The position numbers and the translations under genes were made by a program. Below are positions 1-42,645 of a stretch of DNA of 42,645 nucleotides, piece after piece (position 1 is the first letter of the stretch; each line of letters opens with the position of its first letter). The DNA is from Candidatus Krumholzibacteriia bacterium. Lineage in GTDB: Bacteria > Krumholzibacteriota > Krumholzibacteriia > JAJRXK01. The notes beneath the pieces are model-generated. The model was not told the DNA's origin and made no database searches. It saw only the letters and a list, made by a program, of their open reading frames with translations. Where the stretch lies: NCBI GenBank assembly GCA_035268685.1, contig DATFKK010000114.1:1-42645 (forward strand), read 5' to 3'.

Positions 1-298
<298 letters not shown>

Positions 299-344
299 GC
301 CGACGACTCCCCGCGGCAGGTATCAGACACACCGGTGACGAACG

Positions 345-385
345 AGAGAGGGCGGAACCCTTGCGGCTCCGCCCTCCCTCTTCTC
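345..385 (+). terminator. Terminator-like hairpin after the receiver-domain gene
   Basis: An exact 8-bp stem, AGGGCGGA (349-356) with TCCGCCCT (368-375), is extended by flanking GAG/CTC pairs and followed by a pyrimidine-rich stretch (CCCTCTTCTC). There is no long T run. It sits about 50 bases after the stop codon, where a transcription end is expected. Confidence 0.55.
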
Positions 386-613
386 GCTGGCCGACCGGGC
401 CACATGGTGTGGACGTGGTCACCGGTCGCCGTTCCTTCGAGCGGCGGACACTCCCTGCCCGAGGTCGCCGCGAGCCGACCGGGGCATCTCGTCCGGACGA
501 TGCCACCCGGCGGCATGGGTGGAGGAACAGATTCAAGCTAGAACCGGCGGCGCGTCCGGTCGATGAAGCGAATGCACCGTTTTGGGGCGCCGCCGTGCGT
601 CAGCGCCGCCGCG
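386..613. other. Intergenic stretch with no supported gene
   Basis: Between the hairpin at 345-385 and the end of the FecR gene at 614 I see no frame with a plausible start, ribosome site and protein-like composition. The open frames here are Arg/Pro-rich, as expected from high-GC noise. No clear promoter or structured RNA was seen. CGTCAGCGC occurs several times between 597 and 660, but without organised spacing. Confidence 0.5.
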
Positions 614-1450
614 TCAGCGCGACGCGGTGACCAGGCGCTCCCGCAGGTCCGTCAGCGCGTCCCGCTCGCCGGGGCGCATGGAGCCGGCGTCGATCGTCGA
701 TCCGTCGAGCGCGAGGGTGAGACGCCCACCGGGTCCGATCGTCCGCGTGGAGCCGTCCGGCAGCTTCGCCTGCACGTCCCCGTCGAGCACACAGATGCAC
801 ACGGTGCCCGGCGAGTTCATCACGCTGAAGGCCGTGCCGGTGATCTCGAGCGTGGCCGCCTCGGTGTGAAGTGCGTACCGGGCCCCCTCGAACTCGGGAC
901 CGGTCGCGACCCGGAACGTACCGTCTCCCAGCACGTCCGAATCGATGGTCCGCGCGAACCAACGGCCGGGCGGCGTGGGAATGGTGACGTCGGTCCCTCC
1001 GTTGATCTGCAGGGCCATGGCGTCGGTCACGACCTCCATCTGTCCGCCTTCGGGCATCTGTACGCGGCAGCCCGGCTGGATCGCCGCCTGCAGCGGAGAG
1101 AGGTCGTCGCACGGCACGCGCGCGCCGTCGACCATCACGTAGTCGGTCCCGGCGGCGTGGACCACGGTCCAGTCGGCCGAGTAGTTCAGCACTCCGATCA
1201 TGATCGCGAGGGCCGCGGCGACGGCGACCGGCGCAGCCCACGTGAAGATGCGACGCCCGGCACGGCGTCGTCCGCCGGCTCGGCGCGCCGGGCGCGCGGA
1301 CTTCTGGAACTCACCGCGTACGAACTGCTCGCGCATGGCCGCCCGGAAGTCGGGATCGGCCTCGGCGACGGGAAGTGAACGCACGGCGTTGCGGCCGGCG
1401 CGCTGGGCGTCGGTCCACTCGTCGTGGGAATCGTGGTGCGTGTCGTTCAT
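614..1450 (-). CDS. FecR-domain anti-sigma/sigma regulator, single-pass membrane protein
   Basis: This 278-residue protein has a hydrophilic cytoplasmic N-terminus (1-68), one membrane helix (about 70-88, WAAPVAVAAALAIMIGV) and a periplasmic C-terminal half. The C-terminal half contains a FecR-type beta domain with the signature region around ALHTEAATLEITGTAFSV, followed by VLDGDVQAKLPDGS and IGPGGRLTLA. Family knowledge: FecR proteins sense a periplasmic signal and control a partner ECF sigma factor. Its ATG overlaps the stop of the upstream ECF sigma gene by 4 bases (1447-1450), so the two are almost certainly translated together as a regulator pair. No TonB-dependent receptor lies nearby, so the classical FecA-FecR-FecI arrangement is incomplete here and the signal is unknown. 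Several Cys residues occur in the periplasmic part. Confidence 0.8.
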   Translation of the reverse strand: MNDTHHDSHDEWTDAQRAGRNAVRSLPVAEADPDFRAAMREQFVRGEFQKSARPARRAGGRRRAGRRIFTWAAPVAVAAALAIMIGVLNYSADWTVVHAAGTDYVMVDGARVPCDDLSPLQAAIQPGCRVQMPEGGQMEVVTDAMALQINGGTDVTIPTPPGRWFARTIDSDVLGDGTFRVATGPEFEGARYALHTEAATLEITGTAFSVMNSPGTVCICVLDGDVQAKLPDGSTRTIGPGGRLTLALDGSTIDAGSMRPGERDALTDLRERLVTASR

Positions 1451-2157
1451 GCGTCCAACATCTCCCGCAGGATCTCACCGAGCGCCTGCAGTGCTCGCGA
1501 GTACCGCTTGCGGATCGCGGCGTGGCTGGATCCGAGGATCTCGGCCACCCGATCGTGGGTGTGGCCCTGGTAATCGTGCAGCACGATCACCTCGCGGGCC
1601 GATTCCGGCAGCCGCATCAGGGCCTCCTGGACCAGGGCTTCTCGCTCGCTGGCGAGCGCTCCCTGCTCCGGATCCGGACCACCGTCTCGCAACACATGGG
1701 CCAGTTCCGGCTGGTCGTCGATCGACGCGGACTGTCGCTCCATGCGGTCCGAGGCCGATCTCCACCGGTCCCGTGCCACATTGTACGTGATCGTCGTCAG
1801 CCAGGGCCCCGGATCCCGATCCGGGTCCAGACGATCGATCGCGCGGTGGACCTTCAACAGCACGTCCTGGGTCGCGTCCTCGGCCGCCGCTCGGTTCCCG
1901 AGCAGGCGCACGGTCAGACCGTACACGTACGGGAAGTAGCGGTCGAAGAAACGGCCCAGTGCGTCGGGGTCGCGGTCGCGCACTCGCAGCAGCTCTTCGC
2001 GCGGCGGGGGCTCGATGTCGCGTCCCGGCGCAGCCGGTCCGGCCTCACGTGTCTCGTCACGTTCTACGGATTCGTGAGACGAGTGTGTCGGGTCGGGTGA
2101 CGAGGTCACGGGCTTCCAGGGGGCTCGTACCGACGGGGGTACGTGAAGGGACTCCAT
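1447..2157 (-). CDS. ECF-type RNA polymerase sigma factor
   Basis: This 236-residue protein has an unusually long, disordered N-terminal extension of about 50 residues rich in Pro/Ser/Glu. The sigma-70 region 2 follows (FFDRYFPYVYGLTVRLLGN, then EDATQDVLLKVHRAI with the conserved DA-Q-VF-like core) and then region 4 (LPESAREVIVLHDYQGHTHDRVAEIL, ending in a recognition helix SHAAIRKRYSRALQALG). It should direct RNA polymerase to a specific promoter set and be held by the FecR-domain protein encoded directly downstream with a 4-base overlap. The ATG at 2157 follows a GGAGA ribosome site. It is divergent from the FAD/polyferredoxin gene at 2290, which may belong to its regulon. That link is inference from position only. 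Confidence 0.88.
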   Translation of the reverse strand: MESLHVPPSVRAPWKPVTSSPDPTHSSHESVERDETREAGPAAPGRDIEPPPREELLRVRDRDPDALGRFFDRYFPYVYGLTVRLLGNRAAAEDATQDVLLKVHRAIDRLDPDRDPGPWLTTITYNVARDRWRSASDRMERQSASIDDQPELAHVLRDGGPDPEQGALASEREALVQEALMRLPESAREVIVLHDYQGHTHDRVAEILGSSHAAIRKRYSRALQALGEILREMLDA

Positions 2158-2289
2158 GGATTCTCCAATGTATCACGCAGTCGCAACGTGTCGACGCCGA
2201 CAGTCGTCCTCGGACGCGTTACGGTTCCTGGGCCCTCTGCTCTTCGACTTCCACCCCTGTCACCCGATGACTTCGATGGAGGACCATTG

Positions 2290-4602
2290 ATGCCCGGCCC
2301 CGCCGGCTCGCTCGCACGCCGTCTCACCGAACCCGTCCGCAGATACACCCGTTGGCTCCACACCGGCTGGCCCGCCGGTACCGTCGAGAAGCTCCCCGAG
2401 GCGAACGAGGACGGTTCCACACGCGTCCCGGGCCTCTACCTGGTGGGCGACCTCACCGGGATCCCGCTGTTGAAGTTCTCGGCCGACACCGGCGCCCGCG
2501 CGGTGCGCACGATCGCCGACGACCCCGACTTCCTGCCCACGCGCGACCCCGACGACGATGTCCGCGACCTCGTGATCATCGGTGCCGGCGTGGCCGGCAT
2601 GTCGGCCGCACTCGAAGCGCGCGAGGCCGGTCTGGACTTCGTGGTCCTCGAGGCCAGCGAGCCCTTCTCGACCATCGTGAACTTCCCGCGGCGCAAGCCG
2701 ATCTACACCTACCCCACCGACATGCAGCACGCCGGCGACATGCGATTCCGCGCCGACGTGAAGGAGGACCTGCTCACCGAGCTGCGCGAGCAGACGATCG
2801 AGCAGGGGATCGTTCCGCAGCCCGGTCGCGCGACGCGCGTGCAGCGCTCCGGCGGACGTCTGCTCGTCGAACTGGCGAACGGCGAGCCCATCCGGGCCCG
2901 CCGCGTGATCGTGGCGATCGGCCGCAGTGGCGACTTCCGGAAGCTGAACGTGCCGGGCGAAGAACTCGACAAGGTCAGCAACCGTTTGCACGACCCCAAG
3001 GACTACTGCGATCGCGACGTCCTCGTCGTGGGCGGGGGCGACAGCGCGGTGGAATCGGCCGTGGCCCTGGCCGAATGCGGCGCCCGGGTCACGCTCAGCT
3101 ATCGCCGGGATCAGTTGACCCGTCCCAAGCCCGACAACGTCGAGGCCCTGGATCGAGCCAGCGAGGAGCACGGCCTACGTCAGATGCTCGGCAGCCAGGT
3201 GAAGCGTATCGACGAATCGAGCGTCGAGCTCGAGACCGCCGACGGCACCGAGACCATCGACAACGACAACGTGTTCACCATGATCGGCCGGGATGCCCCC
3301 CTGGACTTCTTCCGTCGCAGTGGCGTGCCGATCCGTGGCGAGTGGCGCACGTCGACCAAGCTGTCGTTCGTGGCCATCCTTCTGGCGGCGATCTTCGTCT
3401 ACCACTGGAAGACCAGCGCGGGAATCCCGATCTACTCGTGGTTCCAGGAGAACGGCTGGTTCCCCTTCAACATCGGGTCGCCGTCCGATCCTTCCACGTT
3501 CCTCGGCACACTCACGCTCAGCGCCAAGAGCCCCGGTTTCTACTACACCTTCGCGTACTCGTCCGCGGTGCTCCTCTTCGGTATCGCGCGCATCCGCCGG
3601 AGGAAGACGCCGTACATCACGGTGCAGACCCTCACGCTGACGGCGATCCAGGTGATCCCGCTGTTCCTGTTGCCGTACCTGGTCCTGCCGTGGATGGGCC
3701 ACAACGGCTTCTTCGATTCGGGACTCGCGAAGACCGTGGCCGACAACCTCTTCCCGGTGACCGAATGGGACGCCCACGGACGCGAGTACTGGCGCGCCTT
3801 CGGTCTGATCCTGGCCTGGCCGTTGATGATCTGGAACGTGTTCACCGACCAACCGCTCGTGTGGTGGCTGGTGATCGCCTTCGCCCAGACCTTCGTGATC
3901 ATTCCGGCCATGATCTATTTCTGGGGCAAGGGCGCGTACTGCGGTTGGGTGTGCTCCTGCGGCGCGCTCGCCGAGACCGTGGGCGACACGCTGCGCGAGA
4001 AGATGCCCCACGGCCCGGTGTGGAACCGGGTGAACATGGTCGGCCAGGTCGTCCTGCTGGCCGCCTTCGTGCTCCTGTTCTTCCGGATCGTCGGCTGGGT
4101 ATGGCCCGACACTGCCGTCGGCGAAGCCTTCCGGGGCGCGTACATGGCGGGTCTCACGGGTCGCGGCGGCGACTGGTCCGACCTGGGCTTCCCGATGAAT
4201 TTCCTGAACTACGCCTGGATCGTCGATCTGACCATGGCCGGGATCATCGGCGTGGGTTTCTACATGCACTTCTCCGGACGCGTGTGGTGCCGCTTCGGGT
4301 GCCCGCTCGCCGCACTGATGCACGTGTACGCCCGCTTCAGCCGCTTCCGGATCCTGGCCGACAAGAAGAAGTGCATCAGCTGCAACGTGTGCACGAGCGT
4401 GTGCCACCAGGGGATCGACGTCATGAGCTTCGCGAACAAGGGCGAGCCCATGGCCGACGTCCAGTGCGTCCGCTGCAGTGCCTGCGTCCAGAGCTGCCCC
4501 ACCGGAGTGCTCGAGTTCGGTCAGATCGATCGGAAGACCGGGCGCGTGATCGCCGTCGACGCGCTGGGGGCCTCGCCGGTGAAGATGCGCGAGGGCCACT
4601 GA
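2290..4602 (+). CDS. FAD/NAD(P)H oxidoreductase fused to a membrane polyferredoxin (NapH/CcoG-like)
   Basis: The chosen start is ATG 2290, with GGAGGA at 2278-2283, giving 770 residues; the frame is open further upstream but without a better site. Residues about 46-75 (PGLYLVGDLTGIPLLKFSA) look like the closing FAD-binding segment of thioredoxin-reductase-like flavoproteins. A Rossmann FAD motif GAGVAG (98-103) and an NAD(P)H motif GGGDSAVE (248-255) follow. From about 356 the chain becomes membranous, with several helices. The membrane part holds CGWVCSC (551-557) and CRFGCP (667-672), as in NapH/NosR/CcoG-type proteins, then two 4Fe-4S clusters: CISCNVCTSVC (695-705) and CVRCSACVQSC (726-736). 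It probably moves electrons between NAD(P)H and a membrane or periplasmic acceptor through flavin and Fe-S. Direction and partner are unknown. The module order is odd (see findings). Confidence 0.85.
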   Translation: MPGPAGSLARRLTEPVRRYTRWLHTGWPAGTVEKLPEANEDGSTRVPGLYLVGDLTGIPLLKFSADTGARAVRTIADDPDFLPTRDPDDDVRDLVIIGAGVAGMSAALEAREAGLDFVVLEASEPFSTIVNFPRRKPIYTYPTDMQHAGDMRFRADVKEDLLTELREQTIEQGIVPQPGRATRVQRSGGRLLVELANGEPIRARRVIVAIGRSGDFRKLNVPGEELDKVSNRLHDPKDYCDRDVLVVGGGDSAVESAVALAECGARVTLSYRRDQLTRPKPDNVEALDRASEEHGLRQMLGSQVKRIDESSVELETADGTETIDNDNVFTMIGRDAPLDFFRRSGVPIRGEWRTSTKLSFVAILLAAIFVYHWKTSAGIPIYSWFQENGWFPFNIGSPSDPSTFLGTLTLSAKSPGFYYTFAYSSAVLLFGIARIRRRKTPYITVQTLTLTAIQVIPLFLLPYLVLPWMGHNGFFDSGLAKTVADNLFPVTEWDAHGREYWRAFGLILAWPLMIWNVFTDQPLVWWLVIAFAQTFVIIPAMIYFWGKGAYCGWVCSCGALAETVGDTLREKMPHGPVWNRVNMVGQVVLLAAFVLLFFRIVGWVWPDTAVGEAFRGAYMAGLTGRGGDWSDLGFPMNFLNYAWIVDLTMAGIIGVGFYMHFSGRVWCRFGCPLAALMHVYARFSRFRILADKKKCISCNVCTSVCHQGIDVMSFANKGEPMADVQCVRCSACVQSCPTGVLEFGQIDRKTGRVIAVDALGASPVKMREGH

Positions 4603-4669
4603 CCGGTCGGTCCCGTGTCCGGCGGTCCGGATCGGGGGTCCGGCTGGGGTCGGCTCTCGCCCTGCCAAC

Positions 4670-4699
4670 TATTGACTGAATGATCAGTTATGATATTCT
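4670..4699 (+). promoter_or_regulatory. tetR promoter overlapped by a palindromic operator
   Basis: A -35-like TTGACT (4672-4677) and a -10-like TATTCT (4694-4699) are 16 bases apart. The spacer contains the palindrome ACTGA-N4-TCAGT (4675-4688). The same TATTGACTGA(A/T)T core recurs at 5433-5454 in front of the efflux genes, which supports a shared operator for the TetR protein encoded at 4727. Confidence 0.6.
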
Positions 4700-4726
4700 A
4701 CGGGACGTCCCATCGAGGAGCGTCCC

Positions 4727-5386
4727 GTGACCGAGTCCCGCCAGAGCCGCCGAACCCGTGATCCCGAACGCAGCCGACGGGCGATCCTCGACGCCGCCCG
4801 CGACGAGTTCGTGGCACACGGCTTCACCGGGGGCCGCACGGGCCGGATCGCCGAGGCCGCCGGAGTCCCACAGGGTCTCCTGTACCACTACTTCGACAAC
4901 AAGGAAGGCCTCTTCGACGCGGTCATGGAGGACACCCTGGCGCCGTACTTCAACGGGATGCTCGACATGCTGCAGTCGGCCGAGGTCCCCGACCTGGACC
5001 TGCTCGAGGACTCGGTCCGTCGCTATTTCCAGTTCCTGCACGACAACCCCCACGTGGCCCGCCTGCTGGCCTGGTGGTTCGCCGATCAGGCCTGGGAGGG
5101 CAAGCCCCTCACCCGGAAGCAGGGCGTGGCCGAAGCCGTGGAACTGCTCGGCGCGGCCCGGATCCGCGAGGGCCAGGACGCCGGCTTCGTCCGGCGGGAC
5201 CTCGATCCCGCCCTGGTGATCAAGACCTTCATCGACATGTGCGTGATGTGGCACATGAGCAAGGGCCGACACATGCTCCACACGGCACCCGGCGAGGAGC
5301 AGGCCGACCTCGACGCCCGTTATCTCGACCACATGGTCGACGTCTTCCTGAACGGCGTCGTCGCACCGGAGCACCGCCCGCGCTGA
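4727..5386 (+). CDS. TetR/AcrR-family transcriptional repressor of the adjacent RND efflux genes
   Basis: This 219-residue protein starts at GTG 4727 with GAGGAG at 4715-4720. Residues about 12-60 form the TetR helix-turn-helix (RRAILDAARDEFVAHGF, then GRIAEAAGVPQGLLYHYFDNKEGLF), with the canonical YHYF-KE signature. The C-terminal ligand/dimer domain contains Trp-rich LLAWWFADQAW, suggesting a hydrophobic ligand pocket. By family rule it represses the neighbouring efflux operon and is released by a pump substrate. Matching palindromic sites before its own gene and before the adaptor gene support autoregulation plus control of the pump. Confidence 0.9.
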   Translation: MTESRQSRRTRDPERSRRAILDAARDEFVAHGFTGGRTGRIAEAAGVPQGLLYHYFDNKEGLFDAVMEDTLAPYFNGMLDMLQSAEVPDLDLLEDSVRRYFQFLHDNPHVARLLAWWFADQAWEGKPLTRKQGVAEAVELLGAARIREGQDAGFVRRDLDPALVIKTFIDMCVMWHMSKGRHMLHTAPGEEQADLDARYLDHMVDVFLNGVVAPEHRPR

Positions 5387-5432
5387 CGCGCGGGGCCGAC
5401 GGACCCCGATACCCGAGGCAGGAATCCCGAAG

Positions 5433-5454
5433 TATTGACTGATTACTCAATCCA
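5433..5454. promoter_or_regulatory. Probable TetR operator ahead of the RND adaptor gene
   Basis: ATTGA-N8-TCAAT (5434-5451) lies in the gap between tetR and the adaptor gene. Its left part, TATTGACTGA, is identical to the site at 4670. TTGACT at 5435-5440 could also serve as a -35 element, but I could not identify a convincing -10. Confidence 0.5.
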
Positions 5455-5556
5455 ATCCTGGGGCGCGCCGCGCGCCGGTACGGCGGAGGCGCCCCGGGGC
5501 CACTCGGGCCCGCCATCGAGACCCGACCCCACGCCCCCGACCGGAGCGAAGGAGCC

Positions 5557-6693
5557 ATGAGACCCTCGACCGCCCCACGCACCCGTCGCGTCCTGTCGCC
5601 CGCCGCGATCCTCGTCGCCCTCGTCGTGACCCTGGTGGCGGTGCCGCGCTTCGTCACCGGTCCCCCGGATCCGTCCGATGGCAGCGCCGCGGCCCGGCCG
5701 ACTCCCTCACCCGAGGACGCCGTCCGTGTCCGGATCCACGAGGTGCGTGCGCACACCGGCCCGGCCTCCGTCCACCCCCTGCGGGCGAGTGGAACGCTCG
5801 AGGCCCGCCGTCACGCTGTCCTGGCCTTCGCCGTGTCGGGCGTGGTCGACGCGGTCCTGCGCGACGAAGGAGACGAGGTCACGCCGGGAACCGCCCTGGC
5901 CCGCCTCGACCCCATCCCCTTCGAGAGTGCCGTCGAACGCGCCGAGGCCCGGGTCGACCACCTCGAGAAGAGCCTCGCCCGCAGCCGCCGGCTGCTCGAC
6001 CAACGAGCGCTGAGCGACGAGGAGTTCGACGCCCAGGATGCCGAGCTCACGGGCGCCCGCGCCGAACTGCGACTCGCGCGGTGGAATCTCGACCGCTCCG
6101 TCCTGCGCGCACCCTTCGCCGGACACGTCCTCGCCCGGCACGCCGAAGAAGGCGAGGTCGTCGGAAGCGGTGTTCCCGCCTTCGAGCTGATCGAACTGCG
6201 CTCCCTGGAGGTGGAAGCCGCGCTGCCGGCGAGCGATCTCTCCCTGGTCGACCTCGACGGACCGGTCACTCTCGTCGCCCGCGACGACCCCCGTCTGCGC
6301 GCCACCGGCTCGGTGGAACACGCTCCGCTGCAGAGTGACACACGCTCGGGGTCGGTGCCGTTGCGGTTGGTGGTCGACAACGAACATCGCCGTCTGCTTC
6401 CGGGCATGGTCGTCCAGGCCACCTTCAGTCCACGCCCGCCCACCGCCGGCGGCGAGGAGCTTCGCGTCCCGCTGAGCGCGTTGCGCATCGACGACCAGGG
6501 CCAGGCCGTGTGGCGCGTCGACGCCCGAGGGCGGGTCGAACGCGTGGATGTCGAGGTCGGTCCGGTGCGCGGCGACCGCGTGGTGATCACCGGTGGCCTG
6601 CGGGCCGGGGATCGCATCGTCGACGAGGCCCCCGATCGCCTGCGCGCCGGCGATGCCGTCGTCTCCGTGGAGCGCGGAGGTGAGCCCCGATGA
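5557..6693 (+). CDS. RND efflux periplasmic adaptor (membrane fusion protein)
   Basis: This 378-residue HlyD/AcrA-type adaptor starts at ATG 5557 (GAAGGAG at 5548-5554). Residues about 13-35 are a single N-terminal membrane helix or signal anchor. A barrel-sandwich (lipoyl-like) half motif follows (ASGTLEARRHAVLAF, GVVDAVLRDEGDEVTPGTAL). Then come an alpha-helical hairpin (about 128-185, coiled-coil-like, RAEARVDHLEKSLARSRRLL), the second lipoyl half (LRAPFAGHVLARHAEEGEVV) and beta-barrel and membrane-proximal domains. It should bridge the inner-membrane permease to the outer-membrane channel. Its stop overlaps the permease ATG by 4 bases, so the two are coupled. Regulation is most likely through the TetR at 4727. 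Confidence 0.9.
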   Translation: MRPSTAPRTRRVLSPAAILVALVVTLVAVPRFVTGPPDPSDGSAAARPTPSPEDAVRVRIHEVRAHTGPASVHPLRASGTLEARRHAVLAFAVSGVVDAVLRDEGDEVTPGTALARLDPIPFESAVERAEARVDHLEKSLARSRRLLDQRALSDEEFDAQDAELTGARAELRLARWNLDRSVLRAPFAGHVLARHAEEGEVVGSGVPAFELIELRSLEVEAALPASDLSLVDLDGPVTLVARDDPRLRATGSVEHAPLQSDTRSGSVPLRLVVDNEHRRLLPGMVVQATFSPRPPTAGGEELRVPLSALRIDDQGQAVWRVDARGRVERVDVEVGPVRGDRVVITGGLRAGDRIVDEAPDRLRAGDAVVSVERGGEPR

Positions 6694-9600
6694 GCAGCAC
6701 CACCCTCGCCGTCCGCAACTACCGCTTCGTCGTCATCTTCACCCTGGCCGCGCTCACCCTCGGAGTACTCGGTTTCGTGAAGATGCCACGACAGGAAGAC
6801 CCCACCCTTCCGGCTTTCGGTGGGACCGTTCGTGTCGTGTATCCGGTGGGAACCGCAGAAGAGGTCGAGGACCGGATCGTCGAACCGATCGAGGAGGCGC
6901 TGCACGCGCTCGAGGAGATCGACACGGTCGAGGCCACCGCGGCCGACGGCGTGGCCGTGATCACCGGCGAGTTCCGCGACGACGTCGACAAGGACGAGGC
7001 CTTCGACCTCTTCGCCCAGGCCGTGTCGGGCGTGCAGGACGACCTTCCCGACGGCGTGACCGAACTCCGCGTGATCGAACAGAAACCCAGCGCCGTCGTC
7101 GCGATCCAGGCGGCGATCCACGGCCCGGACGCCACCGACGCCGAGCTGCGCCACTGGGCCGAGGAACTCGAGGACCGCTGGAACACACTCGGCGATGCGG
7201 GTGAGATCCGGATCGAGGGAGCGCGGGAACAGCAGGTGCACGTGATGATCGATCCCGATCGGATGGCGGCGAGTGGGATCGCCCTGGGTCAGGTGAGCGA
7301 CGCCATCGCCGCCGCGAACGGTGACCTTCCCGGCGGCAGCGTGATGAGCGGCGTGCGCCGCCTGAGCATCCGGCCGAACCCGCGCTTCGAGACCCTCGAC
7401 GACATCCGCACCACGGTGCTCACGGCGGTCGACGGGCGCCCCGTGCTGCTCGGTTCCTTCGCGACGGTCCGATGGGGGAGCGAGGATCCGCAATATGTCG
7501 TCCGGCACCAGGGGGAGCCGGCCGTGGTCGTCACCGCCAAGCTCAAGGAGGGCCGCAACGTCCTCGACATGACGGCCGACGCGCGTCTCGAACTCGACCG
7601 TCTCCGCGCCGATCTTCCCGACCACCTGACGGCGTCGGTCGTGGTCGACCAGAGCGACGACGTGTCGGCGCGTCTGCGAACCTTCGGCTTCAGCCTGCTG
7701 CAGGGTGGGGCGATCATCGTCCTGTTCGTGGCGATCATCGTGGGTTGGCGGGCGGCCGTGGTGGCGATCACCGCGATGACCCTGGCCGTGGGCATCTCCT
7801 TCTGGCTGCTCGACGCCTTCGGCGTGTCGTTGCAACAGATGTCGATCGCGGGGCTCGTGGTCGTGCTCGGCCTACTGGTCGACAACGCCGTGGTCGTGTT
7901 CGAGTCGATCCTCCACGAACGTCAGAAGGGCACGCCGGCGAACGAAGCGGCGATCCGTGGAACCGATCGCGTGGCCAGCGCGGTGACCAGCGCCACCGCG
8001 ACCACGGTGGCCGCCTTCGTGCCCATGCTGTTCATGGCCGGCTCGGTCGGGGACTTCACCCGCGACATCCCGACGGTGGTCTCGCTCGTCCTGATCGTCA
8101 GTCTGGGGGTGGCGCTGTTCGTCACGCCGCTGGTGGCGATCCGGCTGTTCGGATCGCCGCGCGCGGCTCGCCCGGCCGGCCTGCAGCCGATCCTCGACCA
8201 CGTCGCCCGGCGCGGCGCCTACGCGCGGACTCTCGACTTCGTGCAGGCGCGACCTCGCGTGACCGTGCTCGCGCTGCTCCTCGCCGCCGCGGGTCTGATC
8301 GGGATCGGCACGACACTCGGCATGAACTTCTTCCCGCGCGCCGACGACAAACCCCTGTTCCTGGTGAGGGTGAAGGCGCCGCAGGGAACCAATCTGTGGA
8401 CCACGCACGAGCGTGCGATCGAGGTCGAACGTTGGATCCTGGACCATCCGCTGACGAAGTCGGTGACGACGAACGTCGGCGAGGGCAATCCGATGGTCTA
8501 CTACAACACACTGCGTGACATTCCGCGGACGAACTTCGCCGAACTCCTGGTCACCGTCCCGCGGGACGCGAGCATGGACATTCCCGATCTCGCGCGACGG
8601 ATCCGCGACCGCTTCGCCGGCGATCCGCGCTTCCGGGTCGAGACGAAGCTGCTCGTGCAGGGGCCACCCGTGGGACTGCCCGTGTCGATCCGTATCGACG
8701 GCGACGACCTCGAGCGTCTCCGCGAACACGCCGACGCATTGGCGGACGCGCTGCGCGAGATCCCGGGCGCGATCAACGTCTCGCACGACCTCAGACCGGG
8801 TGCACCACGCCTGGAGCTGCACACCGATCCGGTGAAGATCCACAAACTGGGCCTGAACTCGGCACTGGTGGCTCGGGAGATCCGATTGGCCATGGCCGGC
8901 GGCAGGGCGACCACGCTGCGCGTGAACGGCGAGGACCACGACGTGGTCGTCCGCGTGGCGGCGGAGGGCGCCGAAGGCATCGACGACCTCGAGCGGGTGC
9001 GGGTCCCGCTGCCCGGCGGAACGCCGGTTCCCCTGGCACAACTCACCCGACCCTCGTTGTCGAGCACCTACGCCCGGATCATGCACACCGACCTCGAGCG
9101 TTCGGTGATCGTGGGCGCCGACACCGACGACCGTCTGGCGACGGAGATCGTCGCCGACCTGTTGCCCGCGGTCCGCGGCCTCGACCTCGCTCCGGGCGAG
9201 AGCTGGGAAGTGATCGGCGAGGACGAGGAACGCGACGTGGCGTTCCTGTCGATGCTGCAGAACGTGGTCGTGGCCATGGGTCTGATCTACGGGATCCTCG
9301 TCCTGCAGTTCGGTTCGTTCAAACTGCCACTGGTGATCTTCACGTCGATCCCCGTGGCGTTGGCCGGTTCGGTGGCGGGGCTGCTCGTGAGCGGCTGGCC
9401 GTTCGGCTTCACCGCCTTCATCGGGTTGCTGGCCCTGGTGGGGATCGTGGTGAACGACGCGATCGTTCTCGTCGACCGGGTGAACCAGTACCGCCGCGAC
9501 GGCGAGACCCTGGACCGCGCGGTCCGTCACGCGGCCCAGTCCCGTCTGCAGCCGATCATCCTGACCACGCTGACCACGCAGGCGGGTCTGCTCCCACTCA

Positions 9601-11066
9601 CACTCTTCGGAGGCAGCATGTGGGGACCCATGGGATGGGTGATCATCGGAGGGCTGAGCGCGGCCACGTTGGTCACCCTCGTGCTGGTGCCCGCTCTGTA
9701 TCTGATCCTGGAGCGCGGCGGGGAACGCCGTGCGCGCCTTCCCGAAGGTGCGGTGGCCACGGCCACGGTCGTGGCCGTACTGCTGATCACCCTGCCCGCT
9801 CCGGCAGCCGCACTGGATCTCGGCACGGTCCTCGATCGGGTGGAAGCGGCGAATCCCACGCTGGACGCGGCGCTGGCCGACCTCGAACACGCCGCGGCCG
9901 ATCACCGGAGCGCACGGTCGGGCCGTTGGCCCCGACTCGAACTGCGTTCGGATGCCGCGCGCACGAACGAACCCACCGAGACCTTCGGCCTCCAACTGCT
10001 CGACGTGTCCGGACCGGCGGACCTGCTCGCCTTCGACCCCGATGCCGCGGTCGACGTGTGGACCTCGAGTGCGCGGGTCGACTGGTTGCTGTGGGATTTC
10101 TCGCGCGAGGAACTGATCGACGCCGCGGCCAAGAGCGAACGCGCACGGGAGCAGAGCCATCGGGCGGTCGCACGGCGGCTGCGCCTGGCCGCCGTCGTGC
10201 GGTACTTCGAGATCGTCCAGTGGCGGCAACGACTGGACGTGATCGACGCCACCCTGGAACTCGTGGATCGTGAACTCACCGACGCCGAGTTGCGTCTGGA
10301 GGCAGGGCGCACGGTCGAGGCCGATGTCCTGGGTCTGCGCGCGCGACGGTCCCAGGTCCGCGCCGAACGCGCATCGATCGAGGCGGCACGACACGCAGCC
10401 CGCGCCCGACTGGGCGAACTCATGGACGTCGACCCCGTCTCGATGGGCGAACCCGACGCCGACACGACCGTCCCCACCGCCCCGTGGTCGTCGCTCGACG
10501 AGGTGCGCACCCGTGCGCGCGAACGGCGACCAGAGGTTCGCGCGGCGCGTCTGGCCGCGTCCGCCGGCGACGATCGCATCGGCGCCGCCCACCGCGAACG
10601 GCTGCCGCGACTCGTCGCGAGCGCGCGCGCCGTGACGGTCGTGCCGGAGTTCGACACCGATCGCGAGGACGCATCGATGCAGGCGGCGATCGGACTCCGT
10701 TGGAGTCCGTTCCAGGGAGGTCGGATCGGCGCCGAGGTCGATCGGGCGCGTGCCGACCGTCGCCGTGCCGAGGCCGAGCGCCGCGCGGCCGAACTGGAGG
10801 TCGAACGCGAGGCGATCGAAGCCTGGACCCAGCGGGACGCCGCGCACCGCCGCCTGGAGGCGGCCGGAATCCAACGCGACGCAGCCGAAGAAGCCTACCG
10901 GATCGTCTCACTGCGCTTCGCCGAAGGCCGTGACACCCTCGCGCGCCTGTTCGAGGCCGAACGCGCCCTGACCGACGCACGCACCCAGGGGGTCCGGGCT
11001 CGGGCGGCGGTCCAGATCGCCGAGGCGAGACTCCGCTGGGCCGCGGTGGCTCCCCTCGTCCCCTGA
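6690..11066 (+). CDS. RND efflux permease fused in frame to a TolC-like outer-membrane factor
   Basis: This is one uninterrupted frame of 1458 residues. Residues 1 to about 1008 are a complete RND permease: N-terminal helix, porter loops, GLLVDNAVVVFE in TM4 (D398-N399, where AcrB has Asp-Asp), GIVVNDAIVLVD in TM10 (N922-D923) and a final helix ending LVPALYLILERG. A basic stretch (ERRAR, about 1013-1017) and a hydrophobic segment (1021-1038) then end in PAPAAA before LD, which has the form of a signal peptide with its cleavage site after A1041. Residues about 1042-1458 are an outer-membrane factor with two coiled-coil repeats (LDAALADLEHAAADHRSA; later DAAEEAYRIVSLRFAEGRDT). The fusion would supply pump and outer-membrane duct from one gene. 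A GTG at 9753 could also restart translation. Substrates are unknown; the proton-relay Asp pair is only half kept. Confidence 0.9.
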   Translation: MSSTTLAVRNYRFVVIFTLAALTLGVLGFVKMPRQEDPTLPAFGGTVRVVYPVGTAEEVEDRIVEPIEEALHALEEIDTVEATAADGVAVITGEFRDDVDKDEAFDLFAQAVSGVQDDLPDGVTELRVIEQKPSAVVAIQAAIHGPDATDAELRHWAEELEDRWNTLGDAGEIRIEGAREQQVHVMIDPDRMAASGIALGQVSDAIAAANGDLPGGSVMSGVRRLSIRPNPRFETLDDIRTTVLTAVDGRPVLLGSFATVRWGSEDPQYVVRHQGEPAVVVTAKLKEGRNVLDMTADARLELDRLRADLPDHLTASVVVDQSDDVSARLRTFGFSLLQGGAIIVLFVAIIVGWRAAVVAITAMTLAVGISFWLLDAFGVSLQQMSIAGLVVVLGLLVDNAVVVFESILHERQKGTPANEAAIRGTDRVASAVTSATATTVAAFVPMLFMAGSVGDFTRDIPTVVSLVLIVSLGVALFVTPLVAIRLFGSPRAARPAGLQPILDHVARRGAYARTLDFVQARPRVTVLALLLAAAGLIGIGTTLGMNFFPRADDKPLFLVRVKAPQGTNLWTTHERAIEVERWILDHPLTKSVTTNVGEGNPMVYYNTLRDIPRTNFAELLVTVPRDASMDIPDLARRIRDRFAGDPRFRVETKLLVQGPPVGLPVSIRIDGDDLERLREHADALADALREIPGAINVSHDLRPGAPRLELHTDPVKIHKLGLNSALVAREIRLAMAGGRATTLRVNGEDHDVVVRVAAEGAEGIDDLERVRVPLPGGTPVPLAQLTRPSLSSTYARIMHTDLERSVIVGADTDDRLATEIVADLLPAVRGLDLAPGESWEVIGEDEERDVAFLSMLQNVVVAMGLIYGILVLQFGSFKLPLVIFTSIPVALAGSVAGLLVSGWPFGFTAFIGLLALVGIVVNDAIVLVDRVNQYRRDGETLDRAVRHAAQSRLQPIILTTLTTQAGLLPLTLFGGSMWGPMGWVIIGGLSAATLVTLVLVPALYLILERGGERRARLPEGAVATATVVAVLLITLPAPAAALDLGTVLDRVEAANPTLDAALADLEHAAADHRSARSGRWPRLELRSDAARTNEPTETFGLQLLDVSGPADLLAFDPDAAVDVWTSSARVDWLLWDFSREELIDAAAKSERAREQSHRAVARRLRLAAVVRYFEIVQWRQRLDVIDATLELVDRELTDAELRLEAGRTVEADVLGLRARRSQVRAERASIEAARHAARARLGELMDVDPVSMGEPDADTTVPTAPWSSLDEVRTRARERRPEVRAARLAASAGDDRIGAAHRERLPRLVASARAVTVVPEFDTDREDASMQAAIGLRWSPFQGGRIGAEVDRARADRRRAEAERRAAELEVEREAIEAWTQRDAAHRRLEAAGIQRDAAEEAYRIVSLRFAEGRDTLARLFEAERALTDARTQGVRARAAVQIAEARLRWAAVAPLVP

Positions 11067-11202
11067 GCGACGGGGTGGCGCCCGCCAGCACCGCGCGGTA
11101 CGATCAAGGGCGACACCGACCGAACCCCCTCGTTGCGGTCGTGGGCACGTCGGATCCGGCCCTTCGCCGTGCCCTCCTGTTTCCTGCCGGCCCGGTCCCG
11201 GC

Positions 11203-12942
11203 ATGTTCCCCACGCTTCGCTTCGGAGACTTCGAAGTCGATCCCGTCCGCCGTGTCCTGACACGCGAGGGACAGGCGATCGATCTCCGCCCCAAGAGCTT
11301 CTCGCTCCTGTGGTTGTTGCTGAACAACCGCGAACGCGTCGTGCCGAAGGACGAGATCCTCGAATCCGTGTGGCCCGACGGATCCGGGACCGAGGCGAAC
11401 CTCACCGTGAACGTCGCGGCCGTGCGCCGGGCGCTCGGCGAGAATCCGCGCGAGCATCGCTACCTGCTCACGGTTCCCACGGTCGGCTATCGCTTCGTCG
11501 GTGAGGTGCGGACGACCGCCGCCGAGAGCCGGGTCCCCCTCGATCACTGCCGGACCTTCGGGATCGCCGAACTGCGCGTGGTGACCGACGGAGCCGAGGA
11601 CGAACTCCACGAACTCGCACGACGCGCCACCGAGTCGATCGCAGGGACGATCGCGGCACTCCCCGGCCGATCGGTCCGACGGGTCCTGGCGCCGACCGAC
11701 CTGAAGCACGCCTTCGCGACCACACCGTCCCCTGCGACCGCGGGAGACATCGAGGCCATGATCCTCGGCTCGATCCAGGTCGTCGGCAGCGAACTGAGCG
11801 TGGAGATCGCCATCTTCACCGTGGCCGACGGACGGCGCGCCTGGTCGGGCCGGATCGTCCATGCGTGGCGCGATCGGGACTGCCTGCCGATCCGGCTGCA
11901 GCGACTCGTGTTGAACGCACTCCGGACGCCGACCGCTCCGGGAGGGTGGGCCGAGCGCGGCAACGAAACCGACGATCGCGCCGTGCAGGCGGCACTCCAG
12001 GGGGACCTGCTGCTCGAGGGCGGTGTCCCCGATCTCGACCGGGCCAGCGCCTGCTACCGTCGCGCGCTGCTGCTCGACGAACGATCGATCGCGGCCCACG
12101 TCGGTCTCGGGGAGTCGCTGCTGCTGCAGTGGGGTGCCCACCAGGTCACCGATGTCTCGGTGCCGGATCGTGTGCGCGAGCTGATCGAGCGGGCGATCGA
12201 GAGCGATCCCCTGGATGCCCGCGCTCGGGCCGTGGCCGGGCTGGTCCGCATGACCCTGGACCACGACTGGAGCGCCGCACGCGAGCAGCTCCTCGCCGCC
12301 GTGGACTTCGGGCCCCACCAGGCGATCACGCACGACCACTACGCCCTGTTCCTGGCCGCGCGACTCCAACCCGAGGCCGCCCTGCACGCCGCACAACGCG
12401 CGCAGGAGCTCGACCCCGACTCCCCGCGGATCCAGTGTCACGTGGCCCTGATCCACTACTTCGCGGGCGATCTCGACGCCGCTCTCGCCGTCCTCGACGA
12501 CGCGCTCGCGCGCCACGCCAACCCCGCCTTCGCCCGGGAACTCCGCCCCTGGTGCCTGCTCGGTCTCGACCGACCGGTCGATGCCCTCGAGGCCCTTCGG
12601 GACGCGGGACCCAACCTCGGACCCAGCGCCACGCTCGGCGCGGTCCGCATCGCCGCTCTGTCGCGCGCCGGCGACCGGAGCCGCGCCGCCTCCGAGATCC
12701 CTCGACTCGAGGCCGGAACCCCGGACGCCCCGCCCCTGCCCGCTCTGGCCGGGGCCGTCATCCGCCTCTCGATGGACGATCCGACCGGCGCCCTGCTCGA
12801 CCTCGAGCGGGCGGCCGAAGCCCGGGCGCCCCTGGTGGTCTTCGCCGAGGCCGACCCCTTCTGGCGTCGCCTCCACGGACACGCCGAATGGCCGTCGTTC
12901 GCCCGACGTGTGTTCGGTCGCCGCCGCGCGACCGGCGTCTGA
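11203..12942 (+). CDS. Winged-helix (OmpR/CadC-type) transcriptional regulator with TPR C-terminus
   Basis: This 579-residue protein begins with a trans-reg-C winged helix (about 5-105): LRFGDFEVDPVRRVLTREG, LRPKSFSLLWLLLNN, then VWPDGSGTEANLTVNVAAVRRALGE and the wing VPTVGYRFVGEV. A middle alpha/beta region (about 115-245) resembles the FlgO/TolB-N-like domain often found in such regulators. The C-terminal half (about 265-575) is a run of TPR-like helix pairs such as ASACYRRALLLDERSIAAHVGLGE. Unlike CadC/ToxR, no membrane helix is visible, so it should be cytoplasmic and sense a protein or ligand through the TPR array. It sits alone between two RND modules; the target is unknown. The start ATG 11203 lacks an obvious ribosome site. 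Confidence 0.8.
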   Translation: MFPTLRFGDFEVDPVRRVLTREGQAIDLRPKSFSLLWLLLNNRERVVPKDEILESVWPDGSGTEANLTVNVAAVRRALGENPREHRYLLTVPTVGYRFVGEVRTTAAESRVPLDHCRTFGIAELRVVTDGAEDELHELARRATESIAGTIAALPGRSVRRVLAPTDLKHAFATTPSPATAGDIEAMILGSIQVVGSELSVEIAIFTVADGRRAWSGRIVHAWRDRDCLPIRLQRLVLNALRTPTAPGGWAERGNETDDRAVQAALQGDLLLEGGVPDLDRASACYRRALLLDERSIAAHVGLGESLLLQWGAHQVTDVSVPDRVRELIERAIESDPLDARARAVAGLVRMTLDHDWSAAREQLLAAVDFGPHQAITHDHYALFLAARLQPEAALHAAQRAQELDPDSPRIQCHVALIHYFAGDLDAALAVLDDALARHANPAFARELRPWCLLGLDRPVDALEALRDAGPNLGPSATLGAVRIAALSRAGDRSRAASEIPRLEAGTPDAPPLPALAGAVIRLSMDDPTGALLDLERAAEARAPLVVFAEADPFWRRLHGHAEWPSFARRVFGRRRATGV

Positions 12943-12991
12943 GCTCATCCGTAGACACCGACCGGACGAACTCGACTGGCGAGTCAGCAGA

Positions 12992-13023
12992 TTCGAACGT
13001 ACGTTTGAAACGAACGTTTGAAC
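12992..13023. promoter_or_regulatory. Repeated half-sites ahead of the second tetR gene (probable operator)
   Basis: An 18-bp near-palindrome, TTCGAACGT/ACGTTTGAA (12992-13009), is followed directly by a second copy of the motif, CGAACGTTTGAA (13011-13022). The cluster lies 30-61 bases before the tetR start at 13053 and is an obvious candidate for autoregulatory binding. No convincing -10 element was found. Confidence 0.5.
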
Positions 13024-13052
13024 TTTTGTCCGAGCCAGAGTCCGGGACGACC

Positions 13053-13703
13053 ATGAGCGAGACCAGGACGCGCGAACGAATCCTCGACGTTGCCGAGAAG
13101 TTGTTCTCTGACAACGGATTCGAGAGCACTTCGCTCCGCATGATCACCGCGGCCGCCGACGTCAACCTGGCTGCGGTCCACTATCACTTCGGATCGAAGG
13201 CGGGGCTGCTGCACGCGACGGCGCGGCGGCGGATCGATCCGGTGAACGCCGAGCGGATCCGGCGGCTCGAAGCCGCCGTGGACGCCGCGGGCGGGGGAAC
13301 GCCTCCGGTGGAGGCCATCGTCGACGCCTTCGTGCGACCGGCGATCGAGGCGTTCTCGGAGGTGGACCGCACCTGCCTGCTCGGAATGCTCCGCCTCGTC
13401 CACGGGCGCGACGTCGACAAGGCCTTCTTCGAGGACACCTTCGGCGAAGTCGTCCAGCGCTTCTCGATCATGCAGGACGCCGCTCCGCACCTCGGTCCCG
13501 ACGAGCTGCAGTGGCGCTTCCACTTCATGGTCGGCGCCGTGCTGCAGGCCTTCCACCACCGCGTGCTCGAAGTGCACCCCGAGATCGCCGACTGGGACCC
13601 CTCGAGCGTGGCCGATGCCATCGTCGCGTTCGTGGCCGCCGGCTTCCGTGCGCCGGCGACCCACGGCGCGGCGTCCCCGCTACCCCAGGAGAACGCTCCG
13701 TGA
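13053..13703 (+). CDS. TetR/AcrR-family repressor, first gene of the second RND operon
   Basis: This 216-residue protein starts at ATG 13053; the frame is open far upstream, but that part is antisense-type noise inside the previous gene. The helix-turn-helix is RERILDVAEKLFSDNGF, then LRMITAAADVNLAAVHYHFGSKAGLL (about 6-50), with the HYHFGSK signature. The C-terminal part contains FHFMVGAVLQAFHHRVLE, reminiscent of CerR/YbiH-type TetR C-terminal domains. Its stop (TGA 13701-13703) overlaps the GTG start of the outer-membrane lipoprotein gene (13700), so the repressor is the leading cistron of a four-gene operon (tetR, OMF, adaptor, permease) and would autoregulate through the sites at 12992-13023. 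Confidence 0.88.
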   Translation: MSETRTRERILDVAEKLFSDNGFESTSLRMITAAADVNLAAVHYHFGSKAGLLHATARRRIDPVNAERIRRLEAAVDAAGGGTPPVEAIVDAFVRPAIEAFSEVDRTCLLGMLRLVHGRDVDKAFFEDTFGEVVQRFSIMQDAAPHLGPDELQWRFHFMVGAVLQAFHHRVLEVHPEIADWDPSSVADAIVAFVAAGFRAPATHGAASPLPQENAP

Positions 13704-15151
13704 GACGCCTCGCCGTGGCCATCGGGCTGTCGAGCCTCCTCGGATGCACCGCACCGCCCCCGCCGTCGTCCGAACCCCTCGACCTGACCCTGCCCGACAC
13801 CTGGGCCGGCGACGCGGTCGCCGACTCGGCCGGGACCGACCCCTGGTGGAACGATCTCGCCGACGCCTCGCTCGACTCGGTCGTCCGGGAAGCGCTGCGC
13901 GCCAATCACGATCTGGACGCGGCCGCGGCCAACGTCGAGGCCGCGCGCGCGGCCGCCACCATCGCGGGTGCCGACCGCTGGCCGCAGGTGAGCGCGAACG
14001 GACGCGGCAGCCGGACCAAGCAGATCTTCGTGGGACTGCCGATCGGATCGGGCGTGTTGAGTTCGCTGACGAACAGCTTCGCCCTGTCGCTCGACGCGAC
14101 CTGGGAGATCGATCTCTGGAACCGCCTGGGCGAGCGGGAACGCGCCGCCCTGGCCGACCTGCAGGCGAGCCAGGCGGACCTGGCGGGCGCGCGTTTGAGC
14201 CTGGCCGGACGGGTGGTGCGCACGTGGGTCTCGCTCACCGAGCTCGGCCGCCAGCGCAGCCTGGCCGCGCGCACGCTCGAGGCGTTCCGCCAGACCCTCG
14301 AGATCGCGCAGGACCGATACGACCGCGGATTGATCAGCCCCGTCGACGTCCACCTCACCCGCACGAATGCCGAGAACGCCGCGGCCCTGCTCGCACTGCG
14401 CGAGAACCAGCTGCAGCAGACCAGCCGCCAACTCGAGGTCCTGCTCGGCCGCTATCCCGAGGGCGCGCTCCGCGGCGCGGACACCTTCCCCACGACCGTC
14501 GGAGACGTGCCGGCCGGCCTCCCGGCCGACCTGGTGCTGCGTCGACCCGATCTGGTGGCCGCCGAACGCCGGCTCGTCGCCAGCCGGGCCCGCACCGGAG
14601 AAGCCCGCCGCAACCTCCTTCCGAGGATCAGCCTCACCGGGAGTACCGGCACCACCAGCAACCAGCTCGAAGACCTGCTCGACGGCGATTTCGGCGTGTG
14701 GTCCATCGCCGGGTCGCTGCTCCAGCCGGTGTTCCAGGGCGGGCGACTGCGCGCGCAGGTCGCCGCGAACGTGGCCACCGAGGACGCCGCGCTGGCCGTC
14801 TGGGCGCAGTCAGTGCTGAACGCCCTGGCCGAGGTCGAGACCGCGCTGGCCGCGGACGATCTCCTGACCGAGCGCGAGCGCCACCTCGCCGCGGCCGTCG
14901 CCGCCGCGACCCGCGCGTGGACCCTGGCCGAGGACCGCTACCGCCAGGGCATCGGTGACCTGCTCAGCGTGCTCGAAGCCCAGCGCCGCGCGCTGACGGC
15001 GGAGAGCGAACTGATCGCCGTCCGTAGTGCCCGCCTCCTCGCGCGCGTGGACCTCCATCTGGCCCTCGGCGGTGGATTCGATCCCCGCCGTGGCCCCATG
15101 GCCGACTTCCTCGACGTGGCCACGGCCGACACCGATTCCGACAGCGAGTGA
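13700..15151 (+). CDS. RND outer-membrane factor lipoprotein (NodT/OprM family)
   Basis: The start GTG 13700 (AGGAG at 13687-13691, 8-base spacing) gives 483 residues with a lipoprotein signal: basic RR, hydrophobic core and lipobox LLGC with Cys16 as the lipidated residue. The mature protein has two outer-membrane-efflux repeats. The first includes PWWNDLADASLDSVVREALRAN, DLDAAAANVEAARAA and SLDATWEIDLWNRLG; the last two motifs are hallmarks of the NodT subfamily. The second includes LVLRRPDLVAAERRLVASRA and later YRQGIGDLLSVLEAQR. It forms the outer-membrane channel of the tripartite pump encoded by the next two genes. It overlaps tetR by 4 bases and ends just before the adaptor start. Confidence 0.92.
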   Translation: MRRLAVAIGLSSLLGCTAPPPPSSEPLDLTLPDTWAGDAVADSAGTDPWWNDLADASLDSVVREALRANHDLDAAAANVEAARAAATIAGADRWPQVSANGRGSRTKQIFVGLPIGSGVLSSLTNSFALSLDATWEIDLWNRLGERERAALADLQASQADLAGARLSLAGRVVRTWVSLTELGRQRSLAARTLEAFRQTLEIAQDRYDRGLISPVDVHLTRTNAENAAALLALRENQLQQTSRQLEVLLGRYPEGALRGADTFPTTVGDVPAGLPADLVLRRPDLVAAERRLVASRARTGEARRNLLPRISLTGSTGTTSNQLEDLLDGDFGVWSIAGSLLQPVFQGGRLRAQVAANVATEDAALAVWAQSVLNALAEVETALAADDLLTERERHLAAAVAAATRAWTLAEDRYRQGIGDLLSVLEAQRRALTAESELIAVRSARLLARVDLHLALGGGFDPRRGPMADFLDVATADTDSDSE

Positions 15152-15159
15152 GACCGAAG

Positions 15160-16344
15160 ATGAACCCGACCGTCCGCAAGATCGTCCTGCCCGTCGCCGC
15201 CCTGCTGATCGGCGCCTTCGGCGCCGCGGTCATCGTGAAGGCCCGGCCCGAGGCGAAGCGCGTGCGCCCGCCAGAGATCGTTCCCGTGGTCGAGGTGATG
15301 CGGGTCGAGCGCGGTCCGCACGTGCACGCGGTCGCGGGTCAGGGCACCGTCGAGCCCCGAACCGCGAGTGCGTTGGTCGCCGAGGTTCCCGGTCGCGTGG
15401 TGAGCGTGAGCGAGGACTTCGTCGAAGGCGGCTTCTTCGACCGGGGCGACGTGCTCGTCCGCCTCGACGACCGCGACACCCGGGCAGCCGTGGCCCAGGC
15501 CGAGGCCCAGACGGCCCAGACACGTGTCGCCCTCGAGCGCGAGAAGGAAGAAGCCCGCGTCGCGCGCGAGGAATGGGAACGCTTCGACCGTGAGGGAGAG
15601 CCGGGACCGCTGGTGTTGCGCGCGCCGCAGTTGGCCCAGGCGCGGGCGGCGCTGAACGCGGCCGAAGCCCAGGTCGAACGGGCCCGCCGGGACCTCGAGC
15701 GCACCCGACTGCGCGCCCCCTACGCCGGCCGTCTGCGCGAGAAACTCGTCGACGTGGGCGACTACCTGCAGCCCGGCGCTCGGGCGGCGGCGATCTACGC
15801 CGTGGACTACGCCGAGGTGCGCGTCCCGCTCTTCGACCAGGACCTCGCATTCCTCGATCTCCCCCTGGGCGTGCGCGGCGAGGACAACGACGACATGCGA
15901 GGACCGCGCGCCGTCGTCCGCGGCACCTTCGCCGGCCGGGAACACGAATGGCTCGGTCGGGTGCACCGCACCGAGGGCGAGATCGACCCACGGAGCCGCA
16001 TGGTCCACGTCGTCGTACGCGTGGCGGATCCCTACGGGGCCGCGGCCGGTCAGGCCGGCGTTCCCCTCGCGGTGGGCATGTACGTCGACGTCGAGATCCA
16101 GGGAACCCGTGTCGACGACGTGGCCGTGATCCCGCGGAGCGCACTCCTGTCCGGCGACCGCGTCGGCGTCGTCCGGGACGGACGCCTCGAACTGCGCGAC
16201 GCCGAGGTCGTCCGGTCCACGCGCACGTCGGTGGTGCTCTCCGACGGCGTCGACGACGGTGACCAGGTCCTGCTCACGCGGCTCGACGTGCTGGTCGACG
16301 GAATGAGCGTGCGCGTGGCCGCCACGCGGGAGGCCGCCCGATGA
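15160..16344 (+). CDS. RND efflux periplasmic adaptor (membrane fusion protein)
   Basis: ATG 15160 is taken as the start (394 residues). GTG 15148, overlapping the previous stop, is a possible coupled alternative; neither has a strong ribosome site. Residues about 5-24 form a membrane anchor (VRKIVLPVAALLIGAFGAAV). The lipoyl half motifs are GQGTVEPRTASALVAEV with VVSVSEDFVEGGFFDRGDVL, and LRAPYAGRLREKLVDVGDYL. A coiled-coil hairpin lies between them (about 110-185). The C-terminal beta-barrel and membrane-proximal part contains VPLAVGMYVDVEIQG and AVIPRSALL. It links the outer-membrane lipoprotein encoded upstream to the permease downstream, with which it shares a 4-base ATGA overlap. Confidence 0.9.
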   Translation: MNPTVRKIVLPVAALLIGAFGAAVIVKARPEAKRVRPPEIVPVVEVMRVERGPHVHAVAGQGTVEPRTASALVAEVPGRVVSVSEDFVEGGFFDRGDVLVRLDDRDTRAAVAQAEAQTAQTRVALEREKEEARVAREEWERFDREGEPGPLVLRAPQLAQARAALNAAEAQVERARRDLERTRLRAPYAGRLREKLVDVGDYLQPGARAAAIYAVDYAEVRVPLFDQDLAFLDLPLGVRGEDNDDMRGPRAVVRGTFAGREHEWLGRVHRTEGEIDPRSRMVHVVVRVADPYGAAAGQAGVPLAVGMYVDVEIQGTRVDDVAVIPRSALLSGDRVGVVRDGRLELRDAEVVRSTRTSVVLSDGVDDGDQVLLTRLDVLVDGMSVRVAATREAAR

Positions 16345-19300
16345 CGCAGCGCGACGACGGCTACCGCGGCCAGGGCATCGTCCACTGGTTCACCGACAAC
16401 AGCGTCGCGTCGAACGTGCTCATGGTTCTGATCGTCGCCGCCGGCCTGGTGACGCTCACGTCGATGCGGCAGGAGGTCTTCCCGGAGTTCAGTACCGACA
16501 CGATCAGCGTGTCGGTCCCGTATCCGGGCGCGACCCCCTCGGAGGTCGAGGAATCCATCGCGACCAAGATCGAGGAAGCGGTGCAGGGCGTCGACGGGAT
16601 CGACCGTCTGACCTCGTCGAGCAACGAGGGCGCGGGGACCGTGGTGATCGAGGTCGAGGACGGCGCCGACGTGCGCACCGTGCTCGACGACGTGAAGTCG
16701 CGCGTCGACGCAATCGACACCTTCCCGGAGGACGCAGAGAAGCCGGTGATCCAGGAGGTGCTGATCCGCCGGCAGGTGCTGAACGTGGCCATCGCTGCCG
16801 ACGCCGACGAGCGCAGCCTGCGCGAACTCGGAGATCGCGTGCGGGACGAGATCACCCAGCTGCCGAACGTGTCGCAGGCCGACCTGGTGAACGTGCGGCC
16901 CTACGAGATCAGCATCGAGGTCAGCGAACGCGACCTGCGCCGCCACGGCCTGACCTTCGACCAGGTCGCGAACGCGGTGCGCCGCAGCTCGCTCGACCTG
17001 CCGGGCGGTTCGATCAAGACCGAAGGCGGCGAGGTCCTGCTGCGCGGCATCGGCCAGGCCTACCGCGGCGACGACTTCGAGACGATCGTCCTGATCACCC
17101 GGCCCGACGGCACCCGCGTGCTGCTCGGCGACGTGGCCACGGTGGTCGACGGCTTCGCCGACACCGACCAGGCGGCCTACTTCGACGGCCGACCCAGCTC
17201 CATGGTCAAGGTCTTCCGCGTGGGCGAGGAGGACGCGATCCGCATCGCCGACCAGGTGAAGGCCTACGTGGCCCAGGCCGATCGGTGGCTGCCCGAGGGC
17301 GTGCGGCTGGTGATCTGGGACGACAGCTCCGAGATCCTGAAGCAGCGCCGCGACCTGCTGCTGCGCAACGGCTTCTCGGGGTTGGCCCTGGTGATCCTCG
17401 TGCTCACGCTGTTCCTGCGGCTGCGACTGGCACTCTGGGTCAGCCTGGGCATCCCGATCAGTTTCCTCGGTGCGATCGCGCTCATGCCGGTCTTCGGCGT
17501 GACCATCAACATGATCTCGCTGTTCGCGTTCATCGTGGTGCTGGGCATCGTGGTCGACGACGCGATCGTGGTGGGCGAGAACATCTTCACGCACTACCGC
17601 CGCCACGGGAACGGCTTCCGCGCCGCGGTCGAGGGCACGCAGGAAGTCGCCATGCCGGTGACCTTCGGCGTGCTGACCACGGTGGTGGCCTTCATCCCGA
17701 TGTTCTTCATCCCGGGGCTGACGGGGAAGATCTTCGCGGTGATCCCGGCCGTGGTGATCCCGGTCTTGCTGTTCTCGCTGGTCGAGAGCAAGACGGTGCT
17801 GCCCGCCCACCTCAAGCACCTGAAGGGCGAAGGCGGTGAGTGGGGCTGGGGCATGAGGATCGCGGCCATGGTCGTGGCCGCGCTGATCCTGCTGCTCTTC
17901 TACCGCGTGGTCGATCGCGTCGCGGGCATTCCGCTGCCCACGGTGATCTACGTCGGCATCCCGGCCGCGATCGCCGCGGTGATCATCTCGCGATACCAGA
18001 AGGACATCGGCCGGGCGCTCGAGCGCTTCGTGCAGACGCGCTACCGGCCGGTGCTCGACCTGGCCGCGCGCTATCGCTACTTCACCATTGCCGGCGGCGT
18101 GGCCACCCTCGCGATCACGGTGGCCCTGGTGGCCGGCGGCCACATCAAGGTGCGCCTGTTCCCGAACGTCGAATCGGACTCGATCGTCGCCCGGGTCGAC
18201 ATGCCGCTGGGCACCCCGGTCGAGACGACGCGTGAGGCCGTGGCGCGCATCGAGCGCGCCGCCTCCGCGGTCCGGGCCGACCTCGAGGCCGAGCTGGGCG
18301 ACGAGGGTGCGGGCATCTTCCGCCACCGCCTGACCTCGATCGGCTACCAGCCGAGCCTGGCCGAGGGCGGTGGACCCATGGGTCCGGCCGACGGCAACTT
18401 CAGCGGCGGCCACCTCGGGGAGGTCGCGATCGAACTGACGGGCAGCGAGGACCGCACGATCAGCTCCACGGAGATCTCCCGGCGCTGGAAGCAGGAGGTC
18501 GGGGAGATCCCCGGCGCGGTCGGGCTCTCGTTCGTGGCCGATCTCTTCGACGCCGGGGCGCCGATCGACATCCAGTTGGCCTCGACCGACATCGACGAAC
18601 TCGAGTCCACGGCCGACGCGATCAAGGCCGAGCTCACGAACTTCGCCGGCGTGAGCGAGATCACCGACTCCTACGACACGGGCAAGCGCGAGCTACGGGT
18701 GCGGATCCGGCCCGAGGGAGAGATCCTCGGCCTGACCCAGCTCGACGTGGCCCGTCAGGTGCGCCAGGCCTTCTTCGGCGAAGAAGCCCAACGGATCCAG
18801 CGCGGCCGCGACGAGGTGAAGGTCATGGTCCGCTACCCCGAGGACGACCGCCGCAGCCTCGGAGACTTCGAGAGCATGCGCGTGCGCACCCCCGACGGCA
18901 CCGAGGTCCCCTTGCTCCGCGTGGCCGATGTGGAGAGGGGCCGCGGCTTCTCGACGATCCGACGGGTCGACCGTCAGCGCGTGATCAACGTGACCGCCGA
19001 CGTCGACGACGAGGTGGCCAACGCCAACGAGATCCTCGCCGCGGTCGAAGCGAACGCACTCCCTCCGATCCTGCGCGACCACCCGCGCGTGAGCTGGTCG
19101 TTCGAGGGAGAACAGAAGGAACAACGCGACAGCAACCAGGGCCTGATACGCGGCTTCCTGCTGGCCCTGCTCGTGATCTACGCGATGATGGCCATTCCCT
19201 TCCGCAGCTACGTGCATCCGGCGGTCGTGATGAGCGCCGTACCCTTCGGCGTGGTCGGGGCGATCTGGGGCCACATGCTCATGGGCGAACCTCTCAGCCG

Positions 19301-19769
19301 CCTGTCGTTCATCGGCATGATCGCGTTGCTCGGCGTGGTGGTGAACGACAGCCTGGTCATGGTCGACTACATCAACCGCCGTCGGCGCGAGGGCGCCGAC
19401 ATGCACGAGGCCGTGCTCATGGCGGGGCCGGCCCGCTTCCGCGCGATCCTGCTGACCTCGATGACCACCTTCATGGGCCTGCTGCCGATGCTGCTCGAGC
19501 AGAGCCTGCAGGCGCAGTTCCTGATCCCGCTGGCGATCAGCCTTGGCTTCGGGGTGGTCTTCGCCACCGTGGTCACGCTGTTCATCGTGCCGTGCAGCTA
19601 TCTCGTCCTGGAGGATGTCCTGGCCATCTTCGCGAGGGGGGTCTCCCGGCTCCGCGGCCGCGACGCGACGCCCGCACCGATACCCGCTCCCGAGCCGGCC
19701 CGGAGCGCGGGTGCCCGGGCCGTCGGCAACGCATCCTCCGAGGGGGGTCCCGGCGAACATCACCGGTGA
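16341..19769 (+). CDS. RND efflux permease (AcrB/HAE-like), stand-alone
   Basis: This 1142-residue RND transporter has the typical twelve-helix plan: an N-terminal helix (SNVLMVLIVAAGLVTLTSM), a porter domain (VSVPYPGATPSEVEESIATK), TM2-6 with the proton-relay pair in GIVVDDAIVVGEN (D406-D407), an internal repeat, and TM8-12 with GVVVNDSLVMVDYINRR (N1002-D1003). Unlike the permease at 6690 it keeps both TM4 aspartates. An extra hydrophobic pair around WGMRIAAMVVAALILLLFY and TVIYVGIPAAIAAVII (about 505-555) lies between the two halves. The C-terminus is a Pro/Ala-rich hydrophilic tail of about 45 residues. It is the last gene of the TetR-OMF-adaptor-permease operon. Confidence 0.92.
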   Translation: MTQRDDGYRGQGIVHWFTDNSVASNVLMVLIVAAGLVTLTSMRQEVFPEFSTDTISVSVPYPGATPSEVEESIATKIEEAVQGVDGIDRLTSSSNEGAGTVVIEVEDGADVRTVLDDVKSRVDAIDTFPEDAEKPVIQEVLIRRQVLNVAIAADADERSLRELGDRVRDEITQLPNVSQADLVNVRPYEISIEVSERDLRRHGLTFDQVANAVRRSSLDLPGGSIKTEGGEVLLRGIGQAYRGDDFETIVLITRPDGTRVLLGDVATVVDGFADTDQAAYFDGRPSSMVKVFRVGEEDAIRIADQVKAYVAQADRWLPEGVRLVIWDDSSEILKQRRDLLLRNGFSGLALVILVLTLFLRLRLALWVSLGIPISFLGAIALMPVFGVTINMISLFAFIVVLGIVVDDAIVVGENIFTHYRRHGNGFRAAVEGTQEVAMPVTFGVLTTVVAFIPMFFIPGLTGKIFAVIPAVVIPVLLFSLVESKTVLPAHLKHLKGEGGEWGWGMRIAAMVVAALILLLFYRVVDRVAGIPLPTVIYVGIPAAIAAVIISRYQKDIGRALERFVQTRYRPVLDLAARYRYFTIAGGVATLAITVALVAGGHIKVRLFPNVESDSIVARVDMPLGTPVETTREAVARIERAASAVRADLEAELGDEGAGIFRHRLTSIGYQPSLAEGGGPMGPADGNFSGGHLGEVAIELTGSEDRTISSTEISRRWKQEVGEIPGAVGLSFVADLFDAGAPIDIQLASTDIDELESTADAIKAELTNFAGVSEITDSYDTGKRELRVRIRPEGEILGLTQLDVARQVRQAFFGEEAQRIQRGRDEVKVMVRYPEDDRRSLGDFESMRVRTPDGTEVPLLRVADVERGRGFSTIRRVDRQRVINVTADVDDEVANANEILAAVEANALPPILRDHPRVSWSFEGEQKEQRDSNQGLIRGFLLALLVIYAMMAIPFRSYVHPAVVMSAVPFGVVGAIWGHMLMGEPLSRLSFIGMIALLGVVVNDSLVMVDYINRRRREGADMHEAVLMAGPARFRAILLTSMTTFMGLLPMLLEQSLQAQFLIPLAISLGFGVVFATVVTLFIVPCSYLVLEDVLAIFARGVSRLRGRDATPAPIPAPEPARSAGARAVGNASSEGGPGEHHR

Positions 19770-19842
19770 GCGGGATCGGTCACGCCCCCGCCCGCCGAAC
19801 CGTAGGCCATGGTTCGACGACACCATCCCCGGGAGGACCCCC

Positions 19843-20643
19843 ATGCGCCTCTGGATCACCGTGCTCGCCCTGACCACCGCCACGGCCGGCGCGGCCGCGG
19901 AGATCGCCGGCAGCGGCGCAACGACCGCGCAGACGGCACGCTACGCCGACGAACGCTGGGCGGCGCTGGAGGACGTCGACGAATTGCTCACCGTGGGCAA
20001 GTACGAAGCGGCCGTCGAGCGCCTCGAAGAGCTGGTCGCCGAGGATCCGGACGACATCGAGGCGGCCTGGCGTCTGGGCAAGGCCTACGTCGACATCGGC
20101 GAAGTCGAGGCCGAGGTCGGCAGCGAGGACGAGACCCGCGATTACTACCGCCGCGGCGTCGATCAGCTGCGCGCCGCGCGCGCGCTCGACCCCGAGCACC
20201 CCGACGTGAACTTCAATCTGGCCATCGCCATCGGGCGGCACTCGCTCATGGGCGGCAACGGGGACAAGGTCCGCGGCTCGCGCGAAGTCAAGGAACTGGC
20301 CCTGAAGACGATCGAGATCGACCCGGACCACGACGGTGCCTATCATCTGCTCGGCCGCTGGCACCGCGAGGTCGCGTCGCTCGGTTTCTTCACCAAGGCG
20401 CTGGTCCGGGTGGTGTACGGTGGTTTCCCCGATGCCAGCTACGAACAGGCCCTGGAACACTTCCGTCGAGCCTACGCGATCGAACCGCGCATGGCCCACC
20501 GGCTGGAGATCGGGATCGTCCTCGACGAAATGGGTCGCGAGGACGAAGCGCGCGCGGTGTTCGAAGAGGTCCTCGAGATGGAGAGCGACCACGTCGACGC
20601 CTGGCTGATGCGTGCCGAGGCCCAGCGCCGCCTGTCGAGCTGA
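19843..20643 (+). CDS. Exported TPR protein resembling the RMDN (regulator of microtubule dynamics) family
   Basis: ATG 19843 (GGGAGGA at 19831-19837) gives 266 residues with a Sec signal peptide (MRLWITVLALTTATAGAAA). The mature protein is built of TPR helix pairs: DELLTVGKYEAAVERLEELV, AAWRLGKAYVDIGEVEAE, RGVDQLRAARALDPEHPDVN. A central block, AYHLLGRWHREVASLGFFTK then VVYGGFPDASYEQALEHFRR and LEIGIVLDEMGREDEARAVF, follows the order and spacing I remember for eukaryotic RMDN1/FAM82 proteins (HLMGIW, PPSSTYEKALGYFHRA, LLLGKTYLKL). Bacterial members have no known role. It precedes a NYN-domain gene by 30 bases and may be cotranscribed with it. The family match is from memory. Confidence 0.75.
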   Translation: MRLWITVLALTTATAGAAAEIAGSGATTAQTARYADERWAALEDVDELLTVGKYEAAVERLEELVAEDPDDIEAAWRLGKAYVDIGEVEAEVGSEDETRDYYRRGVDQLRAARALDPEHPDVNFNLAIAIGRHSLMGGNGDKVRGSREVKELALKTIEIDPDHDGAYHLLGRWHREVASLGFFTKALVRVVYGGFPDASYEQALEHFRRAYAIEPRMAHRLEIGIVLDEMGREDEARAVFEEVLEMESDHVDAWLMRAEAQRRLSS

Positions 20644-20673
20644 AGGCGGCCGAAACCCTCCCGAGGTCCCCCT

Positions 20674-21432
20674 GTGCAGAACCTGGCCGTGTTCATCGAC
20701 TACGAGAATCTGGCCCTGGCCCAACCCCAGGGCCGGAGCAAGTTCGAGATCCGACGCATCCTCGACCGTCTGGTCGAGAAGGGAAAGGTGGTCTCGAAGG
20801 TCGCCTACTGCGACTGGAGCCGATTCCGCAAACAGACCAGCACTCTCCACGAGTCGGGAGTGGCGCTGGTCGAGATCCCGCACCGCGCGATGACGGGGAA
20901 GAACTCCGCCGACATCCGCCTGGTGGTCGACGCCATGGAGATGTGCCACACCAAGGATCACGTCGACACCTTCGTGATCGTGTCCGGCGACAGCGACTTC
21001 TCGCCGCTGGTGAGCCAGCTCAAGGCGAACGGGAAGACGGTGATCGGAGTGGGCATGCGCGAGTCGACCAGCGAGCTGCTCGCCGAGAACTGTGACGAGT
21101 TCCTGTTCTACGAGGACCTCGTCGAGACACCGAAGACGACGGCGCGGGCCGGAATCCCCGACGACAAGAAGGACGCCTGGGCGCTCTTGTTCGAGACCGT
21201 CCGCGCGCTCCAGAGGGAGGGTCACGATCGCCCCCAGGCCTCGCTGGTGAAGGACACCATGCGCCGCAAGCGCCCCTCGTTCAGCGAGACGGCGCTGGGG
21301 TACGACGCCTTCTCCGACCTGCTCGAAGACGTGCGCGACGCCGGATTCCTGGAACTCGAGGAGGACCCACGGAGTGGAACCTGGGTGGTGACCCGGATCA
21401 AACGCCGGCGCAACCGCCGGTCGAGGTCCTGA
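20674..21432 (+). CDS. NYN-domain (PIN-like) putative RNase with C-terminal OST-HTH/LOTUS domain
   Basis: GTG 20674 (CGAGG upstream) gives 252 residues. Residues 1 to about 150 are a NYN/DUF88 (LabA-like) PIN-fold: AVFIDYENLALA with D9, then SADIRLVVDAMEM, then VSGDSDFSPLV with D106 and D108. These acidic positions fit a metal-dependent nuclease centre. Residues about 165-245 (AWALLFETVRALQREG, ASLVKDTMRRKRPSF, GYDAFSDLLEDVRDAGFLEL) look like an OST-HTH/LOTUS winged helix, which binds RNA in eukaryotic MARF1-type proteins. The C-terminus is basic (RRRNRRSRS). The likely role is RNA binding and cleavage in the cytoplasm; the substrate is unknown. Confidence 0.85.
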   Translation: MQNLAVFIDYENLALAQPQGRSKFEIRRILDRLVEKGKVVSKVAYCDWSRFRKQTSTLHESGVALVEIPHRAMTGKNSADIRLVVDAMEMCHTKDHVDTFVIVSGDSDFSPLVSQLKANGKTVIGVGMRESTSELLAENCDEFLFYEDLVETPKTTARAGIPDDKKDAWALLFETVRALQREGHDRPQASLVKDTMRRKRPSFSETALGYDAFSDLLEDVRDAGFLELEEDPRSGTWVVTRIKRRRNRRSRS

Positions 21433-21483
21433 CCCGCCCCGTAGCACCGCCCCGAAGAGTTCACCCCCCGGACGCGAGTTGCG

Positions 21484-22617
21484 ATGTCGAAGCGAATCCC
21501 GACCCTGTTCCTGGTGCTTTCGGTCGTCACCGCGATCGGCTGCACCCGGGCAGAGGCCACCGAGTCCGACGAGACCCCGACCGACACGCCCCGATGGGAG
21601 GCCGCCGCCATGAGCGACTACCAGAAGCCGAGCGACGAGGAACTCCGTGAGACGCTGGACGACCTGCAGTACCGGGTCACGCAGGAGAGCGGGACCGAGG
21701 TCGCCTTCACCGGTGAGTACTGGAACACCAAGGACCACGGAATCTACGTCGACGTGGTGAGTGGCGAACCCCTGTTCAGCTCGCTCGACAAGTACGAATC
21801 GGGCAGCGGCTGGCCGAGCTTCGTGCGGCCGCTCGACGCGGATCACGTGGTCGAACACGACGACCACGCCTTCGGCATGATGCGGACCGAGGTCCGCAGC
21901 CGTCACGCGGATTCACACCTGGGCCACGTGTTCGGGGACGGCCCCGAGCCCACCGGCCAGCGCTACTGCATCAATTCGGCGGCCCTGCGCTTCGTCCCCG
22001 TCGGGTCGATGGAGAAGCAGGGCTACGGCGACTACCTGAAGCCCTTCGTCGACGCCGGTGTGTTTCCCGCCGGTGCCCCGAACGTGGCCGACACCGAGGC
22101 CCTGACCCAGGACGTCGCACTGCTGGCCGGCGGCTGTTTCTGGGGCGTCGAGCACCTGCTCCGTGAGCTCGACGGTGTGATCGAGACGCGGGTCGGGTAC
22201 ACCGGCGGTACGAAGAAGAACCCCTCCTACCGCGACGTGGTCACCGGTGCGACCGGGCACGCCGAGGCGGTCCGGATCGTCTTCGATCCCTCGAAGATCG
22301 GATACGAGGAGATCCTGGAGTACTTCTTCCGCCTGCACGACCCCACCACCCTGAACCAGCAGGGCAACGACCGGGGCACCCAGTACCGGTCGGCGATCTT
22401 CGTCCGCGACGACGAACAGCGCCGCATCGCCGAGCGCGTGCGCGACGAGGTCGACGCGTCGGGTGCCTGGAAGAACCCCGTCGTGACCACGATCGAGGAC
22501 GCGGGCGCCTGGTACGACGCGGAGGACTACCATCAGGACTACCTGGTGAAGAATCCGGGCGGGTACAACTGCCACTACCTGCGGCCCCCCATCGAGTCGA
22601 CGGCCGGCAGCGAGTAG
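21484..22617 (+). CDS. msrBA: Bifunctional peptide-methionine sulfoxide reductase MsrB-MsrA, lipoprotein
   Basis: This 377-residue fusion begins with a lipoprotein signal ending AIGC (Cys20). The MsrB domain (about 45-172) contains [24 protein letters not shown] cut as [12 protein letters not shown] and [24 protein letters not shown] and the catalytic [11 protein letters not shown] (Cys162). The four zinc-binding Cys of many MsrB proteins are absent. The MsrA domain (about 208-370) contains GGCFWGVE (Cys218), [16 protein letters not shown] and a C-terminal resolving-type Cys363 in [11 protein letters not shown]. MsrA and MsrB reduce the S and R forms of methionine sulfoxide respectively. The lipobox places this enzyme on the periplasmic side, so it needs an external reductant, which is not encoded beside it. 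The order B-A is the reverse of Neisseria PilB (A-B). Confidence 0.93.
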
Positions 22618-22645
22618 TCCGGGAGCTCCGATCGAGTCCTCTCGA

Positions 22646-22674
22646 GAGCCGGATCCCGGGGCGGGGTCCGGCTC
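22646..22674. terminator. GC-rich hairpin after msrBA
   Basis: An exact 8-bp stem, GAGCCGGA (22646-22653) with TCCGGCTC (22667-22674), starts 29 bases after the msrBA stop. No T run follows, so it may be a weak or factor-assisted terminator. Confidence 0.45.
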
Positions 22675-22833
22675 CCGGCGTGTCCGGGGACCGCCCGGCG
22701 GGCCGATTCGGGGTTGCATCGGGGCTCGTTCCGGGGTTGATTTGGCAGGTTGTCTCGACACCGAATCCGCGAACTGCGCCCGCCCGTTCCCCACGAACGC
22801 GTCGCGGGCGTCCGGACCCGCCGGAGGTGCGCC

Positions 22834-24204
22834 GTGTCCCGCCTGATCGCCCCCGTCCTCGTCCTCGCCGCGCTCGTCGCGCTGGCGCCCCCCGCGGCGG
22901 CCTACCCCGACGGCGAGCGGGTCACCTTCACACCGAGCATCGGCTACATGCTGCTGTCGGAGCGCTCGAACGTGGATCCGGGTGTCTTCCTGGGCGGGAG
23001 CGTGGGCTTCATGTTCAACCGGAACTGGGGGATCGAGGGCACCCTCGGCTACGTGCCCGGGACTTCGCTGCGCGAGTTCTCACCCGAACCCGATCTGCCC
23101 GAGGGCAAGGATGTCGACGTCCGCTACCTGAGCGTCGACCTGCGATACCAGGTCTGGCACGACCGCAACGTGACACCCTACGCCATGGCCGGCTGGCAGG
23201 AGCTGCGCTTCGAACCCGACGACGTCCGCGGCCTGCAGGAGGAATACGAGGGCTTCCAGGCCGGCCTGGGCGCCATGCTCGAGCTCAGCGACGGCGACTA
23301 CCATCGGGTGCAGGCCCGGCTGGAGGGGCGCTACCTGTACAACGATTTCGACGAACCCTTCGTCGACTCGTCGCAGACCGGCCACAGCTTCCTGGTGACC
23401 GGCTCGGTCCAGGTCGAGATCGGTGACAACTGGCACCGCGACACCGACGGTGACGGAATCATCGACCGCTTCGACAACTGTCCCGACACCGGCGAGCGCG
23501 TGGTCGTCGACGCGCAGGGCTGTCCGATCGACAGCGATCAGGACGGCGTGTTCGACGGGATCGACATCGCTCCCGACACGCCCCTCGGCGCCGAGGTCGA
23601 CTCGCTCGGCACGCCGATCGACAGCGACGAGGACGGCGTCTACGACGGCATCGACCAGTGCGTGACCCCGCCGGGCGCGGTCGTCGACGAGCGCGGCTGC
23701 GGCATCGACTCCGACGGCGACACCGTCTTCGACGGCATCGACCAGTGCCCCGGCACCCCCTCGGGCGTGCCCGTCGATCGCGACACCGGCTGCCCGCGCG
23801 TCACCTCGGACGACGAGCGGGAGTTCTACGAGACCGGCCTGTACGTGCTGAGCGAGATCGAGTTCGAGAGCGGCAGTGCCGAGATGCAGGCCGGAGGAAC
23901 CGCCCTGCTCCGCCCGGTCGCCCAGTGGATGCGCAAGTGGCCGAACCTGAAGATCGAGGTCGGCGGCCACACCGACGACCGTGGTTCGCTCGAGGTGAAC
24001 CAGCAGCTGTCGCAGGAACGCGCGCAGACGGTGGTCGACTACATGGTCGACAACTTCGACTGGATCTCGAGCGAGCAGATGGTGGCCGTGGGCTACGGCG
24101 AGGAGAAGCCGATCGCCGACAACGCCACCGAAGAAGGCCGCACGCAGAACCGCCGGGTCGAGTTCCAGATCCTCGAGGGCCGACCGGAGCTGCCGGAAGA
24201 ATAG
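22834..24204 (+). CDS. OmpA-family outer-membrane protein with thrombospondin-type-3-like linker
   Basis: GTG 22834 with GGAGGT at 22823-22828 gives 456 residues. A Sec signal peptide (to about AAA, residue 23) is followed by an N-terminal beta-barrel (about 25-205, alternating strands such as VTFTPSIGYMLL and DLRYQVWHDRNVTPYAMAG). Four Asp-rich calcium-binding-like repeats follow (DTDGDGIIDRFDNCPDTG, DSDQDGVFDGID, DSDEDGVYDGIDQC, DSDGDTVFDGIDQC). The OmpA C-terminal peptidoglycan-binding domain contains IEFESGSAEM, GGHTDDRGS, LSQERAQTVVDYM and TQNRRVEF. This matches OprF/OmpA-type proteins that tie the outer membrane to the cell wall. It is transcribed alone, ending in the strong hairpin at 24231. 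Confidence 0.92.
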   Translation: MSRLIAPVLVLAALVALAPPAAAYPDGERVTFTPSIGYMLLSERSNVDPGVFLGGSVGFMFNRNWGIEGTLGYVPGTSLREFSPEPDLPEGKDVDVRYLSVDLRYQVWHDRNVTPYAMAGWQELRFEPDDVRGLQEEYEGFQAGLGAMLELSDGDYHRVQARLEGRYLYNDFDEPFVDSSQTGHSFLVTGSVQVEIGDNWHRDTDGDGIIDRFDNCPDTGERVVVDAQGCPIDSDQDGVFDGIDIAPDTPLGAEVDSLGTPIDSDEDGVYDGIDQCVTPPGAVVDERGCGIDSDGDTVFDGIDQCPGTPSGVPVDRDTGCPRVTSDDEREFYETGLYVLSEIEFESGSAEMQAGGTALLRPVAQWMRKWPNLKIEVGGHTDDRGSLEVNQQLSQERAQTVVDYMVDNFDWISSEQMVAVGYGEEKPIADNATEEGRTQNRRVEFQILEGRPELPEE

Positions 24205-24230
24205 CCCGGAGACCGATCCGGGTGCTCGAG

Positions 24231-24260
24231 AAGGCCGCCCCGCCGAAGTGGGGCGGCCTT
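24231..24260. terminator. Bidirectional hairpin terminator between convergent genes
   Basis: A perfect 11-bp stem, AAGGCCGCCCC (24231-24241) with GGGGCGGCCTT (24250-24260), and an 8-base loop lie between the OmpA-family gene (+, ends 24204) and the haem-binding gene (-, ends 24273). There is only a short T/A pair at the stem ends and no long T tract on either strand. Confidence 0.7.
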
Positions 24261-24272
24261 CGTCCATCCGGA

Positions 24273-24791
24273 TCAGTGCTCGTGGCCGCCGTGCCCGTCG
24301 TCGGATCCATCGGCCCCGTCGCCGCCGATCTCTTCGCGAAGACGGTCCCGCGTCGACGTGGCCCACGTCACCAGCCGCTCCCGCTCCGCTTCGGTCATCT
24401 GCGCCTCGGGATGCAACGGCAGGTACACCGGCAGTGGCATCTCTCCCGACTCGACCACCTCGGCGATCTCGTCGAGGCAGTCCTGCGCCTCGTAGGCCGT
24501 CATCTCGCCCCAGCGGTCGAAGTCCACGTACTCGCGGCCGTGGGTGGCGTGGTGGGCGACGAGCCACGAGGCCGGGGCCACGTTGCTGTACCACGGCCAC
24601 TCGGTGCCGTGCGTGTGGCAGTCGCCGCAGGAACGCTCGATCAACGAGAGGACGTCGTCGGGGACCTGCAGATTCGCCCGGAGCGTCTGCGAGGGGTCGA
24701 CGGGTGGATTCGGACGATCGGGGCGGTAGAACTGGGCTCCGACGAACACGACGGCCAGACCGATCAGGGTCCGCTTCAGGACGGGCTTCAT
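24273..24791 (-). CDS. Exported/anchored haem-binding-domain protein (CxxCH)
   Basis: ATG 24791, preceded by GGAG, gives 172 residues; the frame extends upstream, but that part overlaps the next gene and has no protein-like features. A short hydrophobic N-terminal segment (VLKRTLIGLAVVFVGAQF) is a signal peptide or anchor. The c-type haem site CGDCH (Cys55, Cys58, His59) is followed by GTEWPWYSNVAPASW and HATHGREYVDFDRW, the pattern of the small haem-binding-domain family (Haem_bd). The tail is His-rich (GHGGHEH) and may bind metal or act as a haem ligand. It should be a periplasmic electron-transfer or sensing protein. It is probably the last gene of a minus-strand operon, 61 bases after the YjbQ-like gene. 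Confidence 0.85.
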   Translation of the reverse strand: MKPVLKRTLIGLAVVFVGAQFYRPDRPNPPVDPSQTLRANLQVPDDVLSLIERSCGDCHTHGTEWPWYSNVAPASWLVAHHATHGREYVDFDRWGEMTAYEAQDCLDEIAEVVESGEMPLPVYLPLHPEAQMTEAERERLVTWATSTRDRLREEIGGDGADGSDDGHGGHEH

Positions 24792-24852
24792 ACCGACTCC
24801 GGACTGGAACAGGGGTGTTCCCGGGCCGAACCTCGGACCGGTCCGGAAACGA

Positions 24853-25272
24853 TTACACCCCCGACAGGTGCGCCGCCACTCGGCGCCGATGCCCGTGATC
24901 ACGATGTTCGTAGACGAAGACACCCTGCCAGGTCCCGAGCGCGGGTCGGCCGTCGAGCACGGGGATCGACAGCGAGATCGGTGTCAACGCCGTCCGCACG
25001 TGGGCGGGCATGTCGTCGGGACCTTCGGCCGTGTGGCGGAACAGTGGGTCGCCCGGTGGAACGGCCCGGCGCATCCACCGCTCCAGGTCGCGCAGGACCT
25101 CGGGGTCGGCATTCTCCATGATCAGGAGCGACGCCGAGGTGTGCCGGCCGTGGAGGGTCAACAGGCCTTCGTCGATTCCGCACGAATGCACCCAGTCGAC
25201 CACGTCGTGGGTGAACTCGTGGGCACCGGGACCGCTGGTCCGGACGGTGAACTCGTGAGTGTACTGCTTCAT
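24853..25272 (-). CDS. yjbQ: YjbQ family (UPF0047) protein, secondary thiamine-phosphate synthase type
   Basis: This 139-residue protein matches the full length of the UPF0047/YjbQ family. Landmarks are HDVVDWVHSCGIDEGLLTLHG cut as HDVVDWVHSCG and LLTLHGRHTSASLLIMEN, then ADPEVLRDLERW, and the C-terminal GTWQGVFVYEHRDHGHRRRV with conserved His/Arg. E. coli YjbQ has weak thiamine-phosphate synthase activity in vivo; the native role of the family is not settled. Its ATG overlaps the stop of the RibD-C-like gene by 4 bases (25269-25272), indicating coupled translation. A TPP riboswitch occurs elsewhere in this window (32848), but no riboswitch precedes this operon. Confidence 0.88.
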   Translation of the reverse strand: MKQYTHEFTVRTSGPGAHEFTHDVVDWVHSCGIDEGLLTLHGRHTSASLLIMENADPEVLRDLERWMRRAVPPGDPLFRHTAEGPDDMPAHVRTALTPISLSIPVLDGRPALGTWQGVFVYEHRDHGHRRRVAAHLSGV

Positions 25273-26057
25273 GACCCCGATCCCTCCCGGCGCCGCACCC
25301 AGCGCTCGAAGACCCAGCCCTGATCGTCGACCGGGCTCGCGTGGACACGCTCCATGGTGTGGCGCAGCGTCGTGTCGTCGGGCAGGTCGCCCGCGATCAG
25401 ATCCTCGTCGAGTCGATCACCCGTCCACCGCGACAGCAGCAACTCGTCGACAGCCCCCTCGGGCTCGTACAGAGGCGACGCCGTGCTCGGGCCGGCCTCG
25501 ATCGAAATGCTCGCGCACTCCCGTTCGCGGCGGAGCCAGTCCAGAGCGCGCTCCAACGAGGGAGTTTCGTCGCCGCACACCGTGATCCAGCGGAAGGACG
25601 TCAACCGCTTCCGCACGAAGTCCACCCGGTCGTCGGGAACGTAGAGGACCACGCGTGCCGGGCCCTTCAGCGCGGGATGGTCGAAGTCCAGCGCACCGTG
25701 CGTGAGGATCAACACGATGGGCGGGCCGAGTTCGTGGACGTCCACCCGCCAGCGCATGAGCGCGCCGGCGCCCGGGCCCCGCAGGTCGAAGCGCAGCGTG
25801 GGCTCGGCGCGCAGGATCGCGCCGGTGGTGACGATCGCGTCGGCACGGGCGCGGCCCAGGCCGAGCACGAAGCGATCGGTGTCGCTGCGTGGACCGCGCG
25901 GATCGATGCGCAGCACGTGGCGGTGGCGGTCGTCGGGAGACCACACCGCCGCCACGTGGCTCAGAGCGGGACGTTCGCGGAGCGGGGCGCCGAACAGCGC
26001 CAGCGCCGCCCGCTCCACGTCGTCGCCGCGGACCAGCAGGTCGGGGTCGAAGCGCAC
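25269..26057 (-). CDS. RibD C-terminal/dihydrofolate-reductase-fold family reductase
   Basis: The likely start is GTG 26057, two bases after the S9 peptidase stop, with GGGAGAGG upstream, giving 262 residues. The longer open frame upstream is antisense-like noise within the peptidase gene. Features fit the RibD-C/DHFR fold: an early Arg-rich substrate region, GRARADAIVTTGAILRAEP (the usual ADA-L-G-GT-R-EDP region), VLILTHGALDF, a central strand VVLYVPDD, and SISIEAGPSTASPLY (RibD-C normally EGGP), followed by VDELLLSRW. Such enzymes reduce a pyrimidine or pterin-like ring with NAD(P)H. The exact substrate cannot be read from sequence. It is translationally linked to both neighbours (S9 peptidase and YjbQ). 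Confidence 0.75.
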   Translation of the reverse strand: MRFDPDLLVRGDDVERAALALFGAPLRERPALSHVAAVWSPDDRHRHVLRIDPRGPRSDTDRFVLGLGRARADAIVTTGAILRAEPTLRFDLRGPGAGALMRWRVDVHELGPPIVLILTHGALDFDHPALKGPARVVLYVPDDRVDFVRKRLTSFRWITVCGDETPSLERALDWLRRERECASISIEAGPSTASPLYEPEGAVDELLLSRWTGDRLDEDLIAGDLPDDTTLRHTMERVHASPVDDQGWVFERWVRRREGSGS

Positions 26058-26059
26058 GC

Positions 26060-28144
<2,085 letters not shown>

Positions 28145-28191
28145 CGGCATCACCACGATCGGAGGGCTCGGGGAACGGGCGCGGACCGGGG

Positions 28192-28220
28192 AGTATAGGC
28201 CGCGATCGGCGCCGGGAAAA
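28192..28220 (-). promoter_or_regulatory. Probable promoter of the S9 peptidase operon
   Basis: On the minus strand, TATACT (28197 to 28192) is a near-consensus -10 in an otherwise GC-rich stretch. TTTTCC (28220 to 28215) sits 17 bases upstream as a weak -35. It lies about 50 bases before the peptidase start. Confidence 0.5.
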
Positions 28221-28231
28221 GCTACGGGAAT

Positions 28232-28771
28232 TCAGCGCTCGGAGCGCTCGAGATCGCGCACCAGGACCTTCTGCGCGGCGTCGACCAGCATGGCCACGCT
28301 CCGGGCCTCCACTTCCTGACCGCTCTCCCGCGCCACCAGGCATCCCTCGCGGTCGAACACGAACACGGTCACGTGTTCCTCGCGGGGCTCGAAGTGCTCC
28401 TCGAACACGCCGTCCCAGTCGAGCACGGCCCAGCGCTCGGGCTCCTCGGGGAACGAACCCCGGATGCGGCCCTTCACGAAGAAGGGCGCGCCCTTGGTGT
28501 GGGCCCAGCCGCGGATCTGCACCAGATCGCCCTCCACCTGACCGCGCAGGGCGGCCGTGAGCATGTCCCGCCAGTCGTCGGACCACTCGCGGGCGTCGCG
28601 GTCGGCCCAGATCAGCACGCTGACCGTGCCCAGCACGTCGTCCTGCGTGCGCTCGTCCTCGAACTGGTCCTCGAGTTCGAATTCGGGCAGACGTTCCTCG
28701 CAGGGCAACTCGACGGCACCCGCCCCGGCGGCGATCGGGGCGAGGAGCAGCGGCAGGATCAGTCGGAGCAT
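28232..28771 (-). CDS. Exported thioredoxin-fold (YtfJ/redoxin-like) protein without CxxC
   Basis: ATG 28771, preceded by GGAAGGA, gives 179 residues; an ATG 21 bases upstream is less well placed. The protein has a signal peptide (LRLILPLLLAPIAAGAGA). Then comes FELEDQFEDERTQDDVLGTVSVLIWADRDAREWSDDW, read as the redoxin opening: FELEDQF, then VSVLIWADRDAREWSDDW. This corresponds to the beta-strand and helix where peroxiredoxins and thioredoxins carry their active Cys, here replaced by AD-RD. Later strands include WAVLDWDG and VTVFVFDREGCLVARESG, typical of the second half of the fold. The likely role is structural or binding rather than redox. It is upstream of the S9 peptidase by 87 bases and divergent from the AhpD-like gene. 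Confidence 0.65.
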   Translation of the reverse strand: MLRLILPLLLAPIAAGAGAVELPCEERLPEFELEDQFEDERTQDDVLGTVSVLIWADRDAREWSDDWRDMLTAALRGQVEGDLVQIRGWAHTKGAPFFVKGRIRGSFPEEPERWAVLDWDGVFEEHFEPREEHVTVFVFDREGCLVARESGQEVEARSVAMLVDAAQKVLVRDLERSER

Positions 28772-28794
28772 CTCGGTTTCCTTCCTCGGCATCG

Positions 28795-28826
28795 GTGAAC
28801 GTGTCCCGACGTCACGATTCGTTCAC
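28795..28826. repeat. Inverted repeat in the divergent intergenic region
   Basis: Exact 7-bp arms, GTGAACG (28795-28801) and CGTTCAC (28820-28826), with an 18-base spacer, lie between the minus-strand redoxin-like gene and the plus-strand AhpD-like gene. They may be a regulator site; no binding protein can be assigned. Confidence 0.35.
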
Positions 28827-28913
28827 GAGCAATGGTGTCCCATCGATGGTGGCCCGCCGTACGCCACGGTGACGCGATGATCGAACCCCGAATCCGAGAG
28901 AGAGCGAAACCCC

Positions 28914-29465
28914 ATGAGCCGATTCGACGTCCCGACCCGCGAGCAGGTTCCCGCCGAGAGCCAGCAGATCTTCGACCAGATCGAGCAGAAGTTCGGCACC
29001 CTTCCGAATCTCTACGCCGTGCTCGGGCTGTCCCCCGTGGCCCTCCAGGGCCTGCTCCAGTTCCAGCCGGCGCTGGAGGAATCGAGCCTGGAGCCGCGCG
29101 AGGTGCAGGCGCTGCACCTGGCCACCTCGCAGGAGAACGGCTGCGACTACTGCCTGGCCGCCCACACCATGCTCGGCACGATGGCCGGTCTCGACCAGGC
29201 CACCACCGTGGCGATCCGCCGCGGCGAGGTCGAGGACCCGCGTCTGCGTGCCGCGTCGGATCTCGCACGCGATCTCGTGCGCAACCGGGGCAAGGTGAGC
29301 GACGACGTCGCCGACGCCTTCTTCGACGCCGGATTCGACAAGCGCCAGTTCGTCGACGCGGTGGCCCTGGTCGGTGCGAAGACGATCAGCAACTACATGC
29401 ACAACGCCGTGGACTTCCCGGTGGACTTCCCCGAAGCGCCGGCTCTCGAGACGGCGACGCGGTGA
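28914..29465 (+). CDS. AhpD-like/carboxymuconolactone-decarboxylase family protein (peroxidase-related)
   Basis: This 183-residue protein has the AhpD core: ALHLATSQENGCDYCLAAHT with redox Cys77 and Cys80 and His84 (ExxxCxxCxxxH pattern), a preceding helix, and the trailing helix FVDAVALVGAKTISNYMHNAV, often seen in peroxidase-related CMD proteins. Members use the CxxC pair to reduce peroxides or act in stress defence; the electron donor is not encoded here. The start ATG 28914 follows a GAGAGAG ribosome site. Its TGA overlaps the GTG of the MarR gene by 4 bases, so a two-gene stress operon is likely, with the MarR protein the candidate regulator. Confidence 0.88.
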   Translation: MSRFDVPTREQVPAESQQIFDQIEQKFGTLPNLYAVLGLSPVALQGLLQFQPALEESSLEPREVQALHLATSQENGCDYCLAAHTMLGTMAGLDQATTVAIRRGEVEDPRLRAASDLARDLVRNRGKVSDDVADAFFDAGFDKRQFVDAVALVGAKTISNYMHNAVDFPVDFPEAPALETATR

Positions 29466-29923
29466 CAGCCGTGGAGGGCGACACGAGGCAGGACCTGCGC
29501 CGGAACCTCCTGCGTGCGGCGGCATGGCTGCGGAGCGAGCTTCGCGACTTCCTCGAGCCCTTCGGGCTCACCCCACCGCAGTACGAGATCCTGCGCATCC
29601 TGCAGAGCAGTGCGCCTGAACCCCTGAGCACCCTGCAGATCCGCGAGCGCGCGGTCGATCCCGCGTCGGATGCCTCGCGCCTCGTGGATCGCCTGGTGAA
29701 CAAGGGACTGGTGGAGAAGGCGCCCTGCTGCGGCGACCGCCGGCTGGTCGACGTGACGATCACGCCGGCGGGCGCCACACTGCTCGAGCGGATCGGGGCC
29801 GAGCGGGAGCGTCTCGACGCCCCCCTGCGATCGCTCGACGACTCCGAAACGGAACGGCTCGCCCGGCTCCTCCGGAGTCTCCTGGACCGCGCGGGCGTGC
29901 AGGTGCCCGAGACCTCGGGCTAG
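29462..29923 (+). CDS. MarR-family transcriptional regulator
   Basis: GTG 29462 overlaps the AhpD-like stop and gives 153 residues. The fold reads as MarR: helix 1 (RRNLLRAAAWLRSELRDFLE), LTPPQYEILRILQ, recognition region LSTLQIRERAVDPASDASRLVDRLVNKGLVEKAP, and the wing CCGDRRLVDVTITPAG, followed by C-terminal dimer helices (ERERLDAPLRSLDDSETERLARLLRSL region). Two adjacent cysteines (CC) sit at the wing tip just before the conserved DRR; they could respond to oxidation, which would suit an AhpD partner. That is inference. The stop TAG interlocks with the stop of the convergent APC permease in a palindromic CTAG (29920-29923). Confidence 0.88.
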   Translation: MTAVEGDTRQDLRRNLLRAAAWLRSELRDFLEPFGLTPPQYEILRILQSSAPEPLSTLQIRERAVDPASDASRLVDRLVNKGLVEKAPCCGDRRLVDVTITPAGATLLERIGAERERLDAPLRSLDDSETERLARLLRSLLDRAGVQVPETSG

Positions 29924-31206
29924 CGCCGGCGTCGGATCAGCGAGTACACGAGCACTCCGCTGATGATCGTCACGGCCGCGGCCACCCACTCCCACGGCTT
30001 CTCCCACGCGGCGAGGACCCCGAGACCGATGGTGGCGACGACGTAGAACGCAGGGAGTCCGATCGACCCCGTCACCGGCACCGCCTCTGCTCCCTGCCGT
30101 CGGCGCAGGACGAACAGACCCGACACCGTCAGCGCGGCCGACAGCGAGAGCGTCAGTCCGAGGTACGACAGCAGCGATTCGAGGTCGGAGACGACGATCA
30201 CGAGCACGGCCGCAGCCGCCTGTGCCCAGATCGCCTTGGCGGGGAGCTCTCCCCGGAATCGCAGCGAGGCGGGGAAGAGGCCGTCGTCCGCCATGCGCGC
30301 GAAGACCCGCGGCCCGGCCATGACCATCGACGACACCGAACTCAGCAGCGACAGTCCGACGACCGCCCGCACCAACTGCGCGCCCGTCTCGCCCATCAGC
30401 GCACGCGCGGCGGCGAACGCGACGTCGGGCCGGCCGGAGACGGCGTCGTGCGGAGCGAATCCGACGAAGACGGTGTTCAGGGCGAGGTAGACGAGCGTGA
30501 CGGCGACCGTCGCGCGCAGCATGGCCCGCGGAACCGTCCGCGCGGGATCGCGCGCCTCACCGGCCACGTACACCGCCGCATTGAAGCCCGAGTAGCTGAG
30601 GGAGATCCACACCAGGGAACTCGCGAACACGGTGATCGAGAAGGGTCCCGGCGCGGGAGTCCCGGGCGCCCAATCCGCACCGCCCCGGATCCACAGGACC
30701 ACGCAGATCCCGACGAAGGCCACGAGGACCACGAGCTTCAGACCCACGATCAGATTCTGGGTCCACGCTCCCGGCCGCACCCGGACACCGTGCAACAGCG
30801 CCGCCAGCAACACGGCACCGATCGCGAGTCCGTGCTCGGGAATCGCCGTGTCCTGCGGCCGTACGTAACCCTCGAAGGCGTGGGCTGCGAAGGCGATCGC
30901 TCCGGTGAAACCCGCCAGCAACGAGATCCAGCCGGCCACGAAGCCCGCGGCCGGGTGCACCACGCGCGACAGGAACAGGTACTCACCACCCGATTGGGTC
31001 AGTTGCCGCGCCAAGGCCCCGTATCCGATCGCCCCGCAGAGCGCGATCAGCCCGCCGACCAGCCACGCGACCAGAACGCGCGCCGGCGAGCCCAGGTCGG
31101 CCAGCGCGTAGCCCGAGGTGGTGAAGACCCCGGCGCCGATCATGTTCGCGACCACCAACGCCGCCAGCGTGGTGGGTCCGAAGTGGCGCCTTTCGTCCTC
31201 GCTCAC
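29920..31206 (-). CDS. APC-superfamily amino-acid permease
   Basis: GTG 31206 overlaps the stop of the upstream methyltransferase gene (31203-31206) and gives 428 residues. Twelve or so hydrophobic helices are visible. TM1 has the unwound substrate motif MIGAGVFTTSG, and TM2-3 have ALCGAIGYGALARQLTQSGGEYLFL, read here as YGALARQLTQSGGEYLFLSR, typical of the APC/LAT families. A basic C-terminus (RRRR) follows the last helix. It should import or exchange amino acids or related amines at the inner membrane; specificity cannot be told. It is cotranscribed with the methyltransferase. Confidence 0.88.
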   Translation of the reverse strand: MSEDERRHFGPTTLAALVVANMIGAGVFTTSGYALADLGSPARVLVAWLVGGLIALCGAIGYGALARQLTQSGGEYLFLSRVVHPAAGFVAGWISLLAGFTGAIAFAAHAFEGYVRPQDTAIPEHGLAIGAVLLAALLHGVRVRPGAWTQNLIVGLKLVVLVAFVGICVVLWIRGGADWAPGTPAPGPFSITVFASSLVWISLSYSGFNAAVYVAGEARDPARTVPRAMLRATVAVTLVYLALNTVFVGFAPHDAVSGRPDVAFAAARALMGETGAQLVRAVVGLSLLSSVSSMVMAGPRVFARMADDGLFPASLRFRGELPAKAIWAQAAAAVLVIVVSDLESLLSYLGLTLSLSAALTVSGLFVLRRRQGAEAVPVTGSIGLPAFYVVATIGLGVLAAWEKPWEWVAAAVTIISGVLVYSLIRRRR

Positions 31207-31898
31207 GGACGGCGATAACGATGGAAGAAGTTGTCGACCATGCCTTCGATCTCGACCTCCTCCACGAACTCGAAGCCCGCGGCCTCGATCTCCGACCGAA
31301 AGGTGTCCTTCGAGTCGCGCACGTGGCTCAGGATCCACTCACGCGACTTGCCCTCGACCCGGTCGAAGTCGACGACGATCATCTCGCCGCCCGGCACCAG
31401 GGCGTCGTACATCGACGCCAGCATGGCCTCGTAGTCGTCGAAGTGATGGTAGGTGTCGATCGTGATGATGCGGTCGACCGAGGCGGTCGGCAAGGTCGCC
31501 GAGGTATAGGAGCTGAAGACGGTCGTGACGTTGTCGTGGCCGGCCTCGTTCGCGCGCTCGCGCAGGTGCTCGACGAAGCGGATCGAGATCTCCACGGCGT
31601 AGAGGTGGCCTTCCGCGCCGACGGCTTCGACCAACTGGTCCATGAACGCCCCGGTGCCCGCGCCCACGTCGGCCACCACGTCGCCCGGCTCGAAACCGGA
31701 CACCTCGACGATCTCGTCGCGCAGGGAATAGACCTCACGGGTCTCGCGCTCGAGCCGGCTGAGCATGCGCTGCATGTCGAGATCGGGGTCGACGTAGCTC
31801 TCGTTGCGGGACTCGGCGGGCACCTCGGCACCGGCGGTGGCGACCACGAGCGCCACGAGGACGAGCGTCACGAGCGGGATGAGTTGGCGAAGCCGCAC
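31203..31898 (-). CDS. Class I SAM-dependent methyltransferase with N-terminal signal peptide
   Basis: GTG 31898, preceded by CGGAGA at good spacing, gives 231 residues. Upstream in-frame sequence is intergenic noise. The N-terminus (RLRQLIPLVTLVLVALVVATAGA) is a clear hydrophobic export signal. The rest is a class I methyltransferase: motif I VVADVGAGTGAF, motif II-like LYAVEISIRFVEHLRERA, DRIITIDTYHHFDDY (motif IV region) and LVPGGEMIVVDFDR (motif V/VI). Sequence type resembles Methyltransf_11/25 proteins with an exported form. Its position in a SAM-free compartment is puzzling. It overlaps the APC permease start by 4 bases. Confidence 0.82.
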   Translation of the reverse strand: MRLRQLIPLVTLVLVALVVATAGAEVPAESRNESYVDPDLDMQRMLSRLERETREVYSLRDEIVEVSGFEPGDVVADVGAGTGAFMDQLVEAVGAEGHLYAVEISIRFVEHLRERANEAGHDNVTTVFSSYTSATLPTASVDRIITIDTYHHFDDYEAMLASMYDALVPGGEMIVVDFDRVEGKSREWILSHVRDSKDTFRSEIEAAGFEFVEEVEIEGMVDNFFHRYRRP

Positions 31899-32088
31899 GA
31901 TGGAATCTCCGGGAAGGGGGGCCGGGGGAGCCACGCGGCAGTGCCGGCGCTTCTCTCCGGATTCTACGGCGGAAGGCTCCTTTCGGGACCCGACACACCG
32001 TGCGAAGGGGGTTCGTCCACACGGGCCGGATGGATTCTGCCAGCACACTGGTCCTTCTCGGGACTTCATTCCGGGCAAAATCCAGGGG

Positions 32089-32116
32089 TGGACCAACTCC
32101 CGAGGCCCGTTAGACT
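32089..32116 (+). promoter_or_regulatory. Possible promoter of the parA-like gene
   Basis: TAGACT (32111-32116) as -10 and TGGACC (32089-32094) as a weak -35 are 16 bases apart, about 40 bases before the ATG at 32157. The -10 shares the TAGNCT form with the promoters at 32808 and 41084. Confidence 0.4.
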
Positions 32117-32156
32117 TCTCCGGAACACGGCAAGTCCCCGACCGAGGAGCCGGCTC

Positions 32157-32801
32157 ATGCGTCGATACATGGTGGTGAACGCGAAGGGCGGGTGCGGGAA
32201 GTCCACGCTGGCCACGAACATCGCGGCGTACTTCGCGTCGCAGTGGGAGAACGTGAACGTCAGCCTGGCCGACTTCGATCCCCAGCAGTCGAGCATGGAC
32301 TGGCTGGCCGTGCGGCCCGAGGACCGTCCCCCGATCGCCGGGATCGACGCGCATTCCGAAGGGCTCAAGAAGTTGAACCCGCACACGGACTTCCTGGTGA
32401 TGGACGCGCCCGCGTCCACCCACGGGCCCGAGCTGACCGCGATCCTCAAGCACGCCGAGACCGTGATCATTCCGGTGTTGCCGTCGACGGTCGACATGCG
32501 CGCCGCGAGCCGTTTCATCGAGGAGATCCGCAACGTCGGCAAGGTCTCGCGCAGAGAGGTGAAGATCGGCGTGGTCGCCAACCGCGTGCGCGAGCACTAC
32601 TCGATCTACCGCGAGCTCGAGGAATTCCTGAAGACGCTGAAGGTCCCCGTGATCGGCCACCTGCGCGACGCGCAGAACTACGTGCGGGCCTACGGCAACG
32701 GTCTGGGCGTGTGGGAGCTGGCTCCGTACATGGCCTGGCAGGAATGGCAGCAGTGGGAGCCGATCGCGCAGTGGCTCGAGTCGAAGCGGTCGCAGCCCTG
32801 A
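32157..32801 (+). CDS. ParA/MinD-type P-loop ATPase, orphan
   Basis: ATG 32157 with GAGGAG at 32144-32149 gives 214 residues. The deviant Walker A box is KGGCGKST (10-17) near the N-terminus, with the signature Lys. Switch/Walker A' is LADFDPQQSSMDWL and Walker B is FLVMDAPAS. No N-terminal helix-turn-helix is present, so this is the short (type Ib or MipZ/ParC-like) form. Such ATPases position DNA, chemoreceptors, carboxysomes or other cargos by nucleotide-dependent dimer cycling. No ParB or obvious cargo gene is next to it; downstream is a riboswitch-controlled SDR gene with its own promoter. The role is therefore open. Confidence 0.88.
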   Translation: MRRYMVVNAKGGCGKSTLATNIAAYFASQWENVNVSLADFDPQQSSMDWLAVRPEDRPPIAGIDAHSEGLKKLNPHTDFLVMDAPASTHGPELTAILKHAETVIIPVLPSTVDMRAASRFIEEIRNVGKVSRREVKIGVVANRVREHYSIYRELEEFLKTLKVPVIGHLRDAQNYVRAYGNGLGVWELAPYMAWQEWQQWEPIAQWLESKRSQP

Positions 32802-32807
32802 CGACCC

Positions 32808-32836
32808 TTGTGCCCGGCTCCCCTCGGCACTAGCCT
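32808..32836 (+). promoter_or_regulatory. Promoter of the TPP-riboswitch transcript
   Basis: TTGTGC (32808-32813) and TAGCCT (32831-32836) are separated by exactly 17 bases. The riboswitch begins about 12 bases after the -10, the distance expected for a leader starting at the aptamer. Confidence 0.55.
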
Positions 32837-32847
32837 CGTGCCTCGGC

Positions 32848-32935
32848 GAAGCTGGGGGTGCCCCGACGGATCGACGTCGGTGCTGAGAGAGTCCCCTGGA
32901 ACCTGATCCGGTTCGTACCGGCGCAGGGAAGCGAC
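32848..32935 (+). promoter_or_regulatory. TPP (thiamine pyrophosphate) riboswitch aptamer
   Basis: The conserved THI-box pieces occur in the right order: CTGGGGGTGCC (32852-32862), a variable P3 hairpin CCGACG/CGTCGG (32863-32868 with 32875-32880), TGCTGAGAGAG (32881-32891), CCCCTGGAACCTGATCCGG (32893-32911), a CCGG/CCGG P5 pair (32908-32911 with 32918-32921) and GGCGCAGGGAAGC (32920-32932). These match the pyrimidine-sensing (CUGAGA) and pyrophosphate-sensing (ACCTGATC/GCGCAGGGAAG) elements of the class. It lies between a promoter at 32808 and the SDR gene at 33016, so TPP should repress the SDR. Confidence 0.92.
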
Positions 32936-33015
32936 GCACCGTCTTCCGTCCGGAACGGACGCGGGCCACCGGCTTCGTGGATCTCCATGTCTCCCCGAGC
33001 CGAGGTGGTCTCCGC

Positions 33016-33786
33016 ATGCAGTCCCTGCCGCTCTCCGAACAGGTCGTCGTCGTCTCCGGTGCCAGCCGGGGTCTGGGCGCCGCGATCGCCCGTGCCTTCG
33101 GGCGCGAGGGCGCCCGCGTGGTCGTGAACTGGTTCCGCAGCGAGGAGGCGGCGCACGCGGTCGCCGCCCACATCGGCGACAGCGCCCTGCCCGTCCGCGC
33201 CGACGTCCGCGATCGCACCGAGGTCGACCGGATGATCGAGACGGCGCGCGCACACTTCGGCGCTCCCGTCTCGACGTTGGTCCACAACGCCCTGATCGAC
33301 TTCCGCTTCGACGCCGCGAACCGACCCACCGCCGCCGACATCACCTGGGATGCCTACCGCGACCAGGTCGACGGCGCGGTCCACGGGGCACTGAACCTCG
33401 TGCAGGCCTGCCTTCCCGGCATGCGGGACCTCGGATCCGGTCGTGTCGTCGCGATCGGGTCGAACCTCGTGCACAACCCGGTGGTCCCGTACCACGACTA
33501 CACCACGGCGAAGGCCGCGCTGCTCGGCTTCGTCCGCAACATGGCCGCCGAACTCGGACCGGAGGGCATCACCGTGAACATGGTGTCGGGCGGACTGCTG
33601 CGTACCACCGACGCCAGCGCGGCCACGTCCGACGCGGTCTTCGACATCATCGAGGGGTCCACGCCCCTGCGTCGCGTGACCACCCCGGAGGACCTGGCCG
33701 ACACCGCCGTGTTCTTCGCCTCGCCGTGGGCGCGGGCGGTCACGGGGCAGGACCTGGTCGTCGATGGCGGGCTGGTGATGCGCTAG
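33016..33786 (+). CDS. Short-chain dehydrogenase/reductase under TPP-riboswitch control
   Basis: ATG 33016 with GAGGTGG at 33002-33008 gives 256 residues. The SDR fold is clear: cofactor motif VVSGASRGLGAAIARAF (TGxxxGxG type, here SGASRGLG), NNAG-equivalent VHNALIDF (altered from NNAG), catalytic Ser in IGSNLVHNP, Tyr/Lys in YHDYTTAKAAL (YxxxK) and the C-terminal GQDLVVDGGLVM. Residues after the cofactor motif (VVNWFRSEEAA) favour NADP(H), as in FabG-like enzymes. Annotation by similarity would be 3-oxoacyl-ACP reductase, but the TPP riboswitch argues for a step in thiamine precursor synthesis, salvage or use. It is followed by a very strong hairpin terminator. Confidence 0.9.
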   Translation: MQSLPLSEQVVVVSGASRGLGAAIARAFGREGARVVVNWFRSEEAAHAVAAHIGDSALPVRADVRDRTEVDRMIETARAHFGAPVSTLVHNALIDFRFDAANRPTAADITWDAYRDQVDGAVHGALNLVQACLPGMRDLGSGRVVAIGSNLVHNPVVPYHDYTTAKAALLGFVRNMAAELGPEGITVNMVSGGLLRTTDASAATSDAVFDIIEGSTPLRRVTTPEDLADTAVFFASPWARAVTGQDLVVDGGLVMR

Positions 33787-33789
33787 GGA

Positions 33790-33833
33790 CGACGAAGGGC
33801 CCGGCCGGAACGACGCGGCCGGGCCCTTCGTCG
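33790..33833. terminator. Perfect 18-bp bidirectional hairpin terminator
   Basis: CGACGAAGGGCCCGGCCG (33790-33807) pairs perfectly with 33816-33833 across an 8-base loop, directly between convergent stops (SDR ends at 33786; the secreted repeat protein ends at 33849). There is no long T tract on either side; the stem alone is very stable. Confidence 0.75.
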
Positions 33834-33848
33834 CCGAGCGGGCGGCGC

Positions 33849-35966
33849 CTACTTCAGCAACGTCATGCGCCGGGTCCGCTCGAAGTCCCCGGCCCGCAGG
33901 CGGTAGAGGTACACACCGCTGGCCACGCTCCCGCCGCGGTCGTCGCGGCCGTTCCACTGCACCGTGTGCTCGCCGGCCTTCCACGGCCCGCGCGCGAGCG
34001 TGCGCACGCGACGGCCGGCGGCGTCGTAGATCGTCAGTTCGATCTCGCGGGCCTCGGGCAGGAAGAACCGTAGGCTCGTGCTGGGGTTGAAGGGATTCGG
34101 CGTGTTGGCGAGCAATGCGGCGCGTCGTGGGGTCGGCGCGTCGACGCCGGTCGCCGTCACGGTCGCCGCCTCGCTCTCGTTGCCCGCGAAGTCGACGGCC
34201 GTGACCGCGTAGTACACGCCGGGCCCCGCGGCCTCGGTGTCGGTCCAACCCGCGCCGGTGGTCGAGCGCACGAGCACGTCGGTGGTCGGTTCGAAGTCCG
34301 GGGTGCTCGAACGGTACACGCGGAAGTAGCGGAAGTCCTCGTCGAGCGATTCGTCCCAGGTGAGCGTGTTGCCGCTCACGTCGTAGCTCACGGACAGGTT
34401 GGCCGGCACGTTCGGCGCGAGGTCGTCGACCGAGTAGCCGCTGTCGGGCGCGGAGTCGTGGAAGACCGCCGGGGCACCGGTCTGCGCGCGGACGAAGAAG
34501 GTCGAGAGGCAGACGCCCGACTCGGTCGAGTCGCAGAGCGTGGTCGCCAGGGCGCTGTAGTCCGCCTCGGCCGTGGCCGGAACACTGCGCACGAAGTCCC
34601 ACACGCCGGGCGCGGTGGCGTGGCGCGCGGGCTCGGCGTCGCGGGCGAGCGCGCCGTCGTCGACGCGGCGGTAGATCCCGTACGACACGATCGGTTCGGT
34701 CGATCCCGCCGTGTCCAGCCGACTCGGACTCCAGCGGATGCGCACGCGGCGGCCCTGGTCGTTCGGCACGTCGACGATCGCCAGGATCACCGGATCGTTC
34801 ACGGTCTCCGGCGTGTCGTTCGGGTCGAGCGGATCGGAGCCGGCGGTCGTCTCGGTGCCGTCGCCGAAGCCGTCGCCGTCGCTGTCGTCGTCGATCGGGT
34901 CGGTCTCGTCGGGGTCGCGCACGCCGTCGCGGTCGGCGTCCTCGGTGCCGTCGTCGAGGCCGTCACCGTCGCTGTCGGGATCGAGGGCCAGCGTGGTCGT
35001 GGTCGGGTCCCCGTCGGGGACGAAGACCGCGGGGTCGGTCCCGTCGAAGGGCACCCCGCTGCCCCCGCTCGTCCCGCCCTCGATGCCGGCGGTCAGACCC
35101 AGTTCGAGACCGTCGTCCAAGCCGTCGCCGTCGCTGTCCGGATCGAAGGGGTCGAGACCGGCATCGGCTTCCGAACCGTCACCCAGACCGTCGTCGTCGC
35201 TGTCGGCGTCGAGGGCGTCGGTCGGACCGGCGATCTCGGTGCCGTCGTCGAGACCGTCGCCGTCGCTGTCGGGATCGAAGGGGTCGGTGCCGTACACGTC
35301 GCGCTCGTCGCCGTCGTCCAGGCCGTCACCGTCGCTGTCGGTCAGGGGATCGAGGTAGTCGGGCGTGCCGTCGCCGTCGGTGTCGCCGGTCGACTCGCTC
35401 GCAGTGGGAATCCCGTCGCCGTCGTCGTCGGAATCCAGGTAGTCGGGCGTGCCGTCGGAGTCGGTGTCGTCGTCGGCCGCGGTGCCGTTGCCGTTCACGT
35501 CCTCGGCCACGGTCTCGATTCCATCGCCGTCGTCGTCGGTGTCCAGATAGTTCGGGGTGCCGTCGGCGTCACGGTCCTCGGCGGACTCGGTCGCGGTCGG
35601 CACGCCGTCGCCGTCGTCGTCGGTGTCCAGATAGTTCGGGGTGCCGTCGGCGTCGGTATCGTCGGACAACGGATTGCGGTCGAGGTCGACGTCCTCTTCG
35701 GCCGTCGCGATGCCATCGCCGTCGTCGTCGGTGTCGAGGATGTCCGCCAAGCCGTCGGCATCGCTGTCGACCGGATTCCCGCCCGGCGCCTCGTCGCCGT
35801 CGCGCACCAGATCGCGGTCGCTGTCCGGATTCGCCGGATCGGAGCCGATCGCGACCTCGACGTCGTCGTCGAGACCGTCGCCGTCGCTGTCGACCGCAAA
35901 GGCCGGTGTCGTGGAGAAGGCGAAACAACAGAAGACGACGAGGAACGACAGGAACGATGCGCGCAC
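33849..35966 (-). CDS. Secreted Asp/Gly-rich (thrombospondin-type-3-like) repeat protein with FlgD/Ig C-terminal domain
   Basis: GTG 35966 with GGAGGT gives 705 residues; further upstream the frame overlaps another gene. A signal peptide (FLSFLVVFCCFAFSTTPAFA) leads into about 360 residues of DSDGDGLDDG / YLDTDDDGDG repeats, typical calcium-binding-like TSP3 sequences. A fibronectin-III-like part follows (about 390-600: VRIRWSPSRLD, NLSVSYDVSGNTLTWDESLDE, YYAVTAVDFAGNES). The last 85 residues form a FlgD/Ig or sorting-type domain: NTPNPFNPSTSLRFFLPEA, LTIYDAAGRRVRTL, HTVQWNGRDDRGG, VASGVYLYRLRAG. It is probably displayed or secreted at the cell surface; the function is structural or adhesive by analogy only. 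Confidence 0.85.
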   Translation of the reverse strand: MRASFLSFLVVFCCFAFSTTPAFAVDSDGDGLDDDVEVAIGSDPANPDSDRDLVRDGDEAPGGNPVDSDADGLADILDTDDDGDGIATAEEDVDLDRNPLSDDTDADGTPNYLDTDDDGDGVPTATESAEDRDADGTPNYLDTDDDGDGIETVAEDVNGNGTAADDDTDSDGTPDYLDSDDDGDGIPTASESTGDTDGDGTPDYLDPLTDSDGDGLDDGDERDVYGTDPFDPDSDGDGLDDGTEIAGPTDALDADSDDDGLGDGSEADAGLDPFDPDSDGDGLDDGLELGLTAGIEGGTSGGSGVPFDGTDPAVFVPDGDPTTTTLALDPDSDGDGLDDGTEDADRDGVRDPDETDPIDDDSDGDGFGDGTETTAGSDPLDPNDTPETVNDPVILAIVDVPNDQGRRVRIRWSPSRLDTAGSTEPIVSYGIYRRVDDGALARDAEPARHATAPGVWDFVRSVPATAEADYSALATTLCDSTESGVCLSTFFVRAQTGAPAVFHDSAPDSGYSVDDLAPNVPANLSVSYDVSGNTLTWDESLDEDFRYFRVYRSSTPDFEPTTDVLVRSTTGAGWTDTEAAGPGVYYAVTAVDFAGNESEAATVTATGVDAPTPRRAALLANTPNPFNPSTSLRFFLPEAREIELTIYDAAGRRVRTLARGPWKAGEHTVQWNGRDDRGGSVASGVYLYRLRAGDFERTRRMTLLK
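35524..35654. repeat. 47-bp direct repeat within the Asp/Gly repeat coding region
   Basis: The 47 bases at 35524-35570 recur exactly at 35608-35654, a period of 84 bases (28 codons). Both encode the YLDTDDDGDG-type unit. Exact identity in a region where other units have diverged points to a recent internal duplication. Confidence 0.8.
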
Positions 35967-36058
35967 GGCGACCTCCGGGCTCGGATTCGGGCGTTCGACG
36001 GGGGGAAGATCGAAGTGGTCCCGTGATCCTAACAGATCCGGACATCCCGTGTCGGCGT

Positions 36059-36667
36059 TCAGACTCGCTGCAGCGCCGGACTGTTCGCGAAGTCCTCGGT
36101 CATGACCGTGCCCTCGGCATCGCGAGGCACGATCTCCACGCCCGCGCCTTCGCGGTAGGCCTCGGCGATCAGCTTGCTGCACCACACGCGGTTCTTCTCG
36201 ATCCGCGCGACGGGTTCGCGCAGCCGGAACCAGCGCGCGGGGATGTTGGCGGCCAACGCCACCGGATCGAGCTCGCGTTCCAGCGACGCGACGGCGTGGT
36301 CGACGACCTTCTCGCGTTCGGCGTCGGTGAGCCCCGGCGCGCGGTAGATCGCGTAGCGTTCGCGGTCGAAGAGTTTCCGGGGGATGCGGCCCATGACCAC
36401 GCCGTGGCGCGTGGTCGTGTGGATCATCCGGTCGGAGCCGACGTACAGCATACTGTGCACGTAGCGCGAACCGAGCAGCAGGCGGTACGCCAGCGCGATC
36501 GGCGACAGGCGTACGAGCCGGGGGCTGGCCAGGACGATGTCGCCCTTCTTCATGCGGGCGAGCACGGCGCGCCGGCGCACACGTCCGGTGATCCGCTCGA
36601 CGAAGCTCGCCGAGGAGCGGAACCACCGACGCGGGTCGAACCAGGGTCTGGATCGCGTGCGGGCCAT
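36059..36667 (-). CDS. YiiX/YebB-like NlpC/P60-superfamily cysteine hydrolase
   Basis: This 202-residue protein has the permuted NlpC/P60 order seen in YiiX/LRAT-like enzymes: KKGDIVLAS, then the catalytic His in SRYVHSMLYVG with DRMIHTTT, and later the catalytic Cys in NRVWCSKLIAEAYREG. A basic N-terminal region precedes the domain (RTRSRPWFDPRRWFRSS), with no clear signal peptide. Family members are thiol hydrolases or acyltransferases acting on peptides or lipids; substrates of this branch are poorly known. It is divergent from the small gene at 36802 and lies 92 bases upstream of the secreted repeat protein gene, in the same direction. Confidence 0.85.
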   Translation of the reverse strand: MARTRSRPWFDPRRWFRSSASFVERITGRVRRRAVLARMKKGDIVLASPRLVRLSPIALAYRLLLGSRYVHSMLYVGSDRMIHTTTRHGVVMGRIPRKLFDRERYAIYRAPGLTDAEREKVVDHAVASLERELDPVALAANIPARWFRLREPVARIEKNRVWCSKLIAEAYREGAGVEIVPRDAEGTVMTEDFANSPALQRV

Positions 36668-36801
36668 GGAATGAACCTAGCGACAGGCGGGCCCGGCGAC
36701 CATGCGCCCGGGACGGGTCTGGGGGATCTCCCGATACAACCTCGGCGCCGCCTCCGCGATTGCTCGTAGCCGTCCCGTCTCCCCGCAGAAGGAACGAACC
36801 C

Positions 36802-37101
36802 ATGTCCATGGAGACCCTGGCCGAGGCCATGCAGCGGCTGCAGAAGAGCGGCTACACCGAAGCGTTCCGCGTCGAGGACCAGCGGCTGGTGACCGCCAGC
36901 GGCGAGCAAACCTTCGATCCCACCGACCTGCACGTGGACGAGACGGTGCGCTTCGAGGGCGAGAGCAATCCCTCGGACATGTCGATCCTCTTCGCGCTGA
37001 GCGATCCGGGCACCGGCGTGCGCGGCACCTGGTCGTCGAGCTTCGGCGCGGAGATGGCCGCGGGCGACGCCGAGGTCGTCCGCGCGCTCGAGGGACACTG
37101 A
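36802..37101 (+). CDS. Small conserved protein of the family often mislabelled phosphoribosylpyrophosphate synthetase
   Basis: ATG 36802 with AGAAGGAA upstream (ATG 36808 is also possible) gives 99 residues. The pattern TLAEAMQRLQKSGYTEAFRV, FDPTDLHVDETVRFEGESNP, SDMSILFALSDPGTGVRGTW matches, from memory, a family of about 95 residues common in Bacteroidetes and related phyla (SEAINDLKKRGYT..FN, F.P.DF.IDE.YRFEG..DP.D..V.YAI). The name phosphoribosylpyrophosphate synthetase attached to some members is not supported: there is no PRPP loop and it is far too short. The function is unknown; it is predicted soluble and acidic. Confidence 0.75.
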   Translation: MSMETLAEAMQRLQKSGYTEAFRVEDQRLVTASGEQTFDPTDLHVDETVRFEGESNPSDMSILFALSDPGTGVRGTWSSSFGAEMAAGDAEVVRALEGH

Positions 37102-37335
37102 CGCACGCTTCGGTGCTGACGCATCATTCGCAACGGCGCGCGCCTCTGCTAACCTCTCCGTCGTACGCCGCGTGGCGAAGAGACGGTCCCTTCTTCGAGG
37201 CCGTGCGGCCCTTGACCGAGACGTCGTCCGGTCGTCCTGCCCCTCCGGTCCGCGATTCCGTCGCGACCCCCGTCCCGGCCGGCCACCGACCCCGCCGTGC
37301 CCGCCTCCCGCGCGGCCCAGCCGGGAGATCGTGTC

Positions 37336-40300
37336 ATGCTCCGTGGCATCGTGGCCGTGTCGATCGTCGTCTTCCTGTTGCTGTTGCCGGCCGTCGCCGC
37401 CGCCTGGCAGTCCGACGGCACGCCCGTCTGCACCGCCGCGAACGACCAGTACGACCTGAGGACCCGTCCCGACGGTTCGGGGGGCATGCTGCTCACCTGG
37501 GCCGACTTCCGCGCGATGGCCTTCGACGCCTACGTGCAACGCCTCGATCCAGCCGGCAACGGCCTGTGGGGAACGGACGGCATCGACGTCGATCCGACCG
37601 GGCCGGGGCAGATCCATCCGGACGTCTGTCCCGACGGCGCGGGCGGGGCCTGGGTCGTGTGGCAGCGTGGGATCATCACCCCGATCGACGTCCACGTGCA
37701 GCACTTCGACGCCGACGGTGATCCCGACCTGTTCGGCGACGGCGGAATCGTCGTCGCCTCGGGCGGCGCCTCGGCGAACAACCTGCGGCCGGTGTGCGTG
37801 ACCGATCGCTTCGGCGGCGTGATCGTCGCCTGGGTGCGCGAGAAGGTCGGGGGACACGAGGTCCGCGCGCAGCGCGTCGACGCGAGCGGCACGGTCCGCT
37901 GGGCCAACGGCGGCGTCGTGATCGGCACCGACCCCGACGCCTCCGCCGAACTCGAAATCATCTCGAACTCGAGCAAGAGCTACGGCGCCTTCGTGTCGTG
38001 GATCAGCGGCCTCCGCACCGGACGCGTGCAGTGGGTCGACGTGACCGGTGCTCCGCGCTGGGGCGGAAGCAGTGGCACGCACTTCGGCATCGTCAATCCC
38101 GGCTCGCGCGTCCGTCTGGCCGACCGCGACCGCAGCAGCGGCGGCGTGTACGTCGCCTACCGCTTCACCGCGTCGAGTTCGATCCCGTGGGGCGCCGACC
38201 GCCTGGCCGTCGCCGCCATCGACTCGTCCACCTACGGCTTCTGGACCACCGTCGTCGACACCGACACCATCGACGACCGCCGCCCGGGACCCGATCCCCG
38301 CATGATTCCCGACGGCATGGGCGGCTGCATCGTCGCCTGGGATCGCTTCGACGCCACGGGCGACGGGGCGGGCGTGTACATGCAGCGCCTCGATCCCCTC
38401 GACGGCGAGGAACTCTGGAGCGGCGGGAACCCGAAGCTGATCTCCGACGAGGAGGCGGGCAACCACGCCCCGGACCTGGCCATCGACCACGGCGTGTGGG
38501 GGAGCTACGTCACCTGGCTCGACGACGACGTCGACGGCGTGTCGCGCGTGCGGTTCTGCTACGTCGAACGGCAGTACGGGTGGCCCGGCACCGAAGCGCT
38601 GGTACCCGGCGGGTATTCGTCCGAGCGCCCGCACGTGGTCGCCGAACCCGGCGGTGGCTTCGACCCGATCGTCGCCTGGGAGGACGAGCGCAAGGGCACC
38701 GAGACCGACGTCTACGCGGCCGGCATGCAGCAGAGCGGAGCACCGAGTGCGCCGAACCTGATCGTGCGCAGCGTGAGCTTCGCCGACGACCCGGCCGAGG
38801 TCGGCGAGACCACGACCAGCCGGATCGTCGCGGCGAACGTGGGCAACGTGGCCAGCGGCGCCTTCGACCTGGCCTTCTACCACGACCTGTCGTCGCCTCC
38901 CTCGCCCGGCCAGTTGCCCAACGGCCCGATCTTCGAACATCCAGGACTCGCCCCGGGCGACTCGGCCGCGTTCACCGGCGACATCCTGAGTCTGTACGAG
39001 ACAACCTTCCGGACCTATGCCTTCGTCGACTTCCGCGAGGACGTCGACGAGATCGGCCACGAGGACGACAACATCCTCGGGCCCGTCCCGCTGCAGTGGG
39101 TCCTGCGCCCGAACCTCACGGTGACCTCGTTCACCCTGAGTGCGGCGACCCCGGCGGTCGGCGAGACCGTCACCGCGACCATCGAGATCACCAACGACGG
39201 CCACGCCGCGGCGAGCGTCTTCGACGTGGACTTCTACGAGCACCGTCCGTCGACCCCCGTGCCCGGCGTGGCCGGCGACCAGTCCCGCCGGATCGGCGGC
39301 ATGGACGTGGGCGAGACGGTCACCTGGGAGACCGATCCCTTCACCTGGCCCGACGTCGTCGTCCGGCGGGCCTGGGTACGGGTCGACACGCAGGAAGAGG
39401 TCGACGAGTGGAAGGAGGACGACAACGTGGCCGGACCGCTGGACATCGAGTGGTCGTATCCGCTCGAGCAGGGCTGGCCGGTGAACGTGAGCGGCATGAC
39501 CACTTCGCCGGCGATCGCCACGCTCGCCCGCGACGTCGCCGGACCGCGCCACGTGGTGTTCGCGACCGCGACGGGTGAGGTGCATGCCCTCGACGCCCGC
39601 GGCGAAGCGCTGCCGGGCTGGCCGTACACCTCCGACGAGGTGTTCACGGCGGCCGTCGCCGTGGGCGACGTGGTGACCGGCGGAGGGCTCGAGGTGGTGG
39701 CCGCGAGCGAGAGCGGCGACGTGCTCTGCCTGTCGTCGACCGGCACCCTGCTGTGGACCCATCCGATGAAGGACACGATCACGGCCACGCCCGCCTTGTT
39801 CGACCTGACGGGCGATTCCGGCTGCGAGGTGATCGTGGGCACGCACAGCGGTGCGCTGATCGTGCTCGACGGCGACGGCAACGCCGTGAGCGGATGGCCG
39901 GTCTCGCTCGGCAGCGGCGTCGGTCTGCGCGCATCGCCCCTGGTGGGCCGCCTCGACGGTTCGACGCCGATGATCGTCGCCGTCGCCACGCCGGTGGTGA
40001 AGCATGCCCCGCAGTCTCGGGTGCACGTCCTGCACGCCGACGGCACGAGCATCGGTGCGCCGTGGCCGCTGTCGTTGCCGACGGAGGTCGTGTCGTCACC
40101 CGTGGCCGCGGACGTCGGCGGGGACGACACGCTCGAGTTCTTCTTCGGCGACCTGTCCGGACGACTGCACGGCTACACGCTCAGCGGTGGCACCGGACCC
40201 TTCCCGGTATCGCTCGTGGGCGCCATCGCCACGAATCCCGGCGTGTGGGATGCCGACGGCGACGGCGATCCCGAGATCCTGTTCGACTCCGAGGAACTCG

Positions 40301-41037
40301 TGGGCGGCTTTCCGAGCTACCGGCGTCACCACGCCTGGCTGGTCGACGGCGACGGCCTCGTCGTGGCCTCGTGGCCGCACAGCTGGGGATCGACCTTCCA
40401 CGGCGAGGGCTGCGCCGGTGGTCCGATCGATTGGGGCCACGGCAAGTCCGGACGCGCGGTTTTCGGCAGCAGCCTCGGTACGTGCCACGTCCTCGACCCG
40501 AACGCGAACGAGCTGCCGTGCAGCGTGTTGAACGTCGACGCCCCTGTGGCCGGTACGCCTGCCGTGGGTGACCTCGACGGCGACGGGCATCTCGAACTGG
40601 TGATCGCCGGTGACGGCGTCGTGACGTGCTTCGACCTGCTCGCCGGCAGCTACCAGGCCGCGGCGCTGCAGTGGCCGATGGACCGCCACGATCCGCAGCG
40701 CACCGGCGTGTACGGCTTCGCCACCGCGACCTCGGTGACGCCGCCGGTCGTGACCGGACCGTCGCACCTCGACCGCGGACGACCGAATCCCTTCAACGCC
40801 AGCGTGACGCTTCCCTACTTCGTCGATCGCGCGGGACGGGTGACCATCGACGTCTACGACGTGAGCGGCCGCTACGTGGCGACCCTGCTCGACGCCGCCC
40901 GCGGACGCGGCGACGGCGTCGTGCACTGGACGGCGGTCGACCACGCCGGCCGGCGCGTGGCGTCGGGAGTGTTCCTGGTACGCCTGCGGATCGACGGTCG
41001 GGAGGTGGACGTGGGGAGGGTGACGTTGGTGGAATAG
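37336..41037 (+). CDS. Giant secreted protein: propeller-like repeats, two CARDB domains, FG-GAP-like repeats, FlgD/Ig C-terminus
   Basis: ATG 37336 with GGGAG at 37323-37327 gives 1233 residues. The signal peptide is LRGIVAVSIVVFLLLLPAVAAA. Residues about 25-460 form repeats of the type DGSGGMLLTWADFR / DGAGGAWVVWQRG / RFGGVIVAWVREK, each followed by a QR(L/V)D strand, resembling a beta-propeller. Two CARDB adhesion-type domains follow at about 474 and 592 (PNLIVRSVSFADDPAEVGET; PNLTVTSFTLSAATPAVGET). From about 715, FG-GAP/PQQ-like repeats occur (VFATATGEVHALDARGEALPGWP, VVAASESGDVLCLSSTG, DLDGDGHLELVIAGDGVVTC). The end (about 1149-1233) is the same FlgD/Ig-type domain as in the protein at 33849 (RPNPFNASVTLPYFV, VTIDVYDVSGRYVATL, ASGVFLVRL). 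It is likely a surface or secreted adhesin-like protein. Confidence 0.85.
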   Translation: MLRGIVAVSIVVFLLLLPAVAAAWQSDGTPVCTAANDQYDLRTRPDGSGGMLLTWADFRAMAFDAYVQRLDPAGNGLWGTDGIDVDPTGPGQIHPDVCPDGAGGAWVVWQRGIITPIDVHVQHFDADGDPDLFGDGGIVVASGGASANNLRPVCVTDRFGGVIVAWVREKVGGHEVRAQRVDASGTVRWANGGVVIGTDPDASAELEIISNSSKSYGAFVSWISGLRTGRVQWVDVTGAPRWGGSSGTHFGIVNPGSRVRLADRDRSSGGVYVAYRFTASSSIPWGADRLAVAAIDSSTYGFWTTVVDTDTIDDRRPGPDPRMIPDGMGGCIVAWDRFDATGDGAGVYMQRLDPLDGEELWSGGNPKLISDEEAGNHAPDLAIDHGVWGSYVTWLDDDVDGVSRVRFCYVERQYGWPGTEALVPGGYSSERPHVVAEPGGGFDPIVAWEDERKGTETDVYAAGMQQSGAPSAPNLIVRSVSFADDPAEVGETTTSRIVAANVGNVASGAFDLAFYHDLSSPPSPGQLPNGPIFEHPGLAPGDSAAFTGDILSLYETTFRTYAFVDFREDVDEIGHEDDNILGPVPLQWVLRPNLTVTSFTLSAATPAVGETVTATIEITNDGHAAASVFDVDFYEHRPSTPVPGVAGDQSRRIGGMDVGETVTWETDPFTWPDVVVRRAWVRVDTQEEVDEWKEDDNVAGPLDIEWSYPLEQGWPVNVSGMTTSPAIATLARDVAGPRHVVFATATGEVHALDARGEALPGWPYTSDEVFTAAVAVGDVVTGGGLEVVAASESGDVLCLSSTGTLLWTHPMKDTITATPALFDLTGDSGCEVIVGTHSGALIVLDGDGNAVSGWPVSLGSGVGLRASPLVGRLDGSTPMIVAVATPVVKHAPQSRVHVLHADGTSIGAPWPLSLPTEVVSSPVAADVGGDDTLEFFFGDLSGRLHGYTLSGGTGPFPVSLVGAIATNPGVWDADGDGDPEILFDSEELVGGFPSYRRHHAWLVDGDGLVVASWPHSWGSTFHGEGCAGGPIDWGHGKSGRAVFGSSLGTCHVLDPNANELPCSVLNVDAPVAGTPAVGDLDGDGHLELVIAGDGVVTCFDLLAGSYQAAALQWPMDRHDPQRTGVYGFATATSVTPPVVTGPSHLDRGRPNPFNASVTLPYFVDRAGRVTIDVYDVSGRYVATLLDAARGRGDGVVHWTAVDHAGRRVASGVFLVRLRIDGREVDVGRVTLVE

Positions 41038-41083
41038 AGCGCGCGGTGACCGGCCAGAAGTGTGATCTGCCCACGCGCCGATC

Positions 41084-41112
41084 TTGGCCTGTCCGGTCGG
41101 CCACCCTAGTCT
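41084..41112 (+). promoter_or_regulatory. Probable promoter of the alginate-export-like barrel gene
   Basis: TTGGCC (41084-41089) and TAGTCT (41107-41112) are 17 bases apart, ending 22 bases before the GTG at 41135. The layout matches the promoter at 32808. Confidence 0.5.
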
Positions 41113-41134
41113 CGGCGTCCGAAAGGACGTCGCC

Positions 41135-42367
41135 GTGCTCCGATCGATCCTCGTTCTCTTGACGCTCGTCTCGACGGCGCAGGCCGCATCGTGGACCCCG
41201 AGCTTCGACCTACGGGTGCGCGAGGAGATCCTCGACGGCGTCTACCACTTCGCCCCCGAGCCCGATCGCGACTGGGTCCGCGTGCGCGCCCGGGTGGGGC
41301 TGGCCTACGAGACGTCGGCCGTGCGGGTCGAGGCGCGCCTGGACAACGAGCATCGCCACCTGCGCACACCGCGGCGCGAGCCCGACTTCGACGAGGTGAT
41401 CGTCGACCGGGCGTCGTTGTCGTGGACCCCGAGCCCGAGCACCAGGTGGACCGTCGGCCGGCAGGACATCCTCTGGCCCGGCGGCTTCCTCGTCCTCGAG
41501 GGACACCCTCTGGACGGCAGCCGCAGCATGTACCACGACGGCGTGCGCATCGTCCACGACGCCGGCGCCTGGGAACTCGACGGCGCGGTCGTCCACAACC
41601 GCAAGCGCGACGACTTCGTCCTGGTCGACGACGTCGAACGGGCCCTGACCGATGCCGACGAGACCGGCGTGATGCTGCGCGCCGCGCACGGGAGCTGGGC
41701 GCTGTCGTTCATCGGCAAGTTCGAGTCCGATCCCGACGACGCGCTGGAGGACCTGGGAACGCTCACCCTGGGCGTGCGACGCGTCCGGGAGCACTGGCAC
41801 GTGGAGATCGCCGCGCAGCACCAGAACGGCACGGTGCGCGCGGCGGCGAACGACGCGGTCGCGCGCGGCACGGGCTTCGCCTTCGCGGGCGAGGGCGCGG
41901 TGCGCTGGCCCCTCGCGGGCGACTGGACGCTGGAGACGGGCGCCTACACCTACTCCGGACTCGACGGGGATCTCCGCCCCTTCCGCACCCCGTGGGGACG
42001 ATGGCCGAAGTGGTCGGAGATGTACCTGTACTCGCTGATCGGCGAGAGTACGCCCGGGCGCGTGCACGTCGCCGCGTGGGAGGACCTGGCCGCACCGCGA
42101 CTCGCACTCGAACGGCCCTTCACCTCGCGCTGGACGGATTCGATCCGCCTGCGCGGCGTGGTCGACGCGATCTGGTCGCCGAGCACGGGTGATCCACGCG
42201 GCGTGCTCACCGAACTCGCGCTGGACGCCGACTTCGGTCACGGCCTGACGGGGCACCTGCTGTGGGAGCGCCTCGATCCCGGTGCCTTCCACGACGGACG
42301 CCACGGCCTGCCCGCGATCGACGGTCCGGTGCAGTTCTTCCGATGGCAACTCGGCTATTCCTGGTGA
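41135..42367 (+). CDS. Outer-membrane beta-barrel protein of the alginate-export type
   Basis: GTG 41135 with GAAAGGA upstream gives 410 residues. A signal peptide (LRSILVLLTLVSTAQA) is followed by alternating barrel strands ending in the aromatic C-terminus QLGYSW. The diagnostic part is SLSWTPSPSTRWTVGRQDILW, read as TRWTVGRQDILW, then SMYHDGVRIVHD, the RQ-(I/L)-W...DG(V/L)R pattern of the Alginate_exp family. This family forms outer-membrane channels for anionic polymers or oligosaccharides (AlgE-like), though many members have other or unknown substrates. No alginate synthesis genes are near; the neighbours are a symporter and its small partner, so uptake of an organic anion is as likely as export. 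Confidence 0.8.
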   Translation: MLRSILVLLTLVSTAQAASWTPSFDLRVREEILDGVYHFAPEPDRDWVRVRARVGLAYETSAVRVEARLDNEHRHLRTPRREPDFDEVIVDRASLSWTPSPSTRWTVGRQDILWPGGFLVLEGHPLDGSRSMYHDGVRIVHDAGAWELDGAVVHNRKRDDFVLVDDVERALTDADETGVMLRAAHGSWALSFIGKFESDPDDALEDLGTLTLGVRRVREHWHVEIAAQHQNGTVRAAANDAVARGTGFAFAGEGAVRWPLAGDWTLETGAYTYSGLDGDLRPFRTPWGRWPKWSEMYLYSLIGESTPGRVHVAAWEDLAAPRLALERPFTSRWTDSIRLRGVVDAIWSPSTGDPRGVLTELALDADFGHGLTGHLLWERLDPGAFHDGRHGLPAIDGPVQFFRWQLGYSW

Positions 42368-42389
42368 TCCCACGGATCGAGGTCTGGAC

Positions 42390-42512
42390 ATGCCCCTCTT
42401 CGGACTCCCCTGGTCGACCTTCGCGGCATTCCTCGTGTTGGCCGCCACGATCGTTCTCGCCGTGGTCTGGGCCTACGCCGACGGGCGCCGGAACCGGAGG
42501 AACGACCGATGA
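42390..42512 (+). CDS. Tiny membrane protein, symporter small accessory protein type
   Basis: ATG 42390 with GAGG upstream gives 40 residues: one membrane helix (about 8-30, WSTFAAFLVLAATIVLAVVWAY) and a basic tail (DGRRNRRNDR) that should stay in the cytoplasm. Its TGA overlaps the ATG of the sodium:solute symporter (42509-42512). Very short one-helix proteins encoded directly before SSS symporters are known as small accessory proteins; I assign it by position, size and topology rather than by a firm sequence match. Confidence 0.7.
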   Translation: MPLFGLPWSTFAAFLVLAATIVLAVVWAYADGRRNRRNDR

Positions 42513-42645
42513 GCGTCTACGTCGGCGTGCTCGTCGTGTATCTCGGCATTCTGGCCATGATCGGTTTGATCATGGGACGGCGCGGGCGGACCGCGGAAGG
42601 CTTCGCGATCGGCGGGCGCTCGGTGGGTCCCTGGGTCACGGCCCT
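42509..42645 (+). CDS. Sodium:solute symporter (SSS family), N-terminal fragment
   Basis: ATG 42509 overlaps the stop of the tiny gene before it; the frame runs off the right edge after 45 codons. It shows the first helix (VYVGVLVVYLGILAMIGLIM), a basic loop (GRRGRTAEGFAIGG) and RSVGPWVTA, the R(S/T)-(L/V)GPW start of helix 2 typical of SSS transporters such as PanF/PutP/ActP. It should couple sodium entry to uptake of a small organic solute. The substrate cannot be read from this part. Probably cotranscribed with the outer-membrane barrel gene upstream (22-base gap to the tiny gene). Confidence 0.85.
   Translation, partial: MSVYVGVLVVYLGILAMIGLIMGRRGRTAEGFAIGGRSVGPWVTA

What the first reader, a model, noticed from the sequence alone, without database searches (positions are those of the whole stretch)
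9690..9850. RND permease and TolC-like channel encoded as one polypeptide with a built-in signal-peptide-like junction
The 1458-residue frame runs through a complete permease and a complete outer-membrane factor. The RND C-terminus normally ends in the cytoplasm. The junction then offers basic ERRAR, a hydrophobic stretch and PAPAAA-LD, that is, a signal peptide in the correct N-in/C-out orientation. The chain could be made once and cut by signal peptidase, giving pump and duct in 1:1 ratio, or GTG 9753 could start a separate channel protein. From memory, some Bacteroidetes CusA-type pumps carry a C-terminal TolC part, so fusion itself has parallels. The processing idea is inference.
Basis: partly seen in the sequence, partly recalled or inferred. 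Interest (0 to 1): 0.75.

Follow-up and report, generated by a model that had tools for sequence, protein, structure and literature searches.

The report
Efflux pump and exit duct polyprotein
One bacterial gene encodes an inner-membrane drug or metal pump joined to the outer-membrane duct it feeds; the join is a built-in export signal, so the cell most likely makes one chain and cuts it in two, an arrangement that has arisen at least six times in unrelated bacteria with the cut signal kept each time.

Summary
ORF 6690-11066 (1458 aa) is one uninterrupted frame: a complete RND permease (Pfam ACR_tran, residues 6-1007), then a complete TolC-type outer-membrane factor (OEP; AlphaFold fold confident from about residue 1043; PDB matches TolC/OprN/OprM). 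Residues 1009-1041 form a signal-peptide-like junction: basic ERRAR, a 12-residue hydrophobic core, PAPAAA|LD. The fusion is intact in three other species at 52-59% identity; their junctions share little sequence but all look like signal peptides. A search blind to the junction found 49 distinct RND-OMF fusions. All 49 carry a basic-hydrophobic-small-residue element at the junction; 0 of 97 unfused permease tails do. A tree requires at least six separate fusions and one later split, where the channel gene starts with its own ATG and signal peptide at the same place. In Bacteroidota fusions the predicted site is followed by Gln in 30 of 30, the published 'Q-rule' mark of signal peptidase I substrates. 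Sixteen of 49 fusions, including 2 of 4 in the window's clade, have no start codon before the signal, so internal initiation cannot be the general answer. Best reading: a polyprotein cut at an internal signal peptide. Cleavage itself is inferred, not measured.

The parts
5557..6693 (+). Periplasmic adaptor (MFP/HlyD type), first gene of the operon; overlaps the fusion gene start by 4 nt (ATGA)
   Evidence: TIGR01730 RND_mfp 197.6 bits, above its cut-off of 94.9; PF16576, PF13437
6690..11066 (+). RND permease-OMF fusion gene, 1458 aa
   Evidence: Single open frame; PF00873 + PF02321; intact homologues L051, L052, L053
6690..9713 (+). RND permease domain (residues 1-1008), up to the end of TM12
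   Evidence: PF00873 residues 6-1007
9714..9758 (+). Basic n-region of the internal signal peptide (RGGERRARLPEGAVA), residues 1009-1023
   Evidence: Sequence; net charge +2 before the core
9753..9755 (+). In-frame GTG (codon 1022) proposed as an alternative start; not conserved
9759..9794 (+). Hydrophobic core of the internal signal peptide, residues 1024-1035 (TATVVAVLLITL)
   Evidence: Mean Kyte-Doolittle 2.74
9795..9812 (+). c-region PAPAAA (residues 1036-1041) with the predicted signal peptidase I site AAA|LD
   Evidence: cleavage is inferred
9813..11063 (+). Mature TolC-like outer-membrane factor, residues 1042-1458
   Evidence: PF02321 x2; TIGR01844 from 1041; AlphaFold2 pLDDT above 90 from about residue 1043; Foldseek TolC/OprN/OprM, E 1e-19 to 1e-15

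Best explanation
The gene makes one chain that is inserted as a standard 12-helix RND permease ending in the cytoplasm. The next segment acts as an internal Sec signal peptide: its basic end stays in the cytoplasm and its hydrophobic core re-engages the translocon as a short 13th span. The channel part is threaded into the periplasm, and signal peptidase I cuts at AAA|LD (after residue 1041). The products are an inner-membrane permease with a short extra C-terminal helix and a free TolC-like channel that goes to the outer membrane; the adaptor from the same operon joins them. Shown here: the fused frame, complete domains, the signal-peptide pattern, its retention in every fusion found, at least six separate origins, and presence of signal peptidase I in the genome. 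Inferred: insertion order, cleavage, equimolar output, assembly.
For: (1) Fusion intact in four species, junction sequence diverged but signal-peptide features kept. (2) 49 of 49 fusions found by domain HMMs alone have the element; 0 of 97 unfused permease tails do. (3) At least six separate gains on the permease tree. (4) 30 of 30 Bacteroidota fusions have a small residue followed by Q after the core, against 22% of 22-residue background windows, and 7 of 7 in named finished plasmids show it too; this is the Bacteroidetes Q-rule for signal peptidase I substrates (PMC5837995). (5) In G463 the fusion is split and the channel gene begins with ATG plus its own signal peptide, nested among fused relatives. 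(6) Topology: the RND C-terminus is cytoplasmic (established knowledge), so the channel must cross the membrane; only about two residues separate the AAA site from the first channel helix, while OMF helix H1 belongs to the equatorial ring midway along a 100 A barrel (PMC8277102), so an uncut tether to the inner membrane looks far too short (inference). (7) The operon has an adaptor but no separate OMF, unlike the second RND operon in the window. (8) Signal peptidase I is present in the genome.
Against: No protein-level evidence. The window's core is short, its basic cluster ends 7 residues before the core, and no dedicated signal-peptide predictor was available. Fusions that arise by loss of a stop inherit the channel's signal automatically, so presence alone in young fusions is not proof of use. 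Counts within a clade are not independent.
Confidence: 0.85

Rival explanations
1. Internal translation initiation: GTG 9753 (codon 1022), preceded by GAAGG, makes a separate channel precursor, so pump and channel are made from one frame without needing a polyprotein cut.
For: In-frame GTG with a weak Shine-Dalgarno-like GAAGG 4 nt upstream; L051 (=L023) has an ATG at the same place, and some Bacteroidota fusions have an ATG just before the core.
Against: 16 of 49 fusions have no ATG/GTG/TTG between TM12 and the core, including L052 and L053 (=L022) of this clade; the window product would have no basic n-region. With no stop codon, every permease chain still carries the channel, so cleavage is needed anyway.
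Confidence: 0.07
2. Uncleaved fusion: the junction is a 13th transmembrane helix and the channel domain stays covalently attached to the inner-membrane pump.
For: The core is hydrophobic enough to enter the membrane; public annotation treats the products as single proteins.
Against: About two residues separate the signal from the first OMF helix in the window, too short for the envelope-spanning distance (inference); small-x-small sites and, in Bacteroidota, a following Q are kept in the junctions; the linker is not conserved in sequence or length.
Confidence: 0.05
3. Assembly or sequencing artefact merging two adjacent genes.
For: The window is one contig of a 202-contig draft assembly.
Against: Same architecture in three independent assemblies and in finished plasmids of Flavobacterium, Pontibacter, Adhaeribacter, Haliscomenobacter, Runella, Spirosoma and Hymenobacter.
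Confidence: 0.01
4. The channel half is a decaying passenger and another OMF in the cell serves the pump.
For: The channel half is less conserved (39% identity) than the permease (60%); other OMFs exist, such as the one ending at 15151.
Against: Complete OMF fold with high confidence; no frame damage in four species; the operon has no other OMF.
Confidence: 0.02

Closest known systems
CusA/CzcA-TolC fusions of Bacteroidota (annotated 'CusA/CzcA family heavy metal efflux RND transporter', about 1450-1480 aa)
   Same: Permease then OMF in one frame, adaptor gene next door, signal-peptide-like junction
   Different: Separate origin on the permease tree; window permease scores 310.5 bits against TIGR00914, cut-off 701; the adaptor gene precedes rather than follows; no Q at +1
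Classical tripartite RND pumps (AcrAB-TolC, MexAB-OprM)
   Same: Same three component families and expected trimer/hexamer/trimer assembly (established knowledge)
   Different: There the permease and channel come from separate genes
Cytochrome b/c1 polyprotein (FbcH) of Bradyrhizobium japonicum (from memory: Thony-Meyer, Hennecke and colleagues; not found in the library)
   Same: Polytopic inner-membrane protein followed by an internal signal sequence cut by signal peptidase, giving two subunits from one gene
   Different: The second product there stays in the inner membrane; here it must reach the outer membrane. Cleavage is established there (from memory), not here
QsdH of Pseudoalteromonas (AHL lactonase joined to an RND permease; PMC3466314, only the start of the abstract seen)
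   Same: RND permease as part of a multi-domain frame
   Different: Different partner (a GDSL-type hydrolase), not an outer-membrane channel

Membership tests
RND permease superfamily (PF00873) | Full-length ACR_tran domain | tested here: met
   Residues 6-1007, 538.6 bits against a cut-off of 28
TolC/OMF family (PF02321) | Two OEP repeats and the TolC fold | tested here: met
   OEP x2, 149.8 bits against 22; TolC/OprN/OprM fold by Foldseek
NCBIfam TIGR01844 (type I secretion TolC subfamily) | Score above the curated cut-off | tested here: not met
   120.4 against 225.15 bits
HME (CusA/CzcA) subfamily TIGR00914 | Score above the curated cut-off | tested here: not met
   310.5 against 701.45 bits
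NCBIfam RND_permease_2 (multidrug RND, NF033617) | Score above the curated cut-off | tested here: not met
   Best hit, but 458 against 1250 bits
Bacteroidota CusA-TolC fusion clade | Common ancestry of the fused permease | tested here: not met
   Separate clades with unfused relatives between them
Signal peptidase I substrates | Basic n-region, hydrophobic core, small-x-small site | tested here: met
Signal peptidase I substrates | Cleavage at the site | not testable with these tools
   Needs N-terminal peptide or gel data
Internal-signal polyproteins (FbcH type) | Two mature products from one translated chain | not testable with these tools
   Comparative evidence only

The most novel reading that the evidence does not exclude
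Making an efflux pump and its outer-membrane duct as a polyprotein, cut at an internal signal peptide, is a general strategy that evolved convergently at least six times across phyla. It fixes pump and duct synthesis at 1:1, and in some lineages (L085, L096) the junction even carries a lipobox-like motif, so the duct there would be released and lipidated by the lipoprotein pathway.
Probability: 0.7. Interest if true: 0.68.

Novelty: new variant of a known kind. Interest (0 to 1): 0.6.

Why it matters
RND permeases and OMFs each act as trimers (established knowledge), so a polyprotein would supply them in matched numbers from one message. Repeated origin with the signal always kept argues that separation of the two halves is required. 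If true, many database entries named only 'RND transporter' also contain an outer-membrane channel and are in fact two proteins, which affects proteomics, topology prediction and counting of OMFs. It also makes internal signal peptides in polytopic proteins testable in tractable Flavobacterium species.

Tried and rejected
Plasmid search with the window protein found 3081 records with RND permeases but none covering 80% of the query, so this subtype is not seen there. L054 (35% permease) turned out unfused: OMF, MFP and RND as separate frames. Several 'long frames' (G054, G050, G040, G060, G047) were only upstream read-through in GC-rich DNA, not fusions. ORF 13615-14958 is a spurious frame; the real gene is the OMF in another frame ending at 15151. 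Promoter and terminator scan of 5200-11400 found nothing. Literature searches found no paper describing RND-OMF fusions or the FbcH polyprotein; the Q-rule paper came up. A first tree left out three fused lineages through a de-duplication step and was redone.

Full report
Observation. The window is contig C114 of a draft genome of 4.59 Mb in 202 contigs. Its nearest named relatives are Candidatus Krumholzibacteriota and Eisenbacteria assemblies. Frame 6690-11066 (+) is open for 1458 codons. It holds a full RND permease (PF00873, residues 6-1007) and two OEP repeats of a TolC-type channel; TIGR01844 starts at residue 1041. An adaptor gene lies just upstream and overlaps by 4 nt. No separate channel gene belongs to this operon. 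A second RND operon in the same window is unfused: TetR, an OMF with an LLGC lipobox (to 15151), an adaptor (15148-16344) and a permease (16341-19769).

Junction. After TM12 the chain reads ERGGERRARLPEGAVATATVVAVLLITLPAPAAA|LDLGTVLDRVEAANP. The most hydrophobic 12-mer is residues 1024-1035, and the AAA|LD site falls at nt 9812/9813. The AlphaFold2 model of residues 993-1458 has pLDDT below 50 through the junction and above 90 from about residue 1043. It matches ST50, TolC, OprN and OprM (E 1.8e-19 to about 1e-15, TM-score about 0.7). So the channel is a complete OMF protomer that begins directly after the predicted site, as a mature OMF would.

Same clade. L051 (1487 aa, 57% identical), L053 (1461 aa, 59%) and L052 (1483 aa, 52%) have the same uninterrupted fusion. 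Their junctions end ARSGLRWPWAKPMVSTAIAMLVVGSMSLANA|QP, GRGRRRRLGGLTTAGVLLGLWTLGGTVPATA|TE and GRGHTAGPVTAGLVLLAASLLGAPILGGNAQA|AQ (the bars are my placements). Mean pairwise identity is 60% in the permease, 30% in the junction and 39% in the channel. The property is kept while the letters change. This excludes a merging error at the window locus.

Wider survey. I searched whole genomes with permease-channel queries and then called fusions only by HMMs of the two domains or by a long tail after the permease domain, blind to the junction. This gave 49 distinct fused frames, from the window's class, from other unnamed lineages and from Bacteroidota. All 49 have a basic stretch (in the G011/G007/G052/G044 type the RRKR cluster lies further upstream of the core), a hydrophobic core with mean hydropathy 1.7-3.3 over 12 residues, and a small-x-small site. 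Of 97 unfused permease tails, 6-56 aa long, none has such a core: the best 12-mers reach 1.4. Under a strict AxA rule, 33 of 49 junctions pass, against 24 of 513 hydrophobic segments of the same permeases, 0 of 97 tails and 0 of 49 channel bodies. Most strict failures have sites such as SNA, VNA or KTYA instead of AxA.

Number of origins. A permease-domain tree of 67 sequences (IQ-TREE quick, SH-aLRT) needs at least seven changes, all forced by starred branches; the simplest reading is six gains and one reversal. The gains are the window clade; the G011 type; G155; G161; the G002/G189/G579 clade; and the Bacteroidota CusA clade. A partial frame, L096, may be a further one and was not in the tree.

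The reversal is informative. In G463 the permease stops and, after a few bases, the channel begins MKNILRNNIGSQFFSTMSIACFLFVFSLSAIA|QSKK, a normal signal peptide in the place of the junction. It is nested among fused relatives.

Bacteroidota test. In Bacteroidetes, signal peptidase I cleavage exposes an N-terminal Gln in most substrates (PMC5837995). In all 30 Bacteroidota fusions, a small residue followed by Gln comes after the core, against 22% of 22-residue windows elsewhere in the same proteins. Seven further fusions in named finished plasmids (Flavobacterium, Pontibacter, Adhaeribacter, Haliscomenobacter, Runella, Spirosoma, Hymenobacter) all show it too, and each is annotated as one CDS beside an adaptor gene. 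Because these share one ancestor the counts are not independent, but the residue is kept where neighbours have diverged. This is the strongest sign that the internal site is a real cleavage site.

Internal start. Sixteen of 49 fusions have no ATG, GTG or TTG between TM12 and the core, including L052 and L053. Internal initiation may add some free channel in some species; it cannot be the shared mechanism.

Mechanism. The RND C-terminus is cytoplasmic and an OMF must be exported (established knowledge), so the chain must cross the membrane once more at the junction. The OMF helix H1 sits in the equatorial ring, midway along a barrel of about 100 A (PMC8277102). About two residues separate the site from the first channel helix in the window, so an uncut tether looks unable to reach (inference). 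Cutting by signal peptidase I, which this genome encodes, is the simplest solution. Shown: architecture, conservation, convergence, enzyme present. Inferred: cleavage, 1:1 output, assembly with the adaptor.

Known or new. RND-OMF fusion itself is present in public annotation for Bacteroidota, under a name that mentions only the permease. Cutting a polytopic protein at an internal signal is, from memory, established for the cytochrome b/c1 precursor of Bradyrhizobium japonicum. I found no paper joining the two ideas in the library searched. The window's fusion is a separate origin in Krumholzibacteriota-like bacteria, its permease falls below the cut-offs of the CusA and multidrug subfamilies, and the convergence argument appears new. 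I therefore call it a new variant of a known kind.

Noticed in passing
13511-19769: A second, unfused RND operon: OMF with a lipobox (LLGC), adaptor and permease with 4-nt gene overlaps, after a TetR gene ending at 13703; a useful internal comparison for the fused operon.
   Followed up: partly
L085 and L096 junctions: Two fusion junctions carry lipobox-like motifs (LISC, LASC), so the channel there might be released by the lipoprotein signal peptidase and lipidated.
   Followed up: no
L144 (G463): A split (probably re-separated) CusA and TolC gene pair nested among fused relatives, with a stop, a new ATG and a signal peptide at the junction.
   Followed up: yes
11203-12942: Winged-helix (Trans_reg_C) plus TPR protein directly downstream of the fusion gene, a possible regulator.
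   Followed up: no
21484-22617: Methionine sulfoxide reductase with SelR (MsrB) and PMSR (MsrA) domains in one frame.
   Followed up: no
2143-4602: 819-aa protein combining a pyridine-nucleotide-disulphide oxidoreductase with 4Fe-4S domains.
   Followed up: no
whole genome G000: Roughly 20 RND permease genes in one 4.6 Mb genome; only the window's gene was seen fused to an OMF.
   Followed up: partly
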